From positions 1 through 64,000 of the forward strand of contig WFPC01000009.1 of assembly GCA_015487785.1 (NCBI GenBank): a stretch of 64,000 nt of DNA, written 5' to 3'. The notes beneath the pieces are model-generated. The model did not search any database. It saw only the letters and a list, made by a program, of their open reading frames with translations, and was not told the DNA's origin. This document shows, piece after piece, positions 1 to 64,000 of this stretch. Each line of letters opens with the position of its first letter. Within the stretch, counting starts at the first letter, position 1. Both the position numbers and the translations under genes were made by a program. The DNA comes from Gammaproteobacteria bacterium (lineage in GTDB: Bacteria > Pseudomonadota > Gammaproteobacteria > S012-40).

Positions 1-1167
1 GCCCTGCTCATCCACCTCGGCGCGCTGGCTGCCCGTTTCGGCATGTACGAAGGCGGTCATGGTGCCATGGAAACGGGGCTTGGGGGTTAGCAGGGGGGGG
101 CGGTATTGCAGCGTGCTTTCAATAGCGACGAAGTCGTTCTGGTATTGAGTGGCGGGCTCGACCTGCCCGTTGCCCTGCTCGTCGAGCTGGCTCGCGCGAT
201 GGCGCAGCTCGATGAGGAGATAGCTTTTGTCGGTGTAGCGGGTGCTGGGATGTTGTCCAAGCTTCAGGGTAAAGCCGGGGCGCAGAAAACAGGCACCGCT
301 GCGTGCGTGGAAACGGGTTTTAACACAAAGATATTGTTCCGCGCGCAGACGTGCCAGGTAGTCGGCTTCTTCCTTGGTTTGAAAGTTTTCCCCATAGAGA
401 TAATCGACCCCGGTTCCCCGGGTGTCTATGGGTTCGTTGCCGGCCACATCCAGAGACGGTTGTTCAGGGTTGTAGTCACGCACGCTGACACTGGCTGGCA
501 GGCGCTTTTTGCTGCAACTCCAGCCGGTGATGGTGCGGAAATAGCGGCTTCCCTGGGGGGCCGGGTCATAGTCCAGTTGCGGATTTTCCAAGGCCGGATA
601 CTGGTTGGCATCGGTGATCACCAGGCATTCGCCGTCGTCGTTTTGTTCGAAATAGAAATACAGGCCCTCGTGTTCCAGCAGGCGGGCAATGAAGTCGAAA
701 TCCGACTCGCGGAATTGACACACATAGTCACGCTCCAGCAGCAGGGGGGACTGGATGTCGATGCGGTAGTCCTGCCCTGCTATGAAGTCGTTGCTGGACA
801 ACACGCGATCGACAATCTTGTCCACGGTTTTTTCGGTGGTATAGATTTCGTTGTTGCGGTAGAGAGACAAACGCCATAGCCGAGGTACCAACACCGCTCG
901 ATAATAGGTATAGCCACGGGCGCTGTGTTGTTCCTCGAACGAGGCCAGCATGCCATTGACGGGGTAGTCTTGTCCCAGGTACCAGCAGATGAACTGTGCG
1001 GGCTGATCCAGCACCTCTTCCAGGTCGATGTCCGTATTGCTGGGCGCCTTGAGTTCGATTTCATAACGATAGAGCCTGGAGAGGGCTTCTTGTCCGTCGA
1101 AGGCGACGACCCGGAAGGGTTTGTCGTTCACGGCGCCGCTGATGAATTCAAAAGTTGGTGCACTCAT
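1..1167 (-). CDS. vgrG: T6SS spike protein VgrG/TssI, N-terminal 389 residues (runs off left edge)
   Basis: VgrG trimers form the tip of the T6SS puncturing device on top of the Hcp tube. Reading leftward from the ATG at 1167 the frame is open to the window edge. The protein starts MSAPTFEFISG and contains the gp27-like hub features of the family: a stretch reading YRYEIEL near residue 33, then RESDFDFIARLLEHEGLYFYFE, then the start of the gp5-like OB-fold at the edge (RFHGTMTAFVH). AAGGAGA sits 6 nt before the ATG. It lies 16 nt downstream of the DUF2169 gene, so the two are probably co-transcribed. Any C-terminal effector extension lies outside the window. The remaining T6SS genes are about 45 kb away, which is common for vgrG islands. 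Confidence 0.95.
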   Translation of the reverse strand, partial: MSAPTFEFISGAVNDKPFRVVAFDGQEALSRLYRYEIELKAPSNTDIDLEEVLDQPAQFICWYLGQDYPVNGMLASFEEQHSARGYTYYRAVLVPRLWRLSLYRNNEIYTTEKTVDKIVDRVLSSNDFIAGQDYRIDIQSPLLLERDYVCQFRESDFDFIARLLEHEGLYFYFEQNDDGECLVITDANQYPALENPQLDYDPAPQGSRYFRTITGWSCSKKRLPASVSVRDYNPEQPSLDVAGNEPIDTRGTGVDYLYGENFQTKEEADYLARLRAEQYLCVKTRFHARSGACFLRPGFTLKLGQHPSTRYTDKSYLLIELRHRASQLDEQGNGQVEPATQYQNDFVAIESTLQYRPPLLTPKPRFHGTMTAFVHAETGSQRAEVDEQG

Positions 1168-1183
1168 GGAACTTCTCCTTGTG

Positions 1184-3955
1184 TTATCGGCTGGGATGCC
1201 AGTGTTCCAGCTTGGATGCATCGAGGTTGGCGCCGTCGAAGCGGGTCCTGCCCACCTGGGCCTGCAGGAATTCCACCCCGTAGCAGTTGCTGTAACGCAG
1301 ATCGGTGTTGACCAGCCGGGCCTGCATCAGGCTGGCTTCCATCAGGTTGACGGAATACAGACTGGCCTGCTCTAGATCGGAGGCCATGAACAGGGCACGC
1401 CTGGCGCTGGCGCGGCTGAGGTCGGCTTTACGCATACAGGCCTTGCTGAAATCGGCTTGGTCCAGGCTGGCGTGGCAAAAGGCGGCTTCTTGCAGATCGG
1501 TCTCACGCAGGTTGGCCCGGTTCAGAAAAGCGTGGCGAAAATCCGTTCGTGGCAATCTGCAGCCAGCGATGAAACGGCCGTTATCCAGGCGGGCCCGTTG
1601 GAAACAGGCATCGCTCAAGTCACAGTCTATCCAACTGGCCTGATCCAGTTCCGCCTGGCTGAAGTCGGCCTGATTGAGTTGACACTCGATGAACTGGCTT
1701 TGGGGTAGATGGGCCTGCTGAAAGTTGACGCCTTGCAGCTCCTGCTCGACGAAAAGAGCCTGGGGTAGCCTGGCCTGGCTGAAATCGGCCCCCGCCAGGT
1801 GGGCCTCCCTAAAGTCGGCCTCGTGTAGTTCGCAACCTTGCAGGTGGGCATGGGCAAGATCGCACCTGGCCAATATGGCTCTCGTGAGATCGGCGCCGGA
1901 AAGATCGGCGCCCTCGAGGCTGCTGGCGCCGAGATTTGCCTCACGCAGGCAGGCCTCACGCAGATCGGCGCCTTCGAGTTTTGCGCGCACCAGGATGGCA
2001 CCTTCCAGCCTGGCGCCACGCAGGTTGGCGCCACGCAAGTCCACTTGTTCCAGGTAGGCCTGGCTCAGGTCGATGCCAGACAAGTCGCATCCGGAGAGAT
2101 CGAGGCAGGCGTAATCACCCCCGGCCAAAGATTCGCCTTTTTCCCAGCGCTTGTAGAAACGGTGGCGGATGATGTCCAGGGGTTCACTGTGAGGCGGGGC
2201 CCCAGGCTCCAATAAGTGGGCCCCCATACGGTAAGTCTGTCGTAGTTGCCGCTCTGTTTCATGCAAGTCCTGGCACAAGGTATCGATGTCCATCTCCAGC
2301 GAGAGACGTTGTGCTTCCGCAACACCCTGGGCGCGCAGGGCATCTCGTTGTTTTTGCAGCACCTGGCCCTGTTGCTCCAGTTCCTCGCTCACCCGGGCAA
2401 AGGAAAACCGGGGCAGGGGCGCGGGTTGGTCCAGCTCGCCCAGGGCCTGTTCGAGTTTTTCGCGAGCGGCCTCGGCCCCTTCGGATTCTGGCAGATCGGT
2501 CAGGGTCTGTTGCATTTGCTGGCGTAGCCTGGCTTCTTGTTGCCGGGTCAGCTCGGTGATTTTCTCGTCTAGCTGGCCGAGCTTGCCGAAATCCAGCGCC
2601 GCGATGTCCAGCTTGCCGTCTTTCATGGGCAGGGCTTGTTTGAGCAAGCTGCCGAGTTTCTGCAATTGGGGATCCTGAGGTCTGGCCTTGGCTGCGTGAT
2701 CGATTTTTTCCAGGTAGGGTGCCGGGTCGATGCCCGCGGCCTGCAGGTTCTTCTCCAGGGTTTGTCGTTGAGCCTCGAATGCCTGCTTGGCCTGGTGTTC
2801 CACTGTCTCGGCCTTGCGCTCGATATTTTGCCCCATGGCATCTTCGGGCGCTTTGTCCGTTTGCTGCAGGAGGCGCTTGAACGGGCATGTCATACCCTCG
2901 GCAATCAGGTCGCTGGTGTCCATCAGCGCCGCAAAACCCTGTTCATCCAGCCTGCGATGCAAGGCATGCTGGTAATGCCCGGGGCTGCGGGGAGAGTGTC
3001 GCAGGTGTTCATAGCCCAGAATCACATGGTCCACCTCGCTGGCCTGATCATCGGCAACCGCCAGGCTGCCCCGATAGATCACAATGCCCAGTTCGGCATC
3101 GGGAAAGAACGCCACCGTTTCCGCGCGCATGTCGATTTCGCTGAAGCGTCCGCCATGGCTGGCAAAACAACGCACCCGGTAGCCTGGCAGCGTACCGCGC
3201 AAGATGGGTTGTTGCGGGTGCATGTTGGCCAGGGCATAGTTTTCGTCGCCGACGAGGAATTCCGGCAACCATTGATCCCTGGGTGCGGCATTGAAATAGT
3301 GCCAGTCGAGATCGTCGGCATAGGCGGGGGCGCGTTCCCGGAGCCATTTGTCGTCGTAGGTGCCCATACGCGACCGGCGTTGCGGCCAGCCCGGATCCAG
3401 CGGAGCGAAGCCCGCCGGCTCGGGGCGTTGTCCAGAGGATGTGATGAGGTGTGCGGGATCTTCGATGTTGGGCAGGGGAAGACGCATCTCCCCATGCACA
3501 TCCACCTCATCCAGGCCCTTGCCCAGGGGGTTCTTGGGATACTCGCGTCCGCCGAAAGCATACTCGTAGCGCAGTGGCAGTGATTTGAGAGGTTCGGGTT
3601 CGCTGGGGCCGAGCAGCCCGCCCCAATAGCGATTGCCAACGATGCGCAGGGCCTTGTGTAATTCGCCCAGTTGGAATTCCACATTGTCGGCGCGCACCGC
3701 ACGACCCTCGGGGGCGTGGTAGTGACCGAAGATCAAGATTTCACCCACTGGCTTGGGCATGCCCATGTCGAGCACCTGATCCTTGTCCAGATGGGGGGCG
3801 AGCTGTTGCCACATGTCTTGCTCCGACACCGGCTCGGCACCATGCTTCCGGCCCAGGGGAAAACCCAGCAATACTGTGCTCACCAGTTGGCAGGACTCGC
3901 GCCAGGCAAAGCTGCGATGGTTGAAGGACAAGTCCAGCGGTTTGATGATCTTCAT
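1184..3955 (-). CDS. DUF2169 T6SS adaptor-like protein with coiled coil and pentapeptide repeats
   Basis: Protein of 923 residues. Residues 1 to about 330 match the DUF2169 pattern (start MKIIKPLDLSFNHRSFAWR, then YEYAFGG). DUF2169 proteins are known as adaptors or chaperones that load effectors onto VgrG. Residues about 370-600 are charged and helical (LEKNLQAAG, EARLRQQMQQ), consistent with a coiled coil. From about 640 to the end there are dozens of A(D/N)LxxA-type pentapeptide repeats, which fold as a right-handed quadrilateral beta-helix. I chose the ATG at 3955 because the family starts MKIIKP; a TTG 19 codons upstream is less likely. It directly precedes vgrG. No separate toxin gene is seen, so the repeat domain could itself be cargo or a docking surface; that is inference. 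Confidence 0.85.
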   Translation of the reverse strand: MKIIKPLDLSFNHRSFAWRESCQLVSTVLLGFPLGRKHGAEPVSEQDMWQQLAPHLDKDQVLDMGMPKPVGEILIFGHYHAPEGRAVRADNVEFQLGELHKALRIVGNRYWGGLLGPSEPEPLKSLPLRYEYAFGGREYPKNPLGKGLDEVDVHGEMRLPLPNIEDPAHLITSSGQRPEPAGFAPLDPGWPQRRSRMGTYDDKWLRERAPAYADDLDWHYFNAAPRDQWLPEFLVGDENYALANMHPQQPILRGTLPGYRVRCFASHGGRFSEIDMRAETVAFFPDAELGIVIYRGSLAVADDQASEVDHVILGYEHLRHSPRSPGHYQHALHRRLDEQGFAALMDTSDLIAEGMTCPFKRLLQQTDKAPEDAMGQNIERKAETVEHQAKQAFEAQRQTLEKNLQAAGIDPAPYLEKIDHAAKARPQDPQLQKLGSLLKQALPMKDGKLDIAALDFGKLGQLDEKITELTRQQEARLRQQMQQTLTDLPESEGAEAAREKLEQALGELDQPAPLPRFSFARVSEELEQQGQVLQKQRDALRAQGVAEAQRLSLEMDIDTLCQDLHETERQLRQTYRMGAHLLEPGAPPHSEPLDIIRHRFYKRWEKGESLAGGDYACLDLSGCDLSGIDLSQAYLEQVDLRGANLRGARLEGAILVRAKLEGADLREACLREANLGASSLEGADLSGADLTRAILARCDLAHAHLQGCELHEADFREAHLAGADFSQARLPQALFVEQELQGVNFQQAHLPQSQFIECQLNQADFSQAELDQASWIDCDLSDACFQRARLDNGRFIAGCRLPRTDFRHAFLNRANLRETDLQEAAFCHASLDQADFSKACMRKADLSRASARRALFMASDLEQASLYSVNLMEASLMQARLVNTDLRYSNCYGVEFLQAQVGRTRFDGANLDASKLEHWHPSR

Positions 3956-4039
3956 GTGGCGTGAGGCTCTCGCGCTTGTTTGTTCATTGTCGGGATTGGT
4001 GGGCCTCTCCAATACTGCGCTGAGTCGGGCGACTGGGCT

Positions 4040-4068
4040 ATACTAGCCAATCGGCCTGGGGGCGACAA
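4040..4068 (-). promoter_or_regulatory. Sigma-70-like promoter for the DUF2169-vgrG operon
   Basis: On the minus strand TTGTCG (4068-4063) and TAGTAT (4045-4040) are separated by exactly 17 nt, about 85 nt before the chosen start of the DUF2169 gene. Identified by eye only. Confidence 0.5.
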
Positions 4069-4086
4069 CAACGGCTCGCTCCCTTG

Positions 4087-4115
4087 TTGGTGCGCGAGCC
4101 GAACTGTTGTAGAAT
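4087..4115 (+). promoter_or_regulatory. Sigma-70-like promoter for thrS
   Basis: TTGGTG (4087-4092) and TAGAAT (4110-4115) are separated by exactly 17 nt, with a predicted start near 4122. This gives thrS a leader of about 100 nt that begins just before the hairpin at 4133-4159. Confidence 0.5.
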
Positions 4116-4132
4116 GCCGCGATTATCGACAC

Positions 4133-4166
4133 CGGCACTGTGGCGGTTGCACAGTGCCTTTTGTTT
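4133..4166 (+). promoter_or_regulatory. thrS leader hairpin, terminator-like and tRNA-Thr anticodon-arm-like
   Basis: Nine pairs, GGCACTGTG (4134-4142) with CACAGTGCC (4150-4158), close a 7-nt loop GCGGTTG and are followed by TTTTGTTTG. The loop reads GGT where an anticodon would sit (positions 34-36). GGU is a threonine anticodon, and G35/U36 are known ThrRS identity bases. The U-rich tail also makes it look like an intrinsic terminator inside the thrS leader. A second weaker hairpin, GTGGT (4178-4182) with ACCAC (4197-4201), lies just before the Shine-Dalgarno sequence. In E. coli ThrRS represses thrS translation by binding anticodon-like arms in the leader. Either that mechanism or attenuation would fit. 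Confidence 0.55.
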
Positions 4167-4221
4167 GTCTGCATCATGTGGTCTTTGGTAGGGATCACCA
4201 CTGAAATCGAGGAATGTCATC

Positions 4222-6147
4222 ATGCCCGTAGTCAGCCTTCCCGACGGTTCCCAACGTCAATACGATCATCCCGTCAGCATCCACGAGGTCGCCGAGGACA
4301 TCGGCCCTGGCCTGGCCAAGGCCGCCCTGGCCGGCAGGATCGATGGCCGTTTGCTGGATACCTCGTATATCATCGACGACGACTGCGAGCTGGCCATCGT
4401 CACCGAGCGCGACGAGGAAGGCCTGGAGATCATTCGTCATTCCACGGCTCACCTGCTGGCCCAGGCGGTGAAACAGCTCTATCCCCAGGCCCAGGTCACC
4501 ATTGGTCCGGTAATCGAGGACGGTTTCTATTACGATTTTTCCTATCCCCAAGGCTTTACTCCGGAGGATCTGACCAAGATCGAGCAGCGGATGAAAGAAT
4601 TGGTGAAAGAAAACATACCCATCGTGCGCAAGGTTATGGCCAGGGAAGAGGCCATACGCTTTTTTGAGAAAATGGGTGAGCGCTACAAGGCCGAGATCAT
4701 CCGCGACCTGCCCGCAGACGAGGTGATCTCGGTGTATGAGCAGGGGGACTTCATCGATTTGTGCCGGGGGCCCCATGTACCCAGCACTGGCAAGCTCAAG
4801 GCTTTCAAGCTGATGAAGCTGGCCGGAGCCTATTGGCGTGGCGATGCTCGCAATGAAATGCTGCAGCGCATCTATGGCACTGCCTGGCCCGACAAAAAAG
4901 CGCTCAAGGCTTACCTGCGGCGCTTGGAGGAGGCGGAGAAGCGCGACCACCGACGCCTGGCCAAGCAACTGGACCTGTTCCATTTGCAGGAAGAGGCACC
5001 GGGGATGATCTTCTGGCACGACAAGGGCTGGACCATCTACCGCATTGTAGAGAATTACATTAGAAATATCCTGCAACAGAATGATTATCAAGAAGTTAGA
5101 ACCCCACAGATAGTAGATCGATCGCTGTGGGAAAAGTCCGGCCACTGGGACAAGTTCGGTGACGACATGTTCACCGTGGAGGCAGAAAATCGCGACTATG
5201 CGGTCAAACCCATGAACTGCCCCTGTCATGTGCAGATCTTCAATCAGGGTCTGCGTAGTTATCGTGATCTGCCGTTGCGCATGGCAGAATTCGGTTGTTG
5301 TCATCGCAACGAACCCTCGGGAACCTTGCACGGACTGATGCGCCTGCGCGGCTTCACCCAGGACGATGCCCATATCTTCTGCGCTGAGGACCAGATCCAG
5401 GACGAGGTCTCGGCGTTCATCGATCTACTCTACCAGGTGTATGCCGATTTCGGTTTTGAAGACATCATCATCAAGCTTTCCACCCGCCCGGAGAATCGGG
5501 TGGGTTCCGATGAAATCTGGGACAAGGCCGAACATGCCTTGGAAAAAGCGCTCAACAGCAAGGGCCTGGCCTGGGATCTGCAACCCGGCGAGGGGGCTTT
5601 TTATGGGCCCAAGATCGAGTTCTCTCTCAGGGATTGTCTGGATCGGGTGTGGCAATGCGGCACCATTCAAGTGGACTTTTCCATGCCGGGGCGTCTGGGA
5701 GCCCAGTTCGTGGCTGAGGATGGCACTCGCCAGACTCCGGTGATGTTGCACCGGGCCATTCTCGGTTCGCTGGAGCGCTTCATAGGGATTCTCATCGAGC
5801 ACTATGCCGGCGCCATGCCGCCCTGGCTGGCACCGGTGCAGGCGGTGGTGCTCAATATCACCGATGCTCAGGCCGGTTATGTGGAAGAGGTGGCGGAAGC
5901 CTTGAAAAAACAGGGATTCCGGGCAAAAACCGACTTGAGAAATGAGAAAATAGGCTTTAAAATCCGCGAGCACACTTTACAGCGTGTGCCTTATCTGTTG
6001 GTGATCGGCGACCGTGAGGTGGCCGATCGTACCGTGGCCGTGCGAACACGGGCCGGAAAAGATCTGGGTTGCATGTCCCTGGAGGGCTTTGCCGATCTGC
6101 TCCGGGCCGAGGTGGCTTTGCGCGGCCGCTCTGCTTTGGAGGAATAG
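4222..6147 (+). CDS. thrS: Threonyl-tRNA synthetase
   Basis: Cytoplasmic class II synthetase that charges tRNA-Thr. At 641 residues it matches the usual family length. Order of domains: TGS domain (about 1-62), editing/SAD domain with the HxxxH motif HSTAH at 73-77, class II catalytic core including [10 protein letters not shown] with the zinc-ligand cysteine region, and motif 2 around [15 protein letters not shown], then the anticodon-binding domain from about 535. The ATG at 4222 has GAGGA about 9 nt upstream (4209-4213). It is the first gene of the thrS-infC-rpmI-rplT-pheST-ihfA string. The leader holds a hairpin that may regulate it. Confidence 0.98.
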
Positions 6148-6149
6148 CT

Positions 6150-6677
6150 ATCGCTGCTGGAAAATCGAAAGACGTTCGCCTGAACGACGCCATAACCGCT
6201 CCCCAGGTTCGTTTGATCCTGCCGGACGGTGAAGCCAAGGGTGTGGTTTCGCTCGAGGACGCCTTGCAAATTGCCGAAGAAGCCGAACTGGACCTGGTGG
6301 AGATTGCCCCCATGGCAGAGCCGCCCGTTTGCCGCATCATGGACTACGGTAAGTTCCTGTTCGAGCAGAGCAAAAAACAGCAACAGGCCAAGAAGAAGCA
6401 GAAACAGACCCAGGTCAAGGAAGTCAAATTCCGTCCTGGGACCGACGTGGGCGATTATCAGGTCAAACTACGCAACCTGATTCGCTTTCTCACAGACGGG
6501 GACAAGGCCAAGGTCACAGTGCGTTTCCGTGGCCGGGAAATGGCTCATCAGGAACTCGGCCGGGACCTGCTCAAGCGTATCGAGCAAGATCTGGCCGAGT
6601 ACGGCACGGTGGAGCAGTTTCCCAAGATGGAAGGCCGTCAAATGGTGATGGTGATTGCCCCCAAAAAGAAAAAGTAG
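6150..6677 (+). CDS. infC: Translation initiation factor IF-3 with non-canonical ATC start
   Basis: IF-3 binds the 30S subunit, prevents early 50S joining and proofreads initiator tRNA selection. The mature sequence is clear: [17 protein letters not shown] at the N-terminal domain, a lysine-rich linker ([21 protein letters not shown]), and a C-terminal domain ending [10 protein letters not shown], 175 residues in all. There is no ATG at the right place. GGAGGA (6138-6143) is 6 nt before an ATC at 6150, and an ATA lies at 6144. E. coli infC starts with AUU, and IF-3 represses initiation at such rare starts, so autoregulation is expected. It starts 2 nt after the thrS stop. Confidence 0.93.
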
Positions 6678-6712
6678 TTTATCAATCAAATAGTCAATGC
6701 GGAGTATACGAA

Positions 6713-6910
6713 ATGCCCAAGATGAAGACCAAGAGTGGCGCGGGCAAACGCTTCAAGCGTTTGGGTAATGGCCGCCTCAAGCGAGGACAATCCCATCGCA
6801 GCCACATACTCACCAAGAAAAGCACCAAGCGTAAGCGCCAGTTGCGGAATCCGGCTTTGATTGCCGATGCCGATTTCGATAGAGCCAAGCGTATGCTGCC
6901 CTATCGTTGA
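6713..6910 (+). CDS. rpmI: 50S ribosomal protein L35
   Basis: A 65-residue basic protein beginning [18 protein letters not shown], the L35 signature, with the usual family length. It is a structural protein of the large ribosomal subunit. It lies 35 nt after infC and 59 nt before rplT, the standard gamma- and betaproteobacterial order. In E. coli L20 represses rpmI-rplT translation by binding the mRNA; the same control is plausible here but I did not identify the pseudoknot. Confidence 0.97.
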
Positions 6911-6969
6911 TCACTTCGGTGCCATCGATCGTTTCAATCGAGCAATAGATTTAAAGAGGATTTACCGCC

Positions 6970-7329
6970 ATGCCAAGAGTCAAACGTGGTGTCGTCGCGC
7001 GCAAGCGTCACAAGAAGGTCTTGAAGGCCGCCCGAGGTTATTATGGTGCCCGCAGCCGGGTGTTTCGTGTCGCCAAGCAGGCCGTAACCAAGGCTGGCCA
7101 GTATGCCTATCGCGATCGCAAGCAACGCAAGCGTCAGTTTCGCTCCCTGTGGATCACCCGCATCAATGCGGCGGCGCGGGAGAATGGGCTTTCCTACAGC
7201 CGGCTCATCGCCGGATTGAAGAAGTCGAATATAGAGATTGACCGCAAAGTGCTGGCTGATATTGCCGTATTCGACAAGGAAGGCTTTGCCAGGATTGCCG
7301 AACAAGCCAAAGCCGCGCTAGCGGAATAA
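6970..7329 (+). CDS. rplT: 50S ribosomal protein L20
   Basis: A 119-residue basic protein starting [30 protein letters not shown], typical of L20, which binds 23S rRNA early in 50S assembly. AAAGAGGA is placed upstream of the ATG at 6970. It follows rpmI and is followed by a strong intrinsic terminator or attenuator before pheS. Confidence 0.98.
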
Positions 7330-7331
7330 GG

Positions 7332-7349
7332 AACGGGAGCGCTCCCGTT
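7332..7349. repeat. Perfect 18-bp palindrome between rplT and pheS
   Basis: AACGGGAGCGCTCCCGTT is an exact palindrome starting 2 nt after the rplT stop. It can form a 7-bp hairpin with a GCGC tetraloop in RNA, or act as an operator in DNA. It precedes the terminator at 7368. Confidence 0.6.
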
Positions 7350-7367
7350 GCGAAACACGGTAGCGTG

Positions 7368-7403
7368 AAAAGGGAAAGGTTTGCGCCTTTCCCTTTTTTG
7401 TTT
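7368..7403 (+). terminator. Intrinsic terminator or attenuator before pheST
   Basis: AAAAGGGAAAGG (7368-7379) pairs perfectly with CCTTTCCCTTTT (7386-7397) across a 6-nt loop, and the run of T continues to 7399. It is positioned as in E. coli, where an attenuator separates rplT from pheST. I see no convincing phenylalanine leader peptide upstream of it. Confidence 0.85.
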
Positions 7404-7422
7404 CTGAACCCTGTAACGGTAG

Positions 7423-8454
<1,032 letters not shown>

Positions 8455-8485
8455 GTGGAAACGATAACCAAGGCAAGGCACAAAC

Positions 8486-10864
8486 ATGAAATTCAGCGAG
8501 CAGTGGCTGCGTGAATGGGTGAACCCCGACCTGGACAGCGAGGGGCTGGCCGAGCAGTTGACCATGGCCGGGCTGGAGGTCGACAGTATCGAGCCTGCGG
8601 CGCCGGCTTTCCAGGGGGTGGTGGTCGGCGAGGTGCTGAGCGTGGAGCCTCATCCCCAGGCCGACAAACTCAAGCTTTGCCAGGTGGACGTGGGCGCGGA
8701 GGAGCCGCTTGCCATCGTCTGCGGCGCAGCCAATGTGAAACCAGGCATCAAGGTGCCTACAGCCGTCCTCGGCGCCGTATTGCCAGGCAATTTCAAGATC
8801 AAAAAGGCCAAGCTGCGTGGTGTGACCTCCTTCGGCATGTTGTGCGCGGCCCAGGAGCTGGGTCTGGCGGAAAGCTCGGAGGGCCTGCTGGTATTGGATG
8901 ATGCGGCCCCCGTGGGCGAGGACCTGCGCCGCTGGCTGCAGCTCGACGACACCATAATAGAGGTGGATTTCACCCCCAACCGGGGTGACTGTCTCAGTAT
9001 CGCCGGGCTGGCGAGGGAACTGGGCGCGCTGTGTCAAAGTGATGTACATAGGCCTGATATTCAACCTGTTGAGAGTGATGTCGAAGATGCTTTCGAGGTC
9101 GAGATTCAGGCCCCGGAGGACTGTCCCCGCTACCTGGGGCGGGTGATTCGCGGTATCGACCCCCAGGCCAGCACCCCCCTGTGGATGCAGGAACGGCTGC
9201 GGCGCAGTGGGCTGCGCAGCCTGGGTCCGCTGGTGGATGTGACCAACTATGTGCTTCTGGAACTGGGCCAACCCATGCATGCTTTCGATCTGGACCGGCT
9301 GCAGGGGCGGGTAGTGGTGCGCCGGGCTCGCAATGACGAACGCCTGAGGCTTCTGGACGGTGCCACCATCGAGCTGGATCAGGAACTGCTGGTGATCGCC
9401 GACGAAACCGCTCCCCAGGCCTTGGCCGGTATCATGGGTGGGGCGGATTCGGCGGTGAGCGAGACAACCCGCGACGTGTTTCTGGAGTGCGCCTTTTTCG
9501 CTCCGGATGCCATTCGTGGCAAGGGCCGGCGTTTTGGCCTGCAGACCGATTCCTCCTACCGTTTCGAGCGGGGAGTGGACTTCGCTCTGCAGCACCGGGC
9601 CATGGAGCGGGCCACGGCCCTGATCCTGCAAATCGCCGGTGGCCAGGCAGGCCCGGTGATCGAACATTGCAGCCAGGCCCACTTGCCGCAACGCCGCCCG
9701 GTCTTGTTGCGCCGTGAGCGCCTGCGCCAGGTGCTGGGCATCGAGGTCAGCGATGCCCAGGTGGAAGACGCCTTGCGCCGCTTGGGCATGGCGCTGGAGG
9801 AGGATCCCTCAGGCTGGCGTGCCACGCCGCCCAGCTACCGTTACGATATCGCCATCGAGGTGGATCTGATCGAGGAAATCGGACGCATCCACGGTTACGA
9901 CAACATTCCTCTGGCCCTGCCCCAGGGTGAGTTGCGCACGTTGGGCCGACCGGAAGCCCGCGTGACGCCTGCCCAGATCCGGCGTTTGCTGGTGGATCGT
10001 GGCTATCAGGAAACCATCAACTACAGTTTTGTGGATCCCGCGAGTCAGGCACTGCTGGATCCCGACACGCCTCCCCTGGCCCTGAACAATCCCATTTCCT
10101 CCGAAATGTCGGTGATGCGCACCACGCTCTGGGCCAGTCTGCTCAAGGTTCTGGCCTATAATCATGCGCGTCAGCAAGAGCGGATCCGCCTGTTCGAGCA
10201 GGGCATGCGTTTTCTCCCCGCAGACGGTGACGTGGAACAGCAACTCATGGTGGCCGGTGCCATCCTCGGCAGTGCCTTACCGAAACACTGGAGTAATGAG
10301 GGTCATCGCGCTGATTTCTTTGATATAAAATCCGATGTCGAAGCCATTTTGGGATTGACTCGCCGCAGCGCTGAATTTATCTTTGAACGGGCGGCTCATC
10401 CGGCCCTGCATCCCGGGCAATGTGCCCGCATCCGGCGGGCGGGCGAGGCCGTGGGCTGGCTCGGAGCCTTGCATCCGCAGGTACAGCAGACCCTGGACCT
10501 GCCGGCGGGAGTGTTGGTGTTCGAGCTGGAGTACGAGACGCTGGCGCAAGGAAAAGTGCCCAGGTTTTCGCCAATAGCCAAGTTTCCCTCGATTCGTCGT
10601 GACCTGGCCTTGGTGGTGGACGACGAAATGCCGGCGGCAAATCTGCGGAAATGCCTCGAGGAAAGCCTGGCTCCGGTGCTGAAAGAACTGGAAATCTTCG
10701 ATGTATACCGTGGCAAGGGCGTGCCGGAAGGCAAGAAAAGTCTTGCATTTGCGCTCACCTTGCAGGATGATGAGCAAACCCTCACAGATGATGAGGTAGA
10801 AGCGCTGATCCAAGACACCCTGGCCACCCTGAAACAAACGACAGGTGCAACATTGAGAGAGTAG
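8486..10864 (+). CDS. pheT: Phenylalanyl-tRNA synthetase beta subunit
   Basis: 792 residues, the usual bacterial length. It starts [21 protein letters not shown], has the tRNA-binding (EMAP-like) domain at about 40-150 ([10 protein letters not shown]), B3/B4 editing domain, B5, the inactive class II-like core, and the C-terminal ferredoxin-fold anticodon-binding domain (from about 700, [12 protein letters not shown]). It forms the heterotetramer with PheS. The stop is 4 nt before ihfA, so pheST-ihfA is one operon as in E. coli. Confidence 0.98.
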
Positions 10865-10868
10865 TCTT

Positions 10869-11198
10869 ATGGCGTTAACCAAGGCGGAAATGGCAGAGCG
10901 GCTCTTCGAGGAACTGGGGCTCAACAAGCGTGAAGCCAAGGAGCTGGTGGACCTGTTTTTCGAGGAAATCCGCTCGGCGCTGGAACGCGGTGTCTGTGTC
11001 AAGCTCTCCGGCTTTGGTAACTTCACCTTGCGCGACAAGAACCAGCGACCGGGAAGAAACCCCAAGACCGGGGAAGAAATCCCGATCAGCGCGAGGCGGG
11101 TGGTGACTTTCCGGCCTGGGCAGAAATTGAAAGCACGAGTGGAAGCCTATGCAGGAAGTGAGCAGAACGACACCCGATCTTCCGCAAATACCCTCTAA
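10869..11198 (+). CDS. ihfA: Integration host factor alpha subunit
   Basis: DNA-bending nucleoid protein of the HU/IHF family, 109 residues. It opens [33 protein letters not shown] and has the DNA-intercalating arm containing [14 protein letters not shown]. The core matches the usual 99-residue protein, and the extra C-terminal residues overlap the next gene. It partners with IhfB (not in this window). IHF commonly assists sigma-54 promoters; one such candidate lies at 21451-21467. Confidence 0.97.
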
Positions 11199-11547
11199 AC
11201 GCTATTTCAGCATCGGCGAAGTCAGCAAACTGTGTGACGTCAAGCCGCACGTGCTGCGTTACTGGGAGCAGGAGTTTCCCCAGCTCAAGCCACTCAAGCG
11301 GCGGGGAAACCGGCGTTATTATCAGCGCCACGACATTCTCCTGGTGCGTGAAATCCGCCACCTGCTCTACCAGCAGGGCTTTACCATTCAGGGCGCGCGC
11401 CAGCGCCTGGCGAACGAGACGGCCGGCAAAACAGCCGATCCCGCCGAGAAACACCAGCGTCTCGCCCGCGAGCTGCTCGCCGAGCTGGAAGAAGTGCGCG
11501 CTTTGCTAGGCCCCGGGACGCCCTCGATGGCTTCGTCTAACACGTGA
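11149..11547 (+). CDS. MerR-family transcriptional regulator
   Basis: 132 residues with an N-terminal MerR-type winged helix-turn-helix ([26 protein letters not shown] at about 20-45, then the wing with [10 protein letters not shown]). A short C-terminal helical region lacks clustered cysteines, so a metal sensor role is not indicated. The ATG at 11149 overlaps the end of ihfA by 50 nt, suggesting translational coupling. A MerR-like gene between ihfA and a proline tRNA gene is a common gammaproteobacterial arrangement. The target promoter is unknown. Confidence 0.88.
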
Positions 11548-11567
11548 TTTTCTTTTCGATTTTCTTG

Positions 11568-11596
11568 TTCACCCCGGAGAGGTTTTAGGGTATGAT
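11568..11596 (+). promoter_or_regulatory. Sigma-70-like promoter for tRNA-Pro
   Basis: TTCACC (11568-11573), a 17-nt spacer and TATGAT (11591-11596) lie about 40 nt upstream of the tRNA gene. Confidence 0.5.
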
Positions 11597-11637
11597 TGCC
11601 GCCTGTCCGGATGGCCGGTCACGCCATCCAAACATGT

Positions 11638-11714
<77 letters not shown>

Positions 11715-11799
11715 TTTTCACGCCGCTTCCACCACTTGACCTGGGGTGGCGGCCGATTCTCGCCAAACGGCGACACCGCATATTCTGGAGGGAGAACTC

Positions 11800-12363
11800 A
11801 TGAAAAGACTTGCAAGCATCACTGCCTTGGCCACCTTGCTGGCCGCGCCCGCAGCCTCTGCCGAGGGCTGGACCTTTCTCGCCGGCACCAAGGAGGGGTA
11901 TACCGCCAAGCCCGCGGTTTCCCTGATGTTGGGACAAATGAGCCCGGACAACAGCGGTGCCAGTGCGAACACCATCGCGGGCCTGGAGCTTTCCCTCAAT
12001 TGCCCCCTGCTGCAACCACCCACCAACCGCATTCGCCAGCAGGTGAGCCTGACCCGCTATGATGACAACGGCTTCAAGATGACCAACATCGAGATCAACC
12101 CCCACTACATCGTCGAAGTGGCCCCTGGGCTGGAGGTGGGTGGTGGTCCCGGATTGGGTTATATCATCACCGACGGTTCGGCCAAGAATCCGGGCCTGTT
12201 CGGCCTGCAGCTCGGTCTGAGCGCGCACTATACGGGCAAGGGCCCCTTCTTCGTGGGCGCTGAATGGCGCTACCAGTTCACCACCGAGGGTGACTTTGGC
12301 GGGGCCAGCAAAACCGACCTGAACAACTCCCGGGTCGCTCTCAAGCTGGGATATGCGCTCTGA
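11800..12363 (+). CDS. Small outer-membrane beta-barrel-like protein
   Basis: 187 residues. A signal peptide is obvious (MKRLASITALATLLAAPAASA, cleavage near 21-22). The mature part alternates short amphipathic strands with glycine-rich turns (GLEVGGGPGLGYIITDGSA; PFFVGAEWRYQF) and ends ALKLGYAL, with a hydrophobic penultimate pattern as in outer-membrane barrels. The ATG at 11800 is preceded by GGAGGGAG; earlier in-frame starts would destroy the signal peptide. It is followed by a terminator, so it is probably monocistronic. I do not recognise a specific family, and the function is unknown. Confidence 0.8.
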   Translation: MKRLASITALATLLAAPAASAEGWTFLAGTKEGYTAKPAVSLMLGQMSPDNSGASANTIAGLELSLNCPLLQPPTNRIRQQVSLTRYDDNGFKMTNIEINPHYIVEVAPGLEVGGGPGLGYIITDGSAKNPGLFGLQLGLSAHYTGKGPFFVGAEWRYQFTTEGDFGGASKTDLNNSRVALKLGYAL

Positions 12364-12391
12364 TCCTCTAGGCTGACGCATTTTTTCTATA

Positions 12392-12426
12392 GCAAGAGGC
12401 CCCGCACCCGCGGGGCCTCTTGCTTT
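12392..12426 (+). terminator. Intrinsic terminator after the outer-membrane protein gene
   Basis: GCAAGAGGCCCCGC (12392-12405) pairs perfectly with GCGGGGCCTCTTGC (12410-12423) over a 4-nt loop and is followed by TTT. The T-run just upstream (12381-12386) could let it work in both directions. Confidence 0.85.
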
Positions 12427-12427
12427 C

Positions 12428-12454
12428 TAAAGATATCTGTTCATCGACCGAGAA
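12428..12454 (+). promoter_or_regulatory. Sigma-28 (FliA)-like promoter for cheV
   Basis: TAAAGATA (12428-12435), exactly 11 nt, then ACCGAGAA (12447-12454). The known FliA consensus is TAAAGTTT-N11-GCCGATAA. It lies about 55 nt before the cheV start, directly after the preceding terminator, and fits the motility role of the gene. Confidence 0.6.
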
Positions 12455-12507
12455 AGAGACATGACGACCAAATAAGGCGTTGGGGAAACGAACAATCACT
12501 CAGGGTC

Positions 12508-13473
12508 ATGACAACGATGAGCAAGAATTTCATACAATCCGTCGATGAGCGCACCAAGCTGGCTGGCGCCAATCGCCTGGAGGTTCTCCTGTTCAGCCTG
12601 GGCTACGATCGCGCCGTGGAGCGCGAGGAAGTGTTTGGCATCAATGTGTTCAAGGTACGGGAAGTAATGCACGCGCCCGAGATCACCCATGCGCCGGACA
12701 TGCCGCCGGCGGTGGAAGGGGTGGTGAGCCTGCGAGGAGTAATGGTGCCGGTGATCAACGTGGCCAAGTTCTGCGGCATGGACATCGAAGGCAAGCCGGG
12801 CATTCTGATCGTCACCGAATACAACCGCCAGACCCAGGGCCTGCTGGTGAAATCGGTGGAGCACATCCTGCGCATGGAGTGGAGCGAGATCAAGGTGCCT
12901 CCGCCCATGCTGGCCCATCGCATGGGTGGACTGGTGACCGCCATCACCGAGTTGCAGGACAAGCGCATCGTGATGGTGCTGGACGTGGAACGCATCCTGG
13001 CCGAGACGGCCTCCTTCGGCAAGGATATCGACGAATTCAGCGGCCTGGAGAAGCTGGACGAGGATTTCACCGTGCTCTACGCCGATGATTCCTCCATGGC
13101 GCGCAAGCAGATCGAGCAGACCTTCGACAAACTGGGAGTGCGCTATATAGGTGCCCGCAATGGCAGCGAGGCCTGGATCAAACTCAAGGAGATCGCTACC
13201 AAGGCCGAGGCCGAGGGGGTGCCGGTGAAGAATTACATCCAGGCCGTGCTAACCGACGTGGAGATGCCGGAAATGGACGGCTATGTGCTGACCAAGAAAA
13301 TCAAGAACGATCCCCGTTTCAAGGGTATTCCGGTGCTGATGCACTCTTCCCTGTCGGCCGATGCCAATATATCCATGGGCAAGTCCGTGGGCGCCGACAT
13401 CTATGTGCCCAAATTCGATCCCCGCGAACTCACCGCGGCCATCAAGCCATTATTGGAGCAGACATCGAGCTGA
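12508..13473 (+). CDS. cheV: CheV chemotaxis coupling protein (CheW domain plus receiver)
   Basis: 321 residues. An N-terminal CheW-like domain (about 25-170) couples chemoreceptors to the CheA kinase. A C-terminal response-regulator receiver (about 187-315) has the acidic pair D193/D194, phosphoacceptor D250 in [13 protein letters not shown] and conserved K302. Phosphorylation of CheV is thought to tune receptor-kinase coupling. Starts are possible at 12508 or 12517 ([17 protein letters not shown]). It has its own sigma-28-like promoter and a strong terminator, so it stands alone, away from the main chemotaxis operon. Confidence 0.95.
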
Positions 13474-13500
13474 CTCGCCATTTCAAGCTGATTATCCTCT

Positions 13501-13533
13501 CGCCGCCCCGTTTCCCGGGGCGGCGTCTTTTTG
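13501..13533 (+). terminator. Intrinsic terminator after cheV
   Basis: CGCCGCCCCG (13501-13510) pairs with CGGGGCGGCG (13516-13525) over a 5-nt loop and is followed by TCTTTTTG. Confidence 0.9.
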
Positions 13534-13561
13534 TCCCGGCGGCGATTTTGTCGGGCTAATA

Positions 13562-13570
13562 TGTTATATT
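13562..13570 (+). promoter_or_regulatory. Extended -10 promoter element before pdxJ
   Basis: TGTTATATT is an extended -10 (TGn plus TATATT) located 36 nt before the pdxJ ATG. No good -35 is visible, as is usual for extended -10 promoters. Confidence 0.45.
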
Positions 13571-13606
13571 CGCCTGCCTTCAAAGGGCTCCCAGGCGAAA
13601 CGACAG

Positions 13607-14353
13607 ATGGCGAAAACGGATGACAATTTGATTCTTCTCGGGGTCAATATCGATCACGTGGCCACCCTGCGCCAGGCGCGGGGAACCCGGTATCCCGACC
13701 CGGTGCAAGCCGCCATGGAAGCCGAGCAGGCGGGCGCCGACGCCATCACCTTGCATCTGCGCGAGGATCGCCGTCACATTCAAGAACGGGATGTGGTCCT
13801 GCTCAAGGATATCTTGCAGACGCGCATGAATCTGGAGATGGCGGTAACCGAGGAAATGCTGGCCATTGCCGAGGAGGTGGTGCCGGAGGAAGTCTGCCTG
13901 GTACCGGAAAAACGCGAGGAACTCACCACCGAGGGCGGGCTGGACGTGATCGCCCAACGTGGCAGGATCACCGAGGCCTGTGCCCGCCTGGGGGAGGCTG
14001 GCAGCCGGGTATCGCTGTTCATCGACGCCGACCCGCGGCAAATCGACGCTGCCGCCGATACCGGTGCGCCGGTGGTCGAGATTCATACCGGCCACTATGC
14101 CGATGCTCCTTCGCCCCGGGCGCGCGCGGAGGAATTCCAACGCATTCGCCAGGCGGTGGAGCATGCCCATGGCCTGGGCTTGCACGTGAATGCCGGCCAT
14201 GGGCTGCATTATCACAATGTCCAATCCATCGCTGCTCTGACTCCCGTTCGTGAGCTCAATATCGGTCATGCCATCATCGCCCGCGCCGTGTTCACCGGCC
14301 TGCAGGAGGCGGTGCGGGAGATGAAGCGCCTGATGCGCGAGGCCCGCTCTTGA
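13607..14353 (+). CDS. pdxJ: Pyridoxine 5'-phosphate synthase
   Basis: PdxJ condenses 1-deoxyxylulose 5-phosphate with 3-amino-1-hydroxyacetone phosphate to form pyridoxine 5'-phosphate, the last ring-forming step of vitamin B6 synthesis. 248 residues with the TIM-barrel family landmarks [45 protein letters not shown], and [13 protein letters not shown]. The ATG at 13607 gives the standard N-terminus; longer frames run back into the cheV terminator. It overlaps acpS by 4 nt, the usual pdxJ-acpS coupling. Confidence 0.97.
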
Positions 14354-14751
14354 TCTTCGGTATCGGCACCGATATCGTGCAGGTGGCGCGCATGCAAGCG
14401 GCCTTGGAGCGCCATGGCGAGCGTTTTGCCAAGCGCATACTGGCTGCGGAGGAATACGAACAATTCCTGCGCAACACCCAGCAGGCACGTTTTCTGGCCA
14501 AGCGCTTCGCCGCCAAGGAGGCCGCCGCCAAGGCCCTGGGCACCGGTTTTCGGCACGGTTTGTCGCTACAGCACATCTGTGTGGTGCACGAAGCCGAAGG
14601 GCGGCCCTGCTTGCGCCTGAGCGGCAAGGCACGGGAGTTCAGCGAGCAGCGCCAGATCGATGCCAGTTATCTCAGCCTGGCCGACGAGGCGGACTATGCC
14701 ATCGCCTATGTGGTGATGACCCGACGGAGCGTGCAGCCATGTCCGGCCTGA
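14350..14751 (+). CDS. acpS: Holo-[acyl-carrier-protein] synthase
   Basis: Transfers 4'-phosphopantetheine from CoA to apo-ACP for fatty-acid synthesis. 133 residues. It opens with the metal-binding [12 protein letters not shown] and has [17 protein letters not shown] with the catalytic glutamate helix. Only a TTG (14350) fits the start, overlapping the pdxJ TGA by 4 nt, so translation is probably coupled to pdxJ. The C-terminus overlaps the next gene by 13 nt. Confidence 0.95.
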
Positions 14752-15608
14752 TCGATCTGCATTGCCACTCCACCGCTTCCGATGGCACCCTGAGGCCTGC
14801 CGAACTGGTGAAACGGGCGCGCGAGCAGGGGGTGGAACTCCTAGCGCTGACCGATCATGACAGCGTTCAGGGCATTGCCGAAGCCAGCGAGGCGGCGCGG
14901 ATGCACAAGCTGGAGCTGGTTGCCGGGGTCGAGATCTCGGTGAGCTGGCGCAGCCATACGGTTCACATCCTGGGACTGGACATGAATCCGGGACATGCCG
15001 GTTTGCAGGAGGGTCTGGCCTGGCTGGCGCAACGGCGCGTGGCTAGGGCGCGCAGGATCGCCGCCAAACTGGCGCGTCACCCCGGCCTGGAGGATGCCTG
15101 GGAGGCGGCGGTGGGGCTGGCTTCCTGTGAAGCCGTGACCCGCACGCATTTTGCCCGCCTGCTGGTACAGCGGGGCCTGGCCGGCGACATGGGTGTGGCC
15201 TTCAAGCGCTGGCTGGGGCGCAAGGGCAAGGCTTTCGTGCCCGGTGACTGGGCCAGCCTGGAGCAGGCGGTGGGCTGGATCACCGCCGCTGGCGGACTGG
15301 CCGTTATTGCGCATCCGGCGCGTTACCGCATGACTCATACCCGCCTGGCCGAGTTGATCGAGGACTTCAAGCGTGCCGGAGGCGTGGGTCTGGAGGTGGT
15401 CAGCAGTGCGCATTCACCCCAGGAGCGGGCCAGCATGGCCACGCTGGCCCGCCGCCACGGCTTGCTGGCCTCGGCCGGCTCCGATTTCCATGCCCCGGGC
15501 AATCCACGGGTGGAACTGGGCCGCGGGCTGGAGTTGCCCCAGGGATGTCCGCCGATCTGGGTCCACTTCGGCCGTGGCGGTACCGCCGCGCTGTGTGTGG
15601 GGAGCTGA
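14739..15608 (+). CDS. rnm: PHP-domain phosphoesterase (RNase AM/YciV type)
   Basis: 289 residues. Metal ligands of the PHP fold are all visible: H8 and H10 in DLHCHS, D15, D39/H40 in LTDHD, E65 in AGVEIS, and the C-terminal SDFH. The family includes E. coli YciV (RNase AM), which trims 5' ends of RNA, and enzymes that hydrolyse 3',5'-nucleotide bisphosphates. The start overlaps acpS and it is followed 2 nt later by a yciO homologue; the E. coli genes yciV and yciO are likewise neighbours. The exact substrate cannot be told from sequence. Confidence 0.88.
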   Translation: MSGLIDLHCHSTASDGTLRPAELVKRAREQGVELLALTDHDSVQGIAEASEAARMHKLELVAGVEISVSWRSHTVHILGLDMNPGHAGLQEGLAWLAQRRVARARRIAAKLARHPGLEDAWEAAVGLASCEAVTRTHFARLLVQRGLAGDMGVAFKRWLGRKGKAFVPGDWASLEQAVGWITAAGGLAVIAHPARYRMTHTRLAELIEDFKRAGGVGLEVVSSAHSPQERASMATLARRHGLLASAGSDFHAPGNPRVELGRGLELPQGCPPIWVHFGRGGTAALCVGS

Positions 15609-15610
15609 GC

Positions 15611-16234
15611 GTGAGTCAGTTCTTCCAGATCCATCCTGACAATCCCCAGGCGCGGCTGATTGCCCAGGCGGTGAGCATCGTGCGCCATGGCGGCGTCATC
15701 GTGTTGCCATCGGATTCCTGTTATGCCCTGGGTTGTCATCTGGGCGACAAGGCCGCCAGCGATCGTATCCGTCGCATTCGTCAGCTCGATGCCCGGCACA
15801 ACTTCACACTCATGTGCCGGGACCTGTCGGAGATCGGTGTCTATGCCAAGGTGGACAACACGGCTTTTCGGCTCATCAAGAGCCTTACTCCCGGCCCCTA
15901 TACCTTCATCCTGCCGGCCACCAGCGAAGTGCCACGCCGCCTGCTGCATCCCAAGCGCAAGACCATCGGCCTGCGCATTCCCGACAATGCCATCGCCGCT
16001 GCTCTGCTGGAACAACTGGGCGAACCCTTGATGACCACGACCCTGCAACTACCGGGCGACGATTATCCCATGATAGATCCCTATGAAATCCGCCAGGTGC
16101 TTCACAAGCAGGTGGATCTGGTGATCGATGGCGGTTATTGCGGTATGGAACACAGCACGGTCATCGATCTCACCGGCGAAAGCCCGGAAATCGTGCGTGA
16201 AGGCAAGGGCCCGGTGGATGGACTGCGCGCTTGA
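15611..16234 (+). CDS. yciO: YciO-family YrdC/Sua5-like protein
   Basis: 207 residues with the YrdC/Sua5 fold signatures: VIVLPSDSCYALGCHL, a KRKTIGLRIPDN strand, and an H-S-T-V-I-D-L motif near the C-terminus. The family relates to threonylcarbamoyl-AMP synthase, but the YciO branch is distinct from the essential TsaC and its physiological role is less clear. The start is GTG at 15611 with GGGGAG upstream, 2 nt after the PHP gene. Confidence 0.9.
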   Translation: MSQFFQIHPDNPQARLIAQAVSIVRHGGVIVLPSDSCYALGCHLGDKAASDRIRRIRQLDARHNFTLMCRDLSEIGVYAKVDNTAFRLIKSLTPGPYTFILPATSEVPRRLLHPKRKTIGLRIPDNAIAAALLEQLGEPLMTTTLQLPGDDYPMIDPYEIRQVLHKQVDLVIDGGYCGMEHSTVIDLTGESPEIVREGKGPVDGLRA

Positions 16235-16265
16235 TCTGGAGAATCCATCACCCGGACCGAACACT

Positions 16266-16313
16266 GTGCGTGAAAATGATCACATGGATAATACTTGTGC
16301 ATGGTGGATTTAG
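16266..16313 (+). CDS. Possible leader peptide with tandem Trp codons, upstream of the trpS operon
   Basis: A short frame ends NTCAWWI-stop, with two adjacent TGG codons just before the TAG at 16311-16313. It can start at GTG 16266 or ATG 16284-region codon M (MDNTCAWWI). It sits 73 nt before the site-2 protease gene whose next gene is trpS. Tandem Trp codons before a stop are characteristic of tryptophan-sensing leaders. Against it: no clear Shine-Dalgarno sequence and no terminator hairpin with a T-run follows. Speculative. Confidence 0.25.
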   Translation: MRENDHMDNTCAWWI

Positions 16314-16386
16314 GCAGAGACGGCCTGTTGGCTTCGCTTCTGTCCCGATTCCGCCGGCTCTCGGGGTGCGGGTCTAGGAGCGAGCG

Positions 16387-17040
16387 ATGAATGGCATGAA
16401 CATGATTCAACTGTTGAGCATCTCGGTGATTCCGGTGCTGTTCGCCATTACCGTGCACGAGGTGGCCCACGGCTGGGTGGCCAAGCGTCTGGGTGATCCT
16501 ACCGCGGAGATGCTGGGGCGGCTTACCCTCAACCCCCTCAAGCACATCGATCCGGTGGGCACCTTGCTGGTGCCGGCAGCACTGATCCTGATGGGGCTGG
16601 GCGCTATCGGCTGGGCCAAACCGGTGCCCATTACCTGGGAAAACCTCAAACATCCCAAGCGCGACATGGCCCTGGTGGCGGTTGCCGGCCCCCTGGCCAA
16701 CCTGCTCATGGCCGTGTGCTGGCTGGTGGTAATGAAACTCGCCCAGGTCATGGGCACGGAGGCGGGCAGTCTGGCCCAGCCCCTGTTCCTGATGGCCGAT
16801 GTGGGCGTCACGGTGAACCTGATCCTGATGATTCTCAACCTTATTCCGGTGCCCCCACTGGATGGTGGGCGGGTGCTCAGCGGGATCCTGCCTGTCCGCT
16901 GGGCTCTGCAATTGAACCGTATCGAGCCCTATGGGCTGTTCATCGTTCTGGCCCTGTTCGCCACCGGCCTGTTGTGGTCGCTGATGAGCGGGCCGGTATC
17001 CTTGCTGAGAACCTTTTTGTATCATATCGCGGGTTTATAG
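16387..17040 (+). CDS. Site-2-protease-family (M50) membrane metalloprotease
   Basis: 217 residues, almost entirely membrane. The zinc-binding H24-E25-x-x-H28 lies in TVHEVAHGW inside the first membrane segment, and the third ligand motif P-P-L-D159-G-G is in the segment NLIPVPPLDGGRV. Such proteins cleave other membrane proteins within the bilayer; this short form lacks the PDZ domains of RseP, so its substrate is not the standard anti-sigma-E pathway by inference. It lies 9 nt before trpS and often neighbours trpS-scpAB in gammaproteobacteria. Confidence 0.92.
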   Translation: MNGMNMIQLLSISVIPVLFAITVHEVAHGWVAKRLGDPTAEMLGRLTLNPLKHIDPVGTLLVPAALILMGLGAIGWAKPVPITWENLKHPKRDMALVAVAGPLANLLMAVCWLVVMKLAQVMGTEAGSLAQPLFLMADVGVTVNLILMILNLIPVPPLDGGRVLSGILPVRWALQLNRIEPYGLFIVLALFATGLLWSLMSGPVSLLRTFLYHIAGL

Positions 17041-17049
17041 GAGGCTGAC

Positions 17050-18267
17050 TTGACCCCTGCACCAAGCCATCATCAACGTGTCCTGTCCGGCATGCGTCCC
17101 ACCGGCAAGTTGCATCTCGGTCATTATCATGGCGTGCTGAAAAACTGGTTGGAACTGCAACACGAATATGAATGTTATTTCTTCGTAGCCGACTGGCATG
17201 CCCTCACCACCCACTACGAATCGCCGGAAGTCATTCCCCAGAGCGTGTGGGACCTGGTCATCGACTGGCTGGCGGCGGGTATCAATCCCGGCTCCGCGAC
17301 ATTGTTCATCCAGTCACGGGTGCCCGAGCATGCCGAGTTGCATCTGCTGTTGTCCATGATCACCCCTCTGGGTTGGTTGGAGCGCGTGCCCACCTTCAAA
17401 GACCAGCAGGAAAAGCTCAAGGAGAAGGATCTTTCCACCTATGGCTTTCTCGGGTACCCCCTGTTGCAGAGTGCCGACATTCTCATTTACAAGGCCGGCC
17501 TGGTGCCTGTGGGCGAGGATCAGCTTTCCCATGTGGAATTGACCCGGGAAGTGGCGCGGCGTTTCAATCATCTCTATGGACGCGAGCCCGGTTTCGAGGA
17601 AAAGGCCCAGGCGGCCATGAAAAAAATGGGGCGCAAGAATGCCAAGCTCTACCAGGAGTTGCGCCGCCGCTACCAGGAACAGGGCGATGTGGAGGCCCTG
17701 GAAACCGGCCGTGCCCTGCTGGAAAACCAGCACAACATCTCTGTGGGCGACCGCGAACGCCTGTTCGGCTACCTGGAAGGGGGAGGGCGCATCATCCTGC
17801 CGGAACCCCAACCCCTGCTCACCAAGGCCTCCAAGGTGCCGGGGCTGGACGGACAGAAAATGTCCAAGTCCTATGGCAACACCATCGGCTTGCGCGAAGC
17901 GCCCGAAACTGTGGAGAAGAAGATCAAGACCATGCCCACCGATCCGGCGCGGGTGCGCCGCACCGATCCCGGCGATCCGGCCAAGTGCCCGGTCTGGTCG
18001 TTTCATGAAATGTACTCCAAGCCCGAAGTCATGGACTGGGTGCAGGAAGGCTGCAGAACGGCCGGTATCGGCTGTCTGGACTGCAAGCAACACGTGCTCG
18101 ACGCGGTGTTGGCCGAACAGGCGCCCATCCGGCAACGCGCCGAGGAGTATGCCTCCGATCCCAAGCTGGTGCGCAACATCATCACCGAGGGCTGTGAAGC
18201 TGCCCGTGACGTGGCCCGCGACACCCTGGACGAAGTACGCCAGGCCATGGGCCTGGCCTACCGCTGA
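17050..18267 (+). CDS. trpS: Tryptophanyl-tRNA synthetase
   Basis: Class I synthetase that charges tRNA-Trp. 405 residues, longer than the 334-residue E. coli enzyme, corresponding to the larger form with an insertion around 180-250. The HIGH-type signature is HLGH at 22-25 and KMSKS is at 270-274. The start codon is TTG with GGAGG 5 nt upstream; the next in-frame ATG (residue 15) falls inside the conserved RVLSGMRPTGKLHLG and is too late. Two nucleotides separate it from scpA. Confidence 0.96.
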   Translation: MTPAPSHHQRVLSGMRPTGKLHLGHYHGVLKNWLELQHEYECYFFVADWHALTTHYESPEVIPQSVWDLVIDWLAAGINPGSATLFIQSRVPEHAELHLLLSMITPLGWLERVPTFKDQQEKLKEKDLSTYGFLGYPLLQSADILIYKAGLVPVGEDQLSHVELTREVARRFNHLYGREPGFEEKAQAAMKKMGRKNAKLYQELRRRYQEQGDVEALETGRALLENQHNISVGDRERLFGYLEGGGRIILPEPQPLLTKASKVPGLDGQKMSKSYGNTIGLREAPETVEKKIKTMPTDPARVRRTDPGDPAKCPVWSFHEMYSKPEVMDWVQEGCRTAGIGCLDCKQHVLDAVLAEQAPIRQRAEEYASDPKLVRNIITEGCEAARDVARDTLDEVRQAMGLAYR

Positions 18268-18269
18268 AC

Positions 18270-19058
18270 ATGCACGACGAGCATACCCCCGACCTGGAGC
18301 CCATTGCCAAGATTCGCGGAGAGGAGATTACCCACCTGCCGCGGGATCTCTACATCCCACCTCAGGCACTGGAAGTTTTCCTGGAAACCTTCGAGGGGCC
18401 GTTGGATCTGTTGCTCTACCTGATCAAGAAACAGAACATCGACATTCTGGATATTCCCATCGCCGAAATTACCCGGCAATACATGGAATACGTGGAACTG
18501 ATGAAAGAATTACAACTGGAGCTGGCGGCGGAATACCTGGTGATGGCCGCCATGCTGGCGGAAATCAAGTCGCGCATGCTGTTGCCAAGACCCGTGGAGG
18601 AAGACGACGAACATGATCCCCGCGCCGAACTCATTCGCCGCCTGCAGGAATACGAGCGCTACAAGCAGGCGGCCGAGGATCTCGAGGCCTTGCCCCAGGT
18701 GGGGCGGGACATCTTCCCTGCTGAAGCGGTGGCGATACAGCGCGAACAGGCCAGAAGACAACCCGAGGTGAGCCTGGCGGAACTGCTGACGGCCCTCAAA
18801 CAGGTCATGCAACGGGCGGAAATGTACACCCACCATCAGATCAGGAAAGATGCCTTGTCGGTGCGCGCGCGCATGAGCGAGATCATGAGCCGCATCGACA
18901 GCTCCGGCTATAGGCGTTTCACCGAACTCTTTCCCCGTCACGAGGGACGCCAGGGGGTGGTGGTCACTTTTCTTGCTCTGTTGGAACTGGTCAAGGCCTC
19001 GCTGGTGGAACTCGTCCAGGCCGAGCCTTATGGCCCCATTCACGTCAAGGCTGTTTGA
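18270..19058 (+). CDS. scpA: Segregation and condensation protein A
   Basis: Kleisin subunit of the bacterial SMC-ScpAB complex that organises and segregates chromosomes. 262 residues. The N-terminal part has the hallmark FEGPLDLLLYLIKKQNIDILDIPIAEIT, followed by the coiled region and a C-terminal winged helix. SMC-ScpAB and MukBEF are usually alternatives, so this suggests a non-enteric lineage that uses SMC. Its stop overlaps the scpB start. Confidence 0.96.
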   Translation: MHDEHTPDLEPIAKIRGEEITHLPRDLYIPPQALEVFLETFEGPLDLLLYLIKKQNIDILDIPIAEITRQYMEYVELMKELQLELAAEYLVMAAMLAEIKSRMLLPRPVEEDDEHDPRAELIRRLQEYERYKQAAEDLEALPQVGRDIFPAEAVAIQREQARRQPEVSLAELLTALKQVMQRAEMYTHHQIRKDALSVRARMSEIMSRIDSSGYRRFTELFPRHEGRQGVVVTFLALLELVKASLVELVQAEPYGPIHVKAV

Positions 19059-19654
19059 TGCAACACGAAGAACGCCTCGTCATCGTCGAAGCCCTGTTGT
19101 TTGCCGCCGGCAAGCCCCTGAGCCTGGAACAGTTGGCCCGCCTGTTGCCGGATGTGGTGCAAGACAAGAGTCAATTACGTGCACTGCTGGAACAGTTGCA
19201 ACAGCGCTATGAGGGGCACGGCATCGAGCTGGTGGAAGTGGGCTCGGGTTACCGCTTCCAGGTACGTCAGCCCTACAGCCACTGGGTTGGGCGTCTGTGG
19301 GAGGAAAAACCCCCTCGCTATTCCCGGGCCACCCTGGAGACCCTGGCTCTGATCGCCTATCGTCAGCCCATCACCCGCGGCGAGATCGAAGAGATTCGCG
19401 GCGTTAGCGTGAGCAGCAATATCATCAAATCCCTGCAGGAACGGGAATGGATTCGCGTGGTGGGTCACCGCGATGTGCCGGGGCGGCCCGCCCTGTATGC
19501 CACTACACGGCAGTTTCTCGACTATTTCAATCTCAAGAGCCTGGAGCAACTGCCTCCGCTCAGCGAAATCCGTGACCTGGAAGATATCGCCCGGGAACTG
19601 GAGCAACACGAGGCCAGTGCGCCCGCCAGCCGGAGTGAGAGCGACACAGCATGA
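19058..19654 (+). CDS. scpB: Segregation and condensation protein B
   Basis: 198 residues with tandem winged-helix domains typical of ScpB ([49 protein letters not shown]). It binds ScpA in the SMC complex. The ATG at 19058 overlaps the scpA TGA by one base, so translation is coupled. The end overlaps rluB by 4 nt (ATGA). Confidence 0.96.
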
Positions 19655-20430
19655 CGCATGGCAAAAACCGGCCCCGGCGCCAGGGCGAAAAGCCTCTCTG
19701 CAACGAGGGTGAGCGGCTGCAAAAAGTGCTTGCCCGCGCGGGTTATGGTTCCCGTCGCCAGATCGAGAGCCTGATCGAACAGGGCCGCATCCAGCTCAAC
19801 CGGCGAACCGCCCGTCTGGGTGATCGTGTCAGGCCCGGCGATCGCGTCAAGGTCAGCGGCAAACTGGTGCCCGCCAGCCGCCTGCGCGGCAAGCAGACGC
19901 GGCTGCTCGCCTATCACAAGCCGGTGGGGGAAATCTGCACCCGCCGGGACCCGGAAAACCGCCCCACTGTGTTCGAGAATCTGCCCAGGCTGCGCGGCGG
20001 GCGCTGGATCGCCATCGGCCGCTTGGACATCAACACCTCCGGCCTGCTGCTGTTCACCACCGATGGTGAACTGGCCAACCGCCTGATGCATCCCAGCCAA
20101 CAGATCGAGCGTGAATATGCAGTGCGGGTGCGTGGTGAAGTGAACGAAGAGATCCTGGCGAACCTGCGCCAGGGCGTGCTGCTGGACGACGGACCGGCCC
20201 GTTTCGAGCGCATCGAGGACGCTGGCGGGGAGGGCAGCAATCACTGGTATCACGTCATCGTGTGCGAAGGACGCAACCGGGAGGTGCGCCGGCTGTGGGA
20301 ATCACAGGGGGTGACCGTCAGTCGCTTGATCCGGGTGCGTTTCGGAACCGTGACGCTGCCGCGAAACCTGCGTCCGGGCCAATGGCGGGAACTGGATCCG
20401 GATACGGTATTTATGAACGAACGACGGTGA
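19651..20430 (+). CDS. rluB: 23S rRNA pseudouridine synthase, RluB type
   Basis: 259 residues. An N-terminal S4 RNA-binding domain (about 23-70, [25 protein letters not shown]) is joined to a RsuA-family catalytic domain with the active-site aspartate in [14 protein letters not shown]. The family isomerises U2605 of 23S rRNA. It is the last gene of the M50-trpS-scpAB-rluB operon and starts within the scpB stop. Confidence 0.93.
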
Positions 20431-20452
20431 GGGCACGGCGCCCTCACCGTCG
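20422..20452. terminator. Strong hairpin between convergent rluB and PEP-CTERM genes
   Basis: CGACGGTGAGGGC (20422-20434) pairs perfectly with GCCCTCACCGTCG (20440-20452) over a 5-nt loop. It overlaps the rluB stop and has no T-run on either side, so termination would be inefficient or factor-assisted. Confidence 0.6.
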
Positions 20453-20465
20453 TCGAGATCATGCT

Positions 20466-21377
20466 TCAGCGCCGTTGGAGACGCCAGCCCGCCAGTCCGG
20501 CGGCCAGCAGGGCCAGGGTGCCCGGCAGGGGCAGGGGGGTGCCGGGAGGTGGTGTATTGGGGTTTTCGTTGGAGAAAGTGCCCGCCTGGATGAATACCGC
20601 GGAATCCAGCAAACCATCGGAATTGTCGGCGATGGCGAACTTCATGCTGTGCGGCCCTGGCGCCAGGCCCGTGAGCGAGGCGGTGATCACGGTGGTCAGG
20701 CCATCGAAGCTCAGGTCCACCATGGCATTGGCCAGTCCGCTGGTATTTGCGACATTGTTGACATAATAGCCGCTGTTCGTGCTGTTGTTGATGCTGTTGA
20801 CGCTGATGATGTCGGTGGTGCCGGGTACCAGGGCGATGTTGGCGCCATCGACGAAGAAACCGAAGACATCGTTGAAGGCCGAACCAATGAAATCGATGTA
20901 TTCCTCGGAAGCGAACACGAAATTGAAGAACAGGTCGCCCCCCACAGAACCGTCACCGAAAATAAAGTCGAACTCCAGCACGGCGGCATCCTGCGTCGAG
21001 GACGGAGTGACGATGGCATCCAGGTCTGCATCACCGGCAGTGCCTAGCGGCGTACTGACATCGTCGTCTCCAGAAACAGAGTCCCCCACGGCTTCTGGCC
21101 CCGAGGTGTTGGGGCCGGGAATCTGGTTAATATCGCCCGTGCTCAGGACGATCCCCTCGTCGAAGGCCAGGCCCGAGGCTATGCCATTGGTGAAAGTGCC
21201 CGATTGGTTGGGCTCGCCGATATAGTTCAGAGTACCGGGCACGATACTGATGCCGGAGCCAAGGATATTGCCGGCCAGCACATTGGCATCGGTCGTGGGA
21301 CTGATGACGATGGCCTTGGCCGGGGCGGTGCTGAAGAGCGCCAGCAGCGCCATGACGGAAAGGCTTGATTTCTTCAT
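20466..21377 (-). CDS. PEP-CTERM protein with choice-of-anchor L domain
   Basis: 303 residues. A signal peptide (MKKSSLSVMALLALFSTAPAKA) leads an acidic secreted domain of the choice-of-anchor L type (DEGIVLSTGDI; FVFASEEYIDFIGSAFNDVFGFFVDG). The C-terminus has the exosortase sorting signal: PLPGT, a hydrophobic segment (LALLAAGLAGW), then RLQRR. Exosortase would process the protein at the membrane, linking it to exopolysaccharide or floc/biofilm matrix. The ATG at 21377 has AGGAGT 5-6 nt upstream. A sigma-54-type promoter precedes it. No exosortase gene is in this window. Confidence 0.9.
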   Translation of the reverse strand: MKKSSLSVMALLALFSTAPAKAIVISPTTDANVLAGNILGSGISIVPGTLNYIGEPNQSGTFTNGIASGLAFDEGIVLSTGDINQIPGPNTSGPEAVGDSVSGDDDVSTPLGTAGDADLDAIVTPSSTQDAAVLEFDFIFGDGSVGGDLFFNFVFASEEYIDFIGSAFNDVFGFFVDGANIALVPGTTDIISVNSINNSTNSGYYVNNVANTSGLANAMVDLSFDGLTTVITASLTGLAPGPHSMKFAIADNSDGLLDSAVFIQAGTFSNENPNTPPPGTPLPLPGTLALLAAGLAGWRLQRR

Positions 21378-21450
21378 GATGTACTCCTTCATCTACAACA
21401 ACATGAAAGGCAAACGAACAGTCAAATTTGATATTTCACATACACCAAAT

Positions 21451-21467
21451 AGCAAAATGCGAGCCAA
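21451..21467 (-). promoter_or_regulatory. Sigma-54 (-24/-12) promoter for the PEP-CTERM gene
   Basis: Minus strand TTGGCTCGCATTTTGCT matches the known consensus TTGGCACG-N4-TTGC at all fixed positions except one (T for A), with the GG and GC doublets at the required distance. It gives a leader of about 60 nt. RpoN plus the regulator PrsR is known to control PEP-CTERM genes in floc-forming bacteria. Confidence 0.7.
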
Positions 21468-21670
21468 TGCATAACATACTGATTATAAATATATTTTTCA
21501 TTATTTTCTTGGGCGTGTGTTAAAAATAACGACACTGTATGGCCTGCCCGGCGGGATTTGCGCGGTTTTCTGTTTCGGAGAACAAAGACTCCGTGCTTGC
21601 ATAACCGATTAAGCGTTTCAAGCCCTGTCTTCAAGAAAAGCTTTGTAAAAAAAACCGACAGGTTCGCATC

Positions 21671-21703
21671 CGGTTTGTGTTGGAAAGCCCGTCGGTTTGT
21701 GTT
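21671..21703. repeat. Direct repeat CGGTTTGTGTT x2 upstream of the P-type ATPase gene
   Basis: Exact 11-bp copies at 21671-21681 and 21693-21703, 22 bp apart start to start (two helical turns), 42 nt before the ATPase ATG. Possibly a regulator site. The rest of 21378-21744 is AT-rich and holds the sigma-54 site, a small inverted repeat CGGAG-N8-CTCCG (21576-21593) and no convincing gene. Confidence 0.4.
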
Positions 21704-21744
21704 TGACTACCGCCTAGAACTCCGACGTGACAGGGGTGATTTCC

Positions 21745-24465
21745 ATGGGCGAGTCAAGAGCCCCTGAACAGGTACCAGGCCCGGCCTACCATGCCATGAC
21801 ACAAGCCGAGGTGTTGCGCAGCCTGCGTGCCAGTCCCCATGGCCTGGATCATGCCGAGGCGGCGGCCCGCTTGCAGCGCCATGGTCGCAACCGACTTCCC
21901 CGCGCCCAACCCGCTCACCTCTATCAGGTGTTTGCCAGACAGTTTGCCAGCCCCCTGATCTATGTGCTGCTCATCGCCGCTGCCATATCCCTGTTGATCG
22001 GCGAAATGTCCGACGCCGGTTTCATTGCCGCGGTGTTGCTGCTCAATGCCCTCATCGGCACCGGCCAGGAATATTCTGCCCAGCGGGCCGCCGATGCCCT
22101 GCAGCGCTTGGGTCATACCTGGGCCAGGGTCTTACGTGAGGGCGACAGTCATCTTCTCGATGCCGAAGAACTGGTGCCGGGAGACATTGTGCTGCTGGAA
22201 TCGGGCAACCGGGTACCCGCCGATATCCGCCTGCTCAACAGCTACGATCTGGAGGTGGACGAATCCCTGCTCACTGGTGAATCCGAAACAGTATTGAAAC
22301 AGGCCGACGCCCGGGTACCCGTCGATGCCGTGTTGGCGGAACGCGCCAACATGCTTTATGCCGGCACCCTGGTCAATCGCGGGCGAGGGCAGGGCGTGGT
22401 GACGGCCACGGGCCTGGCCACCGAATTGGGTGGAATCGCTTCAACGGTATTGACACAGCAACCCAGCCAGCCACCGCTGGTGGTGCGCATGGAACGCTTC
22501 ACGCACAATATCGCTCTGCTGGTGGGAATAGCCGCCCTGTTGCTCGCTGCTGTGGCTTTGTGGCGGGGAATGCCACTGCAGGAAATCTTTCTGCTCGCGG
22601 TAGCCCTGGCCGTATCGGTCATCCCCGAAGGCTTGCCGGTGGCTCTGACCGTGGCCCTGGCCATTGGCATGCGACGCATGGCCCGGCGGCAGGTCATCGT
22701 GCGCCGCCTGGTGGCGGTGGAGGCCTTGGGCTCTTGCACCTATGTCGCCACCGACAAGACCGGCACTCTCACCGTCAACCAGTTGAGCTGTCGCCGCATC
22801 GTCGTCGCCGGTAGCACGCCCTGGGAGGTTACCGGCGGGACCCTGGAGCCCAAGGGAAGTATTGTTGGTGAACAGGGCAGTCTGGCTCCCCAGGCACAAG
22901 AGCTACTGGAGCGGTTATGCCTGGCAGCGGTATTGACCAACGAAGCCTTCCTGGATCAACGTGGCTCACAATGGCTCGCCCGGGGCGATGCGGTGGACGT
23001 GGCTCTGTTGGTGATGGCGCATAAGGCCGGCAGGGTGCAGGCCGAGATCCTTGGCCGTTTCCCCCAGGTGGCGGCCATTCCCTTCGAGTCGGAACACCGC
23101 TTTTCCGCCAGTCTCAACCGAATGGACGATGGCTATCATGCCTTTGTCAAGGGCGCGCTGGAAAGCGTGCTGCCCATGTGCGAGCGCATGGCCGCGCCAG
23201 GCGGCAGCCGCCCACTGGATGGCGAAGAAGTGGAGCGCGAGGCGCTGGAGCTGGCACAACAAGGGTACCGGGTGATCGCCCTGGCGAGCGGCCCCATCGA
23301 CTGGCGCGAGGGAGAGATGTTTTCGCCCGAGCGTCTGCGAGGCTTGGAACTGCTGGGCCTGGTGGGCTTGATCGATCCCTTGCGCAAGGAAGCCAAGGCC
23401 GCCATTGCCCGTTGCCGCCAGGCCGGAATCCAGGTGGGCATGGTCACCGGCGATCACCCTGCCACGGCCCTGGCCATAGCCCGTGAGCTGGAACTGGTCT
23501 CGTCGCCTTCGGAGGTGGTCACCGGCAGCCAGTTGCACCAGGCCGCGGAGACGGGCCATCTGCCAGGCTTGGTGCAGCGGGCGAGGGTGTTCGCTCGCGT
23601 GGAACCCCGGCAAAAGCTCGCCATCGTGCGCAGTTTGCAGCGCAGCGGCCACTTCGTCGCCGTCAGTGGTGACGGCGCCAATGATGCGCCGGCGCTACGC
23701 GCGGCGGAAGTCGGTGTGGCCATGGGCAGATCGGGTACCGACGTGGCCAAGGAAAGCGCCGATATCATTGTCACCGACGACAACTTTGCTTCCATCGTCG
23801 CCGGCGTGGAAGAGGGCCGCATCGCCTACGCCAATATCCGCAAGGTGATCTTTCTCCTGATCTCCACCGGGGCGGCCGAGCTGGTGCTGTTCGTGCTGGC
23901 TCTGCTCAGTGGCCAGCCCTTGCCGCTGCTGGCCGTGCAATTATTGTGGCTCAACCTGGTCACCAACGGCATCCAGGACATTGCCCTGGCCTTCGAACCC
24001 GCCGAGGGCGACGAGCTGCGGCGTGCTCCCCGTTCGCCACGGGAGGCGATCTTCGACCGCCTGATGATCGAGCGCGTGTTGCTCTCGGCGCTGGTGATCG
24101 GCCTTACCGCCTTTGCCTTGTTCTCCAGCCTGTTGGCCGCCGGCCTGCCCCTCGATGCTGCACGCAACAGCACCTTGCTGCTCATGGTGTTGTTCGAGAA
24201 CGTGCACGTGTTCAATTGCCGCTCGGAAACCCGTTCCCTATTCCAGCTAGACTTCTGGAACAATCCGGTTTTGTTGTTTGGCACCCTGGTGGCGCAGCTC
24301 GTGCATATAGGTGCTCTCTATACACCGGGTCTCAATACGGTATTGCAGATACAACCCGTGGCCTTCTCCCACTGGTTGGATTTGCTGAGCCTAGCCCTTA
24401 TCTTGTTGTTCGTCATGGAGCTGCACAAGTGGCTGTGGAGGAAAACCAGAAGAAAAAGGAAATAG
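21745..24465 (+). CDS. P-type cation-transporting ATPase (P2 type)
   Basis: 906 residues, a complete P2-type pump. Landmarks: N-terminal cation ATPase domain (about 10-70), TGES actuator motif at 177-180, membrane-4 motif P-E-G-L-P at 294-298, phosphorylated D337 in DKTGT, hinge GDGANDAP with D643, and a six-helix C-terminal membrane part. The PEGLP motif and overall layout resemble Ca2+/Na+/Mg2+-type pumps rather than heavy-metal pumps (no CPC). The transported ion cannot be settled from sequence. The ATG at 21745 has AGGGGTGA upstream. The antiporter gene begins 3 nt after its stop. Confidence 0.93.
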   Translation: MGESRAPEQVPGPAYHAMTQAEVLRSLRASPHGLDHAEAAARLQRHGRNRLPRAQPAHLYQVFARQFASPLIYVLLIAAAISLLIGEMSDAGFIAAVLLLNALIGTGQEYSAQRAADALQRLGHTWARVLREGDSHLLDAEELVPGDIVLLESGNRVPADIRLLNSYDLEVDESLLTGESETVLKQADARVPVDAVLAERANMLYAGTLVNRGRGQGVVTATGLATELGGIASTVLTQQPSQPPLVVRMERFTHNIALLVGIAALLLAAVALWRGMPLQEIFLLAVALAVSVIPEGLPVALTVALAIGMRRMARRQVIVRRLVAVEALGSCTYVATDKTGTLTVNQLSCRRIVVAGSTPWEVTGGTLEPKGSIVGEQGSLAPQAQELLERLCLAAVLTNEAFLDQRGSQWLARGDAVDVALLVMAHKAGRVQAEILGRFPQVAAIPFESEHRFSASLNRMDDGYHAFVKGALESVLPMCERMAAPGGSRPLDGEEVEREALELAQQGYRVIALASGPIDWREGEMFSPERLRGLELLGLVGLIDPLRKEAKAAIARCRQAGIQVGMVTGDHPATALAIARELELVSSPSEVVTGSQLHQAAETGHLPGLVQRARVFARVEPRQKLAIVRSLQRSGHFVAVSGDGANDAPALRAAEVGVAMGRSGTDVAKESADIIVTDDNFASIVAGVEEGRIAYANIRKVIFLLISTGAAELVLFVLALLSGQPLPLLAVQLLWLNLVTNGIQDIALAFEPAEGDELRRAPRSPREAIFDRLMIERVLLSALVIGLTAFALFSSLLAAGLPLDAARNSTLLLMVLFENVHVFNCRSETRSLFQLDFWNNPVLLFGTLVAQLVHIGALYTPGLNTVLQIQPVAFSHWLDLLSLALILLFVMELHKWLWRKTRRKRK

Positions 24466-24468
24466 GGC

Positions 24469-25674
24469 ATGGATACCGCACATTTCTTTCTCTCTTTGCT
24501 GATCATCCTGCTGGGTGCGCGGCTATTCGCCGAGATCGCCGTGCGCCTCAAGGCACCGGCGGTCATCGGCGAGCTGATGGCGGGCATCGTGCTCGGCCCC
24601 AGCCTGCTGGGCTGGCTGGAGCCCGGCGAAATGCTCAAGCTGTTGGCCGAGATCGGTATTATCCTGTTGTTGTTCGAGGTGGGGCTGGAGACCGATGTGC
24701 GCCGCCTGGTCCGTGCGGGCAAGCAGGCGGTGACGGTTGCCTTGTCCGGTTTCGTTACCCCCTTCGTTCTCGGTTTCGGCCTGAGCTATTTCGTGTTCGA
24801 GCTGTCCCTGCTGGTTTCCCTGTTCATCGGTGGCACACTCACCGCAACCAGTATCGGAATCACCGTGCGGGTATTGGCCGATCTCAAGCGACAAAATGAG
24901 AAGGAAGGGCAGATCGTGCTCGGTGCGGCGGTGCTCGACGATGTACTCGGTGTCATCCTGCTGGCCCTGCTGTATGAGTTTTCCATGGGGGGCGGTATCA
25001 GCCTGATCAATGCCGGCAAGGTGTTCCTGTTCGTCAGCCTGTTTTTCCTGCTAGCGCCTCTTCTGGCCAAGCTGATGGCCTCAGTGATCCGGCATTTCGA
25101 CGGTGTCAGCGAATTACCGGGCCTGATCCCCACCAGCGTGGTGTCCCTGGTGCTGTTCTTCGCCTGGCTGGCCGACTTGATCGGGGCACCGGAATTACTT
25201 GGGGGCTTCGCCGCAGGTCTGGCCTTGTCACGGCGCTTCTTTTTGCCTTTTGCTGTCAGTTTGCGTACCGATGCCGCCTTTGCCCAACGCATCGAAGAGC
25301 AAATGCGACCCATCATACACTTGTTCACCCCGGTGTTTTTCGTCATGGTGGGCCTGTCGCTGAATTTTCGCGAGATCGACTGGTCCTCGCCGTTCATCTG
25401 GACCTTTTCCCTGAGTCTGTTGCTGGTGGCGGTGCTGGGCAAGCTGGCAGGTGCCTTTCTGATCCAGGAGAGCCTGCGCCTGCGGAGTATCATCGGCATG
25501 GCCATGGTTCCAAGGGGTGAGGTGGGCCTGATCTTTGCGGAGCTTGGTCGGGCCGGCGGCATCTTCGACAACGAAGTCTATGCAGCCATCGTCATCGTCA
25601 TCGCGTTGACCACGTTGTTGCCACCATTTGCAATAAAACTATTGTATCAGTTCCCTTTTTCTGGCAAACAGTGA
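24469..25674 (+). CDS. Cation:proton antiporter (CPA2/NapA-Kef family)
   Basis: 401 residues with about 12 membrane segments and no cytoplasmic RCK/TrkA domain at the C-terminus. The family stretches APAVIGELMAGIVLGPSLLG (segment 2) and the acidic pair in GAAVLDDVLGVILLALL (the D-D motif of the ion-binding site) are present, as is MVPRGEVGLIF near the end. It exchanges Na+ or K+ for H+ across the inner membrane. It is co-transcribed with the P-type ATPase, suggesting a joint ion-homeostasis job. Confidence 0.93.
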   Translation: MDTAHFFLSLLIILLGARLFAEIAVRLKAPAVIGELMAGIVLGPSLLGWLEPGEMLKLLAEIGIILLLFEVGLETDVRRLVRAGKQAVTVALSGFVTPFVLGFGLSYFVFELSLLVSLFIGGTLTATSIGITVRVLADLKRQNEKEGQIVLGAAVLDDVLGVILLALLYEFSMGGGISLINAGKVFLFVSLFFLLAPLLAKLMASVIRHFDGVSELPGLIPTSVVSLVLFFAWLADLIGAPELLGGFAAGLALSRRFFLPFAVSLRTDAAFAQRIEEQMRPIIHLFTPVFFVMVGLSLNFREIDWSSPFIWTFSLSLLLVAVLGKLAGAFLIQESLRLRSIIGMAMVPRGEVGLIFAELGRAGGIFDNEVYAAIVIVIALTTLLPPFAIKLLYQFPFSGKQ

Positions 25675-25781
25675 CATGGCATGAAGGTGTAAGGCATTGG
25701 TTTACCTGGAGGTTCCTCAGGCTCGGCCGAGGGGGAGAAGGGAGAGCATTTCGAGTCGGGTGGCCTCGGGATGCAATTTAA

Positions 25782-25797
25782 CATAATATACATTATG
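25782..25797. repeat. Inverted repeat CATAAT-N4-ATTATG
   Basis: A 6-bp inverted repeat in the AT-rich patch between the convergent antiporter and small membrane protein genes. The 25675-25854 gap has no supportable gene and no clear terminator with a T-run. Confidence 0.35.
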
Positions 25798-25854
25798 AGA
25801 ACTATTTGACGGCCACCGAATCGCAATCTCAAGCGGCCGGGGTGTTCCCACCGC

Positions 25855-26610
25855 TCAGTACACCTTGCTGGCCAATTTTTTTCCCAATAACACGCTGACC
25901 AGGCTCAATCCCGCAAGCCCCAGGAGCCACCACGGAGATACACTGGCATAGACGAGACCGCTGCCACCGAGCAGGCCCAGAGTCAGGCCGGCGCCGACCC
26001 CCAGCACGCTGCCACTTGCTTGGCTCCTGTGGCGCAAGCCCCAGGCCACTGCCGCAGCCGCAGCGGCAATGGCCATGGCCAGTTGACCGAGCAAGGCCGA
26101 TGCCCCGGCAAACAGCAATCCCGAGCTGAGCGCTGCCAACAAAATAGTTACAAGGGCCGCATCGCGCGCCCGCCACTGGGCCATGGTCCCAAACAACGCG
26201 CCAACCAAGGCGGCATAGGCCAGGCTCAGGATGACCACGACGATTTCTGCAGGTGTTGCCAGATGGGGCAAGGCCGGCCAACTCACCCATAACATACTCC
26301 CTGCCCCCAATAGCCCCAACCCACGTTGACGTGTTTTTTCGTTTATATCGTAGAGTTCCAGTACGATGCCGAGCACGGCGCCCAGCACGGCCAACAGCAG
26401 TAGCTTGCGCGTGGCGGTGAGCGGCTCCAGGCCCAACCCCATGGTCAGAGCGGCCGTAACCAGTAGACCGCCCGTCACGGCCAGGCCGCTCCAGCCGCCG
26501 AAATCACGAAACAAGTAGGCCAGCAGCAAGCCCACCAGCAAGGGTGCCAACAGGGATTGCACGGCCGGTTCGTTGAAAAACGGTGCGAGGATTGCTTGGG
26601 CAGAAAACAT
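25855..26610 (-). CDS. Hypothetical polytopic membrane protein
   Basis: 251 residues, mostly hydrophobic, with about eight predicted membrane segments (for example VQSLLAPLLVGLLLAYLF near 18-35, LLLLAVLGAVLGIVLELY near 70-88, WWLLGLAGLSLVSVLLGKKL at the end). Alanine-, leucine- and glycine-rich. No catalytic motif seen and I do not recognise the family. It is transcribed leftward, divergent from the TolC gene. Confidence 0.7.
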   Translation of the reverse strand: MFSAQAILAPFFNEPAVQSLLAPLLVGLLLAYLFRDFGGWSGLAVTGGLLVTAALTMGLGLEPLTATRKLLLLAVLGAVLGIVLELYDINEKTRQRGLGLLGAGSMLWVSWPALPHLATPAEIVVVILSLAYAALVGALFGTMAQWRARDAALVTILLAALSSGLLFAGASALLGQLAMAIAAAAAAVAWGLRHRSQASGSVLGVGAGLTLGLLGGSGLVYASVSPWWLLGLAGLSLVSVLLGKKLASKVY

Positions 26611-26747
26611 CGCAGAATATCTGTTTATTAGTTTTTAATAATATGCTAAATTACTTTTATCGGTCGGTATTTCATATACTACGGTTTGTGCCGATTTATA
26701 CCCGGATAAATGCAATCTGACAATCAAATGCAAAATTGGAGAGCCGC

Positions 26748-28094
26748 ATGAAGCGTTTACGCCTGAAAGCCGTCATTGCCGTCCTGCTGTTCGTCAGCAG
26801 CCCGCTGGCCATGGCCGCCGAAACCATGGATCTGCTCAAGGTGTACGAGGCCGCGAAACGACAGGATCCCGTGATCGAGGCCGCCCGGCGCGCTGCCGCC
26901 GCCGGTTCCGAGGCCGCTGTTCAGGGACGGGCCCTGTTATTGCCGTCGGTCAATGCCACGGCCGATTATTCCTATTCCTACCTGGAAAGCCGCTATTCAC
27001 CATCCAACCCGTTCATTCCCAATATCAGTGAAACCTTCGATAGCTACAGCTATGGCATCAATGTGAGTCAGGCCCTGTTCGACAAGACACGCTATGCCAG
27101 TTACCAACAGGGCCTGGTGAATGCCGCCCAGGCCGATACCAGCCTGCAACTGGCCGAACAAGAACTGATTTTGCGGGTGGCCGAAGGTTATTTCAGCGTG
27201 CTTTCGGCCCAAGCCAGCGTGGAAGTGGCCGAATCACAGAAAAAGGCTTTTGCCGAAAGTCTGGAACGCGCCAATCTCACCTTCAAGATCGGCACCGCCA
27301 CCATAACCGACAAGCTGGAGGCCCAGGCTCGTTATGATCTGGCCCGTGCCGATGAAATCGCCGCGGCCAATACCCTGGAAGTGGCGCGCCAGAGCCTGCG
27401 CAGCATCATCGGGGAACAGCCGGGCGAATTGCTGCCCCTGCGCGAGGATGCCGCATTGCCGCCCTTACAGCCTCGCGATATGGACACTTGGGTACAGCGC
27501 GCCCTGGATCACAACGTGGAGTTGCGCCTGGCCGAGCAAGGCGTGGAGTTGAGCAGGCAGGAAATCGCCAAGGCCCGTGGCAGCCGCTATCCCACTGTGA
27601 ACCTGGTAGCCAATGCGGCGCGCCAGGTACAGTATTCACCCTTTGCCGATGCCGACAACGAAATCAACCGGGTGTCGGTGGCAGTTCAGCTCAATATGCC
27701 ATTGTATACCGGTGGGCTGAATTCGTCGCGGGTGCGCCAGGCGGTATCGGCCCGCGACGAAGCGGCGCAAAAACAGGAACAGACCCGGCGCCAAATCAGC
27801 CTGCAGGCTCAGCAACGTTATCTGGAGGCGCTCAACGGCCTACAACGGGTGGAGGCGCTGACCCAGGCACTGGCCTCCAGTGAAAGTGCCCTGGAAGCCA
27901 CGCGCAAGGGACTGGAGGTGGGTGTGCGCACCAATCTCGACCTACTCAATGCCCAGCAGCAGTTCTACAGTACCAAGCGTGATCTGGCCGTGGCCAAGTA
28001 CAACTATCTTCTTAGCCTGCTCCAGCTCAAGGCGGCCAGCGGCATGTTGGCCGAGCAAGACTTGTTGCAAATGAGTCATTTGCTGGGACGCTGA
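26748..28094 (+). CDS. tolC: TolC-family outer-membrane channel protein
   Basis: 448 residues. A signal peptide (MKRLRLKAVIAVLLFVSSPLAMA) is followed by two repeats of the OEP domain with long helices (for example VEVAESQKKAFAESLERANLTFKIGTATITDKLEAQARYDLARADEI) that form the periplasmic tunnel. It works with type I secretion or RND efflux partners; none is adjacent. The ATG at 26748 has GGAGAG upstream; an in-frame TTG 4 codons earlier is unlikely. A TATACT box lies upstream at about 26675-26685 in an AT-rich intergenic region, without a good -35. Confidence 0.93.
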   Translation: MKRLRLKAVIAVLLFVSSPLAMAAETMDLLKVYEAAKRQDPVIEAARRAAAAGSEAAVQGRALLLPSVNATADYSYSYLESRYSPSNPFIPNISETFDSYSYGINVSQALFDKTRYASYQQGLVNAAQADTSLQLAEQELILRVAEGYFSVLSAQASVEVAESQKKAFAESLERANLTFKIGTATITDKLEAQARYDLARADEIAAANTLEVARQSLRSIIGEQPGELLPLREDAALPPLQPRDMDTWVQRALDHNVELRLAEQGVELSRQEIAKARGSRYPTVNLVANAARQVQYSPFADADNEINRVSVAVQLNMPLYTGGLNSSRVRQAVSARDEAAQKQEQTRRQISLQAQQRYLEALNGLQRVEALTQALASSESALEATRKGLEVGVRTNLDLLNAQQQFYSTKRDLAVAKYNYLLSLLQLKAASGMLAEQDLLQMSHLLGR

Positions 28095-28101
28095 TCTCGC
28101 C

Positions 28102-28126
28102 GCCCTGCCCCGGTTGTGGGCAGGGC
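28102..28126 (+). terminator. Hairpin after tolC
   Basis: GCCCTGCCC (28102-28110) pairs with GGGCAGGGC (28118-28126) over 7 nt. No T-run follows, so it may be a weak or factor-assisted terminator. Confidence 0.5.
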
Positions 28127-28195
28127 CTTCCCCACCGGCTTTATCTGCGTCTTCAATTGGCGTACCGTATGCACAGCCTGCAATACGGAGTCGAC

Positions 28196-29332
28196 ATGCC
28201 AGAAAGCGAATACCTGCTCGAGCCGGACATTATTCATCTCAATCATGCCGCGGTGGCGCCCTGGCCACGGCGTACCCGCGATGCCGTGATGGCCTTCGCC
28301 AGGGAGAATGCCGCCCAGGGTTCGCGCGACTATGCCCGCTGGCTGGCCACCGAACAGGCCCTGCGTGAGCAATTCCGCCGCCTGCTCAACGCGCCCGGCA
28401 TCGACGATATCGCGCTGGTGAAAAACACTTCCGAGGGTTTGTCCCTGGTAGCCCATGGCCTGGACTGGAAGGCGGGAGACAATATCGTCAGCAGCAACGA
28501 AGAGTTTCCTTCCAATCGTATCGTGTGGGAATCCCTGGCACCCTTGAGTGTGAGCCTGCGCCAGGTGGATCTGCAGGCCACGGCAAGGCCCGAGCATGCC
28601 TTGATGCAGGCGGTGGATCGCAACACCCGTGTACTGGCCATCAGTTCGGTGCAATATGCCAGTGGCCTGCGCCTGGATCTCGATGTATTGGGCGAGTTTT
28701 GTCGTCGGCGAGGCATACTCTTCTGCGTGGATGCCATCCAGAGTCTCGGCGCCCTGCCCTTCGACGTGCAGGCCCATCACGCCGATTTTGTCGCCGCAGA
28801 CGGTCACAAGTGGCTGCTGGGCCCCGAGGGGGTGGCGGTGTTCTATGTACGCTCCGGTTTGCGTGAACGTCTGCGGCTGCACCAGTATGGCTGGCACATG
28901 GTGGAGGCCTGTGGCGATTTCGATCGTCGTGAATGGACTCCTGCCCACAGTGCGCGTCGTTTCGAGCCGGGTAGTCCCAATATGCTGGGCATCGTCGCCT
29001 TGCATGCCAGCCTGTCCCTGTTGCTGGAGGTGGGCATACAGCGGGTGAGCGAGCAGATCGCCCAGCGAGTGGACGTCCTGCTGGAAAGGATCGCCCGCCA
29101 TCCACGACTGAGTTTGTGCCTGCGGCGTCCCCGCTGGCGCTATGCCGGCATCGTCAGCTTCCGCCATGACGCTATGGCGGCCGAAATATTGCAGCAGAGA
29201 CTGGCCCGGCGTGGCGTGCTCTGTGCCGTGCGTAACCAGGCACTGCGTTTCTCACCTCACTACTACACGCCGCTGGAACACCTGGATCAGGCATTGAACC
29301 TGATAGACGAGATCGTTGAAACAACGGCCTGA
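28196..29332 (+). CDS. Class V aminotransferase / cysteine desulfurase-like PLP enzyme
   Basis: 378 residues, fold type I PLP enzyme. It starts MPESEYLLEPDIIHLNHAAVAP and has the PLP-binding lysine K205 in AADGHKWLLGPEG, with the preceding VDAIQSLGALPFDV aspartate that contacts the pyridine nitrogen. The family holds aminotransferases, isopenicillin N epimerase-like enzymes and selenocysteine lyases; it lacks the mobile Cys loop of IscS/SufS that I could recognise, so the substrate is uncertain. I chose ATG 28196 because GGAG lies 5 nt upstream (28187-28190); upstream in-frame starts at 28157 and 28169 have no such site. Confidence 0.85.
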   Translation: MPESEYLLEPDIIHLNHAAVAPWPRRTRDAVMAFARENAAQGSRDYARWLATEQALREQFRRLLNAPGIDDIALVKNTSEGLSLVAHGLDWKAGDNIVSSNEEFPSNRIVWESLAPLSVSLRQVDLQATARPEHALMQAVDRNTRVLAISSVQYASGLRLDLDVLGEFCRRRGILFCVDAIQSLGALPFDVQAHHADFVAADGHKWLLGPEGVAVFYVRSGLRERLRLHQYGWHMVEACGDFDRREWTPAHSARRFEPGSPNMLGIVALHASLSLLLEVGIQRVSEQIAQRVDVLLERIARHPRLSLCLRRPRWRYAGIVSFRHDAMAAEILQQRLARRGVLCAVRNQALRFSPHYYTPLEHLDQALNLIDEIVETTA

Positions 29333-29364
29333 GACGGCCGGCCTGTTCCTTGCACAACTTGGGT

Positions 29365-29394
29365 TTGCGATCCACTGCCAAAAAAGGATTTAAT
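29365..29394 (+). promoter_or_regulatory. Sigma-70-like promoter for the fad operon
   Basis: TTGCGA (29365-29370), an 18-nt spacer and TTTAAT (29389-29394). Downstream in the leader is an inverted repeat GATTCGC-N6-GCGAATC (29414-29433) that could be an operator or hairpin. Confidence 0.45.
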
Positions 29395-29488
29395 AGGGTG
29401 CGGCCTCCGCTTTGATTCGCCGCTGCGCGAATCGGATGCAGTAACACCCGTTCTCTCGCATCAACTATACGAACAAGGGAGTCGTGTC

Positions 29489-31924
29489 GTGTTCATCATT
29501 TTGCTGCTGGTTTTCGTCGGCGTATTTCTGGCTCTGGCCTATCTGCGGGCCAAGGCCCTGGTATGGACCGCGGCCGTTGCCACCGCCTTGCTGGTGATCA
29601 GCCTGCTGGATATCGGCCCGGTAGTGACCACCACACTATGGGTTCTTTTTGTGTTGCTGGCGACGGTTCTCAATCTGCCGCCGCTGCGGGCACGCCTGGT
29701 GTCCAGTCCGGTACTCAAGTTGTTCCGCAAGATTCTGCCTCCCATGTCACAGACCGAGCGGGATGCCTTGGAAGCCGGAAGTGTGTGGTGGGATGGTGAA
29801 CTGTTCAGTGGCAATCCAGACTGGCACAAGTTGCTGGCCTATCCCCCCTCCCGTCTCAGCGAAGAAGAGCAGGCCTTTCTCGACGGGCCGGTGGAGGAAC
29901 TCTGCGCCATGCTCGATGACTGGCGCATCAACCAGAAACTCAACGACCTGCCACCGGAAGTCTGGCGTTTCATTAAGGAAAACCGTTTTTTCGGCATCAT
30001 CATTCCCAAAGAATACGGCGGCTTGGGATTTTCCGCCCGCGCCCATTCCGAAATCGTGCTGAAGATCTCCAGTCGCAGCATCGCCGCCGCGGTGACGGTG
30101 ATGGTGCCCAATTCGCTGGGGCCGGCGGAACTGTTGTTGCGTTACGGAACCCAGGAGCAAAAAGACTATTATCTTCCCCGCCTGGCCCGGGGCGAGGAAG
30201 TGCCCTGTTTCGCTCTCACCAGTCCCGAGGCCGGCAGTGACGCCAGTGCCATTCCCGACTACGGCATCGTCTGCCGACAGCATTTCAATGGCCAGGACGA
30301 CGTACTGGGCCTGCGGGTGACCTGGAACAAGCGCTATATCACTCTGGGGCCGGTGGCCACGGTGCTGGGCCTGGCTTTCAAGGCCAGGGATCCCGACGGC
30401 CTGCTGGGCGACGACCCCGAGCCGGGGATCACCTGCGCCCTGATACCCACCAATCATCCCGGGGTTGAAATCGGCCGGCGGCATCATCCGTTGGGAGTGG
30501 GTTTTCAGAACGGCCCCAATTCTGGACGAGAGGTTTTCATTCCCATGGACTGGGTCATCGGGGGGCAACAACAGGTGGGCAAGGGCTGGCGCATGCTGAT
30601 GGAATGCCTGGCCGCCGGACGTTCCATTTCCCTGCCGGCCCTGAGCGTGGGCGGAGCCAAGTTCGCCAGCCTGAGCATGGGAGCCTATGGCCGCATCCGC
30701 AAGCAATTCAAGACGCCCATCGGATTTTTCGAAGGCATAGAGGAAGCCTTGGCGCGCATCGGTGGCAACTGCTACATGATGGATGCCGCCCGCACCCTCA
30801 CCACCGGCGCCCTGGACAGCGGCGAGAGTCCCTCGGTGATCTCCGCCATTCTCAAATACCAGCTCACCGAGCGCATGCGCCAGGCCATCAACGACGCCAT
30901 GGACATCCAGGGTGGCGCCGGTATTTGCCAGGGGCCGCACAACATCCTCGGGCGTATCTATCAGGCCATTCCCATCAGTATCACCGTGGAAGGAGCGAAT
31001 ATCCTCACCCGTTCGCTGATCATCTATGGCCAGGGAGCCATTCGCTGCCATCCTTATGTGTTGGCGGAAATCCAGGCAGCACAGGATTTTGACCAGGTTC
31101 GCGCCCAACGCAATTTCGACCGCGCCCTATGGGGACACGTGGGTTTCGTCCTAAGCAACTTCGCCCGCGCCCTGTGCCAGGGGGTCACCGGGGCACGCCT
31201 GGTGCACACGCCCGAGGTGGCTGGAGAAACCCGGCGCTACTATCAGCAACTCAGCCGCTACAGCGCGGCCTTCGCCTTTCTCTCCGACATGGCCATGCTC
31301 AGCCTGGGGGGTGCCCTGAAACGCAAGGAAAAACTCTCCGGGCGTTTTGCCGACGTGCTCAGCCTGCTCTACCTGTGCTCCGCTACCCTCAAGCGTTACG
31401 AGGACGAAGGCCGTCAGCAGAGTGATCTGCCCCTGGTGCGCTGGGCCTGCGAAGATAGCCTCCATCGTATCGAACAGGCCCTGGATGGTTTGCTGAGCAA
31501 TTTTCCCAACCGGCCCCTGGCCTGGTTGCTTCGAAGGGTGATATTTCCCACCGGGCGCCATGCACGCCCCCCCAGCGATCGCCTGGGCCGCAAAGTGGCG
31601 CGTTTTCTACTCACTCCCTCGGAGGCGCGCAATCGCCTGGTGGCGGGAGTGTATATCCCCAGCGATCCCGGTCAGCAGATCGCCCGCATGGAAGCCGCCC
31701 TGGCCCAGGCGGATATCATCGATGCATTGGAAAAACGCCTGTTCCGCGCGCGCAAGAAGGGTGAAATCGAGGGCTGGGATACGCTGGAACTGCTGCAGGC
31801 TGCCCATGCCAAGGGCCTGGTCAGCGACGAGGAGGCCGAACAATACCGTCGCTACGATGCCTTGCGGCGCGAGATCATCCGGGTGGACGACTTCGCTCCC
31901 AACGAGTTCCGGCTGGAATCATGA
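29489..31924 (+). CDS. fadE: Acyl-CoA dehydrogenase, FadE type
   Basis: First oxidation of beta-oxidation, acyl-CoA to trans-2-enoyl-CoA with FAD. 811 residues, like E. coli FadE (about 814) and much larger than ordinary acyl-CoA dehydrogenases. Two N-terminal membrane segments (FIILLLVFVGVFLALAYL; VWTAAVATALLVISLL) anchor it at the inner membrane. The FAD/acyl-CoA core follows (FALTSPEAGSDASAIPD; MDIQGGAGICQGP), then the FadE-specific C-terminal domain. The start is GTG with GGGAG upstream. First gene of fadE-fadI-fadJ. Confidence 0.96.
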   Translation: MFIILLLVFVGVFLALAYLRAKALVWTAAVATALLVISLLDIGPVVTTTLWVLFVLLATVLNLPPLRARLVSSPVLKLFRKILPPMSQTERDALEAGSVWWDGELFSGNPDWHKLLAYPPSRLSEEEQAFLDGPVEELCAMLDDWRINQKLNDLPPEVWRFIKENRFFGIIIPKEYGGLGFSARAHSEIVLKISSRSIAAAVTVMVPNSLGPAELLLRYGTQEQKDYYLPRLARGEEVPCFALTSPEAGSDASAIPDYGIVCRQHFNGQDDVLGLRVTWNKRYITLGPVATVLGLAFKARDPDGLLGDDPEPGITCALIPTNHPGVEIGRRHHPLGVGFQNGPNSGREVFIPMDWVIGGQQQVGKGWRMLMECLAAGRSISLPALSVGGAKFASLSMGAYGRIRKQFKTPIGFFEGIEEALARIGGNCYMMDAARTLTTGALDSGESPSVISAILKYQLTERMRQAINDAMDIQGGAGICQGPHNILGRIYQAIPISITVEGANILTRSLIIYGQGAIRCHPYVLAEIQAAQDFDQVRAQRNFDRALWGHVGFVLSNFARALCQGVTGARLVHTPEVAGETRRYYQQLSRYSAAFAFLSDMAMLSLGGALKRKEKLSGRFADVLSLLYLCSATLKRYEDEGRQQSDLPLVRWACEDSLHRIEQALDGLLSNFPNRPLAWLLRRVIFPTGRHARPPSDRLGRKVARFLLTPSEARNRLVAGVYIPSDPGQQIARMEAALAQADIIDALEKRLFRARKKGEIEGWDTLELLQAAHAKGLVSDEEAEQYRRYDALRREIIRVDDFAPNEFRLES

Positions 31925-31967
31925 TGTCGCCGTGGCATGATGGACAGATCAATCAAGGAGAGCACAA

Positions 31968-33269
31968 ATGGCGGTAAAAACACAGCTCAATGGTAGAAAA
32001 GTCTATGTGGTCGACGGTGCCCGCACCCCGTTCCTCAAGGCCCGCGGCAAGCCGGGACCCTTTGTCGCCGCCGACCTCGCCGTGGCCGCGGGCCAGTCTC
32101 TGCTGGCACGCCAGCCCTTCGAGCCCGACGTCTTCGACGAGGTCATCGCCGGCTGCGTGATGCCGGGCCCCGACGAGGCCAATATCGCCCGGGTGGCGGC
32201 GTTGCGCCTGGGATGTGGCGACAAGGTACCGGCCTGGACCGTGCAACGCAATTGCGCCTCGGGGATGCAAGCACTGGATTGCGCGGCGCACAATATCGCC
32301 AGCGGCCGCTCCGACCTGGTGCTGGCCGGTGGCATCGAAGCCATGAGCCATGCACCGGTACTGCTCAATCTGGAGATGGTCAACTGGCTGGCCGACTTCA
32401 GCCGGGCCAAGAAACCCCTGCACAAGCTCAAGCAACTGGCCAGGCTGCGCGGCAAACATCTCAAGCCGGTGATCGCCCTGCTGCGTGGTCTAACCGACCC
32501 AGTGGTTGGGCTATCCATGGGACAGACCGCGGAGAACCTGGCCTACCGTTTCAACATTTCGCGCCATGACATGGATGCCTTCGCGGTAGAGAGTCATCGC
32601 CGTCTGGCTGCCGCCCAGGATGGAGGACTGCTGGACGAAATCGTTACCCTCTACGACACCCAGGGCAATTATTACCAACACGACGATGGCCTGCGGCGTG
32701 ACACCGACATGGTCAGCCTGTCCAAACTCAAGCCGGTATTCGATCGCAAGTTCGGCAAGGTCACCGCGGGTAACAGCGCCCAGGTTACCGATGGCGCCGC
32801 CTGGCTGATCCTGGCCAGCAGCGTGGCGGTGAAAAAATACAAGTTGCCGGTGCTGGGGGAAATCGTCGACAGTCAGTGGGCGGGCCTGGAACCGGCCCAG
32901 ATGGGGTTGGGGCCGGCCTATGCCATGGCGCCTCTGCTGCAGCGCCACAAGCTGGGTATCGAGGATGTGGACTATTGGGAAATCAACGAGGCTTTCGCCA
33001 CCCAGGTGCTGGCCTGTATCGAGGCCTGGAAGGACGACGTGTTCTGCCACAAGGAGCTGGGTTTGAAAAAGGCCCTGGGCGAGATCCCCCACGAACGGCT
33101 CAACGTGGATGGTGGTGGTATCAGTATAGGTCATCCGGTGGGCGCCAGCGGGGCCCGCATCGTATTGCACCTGCTCAAGGTGATGCAGCGCGAGGATGCC
33201 CGCCGCGGCATCGCCAGTCTGTGTATCGGCGGCGGCCAGGGTGGCGCCATGTTGCTGGAACGGAATTAG
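31968..33269 (+). CDS. fadI: Acetyl-CoA C-acyltransferase (FadI-type thiolase)
   Basis: Thiolytic cleavage of 3-ketoacyl-CoA, the last step of beta-oxidation. 433 residues, close to E. coli FadI. Nucleophile C96 is in VQRNCASGMQALD; the second-half signatures NVDGGGISIGHPVGASG (with the catalytic His) and C-I-G-G-G-Q-G-G near the C-terminus are intact. AAGGAG is placed before the ATG. It should form a complex with the FadJ-like product encoded 6 nt downstream. Confidence 0.95.
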   Translation: MAVKTQLNGRKVYVVDGARTPFLKARGKPGPFVAADLAVAAGQSLLARQPFEPDVFDEVIAGCVMPGPDEANIARVAALRLGCGDKVPAWTVQRNCASGMQALDCAAHNIASGRSDLVLAGGIEAMSHAPVLLNLEMVNWLADFSRAKKPLHKLKQLARLRGKHLKPVIALLRGLTDPVVGLSMGQTAENLAYRFNISRHDMDAFAVESHRRLAAAQDGGLLDEIVTLYDTQGNYYQHDDGLRRDTDMVSLSKLKPVFDRKFGKVTAGNSAQVTDGAAWLILASSVAVKKYKLPVLGEIVDSQWAGLEPAQMGLGPAYAMAPLLQRHKLGIEDVDYWEINEAFATQVLACIEAWKDDVFCHKELGLKKALGEIPHERLNVDGGGISIGHPVGASGARIVLHLLKVMQREDARRGIASLCIGGGQGGAMLLERN

Positions 33270-33275
33270 AGGACT

Positions 33276-35366
33276 ATGCCCATGAATGCAGACAAGAGCT
33301 ATATCCACTGGCGCGTGGAAACCGATGCCGAGGGCATTTGGTGGTTGCACATCGACCAGGCCGACAGCAACACCAACGTGCTCAACGTGGCCGTGCTGGA
33401 AGAGCTGGAAGACATTCTCAATCGCTGCGCGGCACAAAAGCCCCTGGGCGTGGTGTTTCTCTCGGACAAGGAAAATGGTTTCATCGCCGGCGCCGACATC
33501 AAGGAATTCACCCAGATCCAGGATCAGGACATGGCGGTGGAGCACATTCGTCGCGGCCAGCTTATCATGGACAAGATCGAAGCCCTGCCCTGTCCCAGCG
33601 TGGCCCTGATCCACGGTTTCTGCATGGGCGGCGGCCTGGAGCTGGCGCTGGCCTGTCGCTATCGCATCGCCGAGGACGGCCCCAAGACCCGCCTGGGTCT
33701 GCCCGAGGTGCAACTCGGTATTCATCCCGGCTTCGGTGGCAGCCTGCGCCTGCCACGCCTGATCGGCGCGCCGGCAGCCATGGACCTGATGCTCACCGGC
33801 AAGAGCGTCAATGCGCGCAAGGCGAAAAAACTGGGTATCGTGGACTATACCGTGCCCAGCCGGCATTTCCTGTCCTCGGCGCGCAAGGTCATCGTGGACA
33901 AACCACGGGGTTCCCGGCCCGGGCGCCTGCAACGCTGGTCCAACAGTGCGCCGGTGCGCCCTCTGTTGGCCAGCATGATGCGCAAGCAGGTGTCGAAAAA
34001 GGCCCGACCCGAGCACTACCCTGCGCCCTATGCGCTGATCGAGCTTTGGCGTCGGCACATGGGCAAGCCCGAGCGTATGTTGGCCGAGGAGGCCCGTTCG
34101 GTGGCGCAACTGGTCATTGGGGAAACCTCCAGAAACCTGGTCAGGGTCTTCTTTCTGCGTGAGCAGCTCAAGGCGCATGGAAAGTTGCCCGAACAACTTC
34201 GTGACAAGCACATCGAGCATGTGCATGTAATCGGCGCCGGTGTGATGGGGGGGGATATCGCCGCCTGGTGTGCTCTGCGGGGCTTGCAGGTCACCTTGCA
34301 GGATCGCAGCGAGGATGTCATCGCCAAGGCCCTGGCGCGGGCCAACAAACTGTTCCAGCGCAAGCTGCGCGGCGACCGCCTGGGCATCATCGCCGCCCGC
34401 GATCGCCTGCGACCGGACGTGGAAGGCCTGGGAGTAGCGCGTGCCGACATGGTCATCGAAGCCATCATCGAGGATATCGAGGCCAAGCAGGCTCTCTACC
34501 GCGAGATCGAGCCACGCATGAAGGCCGATGCCCTGCTCACCACCAACACATCGAGCATTCCCCTGCAAACCCTGGGCGAAGCGCTGGACAAGCCCGGCCG
34601 CCTGGTGGGACTGCATTTCTTCAATCCAGTGGCGAAGATGCCCTTGATCGAAATCGTCACCGCCGATGCCACCGAACAGGAATCGGCCCAGCGAGTAGCC
34701 GCTTTCGCCAAACAGATCGGCAAACTGCCGCTGCCGGTGAAGAGCGCGCCAGGTTTTCTGGTCAACCGCATTCTCATGCCCTACATGATGGAAGCCGTGC
34801 GCCTGCGCGAGGAAGGTGTTCCCTCTGTGGAGATCGACCAGGCAGCGCTGGATTTCGGCATGCCCATGGGACCCTTGCACCTGGCCGATACCGTGGGCCT
34901 GGACATCTGTCTCTCGGTGGCCGAGATCCTGGGGCGGGAACTGGACATGGAAATACCCGGCGCGCTGCGCGACATGGTGGGCCAGGGCAAGCTGGGCGTC
35001 AAGAGTGGCCAGGGGTTCTACAGTTACGACAAGGGCAAGAAAAGCGACCCGGGCAAGGCCTCCCCGGACTCAGCCAATGCCGAAATCATTGACCGCCTGA
35101 TGGGACGCTTGCTCAACGAGGCCATGGCCTGTTTGCGCGAGCAGGTGGTGGAGAATCGCGACCTGTTGGATGCCGGTATCGTCTTTGGCACCGGCTTTGC
35201 GCCATTTCGTGGCGGCCCGCTCAATTATGCTGAGCACGAGGGCTTCGATACCTGGCTGGAAAAACTGCGACGCCTGGAACACCAGCACGGGGCATTCTTC
35301 CACCCCGACCCCTATTGGCAGCAGTTCGCCACCCCGGCAGCCATAGAGCCGGCGCAGACAAATTGA
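33276..35366 (+). CDS. fadJ: Multifunctional enoyl-CoA hydratase / 3-hydroxyacyl-CoA dehydrogenase
   Basis: 696 residues. The N-terminal crotonase domain (about 15-200) has GFIAGADIKEFTQI and the oxyanion-hole stretch GFCMGGGLELALACRYR. The middle Rossmann domain starts at about residue 312 with the NAD motif VIGAGVMGGDIAAW and includes the catalytic HFFNPVAKMPLIEIV; a C-terminal helical domain follows. It hydrates enoyl-CoA and oxidises 3-hydroxyacyl-CoA. Two ATGs are possible (33276 and 33282); GAGGA spacing favours the second. Paired with the FadI-type thiolase as in the E. coli fadIJ operon. Confidence 0.95.
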   Translation: MPMNADKSYIHWRVETDAEGIWWLHIDQADSNTNVLNVAVLEELEDILNRCAAQKPLGVVFLSDKENGFIAGADIKEFTQIQDQDMAVEHIRRGQLIMDKIEALPCPSVALIHGFCMGGGLELALACRYRIAEDGPKTRLGLPEVQLGIHPGFGGSLRLPRLIGAPAAMDLMLTGKSVNARKAKKLGIVDYTVPSRHFLSSARKVIVDKPRGSRPGRLQRWSNSAPVRPLLASMMRKQVSKKARPEHYPAPYALIELWRRHMGKPERMLAEEARSVAQLVIGETSRNLVRVFFLREQLKAHGKLPEQLRDKHIEHVHVIGAGVMGGDIAAWCALRGLQVTLQDRSEDVIAKALARANKLFQRKLRGDRLGIIAARDRLRPDVEGLGVARADMVIEAIIEDIEAKQALYREIEPRMKADALLTTNTSSIPLQTLGEALDKPGRLVGLHFFNPVAKMPLIEIVTADATEQESAQRVAAFAKQIGKLPLPVKSAPGFLVNRILMPYMMEAVRLREEGVPSVEIDQAALDFGMPMGPLHLADTVGLDICLSVAEILGRELDMEIPGALRDMVGQGKLGVKSGQGFYSYDKGKKSDPGKASPDSANAEIIDRLMGRLLNEAMACLREQVVENRDLLDAGIVFGTGFAPFRGGPLNYAEHEGFDTWLEKLRRLEHQHGAFFHPDPYWQQFATPAAIEPAQTN

Positions 35367-35376
35367 TTGAATGAGA

Positions 35377-35412
35377 GGCCACCGGTTGAAACCGGTGGCC
35401 CGGTCTCGCTTT
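35377..35412. terminator. Hairpin between convergent fadJ and nrdB
   Basis: GGCCACCGGT (35377-35386) pairs with ACCGGTGGCC (35391-35400) over TGAA; flanking GAGA/TCTC can extend it. A T-rich stretch (CTTTACTTTT) follows on the plus strand. Confidence 0.7.
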
Positions 35413-35427
35413 ACTTTTCCGCTTCTT

Positions 35428-36534
35428 TCAGGCCCAGCTCAATACCCCACCGGTCTGGTACTCGGTAACCCGGGTTTCGAAGAAGTTCTTCTCCTTGCGC
35501 AGGTTGGCCTGCTCGTCCAGCCAGGGCAGGCGATTGCTGGCACCGGGGAAAGGCTCCTCCATGCCCAGGGTCCTGGCGCGACGGTTGGCTATGAAACGAA
35601 ATTGCTCAACATGGCCTTCGCGGGTATAGCCGGGAATGGGTTTTTCCAGCAGATAGGCGGCATAGGCCTCCTCCGCCGCCTCGGCCTCGTCCCATAATTC
35701 GCGTATGGCGCGAGGATCCAGGGTGAGATTCTCCTCCTTGAGAATTTGCTTCACTACCCGCAGGCCGAAGGAACAGTGCATCACCTCGTCACGCATGATG
35801 TACTGCAGCTGCTCTGCGGTGCCTTTCATCAAGCCACGTCGCTGCAAGGCAAAGATGGGGCTGAAGCCGTTATAGAACCAGCAACCCTCGAAAATGGCGG
35901 CGAAGAAAAAGTAGGCCATGACGAAATTTTCCAGCTCGTCGCGCCGCTTAAGGTCGATATCCGGGCGCAGGATGGAGTCCAACCGTTGGTTGCAGATTAG
36001 AATTTTCTGGTGGATTTCCGGCACCACCCGGTAGCGGTTGTAGATCTCTCCCTGATCCAGGCCTATGGTCTCGATACAGTGCTGGTAAGTCCAGGTGTGC
36101 AGGGCTTCCTCGTAGACCTGACGGGCCTGGTAGATTTGCAGCTCCGGCGCGCTCATCTTCTCCATCACTGCCAGGCCGATGTTGCGCATGGCGAGAATAT
36201 CGGAGGTGGTGAGATAGGCCAGCACGTTCTCGTACACATGGCGCTCCTCTGGCGTGAGGCGATGCTGGTAGTCGTGCACGTCCTGTGACATGTTGATGTC
36301 CAGGGGCGTCCAGTGATTCTTGTTGGCATTGAGAAAGTAATTCCACGCCCAGGGATACTTGAAGGGCGCCAGTTGGTTAATGTCGCTCATGCCGTTGAGC
36401 ACGCGCTTGTCTTCCGCGCGCACCGGTCGCGCGGCCAGGGTGGGCCGCTTTGTCACGGTTTTCTGTTCGGTGCCCTGCTCTTCGGCATTTTTCTCGGGCG
36501 TCAGTTGGCCCAGGGGGTCGTCCCAGTTCAGCAT
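35428..36534 (-). CDS. nrdB: Ribonucleotide reductase class Ia beta subunit
   Basis: Small subunit that carries the di-iron/tyrosyl radical cofactor. 368 residues. Iron-ligand helices are recognisable (QVYEEALHTWTYQHCIETIGL; DEVMHCSFGLRVV), and the radical-transfer C-terminus is present. Translated leftward 21 nt after nrdA, so both share the upstream riboswitch. It functions aerobically with NrdA to make deoxyribonucleotides. Confidence 0.96.
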   Translation of the reverse strand: MLNWDDPLGQLTPEKNAEEQGTEQKTVTKRPTLAARPVRAEDKRVLNGMSDINQLAPFKYPWAWNYFLNANKNHWTPLDINMSQDVHDYQHRLTPEERHVYENVLAYLTTSDILAMRNIGLAVMEKMSAPELQIYQARQVYEEALHTWTYQHCIETIGLDQGEIYNRYRVVPEIHQKILICNQRLDSILRPDIDLKRRDELENFVMAYFFFAAIFEGCWFYNGFSPIFALQRRGLMKGTAEQLQYIMRDEVMHCSFGLRVVKQILKEENLTLDPRAIRELWDEAEAAEEAYAAYLLEKPIPGYTREGHVEQFRFIANRRARTLGMEEPFPGASNRLPWLDEQANLRKEKNFFETRVTEYQTGGVLSWA

Positions 36535-36555
36535 TTCGTTGCTCCTCTCGTCGGT

Positions 36556-39342
36556 CTATTGGCAAGCTTCGCAGTCGGGGTCGTCGATGGCGCAGACCTT
36601 GGATTGTTCCTCGGCCAGTGTGTCTCCGCGTTCGCCCTTGTCCACATGAGTGGCCCCACGGGAACGCAAGTAATAGGTACTTTTCAGACCACGTACCCAG
36701 GCCAGCTTATAGAGTCGGTCCAGCTTGATGCCGGAAGGCTCGGCCAGATAGAGATTGAGGCTTTGTGATTGGTCTATCCATTTCTGCCGGCGTGCCGCGG
36801 CCTCGATCAGCCAACGCGGGTCGATCTCGAAGGCGGTAGCGAAGAGTTGCTTGATCTCCTCGGGAACCCGCTCGATGTGGGCCAGGGAGCCGTCGTAGTA
36901 CTTGAGGTCGTTGACCATTACCTCGTCCCACAGTCCCAGGGCCTTGAGCCGGCGCACAAGATAGGGATTGACCACGGTGAATTCGCCAGACAGGTTGGAT
37001 TTCACGAACAGGTTCTGGTAGGTGGGTTCGATGGATTGGGATACTCCGCAGATGTTGGCGATGGTGGCGGTGGGCGCGATCGCCAGGCAATTACTGTTAC
37101 GCATGCCCACGGTTTTCACCTGTTCGCGCAGACTATTCCAGTCCAGGGTCTGGCTGCGGTCGATCTGCAGGTACTGGCCTCGATTCTTGGCCAGCAGTTC
37201 GATGGAGTCTATGGGCAAGATGCCCTGGCTCCACAGGGAGCCGGAAAAGCTGGCATAGCAACCACGTTCGCGCGCCAGCTCACTGGAGGCCTTGATGGCG
37301 AAATAACTGATGGCCTCCATGGAACGGTCGGCGAATTCCACCGCGGCTTCACTGGCATAGGGTATGTCCAGCTCGAACAGGGCATCCTGGAAACCCATCA
37401 GTCCCAAGCCCACCGGTCGATGACGCAGGTTGGAGCGGCGCGCCTGGGGCACGGCGTAGAAATTGTAGTCGATCACGTTGTCGAGCATGCGCATGGCCGT
37501 GGTGACGGTGGCCTCGAGTTTCTCCAAGTCCAGGCGACCGTCCTTGATGTGCGCCGGCAGGTTGATGGACCCCAGATTGCACACGGCGATCTCGTTCTCG
37601 CTGGTGTGCAGGGTGATTTCTGTGCACAGGTTGGAGCTGTGCACCACGCCTGCGTGCTGGTTGGTATAGCGCAGATTGCAAGGATCCTTGAAGGTGATCC
37701 AGGGATGGCCGGTTTCGAACAGCATGCCCAGCATCTTGCGCCAGAGTTCGACCGCTTTCACCGTCTTGCTGATACGCAGTTCACCACGGGCGGCGCGTTC
37801 TTCCAGCTCCAGATAGGCGGCCTCGAAGGCTTTACCGGTGAGTTCATGCAAGTGGCCGGCCTCGTCCGGTGAAAACAGAGTCCACTCCCCTTCTTCCGCC
37901 ACCCGCTTCATGAACAGGTCGGGCACCCAGTTGGCGGTATTCATGTCGTGGGTGCGACGCCGCTCGTCACCGGTGTTCTTGCGCAGGTCGAGAAAATCCT
38001 CGATGTCGATGTGCCAGGTCTCCAGATAGGCGCAGACCGCACCCTTGCGCTTGCCCCCCTGGTTGACCGCCACCGCAGTGTCGTTGACCACCTTGAGAAA
38101 CGGCACCACACCCTGTGAGCTGCCATTGGTGCCCTTGATATGGGCACCCAGGCCACGCACCGGGGTCCAGTCGTTGCCCAGGCCACCGGCAAACTTGGAC
38201 AACAGGGCATTGTCGCGAATAGCCGAATAAATTCCTTCCAGATCGTCGGGCACAGTGGTGAGGTAGCAACTGGAGAGCTGTGGCCGCAGGGTGCCGGAAT
38301 TGAACAGGGTGGGCGTGGAGCTCATGAAGTCGAAAGAGGACAACAGGCGATAGAACTCGATGGCCCAGTGCTCTCGATCGATTTCATTGATGGCCAGGCC
38401 CATGGCCACGCGCATGAAGAAAGCCTGGGGCAGCTCGAAGCGCACATTGTCATGATGGATGAAATAACGGTCGTAGAGCGTTTGCAGGCCCAGATAGGTG
38501 AACTGGCGGTCGCGTTCAGGCTGCAAGGCGGCGGCCAGCTTGTCCAAGTCGAAACGTAGTAGTTCGCCATCGAGCAGTTCCAGTTCCACGGCCTTTTTCA
38601 GATAGGCCTTGAAATATTCACCGTACTGGACAGCCATGGCCTGATGATCGCTGGCCTCGATGCCACCGAGAAAACCCAGCGCCTCGTGGCGCAGCTTGTC
38701 CAGCAACAGGCGGGCCGCAAACAGGCTGTAGTTGGGCTCCAGATCGATCAGGGCCCGGGCGCTCATGATCATCATGTCGCGCAGCTCGCTGGCGCGGATG
38801 CCCTTGTAGATACTGTTCTTCAGCTCCTCGAACACCCGTTCGGCGCTGACGTCCGCCAGCCCTTCTCCGGCCCGCTCGATCTGGCGACGCAGCTGGGTCT
38901 CGTCCAGCAGGCGAGTGGTGCCATCGTCGTCCACGATACTGAAGCTGGATTGTTCCCGGGGCTGTTCGGCGGCACGCTCCTGGGCATGCTCGGCCCGATA
39001 CAATACATAGGCCCGCGCCACCTTGTGCTCGCCGGCACGCATCAGGGCCAGCTCCACCTGGTCCTGGATGTCCTCGATGTGTACCGTGCCACCGGCAGGT
39101 TGACGACGGAACAAGGCCTCAACCACTTGCTGGGTGAGACGTTCCACCACCTCGTGGATGCGGCTGGAATCCTTGGCCACACCGCCTTCCACGGCGAGGA
39201 AGGCCTTGCCCAGGGCAACCTTGATCTTGTTGCGGTCGAATTGGGTCAATTCACCATTGCGCCGGATGACGCGGTAGCGATCCGATGCTTGGCTAGCCGT
39301 GGCGGCCGGATGCTGGGCATAGTCGAGTGCTTCGTATGGCAT
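36556..39342 (-). CDS. nrdA: Ribonucleotide reductase class Ia alpha subunit
   Basis: 928 residues, longer than the about 760 of E. coli NrdA. The extra length is N-terminal: an ATP-cone at about 20-115 (RYRVIRRNGELTQFDRNKIKVALGKAF) and a second cone-like region at about 130-220 (LLDETQLRRQIERAGEGL), which bind dATP/ATP for allosteric control. Catalytic features include NLCTEITLHT with the active-site cysteine, and the C-terminal redox pair C-E-A-C at the very end. The ATG at 39342 has GGAGGGG upstream; reading further upstream would enter the riboswitch leader. Controlled by the cobalamin riboswitch at 39490-39701. Confidence 0.96.
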   Translation of the reverse strand: MPYEALDYAQHPAATASQASDRYRVIRRNGELTQFDRNKIKVALGKAFLAVEGGVAKDSSRIHEVVERLTQQVVEALFRRQPAGGTVHIEDIQDQVELALMRAGEHKVARAYVLYRAEHAQERAAEQPREQSSFSIVDDDGTTRLLDETQLRRQIERAGEGLADVSAERVFEELKNSIYKGIRASELRDMMIMSARALIDLEPNYSLFAARLLLDKLRHEALGFLGGIEASDHQAMAVQYGEYFKAYLKKAVELELLDGELLRFDLDKLAAALQPERDRQFTYLGLQTLYDRYFIHHDNVRFELPQAFFMRVAMGLAINEIDREHWAIEFYRLLSSFDFMSSTPTLFNSGTLRPQLSSCYLTTVPDDLEGIYSAIRDNALLSKFAGGLGNDWTPVRGLGAHIKGTNGSSQGVVPFLKVVNDTAVAVNQGGKRKGAVCAYLETWHIDIEDFLDLRKNTGDERRRTHDMNTANWVPDLFMKRVAEEGEWTLFSPDEAGHLHELTGKAFEAAYLELEERAARGELRISKTVKAVELWRKMLGMLFETGHPWITFKDPCNLRYTNQHAGVVHSSNLCTEITLHTSENEIAVCNLGSINLPAHIKDGRLDLEKLEATVTTAMRMLDNVIDYNFYAVPQARRSNLRHRPVGLGLMGFQDALFELDIPYASEAAVEFADRSMEAISYFAIKASSELARERGCYASFSGSLWSQGILPIDSIELLAKNRGQYLQIDRSQTLDWNSLREQVKTVGMRNSNCLAIAPTATIANICGVSQSIEPTYQNLFVKSNLSGEFTVVNPYLVRRLKALGLWDEVMVNDLKYYDGSLAHIERVPEEIKQLFATAFEIDPRWLIEAAARRQKWIDQSQSLNLYLAEPSGIKLDRLYKLAWVRGLKSTYYLRSRGATHVDKGERGDTLAEEQSKVCAIDDPDCEACQ

Positions 39343-39489
39343 GTATTCCCCTCCAGGAAACCCGTTGTGTGGAACAAATGCTCGAAGCTCGCGAGGAAAG
39401 GAAGGGACACAGGCGGCAAGCCAAAGCCAGGACAGGCATTGCCGGACGGTCTCCACCTACGGCCTTGACGCGAGGCTCGGGCGGTCCTT

Positions 39490-39701
39490 CTCCGGCCGGG
39501 TATTCGGACTCGGGGGCGCGGGCGGATCGCCCTTGCCTACGGCCACGGCTTCCCATCGTATCGACAGTGCCTGATGCGCATCATTACTCGAATGGCATCC
39601 GGTGGCCTTCGTTCCCCCATACCGCTGCGCGACAGTCCCGGATTCTCACCGGGTTCCCTGCAAGCCTTGCTTGCACCCCAATATATTGGGGGCAGCCGGA
39701 G
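39490..39701 (-). ncRNA. Cobalamin (B12) riboswitch upstream of nrdAB
   Basis: On the minus strand the conserved core reads GGGAACCCGGTGAGAATCC, then GGGACTGTCGCGCAGCGGTA, further on GATGGGAAGCC, and the B12-box-like CCGAGTCCGAATACCCGGCC. Terminal sequences CTCCGGC (5') and GCCGGAG (3') can pair as P1. B12 binding normally lowers expression of the downstream gene. About 147 nt separate it from the nrdA ATG; no T-run terminator is seen there, so control of translation or by Rho is more likely. Confidence 0.9.
39676..39691. promoter_or_regulatory. NrdR-box-like palindrome (distal)
   Basis: CCCCAATATATTGGGG is a perfect 16-bp palindrome matching the core C-W-A-T-A-T-M-T-W-G of the known NrdR box. 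It lies just inside the transcribed leader, before the conserved riboswitch core. Confidence 0.55.
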
Positions 39702-39705
39702 ATGA

Positions 39706-39721
39706 GGGCACAATATAGCCC
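39706..39721. promoter_or_regulatory. NrdR-box-like site overlapping the nrdA -10
   Basis: GGGCACAATATAGCCC (plus strand) overlaps the -10 element. Its centre is 30 bp from the palindrome at 39676-39691, close to three helical turns, as expected for paired NrdR boxes. Confidence 0.45.
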
Positions 39722-39740
39722 CTCCCCGCAGAGCTTGCAA
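39712..39740 (-). promoter_or_regulatory. Sigma-70 promoter for the nrdAB leader
   Basis: Minus strand TTGCAA (39740-39735), exactly 17 nt, TATATT (39717-39712). The predicted start near 39705 coincides with the first base pairs of the riboswitch. Confidence 0.7.
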
Positions 39741-39743
39741 GTT

Positions 39744-40643
39744 TCATTTTGCTCCATTATTCAGACGCTGCGCCAGTTCGATGAATGCCCGCACATAGGC
39801 TGCCCTGCTGTCGCTGTCCCGTACCGCGGCATGCAAGGTACCCCACAGGCCCTGCTCACCGAGACGACAGGTGCTCAGACGATGGGCCGGCGTCTGGGCT
39901 CGCAACACCCAATCCGGCAATACCGCCACCCCCTGACGAATGGCCACCAGTTGCAGGATCATGGGGGTAAGCTCGGCCCGACGCCAGGCGACAGGGCGCA
40001 CGCCCGCGGGATCGAGAAAACGCCGGAACACATCCAAGCGATGAGCTTCCACCGGATAGGTGATCAGGGTCTCGCTGGCCAGGTCGACCGGTGCCACCCA
40101 CTCCCTACCAGCCAGGGGATGGTCAGGTGCCACCGCCAGCAAGGCTTGGTAATCGAACAGGGGGTGGAACACCACCCCACGTAGCTCTACCGGGTCGGAG
40201 GTGATCACCAGATCCACTTCGCCCCGGGTGAGCGCGGGCATGGGATCGAAACTCACTCCCAGGCGGATGTCCACGTCCACGTCGGGCCAATCCTGGCGAT
40301 AGCGCTCCAGGGTGGGCAGCAGCCATTCGAAACAGGCATGGCATTCGATGGTGAGGTGCAGGCGCCCGCTATCGCCACCGGCCAAGCACTGGAGTTCGTG
40401 TTCCATGGCAGCCACCTGGGGCAACACGCGCTGCGCCAGGTCCAGCAGGCGTTGCCCTGCCGGACTCAGGCGCAGAGGTTTGTGGTGGCGCAGAAACAAC
40501 GGCACTTCAAAGTGTTGCTCGAGAGACTTGATCTGATGCGAGAGTGCCGATGGTGTCAAGTGGAGTTGTTCAGCAGCGGCCGCCAGAGTGGAATTCTGAG
40601 CCATGGCCTGAATCAGGCGCAAATGTCGCAACTCTATAAACAT
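39744..40643 (-). CDS. metR: LysR-family regulator MetR
   Basis: 299 residues. LysR-type helix-turn-helix at about 1-60 (LRHLRLIQAMAQNSTLAAAAEQLHLTPSALSHQIKSLEQHF) and a two-lobed effector domain. MetR uses homocysteine as co-effector and activates metE. Identification rests on the family sequence, the divergent position next to metE and a perfect TGAA-N5-TTCA box in the shared 101-bp region. No clear Shine-Dalgarno precedes its ATG, and the box lies only 3 nt from the start, consistent with autorepression. Confidence 0.93.
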   Translation of the reverse strand: MFIELRHLRLIQAMAQNSTLAAAAEQLHLTPSALSHQIKSLEQHFEVPLFLRHHKPLRLSPAGQRLLDLAQRVLPQVAAMEHELQCLAGGDSGRLHLTIECHACFEWLLPTLERYRQDWPDVDVDIRLGVSFDPMPALTRGEVDLVITSDPVELRGVVFHPLFDYQALLAVAPDHPLAGREWVAPVDLASETLITYPVEAHRLDVFRRFLDPAGVRPVAWRRAELTPMILQLVAIRQGVAVLPDWVLRAQTPAHRLSTCRLGEQGLWGTLHAAVRDSDSRAAYVRAFIELAQRLNNGAK

Positions 40644-40645
40644 GA

Positions 40646-40658
40646 TGAACCAAATTCA
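40646..40658. promoter_or_regulatory. MetR binding box
   Basis: TGAACCAAATTCA is an exact match to the known MetR consensus TGAA-N5-TTCA and lies between divergent metR and metE. A degenerate inverted repeat (TCAA-N4-TTGA, about 40667-40679) lies nearer metE. Confidence 0.8.
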
Positions 40659-40744
40659 ATATTTTGTTCAAAAAATTGAGATTGATTGAATAATATACCT
40701 GACCGATACTTCAGCGCAACAACTCTCAAACAAGGAATCCTCAC

Positions 40745-43042
40745 ATGATCACAACTCACAACCTCGGTTTTCCCCGCATCGGCGCCCAGCGCGAACTCAA
40801 GCACGCCCTGGAAGCCTATTGGCGCGGTGAGATTGATGCCAGCACGCTGGAAAGCAACGGCCGCCGCCTGCGCGAATGCCACTGGCGCCTGCAACGGGAT
40901 GCCGGCATCGACTGGATTCCCGTGGGTGACTTTTCCTGGTACGACCAGGTGCTGGACATGAGCGCCCTGTTGGGCGTGGTGCCTGCCCGCTTCGGCTGGC
41001 AAGGCGGTAGTGTGGAACGCGACCTGTATTTCCGCATGGCCCGTGGGCGGGCCCCCACTGGCGAGCCGGCCAAGGCCTGTGAAATGACCAAATGGTTCGA
41101 TACCAATTATCATTACATCGTGCCGGAATTCACTAGGGATCAAAAGTTTGTGCTCAGTTCCGAAACTCTTTTCGAACAAGTGCGCGAGGCACACGAGCTG
41201 GGCTTCAAGGTAAAACCGGTGATCCTGGGACCCTTGTCCTACCTCTGGCTGGGCAAGACCCGCGAGGCCGATTTCGACAAACTGGACTTGTTGGACGAGC
41301 TGTTGCCGGCCTATGGGGAAATTCTCCGGCGCCTGGAGAACATGGGCGTAACATGGGTGCAGATCGACGAGCCTATTCTGGTGCTGGACTTGCCAGCGTC
41401 TTATCGCAGCGCTTTCGAAACCTGTTACAACCGGCTCCAGGGCGGCAAGCTCAAGCGCCTTCTGGCTACTTATTTCGGTGCTCTGGAGGACAATCTCTCT
41501 CTGGCCTGCCAGTTGCCCGTGGACGGCCTGCACATCGATGCCGTGCGGGCGCCGGAACAGGTGGACCAAGTAGCCACCTGGCTGCCCGACTACAAGGTCT
41601 TGTCCGTGGGCCTGGTGGATGGGCGCAACATCTGGCGCACCGATCTCGATGCGGCGCTGGAACGCCTCGTTCCCCTGGCCGAACGGCGTGAACAACTCTG
41701 GCTGGCACCGTCCTGTTCCCTGTTGCACGTCCCGGTAGATCTGGATGAAGAAACCGGGTTGGATCCCGAAATCAAGCACTGGCTGGCTTTCGCCAAACAG
41801 AAACTCGACGAGGTCAACCTGTTACGCCAGGGCCTGGAGCAGGCTGACGATCCCACCGTGCAGATGGCCCTGGCCGCCAGCCGCGAGGCCGTGGCCGCGC
41901 GCCGCGCCTCACCTCGCATTCATCGCCCCGAAGTCCATCAGCGCTGCCAGTCCATAGAGGAGAACATGTACCAGCGCGCGCATCCCTATGCCGAGCGCGC
42001 TCCCTTGCAACGCCAGTGGCTGCAACTTCCCCTCTATCCCACCACCACCATCGGCTCCTTTCCGCAGACCCCCGAGATCCGCCGCCTGCGGCGTGAGTAC
42101 AAACAGGGCCGGGTGAACGAGCAAGAGTACGTGGCGCAAATTCGCGCGGAGATCGCCCGCACCGTGCAACGCCAGCACGAGCTGGGTCTGGACGTACTGG
42201 TACACGGCGAGGCCGAACGCAACGACATGGTGGAATACTTCGGCGAACAACTGGAGGGCTTTGCCTTCACCGGCAACGGCTGGGTACAATCTTACGGTTC
42301 ACGTTGCGTCAAGCCCCCCATCATCTACGGCGACGTATCTCGTCCACGTCCCATGACCGTGGATTGGATATGCTATGCCCAGAGCCTCACCGACAAACCC
42401 ATGAAAGGCATGCTCACCGGTCCGGTGACATTGCTCAACTGGTCTTTCGTGCGCGACGACCAACCGCGCGCCCAGACCTGTGAGCAGATCGCCCTTGCCC
42501 TGCGCGACGAGGTGCAGGATCTCGAGGGCGCCGGTATCAAGGTGATCCAGATCGACGAGGCCGCCCTGCGCGAAGGCCTGCCCCTGCGTCAGGCTCAGTG
42601 GCAACACTATCTCCAGTGGGCGGTGAGAGCCTTCCGTCTGTGTGCCTCGGGCGTGGTCGACGACACCCAGATCCACACGCACATGTGTTATTCCGAGTTC
42701 AACGATATCATCGAGGCCATTGCCGCCATGGATGCCGACGTAATCACCATCGAGACCTCCCGCTCGCAAATGGAGCTACTGGATGTATTCGAGCGTTTCC
42801 AATACCCCAACGAAATAGGCCCGGGCGTGTACGATATCCACTCACCCAATGTCCCCAGCGTGGACGACATGGTGCAGTTGATGCGCAAGGCCGCCCAGCA
42901 TATTCCCGCCGAGCGGCTGTGGGTCAATCCCGATTGTGGACTCAAGACCCGCGCTTGGCCCGAGGTGGAACAGGCCCTGCACAACATGGTGGTCGCGGCT
43001 CGCCGGTTGCGCGAGGAAAGCGGGCGGCAGAGCGCCGCCTAA
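40745..43042 (+). CDS. metE: Cobalamin-independent methionine synthase
   Basis: Transfers the methyl group of 5-methyltetrahydropteroyl-triglutamate to homocysteine without B12. 765 residues, standard two-barrel length. The N-terminus [21 protein letters not shown], the C-terminal half opening [17 protein letters not shown], and zinc ligands in [10 protein letters not shown] and NPDCGLKTR are intact. AAGGAATCCTCAC precedes the ATG. It is expected to be activated by MetR and homocysteine. The 86 nt between the MetR box and the ATG is too short for a B12 riboswitch. Confidence 0.98.
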
Positions 43043-43068
43043 CACGCCTCGACCGGGAAGTCCAAAAC

Positions 43069-43166
43069 AAAGGGGTCAAAGTAATTGAATTGCTATGCCC
43101 CTTTGTTCATGGTCCCTTTGATGAGAATCAATTGCTCTGACCCCTTTGATGCTGACCCCTTTGATG
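43069..43166. repeat. REP/REPIN-like inverted-repeat element with tandem tail
   Basis: A left end AAAGGGGTCAAAGTAATTGA (43069-43088) and an inverted right end TCAATTGCTCTGACCCCTTT (43128-43147) match in 18 of 20 positions. The unit CTGACCCCTTTGATG is then perfectly tandem-duplicated (43137-43151 and 43152-43166), and degenerate copies lie inside (GGTCCCTTTGATG at 43111; GCCCCTTTG near 43097). Such AAAGGGGTC elements are mobilised by RayT-type transposases; none is encoded here. Confidence 0.75.
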
Positions 43167-44156
43167 TTGTGATGACCTGCTCTCTTCAGTGTGGCTCTGT
43201 GTTGGCATGGGTTGCCCTTCCTCAGCATCATCCACGCGCCTTGAGGATGGGTAGGTCAAAACATAATGTCCAGGACTACTGTGACGCCGCTGGCGCAGCA
43301 GATCACGCCAGTGGTAACACACCAGTCCCAGGAGGATACAAGCCGTGCCCAGCAAGACATCCGGATCGAGGGTTTCACCATTTAGCCAGCGCCCCAGCCA
43401 CAGGGCCGTCACCGGTGTGATCAGGGTCAACAGCGCCATGCTGCCGGTGCTCAGATGTTGCAGGGCGTAATAGAACAGAGCCGCTCCCAACACCGAGCCC
43501 ACCACACCGAGGTAGACGATGGAACCCGCCGCATGTCCTGGAATCCGCTGAGGCCAGGTCGCCCCGCTGAGCAGCCAGGTGAGCAGGAACAGCGGTGCTG
43601 CCAACATCAGACCGCCGGTATTCATGGTCATGGGATGCAGGCGCGTTCCCGCGCGTTTGGCCCATACCGTGCCCAGAGAATGAATCAGCGAGGCCAGCAA
43701 GACTGCCATGATACCCCACTGTGCCTGCGGACCCAGTGTCACCTGATGGTCGAATATCCAGGCCAGTCCCACAAAACCCAAGCCCATGCCCACCAGCTTG
43801 AGGAAGGTGAAACTCCGTTCTCCCAGCAGCACACGCGCAAACAGGGCGGTGAACAGGGGCGTGAGCCCGAACAGGACCGAAATCAGCCCGGAGTTCACAT
43901 ATTGCGCCCCCCAGTAGACACTCAACATACTGCTGTACAGCGGCAACCCCACAGCCAGGTAAACCTGCCAGGCGGCTTTGTCCCAAGGCAGACGGCGTCG
44001 CCATAGCCACATCAACAGGCTGGCCACCGACAGGCCCACCAGCATGCGACCGGTGATGCCAAACAGAAAACCCACCTCCTCGCCGCTCCACTTGATCGCC
44101 AGCGGCGTGGTGGACCAGATCAACACGATGCCCAAATAGGCCAGGGGCACGGACAT
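43128..44156 (-). CDS. EamA/DMT-family transporter with REP-derived C-terminal tail
   Basis: 342 residues. Ten membrane segments in two EamA repeats (starts MSVPLAYLGIVLIWSTTPLAIKWSGEEVGFLF; second repeat begins near residue 150, GIMAVLLASLIHSLGTVW). The family exports or imports metabolites such as amino acids; the substrate is unknown. After the last segment (about 275) a hydrophilic tail ends HQRGQHQRGQSN, encoded by the REP-like repeats, and the stop codon itself is in the repeat. The ATG at 44156 has AGGAGT 6 nt upstream. A riboswitch-like leader precedes it. Confidence 0.88.
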   Translation of the reverse strand: MSVPLAYLGIVLIWSTTPLAIKWSGEEVGFLFGITGRMLVGLSVASLLMWLWRRRLPWDKAAWQVYLAVGLPLYSSMLSVYWGAQYVNSGLISVLFGLTPLFTALFARVLLGERSFTFLKLVGMGLGFVGLAWIFDHQVTLGPQAQWGIMAVLLASLIHSLGTVWAKRAGTRLHPMTMNTGGLMLAAPLFLLTWLLSGATWPQRIPGHAAGSIVYLGVVGSVLGAALFYYALQHLSTGSMALLTLITPVTALWLGRWLNGETLDPDVLLGTACILLGLVCYHWRDLLRQRRHSSPGHYVLTYPSSRRVDDAEEGQPMPTQSHTEESRSSQHQRGQHQRGQSN

Positions 44157-44180
44157 GACGACACTCCTTGCTTTGGGACG

Positions 44181-44215
44181 AAAAAAAGGCCACGAATCGT
44201 CTGATCCGTGGCCTT
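44181..44215 (-). terminator. Intrinsic terminator immediately upstream of the DMT transporter gene
   Basis: On the minus strand AAGGCCACGGA (44215-44205) pairs with TTCGTGGCCTT (44196-44186) with one G-U pair and is followed by further T residues to 44181. Only 12 nt separate the T-run from the transporter Shine-Dalgarno (44163-44168). It may terminate the NifU-domain gene 195 nt upstream or act as an attenuator for the transporter. Confidence 0.85.
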
Positions 44216-44278
44216 GGAATGCGTTTTTTAAACTGGATTGAACTAGTAGACTTGAGTCAACGCCTCGCACACCACGGA
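44205..44278 (-). ncRNA. Candidate aptamer/antiterminator in the DMT transporter leader
   Basis: Minus strand TCCGTGG (44278-44272) is complementary to CCACGGA (44211-44205), which is the 5' part of the terminator stem, so the two helices exclude each other. Inside, GCGTT (44263-44259) can pair with AACGC (44225-44221). A perfect TTGACA lies upstream (44376-44371) as a possible -35 but the -10 region is poor. It matches no riboswitch class I know. Confidence 0.4.
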
Positions 44279-44409
44279 ATCCCCCCCTGGCCAAACGGGC
44301 CAAGCGCGATCACAGATATCTCCGCGGCGCATATTGCTCATGTGGGCAGTGTGTGGTTACAGCAGATCTTTGTCAAGCCCCGCCTCCCAAAGTCGCTCCT
44401 TTGAAGCAT

Positions 44410-44808
44410 CTAAAAACAATTCTCCACTCGCGCCACGCCCGCCACCCTGCTCTTGACCAGGCGCTCCACGATATTGCGCAGATCCAGAACCGAATTGGGA
44501 CAACCGGCGCAAGCCCCCTTCATGCGCACCTTGACCACATTTTGCTCGATGGCCACCAACTCGATATCCCCCCCGTCCTGAGCCAGGATCTGGCGCGCCT
44601 CGTCGATGGCGGCCGCCACCTGTGCAGCATCCACCGGTCCTGTCACCGGCTCGTCATCGTGCTCGGCCGCTTGGGCCGCCAGATGCTGTACCCGCGCCAG
44701 ACGCAGCGCCATGGCCATGTCGATTTCCTCTATGGCGTCCAGCTCTTCTTCGGAATAGACATGCTCGGGATCATCGGAAAGTAAATCTTCAAGGCGTTTC
44801 TCTGTCAT
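44410..44808 (-). CDS. NifU C-terminal-domain (Nfu-like) iron-sulfur protein
   Basis: 132 residues. An acidic N-terminal extension (about 1-55) is followed by the NifU/Nfu domain (about 60-132) with the cluster-binding pair C100-x-x-C103 in MKGACAGCPNSVLDLRNIVE. Nfu proteins carry and deliver iron-sulfur clusters to target enzymes. It is shorter than NfuA, lacking the degenerate A-type domain. Transcribed leftward, divergent from the GST-like gene. Confidence 0.9.
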   Translation of the reverse strand: MTEKRLEDLLSDDPEHVYSEEELDAIEEIDMAMALRLARVQHLAAQAAEHDDEPVTGPVDAAQVAAAIDEARQILAQDGGDIELVAIEQNVVKVRMKGACAGCPNSVLDLRNIVERLVKSRVAGVARVENCF

Positions 44809-44853
44809 CGTACTTCACCGGCCTTGGGGCGACTTCATGCTATCATTGGCATC

Positions 44854-45537
44854 ATGCAACACAAACCCAGACTCATCAGTTTCGACCTCTGCCCCTTCGT
44901 GCAACGCTCGGTTATCACCCTGTTGGAAAAAGGCGTGGCCTTCGAGCGCATCGACATCGATCTGGCCAAACCGCCAGCCTGGTTCCTCGACATCTCGCCC
45001 CTGGGCAAGGTGCCCGTGCTGCAGATGGGCGACAGTGTATTATTCGAGTCGGCCATCATCAATGAATATCTCGACGAGATACATCCTCCTTCGATGCAAC
45101 CCTCCGACCCCTTGCACCGGGCCATAAACCGGGCCTGGGCCGAAGTGGCCTCGGAGCTTATCGGCAGCCAGTATCACCTGATGCTGGCCAGTGACGAAAC
45201 GGACTTCGAGCTTCACCATCACAGCATCGTGCAAGGCTTCAAGCGTCTGGAAGGCATTATCGTCGGGCCATTTTTCAACGGGGAAAGGTTTCAACTGGTG
45301 GATGCGGCCTTCGCGCCCTTGTTCACCCGTTTCCAGTTACTGGAACAGGCACATCCGCTGGGTCTGTTCGAGGCCCACCCCAAACTGGCGGCCTGGTCGG
45401 CGGCATTGCTGGCCAGACCTTCGGTGATCCAATCAGTGAAACCGACCTTCGCACAGGACTTCTATCGCTATATCCGCAAGCATGGCGGCGGCCATGGCGC
45501 CCACCTCTTTGCTGACAAGGCCCGGGAAATCATTTGA
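44854..45537 (+). CDS. Glutathione S-transferase-fold protein
   Basis: 227 residues. N-terminal thioredoxin-like domain (LISFDLCPFVQRSVITLLEKGVAFERIDIDL, with the CPFV motif, and the cis-proline stretch GKVPVLQMGD followed by LFESAIINEYLDE) and an all-helical C-terminal domain. The cysteine in CPF at residue 14 suggests an omega- or SspA-like member, which may use a Cys for glutathione chemistry. The ATG at 44854 lacks a good Shine-Dalgarno. The 3' end overlaps the convergent FKBP gene by 8 nt. Confidence 0.9.
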   Translation: MQHKPRLISFDLCPFVQRSVITLLEKGVAFERIDIDLAKPPAWFLDISPLGKVPVLQMGDSVLFESAIINEYLDEIHPPSMQPSDPLHRAINRAWAEVASELIGSQYHLMLASDETDFELHHHSIVQGFKRLEGIIVGPFFNGERFQLVDAAFAPLFTRFQLLEQAHPLGLFEAHPKLAAWSAALLARPSVIQSVKPTFAQDFYRYIRKHGGGHGAHLFADKAREII

Positions 45538-46204
45538 TATCCAATAACTCGATATCGAATATCAAAGTCTCGTTGGGACCTATGCTTGGTGGTGCGCCAC
45601 GTTCACCATAGGCCAATTGCGCTGGAATATAGGCTCGCCACTTGGCACCGACCCGCATCTTCTGCAGGATCTCCTGCCAGCCCTGAATGACCCCGTTGAC
45701 AGGAAAAGTAGCCGGCTCACCACGGCTGTACGAGCTATCGAACTCCTTGCCATTGATGAGCGTACCGCGGTAATGCACCACCACGGTGTCGTTGGCCGTG
45801 GGCATATCCCCCTTGCCGGGCTGGATGATGGCGTATTGAATACCCGAGGCAGTGGTTTTGATGCCAGGCTTGTTCTTGTTCTCGGCCAGAAATTTCTCAC
45901 CTGCCTCGCGGTTCTTCTTGGCCATGGCCTGCAACTTTCCGGCCTGCTGTTGTTGCAAGGCCCTCAGGGCGTCATTCATCTGCTGGTCGCTGAGACGCAA
46001 GGGCTTGGCCTGGCGAATATCTTCGATGGCTTGAACAAAGGCCTTGCTGTCGATCTCAATACCCCGCTGCAACATATCCAGGCCAATGCGGGCACCAATG
46101 GCGTAACTCCACTTGGCCTTGTCGTTGTCCAGCTCGGCCGCAGCCACGGAAAAACTGCCTAGCAGCAGGAGAACAGATACCCCGATAATGCTTCGTTTTT
46201 TCAT
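45530..46204 (-). CDS. fkpA: FKBP-type peptidyl-prolyl isomerase (FkpA/Mip-like)
   Basis: 224 residues. Signal peptide (MKKRSIIGVSVLLLLGSFSVAAA), an N-terminal helical dimerisation domain (about 25-115, QQMNDALRALQQQQAGKLQAMAKKNREAGEKFL), then the FKBP catalytic domain (VVVHYRGTLINGKEFDSSYSRG; AYIPAQLAYGERGAPPSIGPNETLIFDIELL). A periplasmic or outer-membrane foldase. It follows tssG by 78 nt on the same strand, so read-through from the T6SS operon is possible. Confidence 0.94.
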   Translation of the reverse strand: MKKRSIIGVSVLLLLGSFSVAAAELDNDKAKWSYAIGARIGLDMLQRGIEIDSKAFVQAIEDIRQAKPLRLSDQQMNDALRALQQQQAGKLQAMAKKNREAGEKFLAENKNKPGIKTTASGIQYAIIQPGKGDMPTANDTVVVHYRGTLINGKEFDSSYSRGEPATFPVNGVIQGWQEILQKMRVGAKWRAYIPAQLAYGERGAPPSIGPNETLIFDIELLDIK

Positions 46205-46282
46205 GTATCTTCCATTTGTCGTGTAGGTAAAAGGGGCATTGAAGCATGTTTCCCTGGAAAATCCAATGTCCGCAACGAAATC

Positions 46283-47251
46283 TCAGGCTATCAAGTTAAC
46301 ATGGCTGACCAGGCTTCCTTCAACACTATCACCCAGCCAGACATCCTCTCCCAGACTCGCCCACGCCATTGCCCCCAGGCACGACCTTACATCTGCTGTT
46401 TGTCGCAACGTCAATACCAAATCGATCGTCAGGGGTGTATCCAGATAGAATTGAATCAGAAATATCAGTTTGTCACGTTGTTCACGATGGCGCAGCCATT
46501 GCTGAAACAACGCACTCTCATTGATTTCAATGTGTACCGCACACTTACCCATTCTATCCACCACTCGCTCGCCCAGTACGGCCTCGCCCAGCAGGGTGTT
46601 TTCACCCAGGTGTGCCTTTTGTTCCCTTGGAATACTTACCTGGCGTTCCACACAAGGCACGACATGCAAATCGTCGTTGGAAAAAACAGCTCGCAGCAAG
46701 GCCTCCAGTCCCGACAAAGAGCGGGGTCTCTGTGCAAGCAGGCCAAGATATGGCAACAACCCCCTTGGCTGTTCTGTTTTTTGTAACAGTGTGTCGTCAC
46801 CCAGGCCCAATAGACTGAACAAAACCTGCCAATAGTCGCTATCGTCTTCTTCCACCATCTGTTGTGCCAGGCGGTATTTCAGCCATGCCCGATAGAGCAA
46901 GGGATAGAGGTGATGATGGATGATGTCGAGAAAGTCGCGCCCAGCCGATTCCTCGTCCCAGGCTTCATCGAGCAGATCTTCGGTATAGAAAAGGGGTAAT
47001 GGCGAGGAAACCCCATACAACCCCATGAAGCTCGTCACCAAGGACAGTGTGCCGTTCTCACCCTGCTCCAGCCCGGTGATCTCCGTCATGGGGTAGTCGA
47101 GACTGAGTTCCGGACGGATACCAATGTCCTCGACCGGGCAGACGCGCAAACGGGACAACAGGCGCAGCGCCTGAAAGAATTCGTAGCAGCTTATATTGCC
47201 CTCTAGATCCTGGATCAGATCAATGGGCGATTGCCCAATCTCGCTGGCCAT
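46283..47251 (-). CDS. tssG: T6SS baseplate protein TssG
   Basis: 322 residues. TssG/ImpH/VasB family: YEFFQALRLLSRL near residue 25, then LYGVSSPLPLFYTEDLL, a characteristic family stretch. With TssF it forms the baseplate wedge that surrounds VgrG. The ATG at 47251 has GGAGAA upstream and overlaps the end of tssF by 37 nt. It is the last structural gene of the operon in this window. Confidence 0.95.
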   Translation of the reverse strand: MASEIGQSPIDLIQDLEGNISCYEFFQALRLLSRLRVCPVEDIGIRPELSLDYPMTEITGLEQGENGTLSLVTSFMGLYGVSSPLPLFYTEDLLDEAWDEESAGRDFLDIIHHHLYPLLYRAWLKYRLAQQMVEEDDSDYWQVLFSLLGLGDDTLLQKTEQPRGLLPYLGLLAQRPRSLSGLEALLRAVFSNDDLHVVPCVERQVSIPREQKAHLGENTLLGEAVLGERVVDRMGKCAVHIEINESALFQQWLRHREQRDKLIFLIQFYLDTPLTIDLVLTLRQTADVRSCLGAMAWASLGEDVWLGDSVEGSLVSHVNLIA

Positions 47252-48951
47252 TGGAATTGTTCTCCCGTGCTGGCTTCCACCAGGGTGGTTTGGGTATAGC
47301 AATTGATCGTAGTGAAACTACTGAATAACTGATCGGCAATGGCACCAAAAAGATAGAAGTCACCCAGGCTAGAGAAATGTTCCCTGCCTACGGTCACTTC
47401 GATGTTCTGCCCTCGCATGGGAATGCCCCCGATCAGGCAATCAGCGGGTTTCACCGTTATGGATCGAATACCTTCGATACGTTTGCGATTGGCCATTTCA
47501 CTCTTGCGACTTCCAGTGCCTGGAAAGACATACAACTCCAGCAAGGAGCGAAAATTTTTCGCATCGGCCAGGGGGAGATAATTCAGCGACAAATGCGATA
47601 ACAGACGCCACAGAATACCATTTCCCGCGGGAGACGGCACAGCCGTCGATGGAGACAGAATGTTTTCGAACTCCACCAGTTCGGAAGTCTGGCTGGTGGG
47701 ACGAGAAATGTCACCGGGGCGCAACCTGCTGGCCAAATTGCCATTGGAACAAACCAAGCTTACCATCAATGTTTCCTGTAGCGGTATGGGATAGCCTGGT
47801 GGATAGTTCAGGTTTAACTTGAGTATTTCATCGCCATTGTCCTCGCGGGCCTGGAAGCGTGCTTCATATACGGGTCCGCCTCCCTCTGCCAGGGCAAACA
47901 TGCCCAGAGATCCATACTCCAGTTTTTCACCACTACGTCGATTGTAACCAAGAACACGCCTGACCTGATGAATGGTATACTGGCCATTACGCGACTTTCT
48001 AGGCTTGATCTCGATTTCACTGCGACGTTGATCCAGGGTGACAGGCTCAGCCTCGTGCTCGAACAAATTGACCGCGGGTACCGCATGCAAAACAAAACGG
48101 TTTGTATCGATAGATGGCAAACGCAGAGAGGCCGTATTCAGATGAAGGCGCAGAATGAACTGCCCCGCATCCAATGTCTGCAAACCGTGTAGATCCTTCA
48201 GGTCGATAAAGAGAAACTTCTCTTTCAACATGAAGTATTCCTGGATCAGGCGGTAGGCGGGAAAACTGTGCTTGGGATAACTCAGCAAGGCCTCATTAGA
48301 AGAAAAACCCACCCTACTGACATGAGCGCGGGGTAATCGCCTCTCCACGCCGAGGCCATCCACGGTGGTAATACCCTGCAAGTGTTCCTGTAGCAACAGA
48401 TACAAATCAGAAGCTCCGGGATAATCTCCTGCCAGATACAGCCTCAGGCTTTGCGGCTGCCATTGTGAGAGGCTGGTGGCCGACAACTGGAATTGCAGTT
48501 CGATGATCGAGTGATTGGCTCCTTGTTCTTCCCCCCTGGCCGACAACAGGCGCAGTGGCAACACTTCCAGATCATAACATGTGGAGAAACGGCAACTCAC
48601 ACCATCAACCTCGCTGGAGTCGACACATGTCCCGGCAGGAATGCACAAGCGATCCTTGAGAATGTTCTTGGGAGGAAAAACCATTATGGTCGCCGCAGGC
48701 AGGGGACGCAGATAGTGTGGATAGATCAACTGCATCAGGGCCTGGGCGAAATCCGGCAAGTCATCGTCCAGGCGCTTTCGGATGGAGCCGGTAAGAAAAG
48801 CGACCCCCTCCAAGATGCGTTCCACATCTGGATCGGCACTGGGACCGGAAAGCAGTGGCGCCAGGGATGGGTGAGCCTCGGCAAAGCGTGCGGCCTGGTG
48901 ACGCAGGCGCTCCAGTTCACGATGATAATATGAAGCCTCTGACATTCCCAT
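47215..48951 (-). CDS. tssF: T6SS baseplate protein TssF
   Basis: 578 residues, standard for TssF/ImpG/VasA. It begins SEASYYHRELERLRHQAARFAEAHPSLAPLLSG, with the family stretches DVERILEGVAFLTGSIRKRLDDDLPDFAQALMQLIYPHYLRP and NGILWRLLSHLSLNYLPLADAKNFRSLLELY. It forms TssF2-TssG wedges. The start at 48951 immediately follows the tssE stop; an ATG two codons later is also possible. Confidence 0.96.
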   Translation of the reverse strand: MGMSEASYYHRELERLRHQAARFAEAHPSLAPLLSGPSADPDVERILEGVAFLTGSIRKRLDDDLPDFAQALMQLIYPHYLRPLPAATIMVFPPKNILKDRLCIPAGTCVDSSEVDGVSCRFSTCYDLEVLPLRLLSARGEEQGANHSIIELQFQLSATSLSQWQPQSLRLYLAGDYPGASDLYLLLQEHLQGITTVDGLGVERRLPRAHVSRVGFSSNEALLSYPKHSFPAYRLIQEYFMLKEKFLFIDLKDLHGLQTLDAGQFILRLHLNTASLRLPSIDTNRFVLHAVPAVNLFEHEAEPVTLDQRRSEIEIKPRKSRNGQYTIHQVRRVLGYNRRSGEKLEYGSLGMFALAEGGGPVYEARFQAREDNGDEILKLNLNYPPGYPIPLQETLMVSLVCSNGNLASRLRPGDISRPTSQTSELVEFENILSPSTAVPSPAGNGILWRLLSHLSLNYLPLADAKNFRSLLELYVFPGTGSRKSEMANRKRIEGIRSITVKPADCLIGGIPMRGQNIEVTVGREHFSSLGDFYLFGAIADQLFSSFTTINCYTQTTLVEASTGEQFQWPARLGNRPLI

Positions 48952-49368
48952 CTATTCCCGGGTTTCGATCACAGCCCGCCCATCGCCGGTAAGAACGAGA
49001 TCGTATTTCAATGATACTTTTTGTTTCCCGAAAGACAACTGTCCTACCACCTGAAAACGCAACACGCCGAAATCGCCTTTTTTCTCACAGGCCATCACCT
49101 GTATCTCGCTCAGCCTTGGTTCGTAATAGCGGGTCGTGTCGTGTATGTTACGGATCAGTTGCTCCATCTCATCGGGTGAAAGCATGTTCTGCAGATTGGC
49201 GAAATCCATAAGGCCGTAATCTTCCGCTATGAGTACGCTGCCCTTCTGGGTATTGTAAATCCGAGCCAAGTCGGCCAATACCGAATCCGTATAATCGGAC
49301 AGGGGTATATCATGCGACTGACCTCGTGACAGCTTTCGCAGCCGTTTGAGCAAACGTTCGCCGGGCAT
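48952..49368 (-). CDS. tssE: T6SS baseplate protein TssE (gp25-like)
   Basis: 138 residues. Lysozyme-like gp25 fold: DSVLADLARIYNTQKGSVLIAEDYGLMDF and the EPRLSEIQVM strand typical of TssE. It connects the baseplate to the first sheath ring and starts sheath polymerisation. It lies 52 nt downstream of the second hcp gene and directly abuts tssF. Confidence 0.95.
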   Translation of the reverse strand: MPGERLLKRLRKLSRGQSHDIPLSDYTDSVLADLARIYNTQKGSVLIAEDYGLMDFANLQNMLSPDEMEQLIRNIHDTTRYYEPRLSEIQVMACEKKGDFGVLRFQVVGQLSFGKQKVSLKYDLVLTGDGRAVIETRE

Positions 49369-49420
49369 TAACGCCTCTCGCGTCTGTAGGACAAAGAGGG
49401 GAAATACCCATCTGTCTGTT

Positions 49421-49903
49421 TCATGTCATTTGATCCCAGGCATCCTCATATTCTATGCCATCGGGCTCCCACAGCCAGGTAATTCTCTCATAGGTGAAAA
49501 AGACATCTTCCATGTGTCGCAAGGTTTCATTGCTACGGTCGAGCACATTGGGAACCCAGGGATGCATACGGGTGATCTGGGCGTTTTCCATCAAAATACT
49601 GAAATACAATTCCTCGCTACCCATATTGTCGATACGATACCAGTCCAACTTCACTTCGAGCAGGCGCTCCTCCTCACACAGCGCCTGGTAGAGCATGGGT
49701 GTGCTCTTGTCTGTTTCCTTGGTTATCATCATGGGACGATGGATGCGCCGACCGGCTGCCATGCCGCGTTGGTCGGTGGGTATTTCGACAGTATGATCAA
49801 AGGCTTGCACCAGGATCGTACCCTCTCGCTCTTCGATATCACAGGAACCCTCAATAAATCCTTGTTGCTCTCCGGTAATGCTCAAGTGTCCAGGCATCGG
49901 CAT
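49421..49903 (-). CDS. hcp: Hcp-family T6SS tube protein, second copy
   Basis: 160 residues. Hcp fold: starts MPMPGHLSITGEQQGFIEGSCDIEEREGTILVQAFDHTVEIP, with the H-R-P-M-M-I-T-K-E-T-D-K-S stretch typical of the family. Hcp hexamers stack inside the sheath and are secreted. It differs clearly from the other Hcp (57940-58455), for example in its shorter N-terminal loop and its C-terminus IEYEDAWDQMT. It lies 18 nt after the TssB-TssC fusion gene, between tssM and tssE. Confidence 0.92.
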   Translation of the reverse strand: MPMPGHLSITGEQQGFIEGSCDIEEREGTILVQAFDHTVEIPTDQRGMAAGRRIHRPMMITKETDKSTPMLYQALCEEERLLEVKLDWYRIDNMGSEELYFSILMENAQITRMHPWVPNVLDRSNETLRHMEDVFFTYERITWLWEPDGIEYEDAWDQMT

Positions 49904-49921
49904 AATGCATCACCTCACTCG

Positions 49922-51655
49922 TTAAGATTTCTCCAGTTTCCCCCGGTCGGTCAGGGAGAATGGACTCCCCATGTATTTCATATGGGGAGTTATGCTCAGA
50001 TTGATGAAATACCAATCTCCCTTCCCTTCCAGTTCCTCGATACGCAGCCGCGCTCTGCGCAAGGGCCGACGGGCCCTTACCGCCGTGGTGGGGTTGTCCA
50101 TATCCGACACGAACTGGCGCAACCAGTCATTGAGTTCCCGCTCCACCTCTGTACGGTTCTTCCATGAACCAATATGCTCACGCTGCATTACTTTGATATA
50201 GTGTGAAAAGCGATTGATTATCATCAGATAGGTCAGCTCCCCACCCAGACGATGATTCAGCGCGGCCTCCTTGCCAGGGGGTGAATCTCCGAATTGTTTC
50301 ATTTTCTGTATTGAGCGGGAACTATAGAATGCAACGGTCTCATCATGCTTGTGCACTGTCAGGGGAAGGAAACCAAACTCCACCAGTTCTGCGCTGCGCC
50401 TGTCGGAAACGAGCACCTCGGTGGGAATGGTGTTTTTCTTCTCCATCGGCAGACGTCCTACAAATTCCAGACCTTCCACCGCACCATCCTCCTTGCCCGT
50501 GATGTTGGCACACCAACGGTATTTCGCAAAGCTGTCATTGAGTCGGCTGGCAAAGGCAAACGCCGTGTTTCCCCACAAGGGCTCCTGTTCAGGTGACGCC
50601 TGATAATCGAACCCTCTGATGCGATCATCGCCCGTTTCATAGGGTTTGCGCAACAAGAAGCGTGGTAAGGTCAGAGCAATATAGCGGGCGTCTTCACTTT
50701 CTCGCAGACTGTTCCATCTGGCAAACCTGGGCTGTTGGAAATGGGAGCTCAGATCTCGTAACCGCGCAAGATCGGCATACGTTTCAACATCAAAGAAGGC
50801 AGGTGATGCCGAAGCTATGAAAGGAGCATGAGCCATGGCGCATACACTGGCGATTTGCTGTAACAGGCGTATGTCCCGTGCTCCAGGACCAAAGGCATAG
50901 TCAGCGATCAAGGCCGCATAGGGCTGCCCACCAAACTGACCGAATTCCGAAGTATAGACACGCTGATAAAGGGCCGATTGAGTGACATCGGCACAATCCT
51001 CGAAATCATCCGCAAGACTCTCCTTGCTCACATCCAAAACACTCAGACGACAATTTTCTTCATAACGTGTTCTCTGCGAGAGGAAGTGCAAGCCACGCCA
51101 AGCCGATTCCAGCTCTTTCCAGGCCGCATTACTCACCACGACATCCCATTGCCGGCTAAGCCGAAGGTCGATCTCTGTAACATAGGAATCGAAATCTTCT
51201 GGCGTTAAATCCTGGGCAGGCTTCCCAAAGCCGAGAGTTTTCATCAATTCCACACTCAAACTCTCGTCGATGGTCTTGTCTTCACTCAAGGACAACAAGG
51301 ACTCTCGTAGTTCCAGCAGTTTCCTAGTCAGCGGTATTTTCCACAATATATTTTCAGGCTCGAAATCTTGTAATGTCTCGAGCTCGACATCCACCGCCAG
51401 TTCGTCTTCGCCGTCGTTGTCCAGCAAACGATTGGGCAAGACAAGGTGTAGCTGTGGACGAATCCCAGACATCAGTGAATCGATATGACCGTGCTTGATT
51501 TCATGATAGCACTGTTCATCGATTTCCCGTGGTTCACTGGCACCGGAGAAATTTCCCATCACCAGTAAGCGAAATGGCAACTCTGTTTCCTCACTGCGAG
51601 AAGCATTCACTGATTTGTAGACCAGGTTGATGCGTTCTGCGAAGTTTTGTTCCAT
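49922..51655 (-). CDS. TssB-TssC fusion-like second sheath protein
   Basis: 577 residues. Residues about 1-145 align with the TssB of this same locus (ERINLVYKSVNASRSEETELPFRLLVMGNFSG versus ERVNIVYKSSLGDNTEEVELPLKLLMLGDYTG; RKLLELRESLLSL versus HRLLELRKALLAL). From about 180 it aligns with its TssC (SEFGQFGGQPYAALIADYAFGPGARDIRLLQQIASV; NRFSHYIKVMQREHIGSWKNRTEVERELNDWLRQFVSDMDNP; ending PHMKYMGSPFSLTDRGKLEKS). The separate TssC N-terminal arm is absent. Normal tssB and tssC are also present, so this is a paralogue. The ATG at 51655 lies 10 nt after the tssM stop; an alternative upstream TTG-type start overlaps tssM. Confidence 0.88.
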   Translation of the reverse strand: MEQNFAERINLVYKSVNASRSEETELPFRLLVMGNFSGASEPREIDEQCYHEIKHGHIDSLMSGIRPQLHLVLPNRLLDNDGEDELAVDVELETLQDFEPENILWKIPLTRKLLELRESLLSLSEDKTIDESLSVELMKTLGFGKPAQDLTPEDFDSYVTEIDLRLSRQWDVVVSNAAWKELESAWRGLHFLSQRTRYEENCRLSVLDVSKESLADDFEDCADVTQSALYQRVYTSEFGQFGGQPYAALIADYAFGPGARDIRLLQQIASVCAMAHAPFIASASPAFFDVETYADLARLRDLSSHFQQPRFARWNSLRESEDARYIALTLPRFLLRKPYETGDDRIRGFDYQASPEQEPLWGNTAFAFASRLNDSFAKYRWCANITGKEDGAVEGLEFVGRLPMEKKNTIPTEVLVSDRRSAELVEFGFLPLTVHKHDETVAFYSSRSIQKMKQFGDSPPGKEAALNHRLGGELTYLMIINRFSHYIKVMQREHIGSWKNRTEVERELNDWLRQFVSDMDNPTTAVRARRPLRRARLRIEELEGKGDWYFINLSITPHMKYMGSPFSLTDRGKLEKS

Positions 51656-51665
51656 GGCAATATTC

Positions 51666-54600
51666 TCAACGCCAGCACTGCTGTACGGTGGCTGGTGGTG
51701 CAAGCGGAACGGCATCCAATACCTTTATGACGGGCTCCTGCCCGCTGATAGCGTAATTCACATCTATACCGCGCACGCCTTCATTGACGAGCTGTGAAGC
51801 CTGATCGGGAAAGTCATCAGGCACGAAAACCTTGCGTCCATCGCGAAAATCCAAAAGGAAATTACTGAATCCCTTGACGCCTTTATAAGTTCTCATCAGG
51901 CGCAGTTGCCCTATATCGATACGCAGATTGACATCACCACACTCCTCCAGTGACCAGTTGAATTCCCGGCTCACCGAGTAGTTGTAATTTGCCAGGGTCT
52001 GCACTCCATTAGCACAGTGTAAATCGAGAAAAGTGGCATAGGGCGAAATACGGGCCCCCTGGTTGACACCCGAAGGCAAGGCATCGATTTTCACCGTAAA
52101 CTCATTACCCACGATGAAGCGCCCCGACGATGCGGCATTGATGAATTGTATGAATGGCTTTGTCCAGGACAGTTCATATTCTCCTACTCGCGCGGGGAGA
52201 TAACCTTTCTGGAAGCGTTTTCTCAAGAAAGCTCCGGCCTGTTCGCTGACGTATTTCCAGACGACCCCCTGCTCGCCAATCAAAAGATTTCCCAGCCTGT
52301 TTTGTTCTACACCCTCCACCTCGGCAAGCACATTGTCTTCCCATGCCTGCTGTAGATAACAGCCAGCTTCCTTTTCCATGTAATCATAGGCCAGCTTTAC
52401 AGGGCCGGTATAGAGTTGCCAGAATATGCTCGTACTGGGTGTCGGCTTGCCGATCAAGCCTTGCAAGGTTCTGATAGCCTTCCAGGCTACAGCCGGTGCG
52501 CCATCACCCGAGCTAGGATCGTCGGGCTTGTTGAACAAGGCCTTCATGGCGCCGTAGGACTGGCTGAGGGATTCGGCATTGAATACGGTCTCGGCCATGG
52601 CCTTGTTATAGGCATCAAGTGCCTTGGCGGCTTGCTCAAGCACCGCATCGAGTTCTTCCTGGCTCTTGCCATGCAGCTTTTTGGCCTTTTTGGCCGTTTT
52701 CATGCCCTGTTTTCCTGCCTTGGCGGCAACTTTTCCCGCGTTGCCAGCCTTACTGAGAATCTTCAAACCTTTCTTGGCGGCTTTCTTCAACAACTTCGAA
52801 TCACCCGAAGATTCCCCTCTGGAGAAATTCTGCATGGCAACGAAATAATCGATCAATCTCCTGGAGGGAAAGCGTTGTGTCTCTGCAAAGGGTTTGAGTT
52901 CCTCATGCATGCGAACCATCAAAGAGAAATAGGGATTGCTGGAACTTGCCATCTGTTCCAGGGCTGACAACCATTCCTTTCTATCCCGAAGAGTTTGTTT
53001 TCCAAGGTCAAAACGGGAGGAGAAATCGACCCAGCTCTTGATATAGGCTAAGCGATAATATTTCTCGAAATCCTGCTTAATAGTATCGAGTTCACCGGCT
53101 CCCTCACTAGCCTGGGCCAGCTCCGCGAGGAAGTTCTCGATGAAATTTTTCCCTTCCACTGTGAAAGCCGGCATAACTACGGGAGCATCCTTGACGGTTT
53201 TGCTTCCACCCCAGAAATCTTCTAAGGTAACAGGCTTTCCAGCCTGAGCATTGGCCCATTCGATGATCCATCGATAATCACCATGATTTCTTTCGATGAT
53301 ATGCAGTAAGGCGGTTTGAAGAGAGCGTCTCTCCTCCAACAAGTCTATGCTGGATGGATGCCAGCGCAGATAGGCGAGATAGAGTTCGTTGAATAGCAAG
53401 GCGGATTCCCGGTTCAATCCTGCACCGGTCAATAGAAGATAATCAATGTCTATGGGATCCAGTTTATCCAGTTTATCCCCTTCACCCTTCAGGCGGCCAT
53501 TCAACAAGTTGATGCGCCTGATCAGTCCGGCCGCCATGATACTGGTCTCACCGCTACGCAGTTGTCCTGCGATATTGTTCAGACCCTTGTCTATGGGAGA
53601 CAGAACGCTTGTTTCAAACAACTCCCGATAACGATTGCGCAATAGCCTTTGTTGTTGGGATATTTCCGTCGAAGCCGTCCACGGAACCAGCCATTGGTCT
53701 TCGGCATCGGCCAGGCGGCTTATGAGGCTTTTCATGCGATAGAGCGATTGCAGTCGGTGGTTGATGTCTTGCTGTTGAAGAATAATGGGATCCTGGTTAT
53801 GTCTGATTTCTTCCAGTTCCCCAAGATCTCGCAAAAACAACACGGTAAGACTTACCAACAACAATAAAGTGAGTCCACCACCAATACTGGTGGCATAACT
53901 GCGTACCGCACGTCGCATACGCTCAGCGCTGGGCAGGCTACGCAATAATCCCCTGTCGCCTGGCAACACCCGGGTGAAGAAATGATGTAGAAAAATCCCC
54001 TTGTCACGCAGTTGCCGTGAATGGGCAGGACCTGTCATCTGTTGGCTGGAACTGAAATAAAGTCCCCGTACTCGTGGGGTATCCTGATACGGATTTTCTT
54101 TTAGGGCTGTTTTGGCAAAAGTTTGCAAGCCTTGGCGCAGGCGGTTTATTTCTGACGGAAACTCGAGGATGCTTGGCGAGGGTGTGGCGGTGCGGTCCAT
54201 CAAAAGCAGGCGCAACTGTTTGAGGCGCTCTACCAAAATATCGAAAAAACGCCCTAGCAAACCTTCCACGTCTTGGGTCCGGTCCAATTCTTCGTTTAGA
54301 CAGCCCATGGCCTGCAGCAGACTCTTTTCCGGAAGGTAGCGACACCACTCGGTAAATCCATCCACCAAGTCACACTTGGTGATCATCAGGTAGATGGGAA
54401 GCTGGATTTCCAGCTTCTCCATCAGTTCGATGATGCTAGCTCTAACCTGGCGTCCTTCTTCTATCAGTTCTTCTTCGGAACAATTGAGCAAACGATCGGC
54501 AGCCACTACCAGAATCAGACCATTGAGTGGTTCTTTCTGTTTGTGGCGAGCCAGCATATCGAGTAAAACGCGCCATTCCTTACGATCTCGCCTGCTCTCT

Positions 54601-55139
54601 TCCGGTACCGCGTAACGACCGGCAGTATCGATAACGATGGCCTGATCGTATAACCACCATTCCAAATTGAGTGTGGAACCATCTGCGTGCTCTGGCAACT
54701 CGATTTCCGGCAACAATAGCCTGGCATTGCGCATGGCTGTGCTCTTTCCCGATCGGGGACGGCCGATAATCATATACCAAGGCAATACGTAGAGGGGGTC
54801 ACCGTGAACACGCAGTTGGGATTTCTTCAATGCCGCCAAGGCTTGCTTCCAGCCCTTGCGCAGGTCTTTCTCCAGTTGTTCCGGAGTCAATGCCTGTTCT
54901 TCATCTATGGGAAGAGCCTGCTCCTGTTGCAGAATACGCTTGACCTGGGCACGGGCACGCATACGAATGATGAGCTTGCGCACAAGGACTATGGTGATAG
55001 TGCTGCCGAACAGTACAGCGAGAACTATCAATGCTTCTTCCAAAGGGCGCTGAAAGAACAGAAAACCGGCAATCACCCCGGCAGACAGTAGGCCGAATAT
55101 CAGAAGATAAAACAAAAATTTGAGTATGCTTCTCAACAT
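51666..55139 (-). CDS. tssM: T6SS inner-membrane protein TssM (IcmF family)
   Basis: 1157 residues. Two N-terminal membrane segments (about 5-30 and 35-55), a cytoplasmic GTPase-like domain with Walker A GRPRSGKST at 126-134 and VIDTAGRY, a third membrane segment near 430-450 (LTLLLLVSLTVLFL), then a large periplasmic domain that contacts TssJ. A Lys/Ala/Gly-rich low-complexity stretch lies at about 780-830 in the periplasmic part. With TssJ and TssL it forms the trans-envelope complex. The ATG at 55139 is chosen because TssL ends 10 nt upstream. Confidence 0.96.
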   Translation of the reverse strand: MLRSILKFLFYLLIFGLLSAGVIAGFLFFQRPLEEALIVLAVLFGSTITIVLVRKLIIRMRARAQVKRILQQEQALPIDEEQALTPEQLEKDLRKGWKQALAALKKSQLRVHGDPLYVLPWYMIIGRPRSGKSTAMRNARLLLPEIELPEHADGSTLNLEWWLYDQAIVIDTAGRYAVPEESRRDRKEWRVLLDMLARHKQKEPLNGLILVVAADRLLNCSEEELIEEGRQVRASIIELMEKLEIQLPIYLMITKCDLVDGFTEWCRYLPEKSLLQAMGCLNEELDRTQDVEGLLGRFFDILVERLKQLRLLLMDRTATPSPSILEFPSEINRLRQGLQTFAKTALKENPYQDTPRVRGLYFSSSQQMTGPAHSRQLRDKGIFLHHFFTRVLPGDRGLLRSLPSAERMRRAVRSYATSIGGGLTLLLLVSLTVLFLRDLGELEEIRHNQDPIILQQQDINHRLQSLYRMKSLISRLADAEDQWLVPWTASTEISQQQRLLRNRYRELFETSVLSPIDKGLNNIAGQLRSGETSIMAAGLIRRINLLNGRLKGEGDKLDKLDPIDIDYLLLTGAGLNRESALLFNELYLAYLRWHPSSIDLLEERRSLQTALLHIIERNHGDYRWIIEWANAQAGKPVTLEDFWGGSKTVKDAPVVMPAFTVEGKNFIENFLAELAQASEGAGELDTIKQDFEKYYRLAYIKSWVDFSSRFDLGKQTLRDRKEWLSALEQMASSSNPYFSLMVRMHEELKPFAETQRFPSRRLIDYFVAMQNFSRGESSGDSKLLKKAAKKGLKILSKAGNAGKVAAKAGKQGMKTAKKAKKLHGKSQEELDAVLEQAAKALDAYNKAMAETVFNAESLSQSYGAMKALFNKPDDPSSGDGAPAVAWKAIRTLQGLIGKPTPSTSIFWQLYTGPVKLAYDYMEKEAGCYLQQAWEDNVLAEVEGVEQNRLGNLLIGEQGVVWKYVSEQAGAFLRKRFQKGYLPARVGEYELSWTKPFIQFINAASSGRFIVGNEFTVKIDALPSGVNQGARISPYATFLDLHCANGVQTLANYNYSVSREFNWSLEECGDVNLRIDIGQLRLMRTYKGVKGFSNFLLDFRDGRKVFVPDDFPDQASQLVNEGVRGIDVNYAISGQEPVIKVLDAVPLAPPATVQQCWR

Positions 55140-55149
55140 GGAGGAAAAG

Positions 55150-55824
55150 TCATTGCACCAATGCCAGAATGCTATCCAGGGCATCCACAATCCAGACGTG
55201 ATAAACTACAGCCGCCATTACCAGAATCACACTGGGAATACCCACCACATAAGGAAAAATATTGGTGCGAGGCCTGTACTGTCCCTTGATATTCGGGTCT
55301 TCCCCGGCATAGGCCATGGGGAAAAGCAGGGCTGTGTCCAAATCACGCCATTCTCGTTCTGGTAGCAGGCAGGAAAGGTTGAACTCCTTTATCTTCTCGT
55401 ATTGTTGCTGGTCTTCGAGTGAGAAATAACGCCCCCGGAACCCCATACCAAGACACAGTGCAAAGACTTCGCGCAGTTCGAGATCACTGCCTTTTTTGCT
55501 CAGCCCACCCAGGCGCTCATAGAATTGAGCGCCAGCGTTGGTAGTGCCGAAATAATGCTTTTGCAAGGGATTACGTTGCCAAAACGGCTTGTTGTCCCAC
55601 TCGGAGCACAGGACCTGTTCGTCTATATATGCTGCTACCGGGAATTTTGCCTGCAGACAAAGCTCATTGTCATATCCCTGGTCGAGGGCACATTGTACGG
55701 CCCTTTCCAGCAGGGTTTCGAAACGATTCCGTACTTCTTCATACTCAGGTTGTTCCGCTGACAGGGATTGCCGGAATGTCTGAACTTGGATAAAAACCGG
55801 AAGGAAGCAATCGACCAGTTGCAT
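55150..55824 (-). CDS. tssL: T6SS inner-membrane protein TssL (DotU family)
   Basis: 224 residues. Helical cytoplasmic domain (AAYIDEQVLCSEWDNKPFWQRNPLQKHYFGTTNAGAQFYERL is the family core) followed by a single C-terminal membrane segment (NIFPYVVGIPSVILVMAAVVYHV). Short form without a peptidoglycan-binding OmpA-like extension, so another protein must anchor the complex to peptidoglycan. One nucleotide separates it from tssK. Confidence 0.95.
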   Translation of the reverse strand: MQLVDCFLPVFIQVQTFRQSLSAEQPEYEEVRNRFETLLERAVQCALDQGYDNELCLQAKFPVAAYIDEQVLCSEWDNKPFWQRNPLQKHYFGTTNAGAQFYERLGGLSKKGSDLELREVFALCLGMGFRGRYFSLEDQQQYEKIKEFNLSCLLPEREWRDLDTALLFPMAYAGEDPNIKGQYRPRTNIFPYVVGIPSVILVMAAVVYHVWIVDALDSILALVQ

Positions 55825-55825
55825 A

Positions 55826-57211
55826 TTATTTTCTCACAATCACCAGTTCCACCTTGGCATCTTGTGGCGCCTCCGGCCACAACAGGCCAATGTCTCTTTG
55901 ACGTTCCACCGACAACCATTCCTCGTCGTGTACATCGAGCCTGACATAGAAGGTATTGGGGCGTCGTGGTAGCTCTGTGGGGGGCACGGGCACGTTGATC
56001 AGGCCAACACCCGGCAAGGAACGATCGGCCAGCACCTGCACTTTTTCCCGTGAAGCGAGCTTGGCCAGATTCAACAATGAATGCTGGGCCCGCTGTAGAT
56101 CGTGCTGGGTGGTGATCACCAAGTAAAAATCCACCCGTTGCTGGAAGAAATCAGCCGGTACATCAGCACTGAAACAGACCCCATCAAAGGGCATTTCAAC
56201 CAGATATTGTGGACCGATAGTAATCTCCCCCAACAAGCGGTTGATCAGTGAACAGGCTGCCTCGATACAATGCCCGATATCGCGGTGATCATAGGGCGGC
56301 AGCAGTCTTTCACCTTCCACTGTTTCCGCCAGCATATTGATACCTTCGGCAAAAGTGCTCATCTCGCCTATAAGTTCACGCAAAGTACCATACAATTCCC
56401 AAGGGTGTATGTCCCCTTTCTCTGTATAGTGAAATAATCTGGGGATGAATCGATTGAGGGTTCTAAGGGCCAGTTGATAACGCAGCAAGGTAGCATCGAA
56501 CTTGCCTCCACCTTGGGCAGAGGAACTGTAACTTCCAAGCTGGATGGCACGACCGGCCAGCTCATCGCGTAATTCTCGGATCTGGCGCAACAAATTGGGG
56601 GAAGCCGACAAGTTGATCACGGGGGGGATATAATTGCGGGCATAGCTTATCCCACCTTCACCGTGTAACACCTGGGCAATGGGAATAAGCCAATGGTCTT
56701 CCATGGCCTCGGTTTCCGTCTCCCAGACGATGCGCAGCACAAGACGTAGCGATTTCACCTGGGCAGATGGCGCCGATTGATAGTAGTCCCTGACCTCTTC
56801 CGGTTGCATGGTGCTGACATAGCGGGTGCGAACTGTCGAGAGATTTTCCATGCTCTCGACGACGGTAACATTTTCCTCATATGAATTCAGCTTTCGGATG
56901 CCTACATAAATTGTGAAGGGCTTGTCGGTTTCCACCCAGGCCTGTTCGAAGGAGCGGGAGACGATGCAGGCATTGTGACCGATTTGTGCCCAGGTACCAT
57001 CCTGGAACAGAAACTCTCCTGTTTCAATTTCACACAAGCGATGTTCCAGCGATGAACTTTGAAGCATCAAGTCACAAACCCCCCAAAAGTGGGGTTTCAA
57101 ATAACGCTGATAGGGTTGTAACAGTGATTGATGGTAGAGGTCGGTCTGTTGAAAGTGCTGAGGCTGAAGAAACAAGCCCTGGTGCCAGAAAATGGGTTTG
57201 ATACTGTTCAT
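55826..57211 (-). CDS. tssK: T6SS baseplate protein TssK
   Basis: 461 residues, TssK/ImpJ/VasE. It starts MNSIKPIFWHQGLFLQPQHFQQTDLYHQSLLQPY, a clear family signature, and ends with the receptor-binding-like C-terminal head that docks to the membrane complex. Trimeric TssK connects the TssFG wedges to TssJLM. It follows tssJ by 22 nt. Confidence 0.97.
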   Translation of the reverse strand: MNSIKPIFWHQGLFLQPQHFQQTDLYHQSLLQPYQRYLKPHFWGVCDLMLQSSSLEHRLCEIETGEFLFQDGTWAQIGHNACIVSRSFEQAWVETDKPFTIYVGIRKLNSYEENVTVVESMENLSTVRTRYVSTMQPEEVRDYYQSAPSAQVKSLRLVLRIVWETETEAMEDHWLIPIAQVLHGEGGISYARNYIPPVINLSASPNLLRQIRELRDELAGRAIQLGSYSSSAQGGGKFDATLLRYQLALRTLNRFIPRLFHYTEKGDIHPWELYGTLRELIGEMSTFAEGINMLAETVEGERLLPPYDHRDIGHCIEAACSLINRLLGEITIGPQYLVEMPFDGVCFSADVPADFFQQRVDFYLVITTQHDLQRAQHSLLNLAKLASREKVQVLADRSLPGVGLINVPVPPTELPRRPNTFYVRLDVHDEEWLSVERQRDIGLLWPEAPQDAKVELVIVRK

Positions 57212-57233
57212 GTCTGCAAAATATACCTGCCGC

Positions 57234-57878
57234 TCAAATTCCTTTGGGATCCAGTTGGGTGACTCGCTTGGTGCCGGTACGTCCCAGTTCGGCTCTAAGC
57301 ATCAGGCGATCGGGTGTGGCCTTGGCCTCATCGGAGATGAGCCCCAGCATGACCAATCCTTTCTCTACCAGGCCGCGTTTCGATGGTTTTGCCGGGATAG
57401 GAAACAAATGAACGTCATTGCCAGGCTGCAGGCCATAATAACCCATGATAAGGCCAACATATTGAGCGGACTGGGCACGGCTGAGCAGGATGGCCCGGCT
57501 TTCCCCCGGCTGCACGGTGATGCGACGAAAATGTGCAATGGTATCATCGATTTTTCCCTTGCTCAGCAGTTCCACCGCGCCTTCGCGGGTTGTGGCCAGA
57601 CCACTGAAGGTGTTGGGATCATTTAGTTGATAGACACCAATCACCAAGGTATGTGGGCGGCCATTGAGGGCATTGAGGTCCGCCGGAGCATCGATTTCGA
57701 TGCTGATAGCCCGCTCCTCGAACACCCAGTCTTCCGCTGCCACCACCAGCTTCGGATTGGAAGAGCATCCACTCAACATGTATATCAGCAAGAAAAGAAC
57801 TGCCCACCCCATGACAAACCGCTTCGCCAAGACTTCGCCTTCCATTTTTCGCTCACGGTGGCTCGTTTTCCTGCTCAT
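57234..57878 (-). CDS. tssJ: T6SS outer-membrane lipoprotein TssJ
   Basis: TssJ/VasD family. A signal peptide with lipobox L-S-G-C (WAVLFLLIYMLSGCSSNPK) leads a transthyretin-like domain (ISIEIDAPADLNALNGRPHTLVIGVYQLNDPNTF). It is lipid-anchored to the outer membrane and binds the periplasmic end of TssM. Two starts are possible: ATG 57878 (GGAG at 9 nt) and ATG 57845 (MEGEVLAKRF, shorter n-region, weak Shine-Dalgarno); I list the longer. It follows hcp closely. Confidence 0.93.
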   Translation of the reverse strand: MSRKTSHRERKMEGEVLAKRFVMGWAVLFLLIYMLSGCSSNPKLVVAAEDWVFEERAISIEIDAPADLNALNGRPHTLVIGVYQLNDPNTFSGLATTREGAVELLSKGKIDDTIAHFRRITVQPGESRAILLSRAQSAQYVGLIMGYYGLQPGNDVHLFPIPAKPSKRGLVEKGLVMLGLISDEAKATPDRLMLRAELGRTGTKRVTQLDPKGI

Positions 57879-57939
57879 TCCTTCAAACTCCAGGGGCACG
57901 GATGACCCCTTGCCACGGGCCATCCGTGTGACGCACAGA

Positions 57940-58455
57940 TCAACTGGTCTGGCGCACCCGCCAGTCATCACTCCCCTCGGTTCCTGCTATCTCGTGAATC
58001 CAGCGGATAGTGCTATAGCTAAACGAGACCTTTTCCAGGTGGGTGAAGTGGGCTTGGCTGGGATCCTGGCAATTGGGCATGATGGCCGTGATGTCGACAA
58101 TAATCGCACCTTCCAGTTCATGGGTAAAGTAATGCTCATGGGTTCCTTCGGACGAGGTGCGATACCACTCGATGCGACAGGTGAGGCTTTCACCGGTGAC
58201 CAGGGCCTGATAGAGCAAGGGGGACGATTTGTCGAATACCTTGGTCACGGTCAGGGGCTGATGTACCCTTTGTCCCGAGGGTTGCCCGCTCTGTAGGTCA
58301 CGAGGAATCATGATTTTGTGTTCGAAGGCCTGTACCATGAACTGGTCGTCGTGGCCTTCCTGATAGATATTGCCGACGCTGTCCTCCGATAGGGCACCTT
58401 CTGTAATCATACCTTGCGAGGCACCTTCAACCGACATGTATGCTGGAATGGGCAT
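57940..58455 (-). CDS. hcp: Hcp-family T6SS tube protein, first copy
   Basis: 171 residues. Starts MPIPAYMSVEGASQGMITEGALS, with FMVQAFEHKIMIPRD and HQPLTVTKVFDKSSPLLYQAL, all typical of Hcp. The ATG at 58455 has a very strong Shine-Dalgarno AAGGAGG, in keeping with a highly made tube protein. A leader of 94 nt separates it from tssH and holds a small GTCG-TTGCA-CGAC hairpin (58505-58517), so it may have extra expression control. Confidence 0.95.
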   Translation of the reverse strand: MPIPAYMSVEGASQGMITEGALSEDSVGNIYQEGHDDQFMVQAFEHKIMIPRDLQSGQPSGQRVHQPLTVTKVFDKSSPLLYQALVTGESLTCRIEWYRTSSEGTHEHYFTHELEGAIIVDITAIMPNCQDPSQAHFTHLEKVSFSYSTIRWIHEIAGTEGSDDWRVRQTS

Positions 58456-58549
58456 GGATTTTCCTCCTTTCTTTTTGGTGTGGTCATCATCCCTTGCAAA
58501 TGCAGTCGTGCAACGACAGGGCTAACAAGCCAAAATCTGCCTCGGGATG

Positions 58550-61153
58550 TTAGGCAACAAGCTCTGGCGCAAAGTTTCCCTGCTCACACAGCCCCACGTG
58601 CAAGCGTGTAAAGTCCTCGCCTTCATCGATGTGGCTCAAGATACAAGTAGAGATCATTGGCAGCAGATTTTTATTGACGATATGGTCGATATTCCTCGCC
58701 CCGGAATCCGTGTCGGTGCACCGTGCGGCGATACGCTCTATTACAAGCTCATCGTAGCTGAACTCGATTCCCTGGCTGTGCTGCAGACGCTCACCCACTT
58801 TATCCAGTTTGAGGCGAATGATATCGTGCAACACCTCCCCTTGCAGCGGGTAAAAGGGAATAATATTCATGCGGGCCAGCAGGGCCGGCTTGAAATGGCG
58901 CTGTAACTCTGGCCGAATGATTTCCACCAGCTGTTCCGGCGACACTGTTTCCCCTCGCCCGCAGCGTTGCATGATGGTTTCCGTAGCCAGGTTCGATGTC
59001 AGGAAAATCACGGTATTGCTGAAATCAATCTCCCTGCCCTCTCCATCGGACAAGCTGCCTTTGTCAAACACCTGATAGAACAGGTTCATGACTTCGAGAT
59101 CGGCTTTTTCCACTTCGTCGAGCAATACAACCGTATAGGGGCGTTGGCGTACGGCCTCAGTCAGAACACCACCTTCACCGTAACCTACATAGCCCGGCGG
59201 CGATCCGACCAAGCGTGAAACAGTGTGCTTTTCCTGAAATTCGGACATATTGATGATGGTCATGCAATGTTCGCCACCAAAGAGCTGTTCCGCCACACTG
59301 AGACAGCACTCGGTTTTGCCCACGCCACTGGGGCCAACCAGAAGGAACACTCCGAGGGGAGCTTGCGGATCGGTAAGGCCAGCCTTAGCCGCCTTGATAT
59401 GCTCGGCGATGGTGTGCAGGGCATGATCCTGCCCCTTGATGCGACTACCGATACGCTGTTCGAAATTTAGGATCATGTCGGCTTCATCGCGCAGCATGTT
59501 GCCTACGGGAATGCCGGTCCAGTCGGCAACCACCTTGCCAACCAACTCCGGCGTCACCTCGTGATGAACGAGCGGCTGATCGCCCGCGCAGGCATGCCAT
59601 TGCTGCTGTAGATCACGCATGGTTTGTCGCAACTCCTGTCGTTGTTGTGACGACAGGGCAGGATCCTGCTCCTGCTGCTGCAGGGGAACCAGTTGTTCTA
59701 CCAGGTTACGTTCCTTTTGCCAGCGCTCGTCCAGTTCATGGATCTCGGTTTCGATTTCCGCCAGCAAGCTCGTGATCTCGGTGTATCGCGCATTGCCTTC
59801 TTCATCTGTTCCCCGATCCCGTTCGATGGCGGCGAGTTCACGTTGCAGGCCTTCCCGTTGCCGCTCCAGTTCATCGATACGAGCCGGCTTTGCATGCCGA
59901 CACACCCGAACCCTGGCACATGCGGTATCCAACAAATCGACAGCTTTGTCCGGCAGTTGCCTGCCGGTGATGTAACGGTCGGCCAAATCCACACAGGCGA
60001 CCAGGGCATCATCACGAACATGAACCTGGTGGGCTTGTTCATAATGATCGCGCAGGCCACGCATGATCAAGATGGCATTATCCCTGTCGGGCTCCTCCAC
60101 CTTGACCGGCTGAAAGCGGCGCGCAAGAGCGGGATCTTTTTCGAAATATTTCTTGTATTCCGACCACGTGGTGGCGGCAATGGTGCGCAGTTCTCCACGG
60201 GCCAAAGCGGGTTTGAGCAGGTTGGCGGCATCACTACCGCCAGCGGCACTGCCAGCTCCAATCAGGGTATGAGCCTCGTCGATAAACAAAATCAGGGGTC
60301 TGGTTGAAGATTTTATTTCGTCTATTACCGCTGTCAGACGTTCCTCAAACTGTCCTTTCATGCTGGCACCGGCCTGCAACAGCCCCAGGTCAAGACTGTA
60401 GAGTTCCACTTGTTGAAGGATCTCCGGCACATCTTGCTGCACGATCTTCAGCGCCAGGCCTTCTACCACGGCAGTCTTGCCCACTCCTGGGTCGCCCACC
60501 ACGATGGGATTGTTCTTACGCCGCCGGGCCAAGATGTCGATCATTTTCCGGATTTCGCTTTCACGCCCGAAGACGGGATCGATTTTTCCCTCCCTGGCCA
60601 GGGCAGTAAAATTGATGGCGAATTGTGCCAGCGCCGAATCACCTTGCCCAAGAGTGCAAGATTGACTGGTCGCACTCGAGCGTTGTTCACAGGAACTTGC
60701 CGTCAATGTCTCGAACTCGCGCCCAAGCCGTTCCGGCGACAGGCGTTGCAGGCCCGGCAGCTCGTGGACGCCATAGCGCAAAGAACGGTCGGCCAGGGCC
60801 AGGAGCAAGACACCGGAACGCAGTTCTTCCAGCGCAAGATTCAACGAACCCAGCAACCAGCCATGCTCGAACCACTCCAGCAAGGTGTCGGCAAATACCG
60901 GCTTGCCCGGATTGCCCCGCTTGAGCTGCTCCAGCTCACGCTGCAGGTGTCCGCTCCAGTGGATGGGCTCGATCCCCGCGTCTCGCAGCAGCAGGGCGAT
61001 GTCGGCGGAAGGTTCCTGCAATAACTGCCATAGCATGTGAGCCACTGAAACCTCGTAGTGTCCCTGGCTCACGCACTGACCGGCAGCCGCCTCCAAGGCA
61101 CGATGGCAATACGGATTCATGCGCTCCAACAGGCGCTTGATATCGGCTTTCAT
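58550..61153 (-). CDS. tssH: T6SS sheath-recycling ATPase TssH (ClpV)
   Basis: 867 residues. N-terminal ClpN-like domain (about 1-150) that binds the contracted sheath, first AAA+ module with Walker A GDPGVGKT at 220-227 and [17 protein letters not shown], a middle coiled-coil domain (about 410-530), and a second AAA+ module with GPSGVGKTE near 608-616. Hexameric ClpV extracts TssC to disassemble the contracted sheath. It follows tssC by 24 nt. Whether it can act on the TssB-TssC fusion, which lacks a free TssC N-terminus, is an open question. Confidence 0.97.
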
Positions 61154-61177
61154 GCTCTTTCAGATATTTGTCATTGT

Positions 61178-62656
61178 TCAGGACTTGTCCAGTTTTCCGG
61201 CCAGCGAGAGAGTGAAGCTCGAACCCATATATTTGAAATGCGGACGCACTTTCATTTCCACCCGAAACCAACCTGGATTGCCTTCCACATCCGACACCGT
61301 GATACTGGCTTCGCGCAGGGGTCGTCGGCTTCTCACCGCCGCAGGAGGATTGTCCTGGTCGGCGACGAACTGGCGAATCCAGGCATTGAGCTCCCGTTCC
61401 AGTTCGCTGCGGGTTTTCCAACTGCCGATGTGTTCCCGTTGCAACACCTTGACGTAATGTGCCAAGCGATTGACCACGAATAGATATGGCAACTCGGTGC
61501 CCAGTTTGTAATTGGTCTCGGCTTGCTTGGCTTCGGGGCTGGTGCCAAAAAATTTGGGCTTTTGCACGGAATTGGCCGAAAAGAAGGTGGCGCTGTCGCT
61601 ACCCTTGCGCACCGTCAGCCCCATGAAACCCTGTTCCGCCAGTTCGTATTCGCGGCGATCCGAAAGAACCACTTCAGTGGGTGGCATGGTTTTGATTTCA
61701 CCATTTTCAATATAGTTGTATACGGGAAGATCGGCAACGGCGCCGCCACTTTGAGGACCGATGATATTGGGGCACCAGCGGTATTTGGCAAAACTGTTGG
61801 TAAGATTAGAGGCGAAAGCGAAGGCCGCGTTACCCCAGAGAAACTTGTCGTGTTCTTGTTGTACGCTTTCTTCATAGTGGAATTCACGCACGGGGTTTTC
61901 TTCACCATAGGGCTGACGCAACAGAAATTTGGGCAAGGTCAGACCTACATTGCGGGCATCGTCCGATTCGCGAAAAGCACGCCACTTGGCGTATTGTGGG
62001 CCTTCGAAGATGGCCTCCAGGTCTTTCAGGTTGGGCAGGCCTTCAAAACTGTCCAGCCCGAAAAACTCGCTGCTGGCCGCGGCGATGAAAGGAGCATGCG
62101 ACATGGCGCTCACACTGGCCACCTGCTGCAGCAATGTGATATCGGGTGCCTTGGGTCCAAATTCGTAATTGGCAATGATGGCACCATAGGGCTGGCCACC
62201 GAACTGGCCATACTCAGCTGAGTAGACATGCTGATACAGTCCGGATTTGGTCACTTCGGGCGCATCCTCGAAGTCCTCCAGCAATTCATCCTTGGAGACA
62301 CTGAGCATTTCCAGTTTTATGTTCTCTCTGAAATCGGTGCGATCAACCACCATTTTCAGACCGGCCCAGGCTGCTTCCAGGGCCTGAAAGCGTTCGTTGT
62401 GCAGGATTTCATCCATCTGCACACTAATTTTTTGGTCGATTTCATGAATCAGCTCGTCCACTAGTTTTTGTTCGACTTTCTGCTGGGCCCGCTGCGGGGC
62501 CAGCAGGTCACTGATGAAGGCCTCCACCCCACGCCGGGCGATATCGTAGCCCTCATCGGAAGGCTGGAGGCGGGTTTCCTGCATGATCTGGTCGAGCAAG
62601 GATGATTCGCTCGTGCCGCCAGACTGGGCAGCGTTCTGTGGTTCCATTTCTGCCAT
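61178..62656 (-). CDS. tssC: T6SS sheath large subunit TssC
   Basis: 492 residues, standard length. The N-terminal arm (LLDQIMQETRLQPSDEGYDIARRGVEAFISDLL) that bears the ClpV-binding helix is followed by the core (SAEYGQFGGQPYGAIIANYEFGPKAPDITLLQQVASVSAMSHAPFIAA) and a C-terminus ending SSFTLSLAGKLDKS. With TssB it builds the contractile sheath. It lies 28 nt after tssB. Confidence 0.98.
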   Translation of the reverse strand: MAEMEPQNAAQSGGTSESSLLDQIMQETRLQPSDEGYDIARRGVEAFISDLLAPQRAQQKVEQKLVDELIHEIDQKISVQMDEILHNERFQALEAAWAGLKMVVDRTDFRENIKLEMLSVSKDELLEDFEDAPEVTKSGLYQHVYSAEYGQFGGQPYGAIIANYEFGPKAPDITLLQQVASVSAMSHAPFIAAASSEFFGLDSFEGLPNLKDLEAIFEGPQYAKWRAFRESDDARNVGLTLPKFLLRQPYGEENPVREFHYEESVQQEHDKFLWGNAAFAFASNLTNSFAKYRWCPNIIGPQSGGAVADLPVYNYIENGEIKTMPPTEVVLSDRREYELAEQGFMGLTVRKGSDSATFFSANSVQKPKFFGTSPEAKQAETNYKLGTELPYLFVVNRLAHYVKVLQREHIGSWKTRSELERELNAWIRQFVADQDNPPAAVRSRRPLREASITVSDVEGNPGWFRVEMKVRPHFKYMGSSFTLSLAGKLDKS

Positions 62657-62684
62657 GATGATTGATCCTCGCTTGTTTCCGCTC

Positions 62685-63176
62685 TCAGGCGCGTGTCTCG
62701 TCGATGCCCAGCTCTTTCATGAGTTGCTCCCGGGCTGTTTCATCACTCAACAATTGCTGAATGGCCTTGCGGAAGGCCGGCACATTACCCAACGGTCCCT
62801 TGAGTGCAAGCAAGGCCTTGCGCAATTCCAGAAGACGATGCAGCTCTGGCACCTGGTTTGCGATGTTGTCCGGTGAAAAATCCTTCATTCCGGAAAACTG
62901 TAAAGAGATCGCCAGATCGTCATCGGCTGCTTCCTGCAAGCGGTTCTTGACCGTGATATCCAGGGTAAGGTTATAGCTCTTCATTACCTCGTCAAAATTG
63001 TCTTTGTTGATATTGACAGGCTTGCGTTCCTCCACCGGCTCATCCGATGGCTGACCGGTATAATCTCCCAGCATGAGCAATTTAAGGGGTAGCTCGACTT
63101 CTTCCGTGTTGTCTCCCAGAGATGATTTGTAGACAATATTGACCCGCTCCTTTGGGGCCACCGAACCATCGGACAT
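62685..63176 (-). CDS. tssB: T6SS sheath small subunit TssB
   Basis: 163 residues. Starts MSDGSVAPKERVNIVYKSSLGD, with ELPLKLLMLGDYTGQ and a C-terminal half containing LHRLLELRKALLALKGPLGNVPAFRKAIQQLL. It heterodimerises with TssC; each pair is one sheath protomer. It starts 3 nt after the tssA stop and has GGAG upstream. Confidence 0.97.
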   Translation of the reverse strand: MSDGSVAPKERVNIVYKSSLGDNTEEVELPLKLLMLGDYTGQPSDEPVEERKPVNINKDNFDEVMKSYNLTLDITVKNRLQEAADDDLAISLQFSGMKDFSPDNIANQVPELHRLLELRKALLALKGPLGNVPAFRKAIQQLLSDETAREQLMKELGIDETRA

Positions 63177-63179
63177 GGT

Positions 63180-64000
63180 CTAGTCTCCTCTTACGCTAAG
63201 TGCCAACAAGGGATCGATACGACAAAGATCCAGATAGGCCTGGTTTGTCTTTTCCCGCCAAGTGCTGTCGCTGCCGTGATTGTCACCCAGTTTCTTGCAG
63301 GCCCGGTAACGCAACTGCCGCGCATGGGCAAGCAGTCCTGGTTCCCACTGAGCGAGTTCACACTGCGCGTGCCGGGCAAGATGCTCTTCGAGCAGGCTCA
63401 AGGCCACCTCGGCCTCGCCTGTTTGGATCAAGAACTCGGCCAGGCTGCAATGCCATTGAAAACGCGTCCGTTGATCACCGGCTTTTTGCATCCCCCTATG
63501 GAACAGCTCCATGGCCCCTTCTCGCTCGCCCCTGGCGGCCAATTTTTTGGCCTGTTCCAAAGTCTCCTGCCAGGGAGCCGGCTCGTCGTCCCCTCCCGGC
63601 GACACCGGCGCCAACTTGTCACCATCTTGCTGAACCAGCACTTCGCTGTCCAACCATAGCCGCGTCTGTTCGTCGGCGAAAGGGCTGCCATCGGAAAATT
63701 TGAGTTGAGGGATAGTGGGCAAGCGGGACAGAAAGTGGCGGGTTTCCGCAATCACTGTTTCACGGGCTTGAACATAGTCCTTGCCCAGGGCTTGAAGGGC
63801 CTCGGCTGCCATGCGATGACCATCGAGCCAGAACGGCATGCGGGCCAGGCTTTGTTCCAACTCGGTCAACAACACTGCATATTGCCCTTGCTGCAACTGG
63901 GCCTGGGCTTTCTTGCGCCGCTCCGCCGGCGGTGGATTGACTTGGGTCAAGCCGTCACTGGAGGGAGGCGGCTGTTCCACCAGCATCCAGGCAGCCATGC
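63180..64000 (-). CDS. tssA: TssA-type T6SS protein, C-terminal part (runs off right edge)
   Basis: The frame is open to the right edge; about 273 C-terminal residues are visible. They contain the C-terminal region of VasJ/TssA-type proteins (RRKKAQAQLQQGQYAVLLTELEQSLARMPFWLDGHRMAAEALQALG; ALSLLEEHLARHAQCELAQWEPGLLAHARQLRYRACKKLGD). TssA starts and steers sheath and tube assembly. The internal ATG at 63998 is probably not the true start because the ImpA_N domain is missing. It directly precedes tssB. Confidence 0.88.
   Translation of the reverse strand, partial: MAAWMLVEQPPPSSDGLTQVNPPPAERRKKAQAQLQQGQYAVLLTELEQSLARMPFWLDGHRMAAEALQALGKDYVQARETVIAETRHFLSRLPTIPQLKFSDGSPFADEQTRLWLDSEVLVQQDGDKLAPVSPGGDDEPAPWQETLEQAKKLAARGEREGAMELFHRGMQKAGDQRTRFQWHCSLAEFLIQTGEAEVALSLLEEHLARHAQCELAQWEPGLLAHARQLRYRACKKLGDNHGSDSTWREKTNQAYLDLCRIDPLLALSVRGD

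Follow-up and report, generated by a model that had tools for sequence, protein, structure and literature searches.

Contraction and recycling of the T6SS sheath have been studied with engineered VipA/VipB mutants. In Pseudomonas aeruginosa, the sheath handshake consists of the N-terminal strand of TssB, the C-terminal strand of TssC and TssC strands 11/12, and domain 3 is built from the C-terminal helix of TssB together with two N-terminal helices of TssC (PMC5807055). ClpV binds the N-terminal helix of TssC (PMC5807055; PMC5048182), and R-pyocin sheaths work without domain 3 (PMC5807055). K223 and D333 of VipB are contraction-critical positions, and a TssB linker that is longer by two residues blocks contraction in Vibrio cholerae (PMC5797969). 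The first sheath ring of V. cholerae fits the same protomer as the rest of the sheath, and its tube is uniform down to VgrG (PMC5813253). Agrobacterium possesses TssC40/ImpD (Atu4340), a non-redundant second TssC that is essential for Hcp secretion (PMC3702570). Several sheath proteins are known from PVC and AFP, and a tube initiator from AlgoCIS (PMC8894135).

We analysed a stretch of 64,000 nucleotides (the window), in which a TssB-TssC fusion is encoded in a T6SS cluster. The fusion has the same domains, order and fold as canonical TssB/VipA and TssC/VipB (PDB 3j9g, 5mxn, 5urw, 5n8n), and it shares the handshake arms and the aligned contraction residues with the canonical sheath. However, it is one chain where the canonical sheath has two, it lacks TssC residues 1-~66 (the ClpV handle) and the TssB KGPL/domain-3 helix, and its ortholog identity is about 24 and 36 points below those of canonical TssC and TssB, respectively. 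A one-chain sheath subunit is also found in phages, pyocins and eCIS. PVC/AFP-type eCIS and AlgoCIS (Alg5/Alg7) resemble the fusion system further in having more than one sheath or tube paralogue per machine, whereas the fusion has T6SS TssB and TssC sequence, belongs to a T6SS anchored in the membrane by TssJKLM and has a place in the tail that is a prediction. ImpD/TssC40 is likewise a TssC-like second gene upstream of tssE beside normal tssB-tssC, but it has no TssB half, its loci (L146/L147) have no second hcp, and it lies on a different branch of the tree. A search confined to the open-access literature gave no description of a naturally occurring TssB-TssC fusion within a T6SS cluster.

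Two sheath/tube sets in one T6SS cluster

The cluster order is tssA-B-C-clpV-hcp1-J-K-L-M-fusion-hcp2-E-F-G, and all features given here are on the minus strand. tssA (63180..63998) is cut by the window end and encodes 555 aa in the contig. It is followed by canonical tssB (62685..63176; 163 aa, with the KGPLGN motif), canonical tssC (61178..62656; 492 aa, with the N-terminal SLLDQIM handle), clpV (tssH, 58550..61153) and the first tube gene, hcp1 (57940..58455). Then come tssJ (57234..57971, ORF limits; the true start is internal), tssK (55826..57211), tssL (55150..55824) and tssM (51666..55190). The fusion starts 10 bases past the end of tssM and ends 18 bases before hcp2, the second tube gene (49421..49903; 160 aa). 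Beyond hcp2 are tssE (48952..49368), which encodes the gp25-like sheath-initiator of the baseplate, tssF (47215..48951), which is matched by homologues in other loci, and tssG (46283..47302, ORF limits; the true start may be internal). The cluster contains two complete sheath/tube sets, against a single set of tssJ-M and tssE-G. The labels of tssA, tssB, tssC, tssE and both hcp genes come from Pfam and NCBIfam, and the remaining labels (clpV among them) come from similarity between loci and from reading of the window proteins that were used as references. The initial annotation had placed the fusion between tssM and tssE; this order was borne out, with hcp2 standing between the fusion and tssE. 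It had missed that a second hcp gene accompanies the fusion in 15 of 15 loci.

No vgrG or PAAR gene was recognised in the examined surroundings of the T6SS (window 46283-63998), so other parts of the genome may encode its spike and effectors. The T6SS is flanked by FKBP, EamA, GST and housekeeping genes. Two genes past tssA, just outside the right end of the window (L179:4139-7988), resemble by eye the two-partner secretion genes, an ShlB-type transporter and a TPS-domain exoprotein, that flank a distant clpV in L180 and L181 (genomes G383 and G384; Pfam).

The fusion ORF (49922-51655) encodes a complete TssB-TssC fusion of 577 aa. The frame is open from 51715, which gives a 597-aa reading; the ATG at 51655 was taken as the start because it lies 3' of the tssM stop and agrees with the N-termini of homologues. 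In the 597-aa numbering, Pfam identified T6SS_VipA (PF05591) at residues 23-161 (E 2.5e-27, 96 bits, cut-off 24), VipB (PF05943) at residues 176-470 (E 7e-104, 347.5 bits, cut-off 27) and VipB_2 (PF18945) at residues 484-589 (E 1.6e-35, 122.1 bits, cut-off 27). The TssB/VipA-like half thus occupies 51233..51649, the TssC/VipB N-terminal sheath domain 50306..51190, and the gpW/gp25-like VipB_2 domain 49949..50266. In NCBIfam, the fusion scored 497.2 bits with TIGR03355 (TssC; cut-off 271.5), whereas with TIGR03358 (TssB equivalog) the window fusion scored 96.9 bits against 97.25, about one third of a bit short, and the other fusions scored 63.6-94.6 bits. These profiles agree with the initial annotation, which had read the N-terminal part as TssB-related, the remainder as TssC-related and the whole as a genuine fusion beside normal tssB and tssC. 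It had also described the halves as most like the copies of the same locus. The resemblance itself stands, with 33% identity to the TssB and 52% to the TssC of the locus, but many other TssC proteins reach 51-53%, and in trees the fusion groups with other fusions and not with its neighbours.

The AlphaFold model of the fusion alone, built from an input alignment of fusions, TssBs and TssCs, is confident (pLDDT 89.6, pTM 0.91). The best Foldseek matches of this model are solved VipB chains (E 6e-39, TM 0.87 on the VipB chain); the match is to the TssC chain, the two-chain entry not being scorable for the TssB and TssC halves together. Searched against the whole genome, the fusion matched only its own gene and, in its own cluster, tssB and tssC. 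An assembly artefact was rejected because the fusion is intact in 15 genomes, and in G589 it lies on a contig of 3.5 Mb. The fusion is real, conserved and rare.

Handshake arms, junction and ClpV handle

It had been supposed that the covalent junction replaces the handshake. The published sheath anatomy and the alignments contradict this: the TssB N-terminal arm and the TssC C-terminal arm stay free and are among the best-conserved parts of the fusion. The N-terminal arm (ERINLVYKSVN, 51605..51637), the handshake donor strand, is recognisable in the fusion as ERINLVYKS and forms strand 12-17 in the model; the C-terminal arm is recognisable as KYMGSPFSL...GKLEK, and its strand spans model residues 568-575 (49931..49954). 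The handshake acceptor region is in the VipB_2 domain, and residues 530-556 are the best-conserved long segment, with 71% conservation among fusions. Identity between fusion and canonical proteins is 51-61% in four segments, namely the N-arm, the C-arm end, the D333 segment and the acceptor. On the other hand, the segment of the TssB C-terminal helix is 17% conserved among fusions versus 79% among co-resident TssBs, and a KGPL-like motif is found in 0/15 fusions versus 88/113 canonical TssBs. The second supposition, that the ClpV handle is gone, held: according to the alignment, TssC residues 1-~66, including SLLDQIM (an LLDxI-type ClpV handle), are missing in the fusions, and with them the TssC N-terminal helix. 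All co-resident TssCs inspected have this ClpV-binding helix. At the junction (residues 120-155, 51191..51298), a short TssB C-terminal region runs into a TssC helix in the alignment. The junction sits in domain 3, and what it replaces is the ClpV recycling domain, not the handshake. Because the handle is missing, the fusion is predicted to escape extraction by ClpV.

The contraction-critical positions were located by alignment to 3j9g. In the window fusion and most others, D stands at the position of VipB D333, with E in G371 and G617; the K223 position holds R in the window fusion, and R or K among the fusions aligned. These are retentions or conservative replacements. The linker from the N-arm to ELPF has 17 residues in window-type fusions, which is the length in canonical TssB, including the co-resident TssB. 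It has 13-15 residues, 2-4 fewer, in the other clade (G371, G383, G384, G589, G596, G601, G617, G624 and G708). With the TssB N-arm, TssC C-arm and acceptor domain all kept, incorporation of the fusion into a sheath lattice should be possible. The modelled fold appears competent for such a lattice, and assembly into a ring or helix around a tube is a predicted capacity.

Distribution, origin and evolutionary rate

A complete open fusion is present in 15 genomes: that of the window (G000), G009, G371, G378-G381, G383, G384, G589, G596, G601, G617, G624 and G708. In G382, the fusion is split over two contigs. The carriers are some marine and groundwater bacteria, and the named records among them are gammaproteobacterial MAGs labelled Ectothiorhodospiraceae, Pseudomonadales, Colwellia and Oleispira. 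The fusion is rare; among 369 evenly sampled genomes of the class, only the genome of the window and G371 have it. Apparent fusions with an open frame >650 proved to be separate ORFs with stops, and one in L092 was produced by a masked run of Ns that bridges two genes.

The neighbourhood is constant. The fusion lies between tssM and a second hcp in 15 of 15 genomes, and hcp2 follows it directly in every locus. tssE, then tssF-G, comes after hcp2 wherever the contig reaches (the tssE of G371 was found by tblastn, and the contig of G380 ends within hcp2). Normal tssB and tssC are present as a pair, accompanied by hcp1 in nearly every case, in the same cluster or, where contigs are broken, in the same genome; the exceptions are G383 and G384, which are incomplete records, and G381, where the pair is in a different cluster. 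We considered that the fusion replaces tssB-tssC in the Colwellia/Oleispira type, as the MAG G383, with only one match, suggested. This was dropped, since six relatives also carry a normal tssC in their genomes, in five cases on the contig of the fusion. clpV is inside the fusion cluster in G000, G009, G371 and G380, and absent from it in G378, G379 and the G589 type, whose genomes have a ClpV-like gene elsewhere. The ClpV-like gene of G379 is interrupted by an in-frame stop. In the clusters without clpV (L062/L187 of G378, L184 of G379 and L226-L231), the co-resident TssC keeps its ClpV handle.

In the trees, the TssC halves of the fusions form one clade (support 88, or 95 without G371), and so do the TssB halves (support 97). 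The Hcp2 proteins of fusion loci also form one clade (support 93), adjacent to ordinary Hcps from clusters with the order B-C-Hcp-E-F-G. The co-resident TssCs group in a separate clade, as do the Hcp1s (support 100); the co-resident TssC of G371 is the one that falls outside. These clades point to a single origin for both halves and Hcp2, and to a fusion/hcp2 layout that is old and inherited as a unit. A recent duplication of the neighbouring tssB-tssC was rejected, because the fusions are one clade and the co-resident TssCs another in six of seven cases. The simplest reading is that the B and C of a B-C-Hcp-E-F-G block were fused once and that the separate A-B-C-Hcp1 block provides the main set; the branches are long, and the exact attachment point of the fusion clade is unsure.

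Across 12 genomes, mean ortholog identity is 46.7% for the C half of the fusion and 27.4% for the B half, versus 70.4% for co-resident TssC and 63.0% for co-resident TssB. The fusion is less conserved than the co-resident pair in 66 of 66 genome pairs. The values in the same genomes are 46.2% for TssK, 44.9% for TssF and 29.5% for TssE. In one pair (G378/G382), the dN/dS estimates were 0.035 (C half) and 0.094 (B half); they are indicative only, since dS is saturated. The fusion appears to evolve under purifying selection at the rate of a baseplate protein and not at that of TssB/TssC. This suggests that it is constrained, but unlike a polymeric sheath.

Another family of single-chain proteins, of ~500-590 aa, also has a VipA-like part followed by a VipB-like part (L142:9067-10578, L141:1342-3096, L143:2089-3858, L144:203-1909, L145:8637-10184, L189:2441-3994 and L264-L273). 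These orphan fusions differ from the window fusion in that those tested had no VipB_2 match and in that they form separate deep branches. They are near full-length in about 11 of the 369 sampled genomes of the class. No recognised T6SS genes are nearby in the orphan loci examined; their neighbours are TPR, PP2C phosphatase, CBS, peroxiredoxin and hydrogenase-maturation (hypD/hypF) genes. Because these orphans exist, the bare TssB-TssC domain order is not unique to the fusion of T6SS clusters.

A candidate starter ring and its alternatives

The fusion is probably a special ring of the T6SS tail rather than a spare copy. Our tentative proposal, which we hold at slightly under an even chance, is that it is a low-copy, ClpV-resistant sheath protomer that would form, with Hcp2, dedicated starter rings at the baseplate. 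The free arms, the lost handle, the invariable hcp2, the sharing of a single tssJ-K-L-M-E-F-G set and the baseplate-like rate support this role. Together, the fusion and Hcp2 would build a limited, specialised section of the tail, most probably one or more rings next to the baseplate. Hcp2 would lie on VgrG. Below, the fusion would insert its arms into TssE; above, the first normal TssB-TssC ring would donate its arms to the acceptor strands of the fusion. Such few-copy rings would bridge TssE-F-G to the TssB-TssC/Hcp1 polymer. ClpV would not extract the fusion, which has no handle, and the fusion could stay behind on the baseplate while the main sheath is recycled. It is possible, with somewhat less assurance, that these loci represent a T6SS subtype whose composite tail has one membrane complex, one baseplate and two sheath/tube pairs, in which a phage-like, one-chain ClpV-resistant sheath ring and its own Hcp ring would start the tail, the ordinary recyclable TssB-TssC/Hcp1 polymer would continue it, and the starter could stay for repeated firing.

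Several points weigh against a starter. Hcp2 carries no change of the kind expected in an initiator and clusters with the Hcps of ordinary main tubes, and the faster evolution of the fusion might also reflect a spare tail in relaxed use. The uniform first ring and tube of V. cholerae mean that a starter is not needed in general (PMC5813253). The adjacency of the fusion to tssE counts for little and is not independent evidence, because B-C-Hcp-E-F-G is a common order in other T6SSs and may have placed the fusion and Hcp2 there by descent.

The chief rival is a complete alternative tail, in which the fusion would form a full single-chain sheath on an Hcp2 tube, with the same membrane complex and baseplate. 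Such a tail would serve under different conditions or deliver different effectors, and would fire once, since ClpV could not recycle it. The fusion and Hcp2 are indeed a matched sheath/tube pair of one origin, the arms and the aligned contraction residues are kept, the window-type clade retains the 17-residue TssB linker, and R-pyocin sheaths function without domain 3 (PMC5807055). However, the fusion evolves much faster than co-resident TssB/TssC in all 66 pairs, at a baseplate-like rate; the linker of the second clade is 2-4 residues under the canonical length, and a long non-recyclable sheath would be costly. We consider an alternative tail unlikely, although it comes first among the rivals.

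Next comes the reading of the fusion as a minor component of the normal sheath, either mixed into it or placed at its distal end as a cap, which would confer ClpV resistance or limit length. Both arms and the acceptor domain are canonical-like at the 51-61% noted above, and some non-contractile V. cholerae mutant sheaths co-assembled with wild-type extended sheath (PMC5797969). This reading leaves the obligatory partner Hcp2 unexplained. Moreover, the distal cap role usually belongs to TssA/TagA-type proteins, and tssA is present. We regard a minor subunit or cap as quite improbable, and the evidence favours a baseplate-proximal role over a cap.

A degenerating duplicate, in which loss of the intergenic stop fused a tssB-tssC pair that had no needed function, would fit the faster evolution relative to co-resident TssB/TssC and the loss of the domain 3 motifs. 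It is already largely refuted by conservation and has very little probability left: the fusion is open in 15 of 15 genomes, has a single deep origin, is always kept with hcp2, gave low dN/dS estimates in one pair and has a confident fold. Finally, an ordinary ImpD/TssC40-type second TssC with the fused form as its norm has in its favour that this type, too, is a second, non-redundant TssC gene close to tssE (PMC3702570), but it is scarcely tenable, and the distinction from ImpD-type TssC2 that the initial annotation had drawn is supported, since the ImpD-type protein tested (neighbour G002, L146) has no VipA domain, the type is placed elsewhere in the TssC tree, and no second hcp is present in L146 or L147.

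In summary, the fusion is a natural sheath protomer in which the handshake appears to be kept and the recycling domain lost, and it is retained beside the normal protomer in a single machine. With it, the purpose of domain 3 and of the two-chain design can be tested in a natural system. Whether the first and later rings of a T6SS differ, and what nucleates sheath assembly, can be probed in the same way. The cluster also shows that a single T6SS locus can maintain two sheath/tube pairs.
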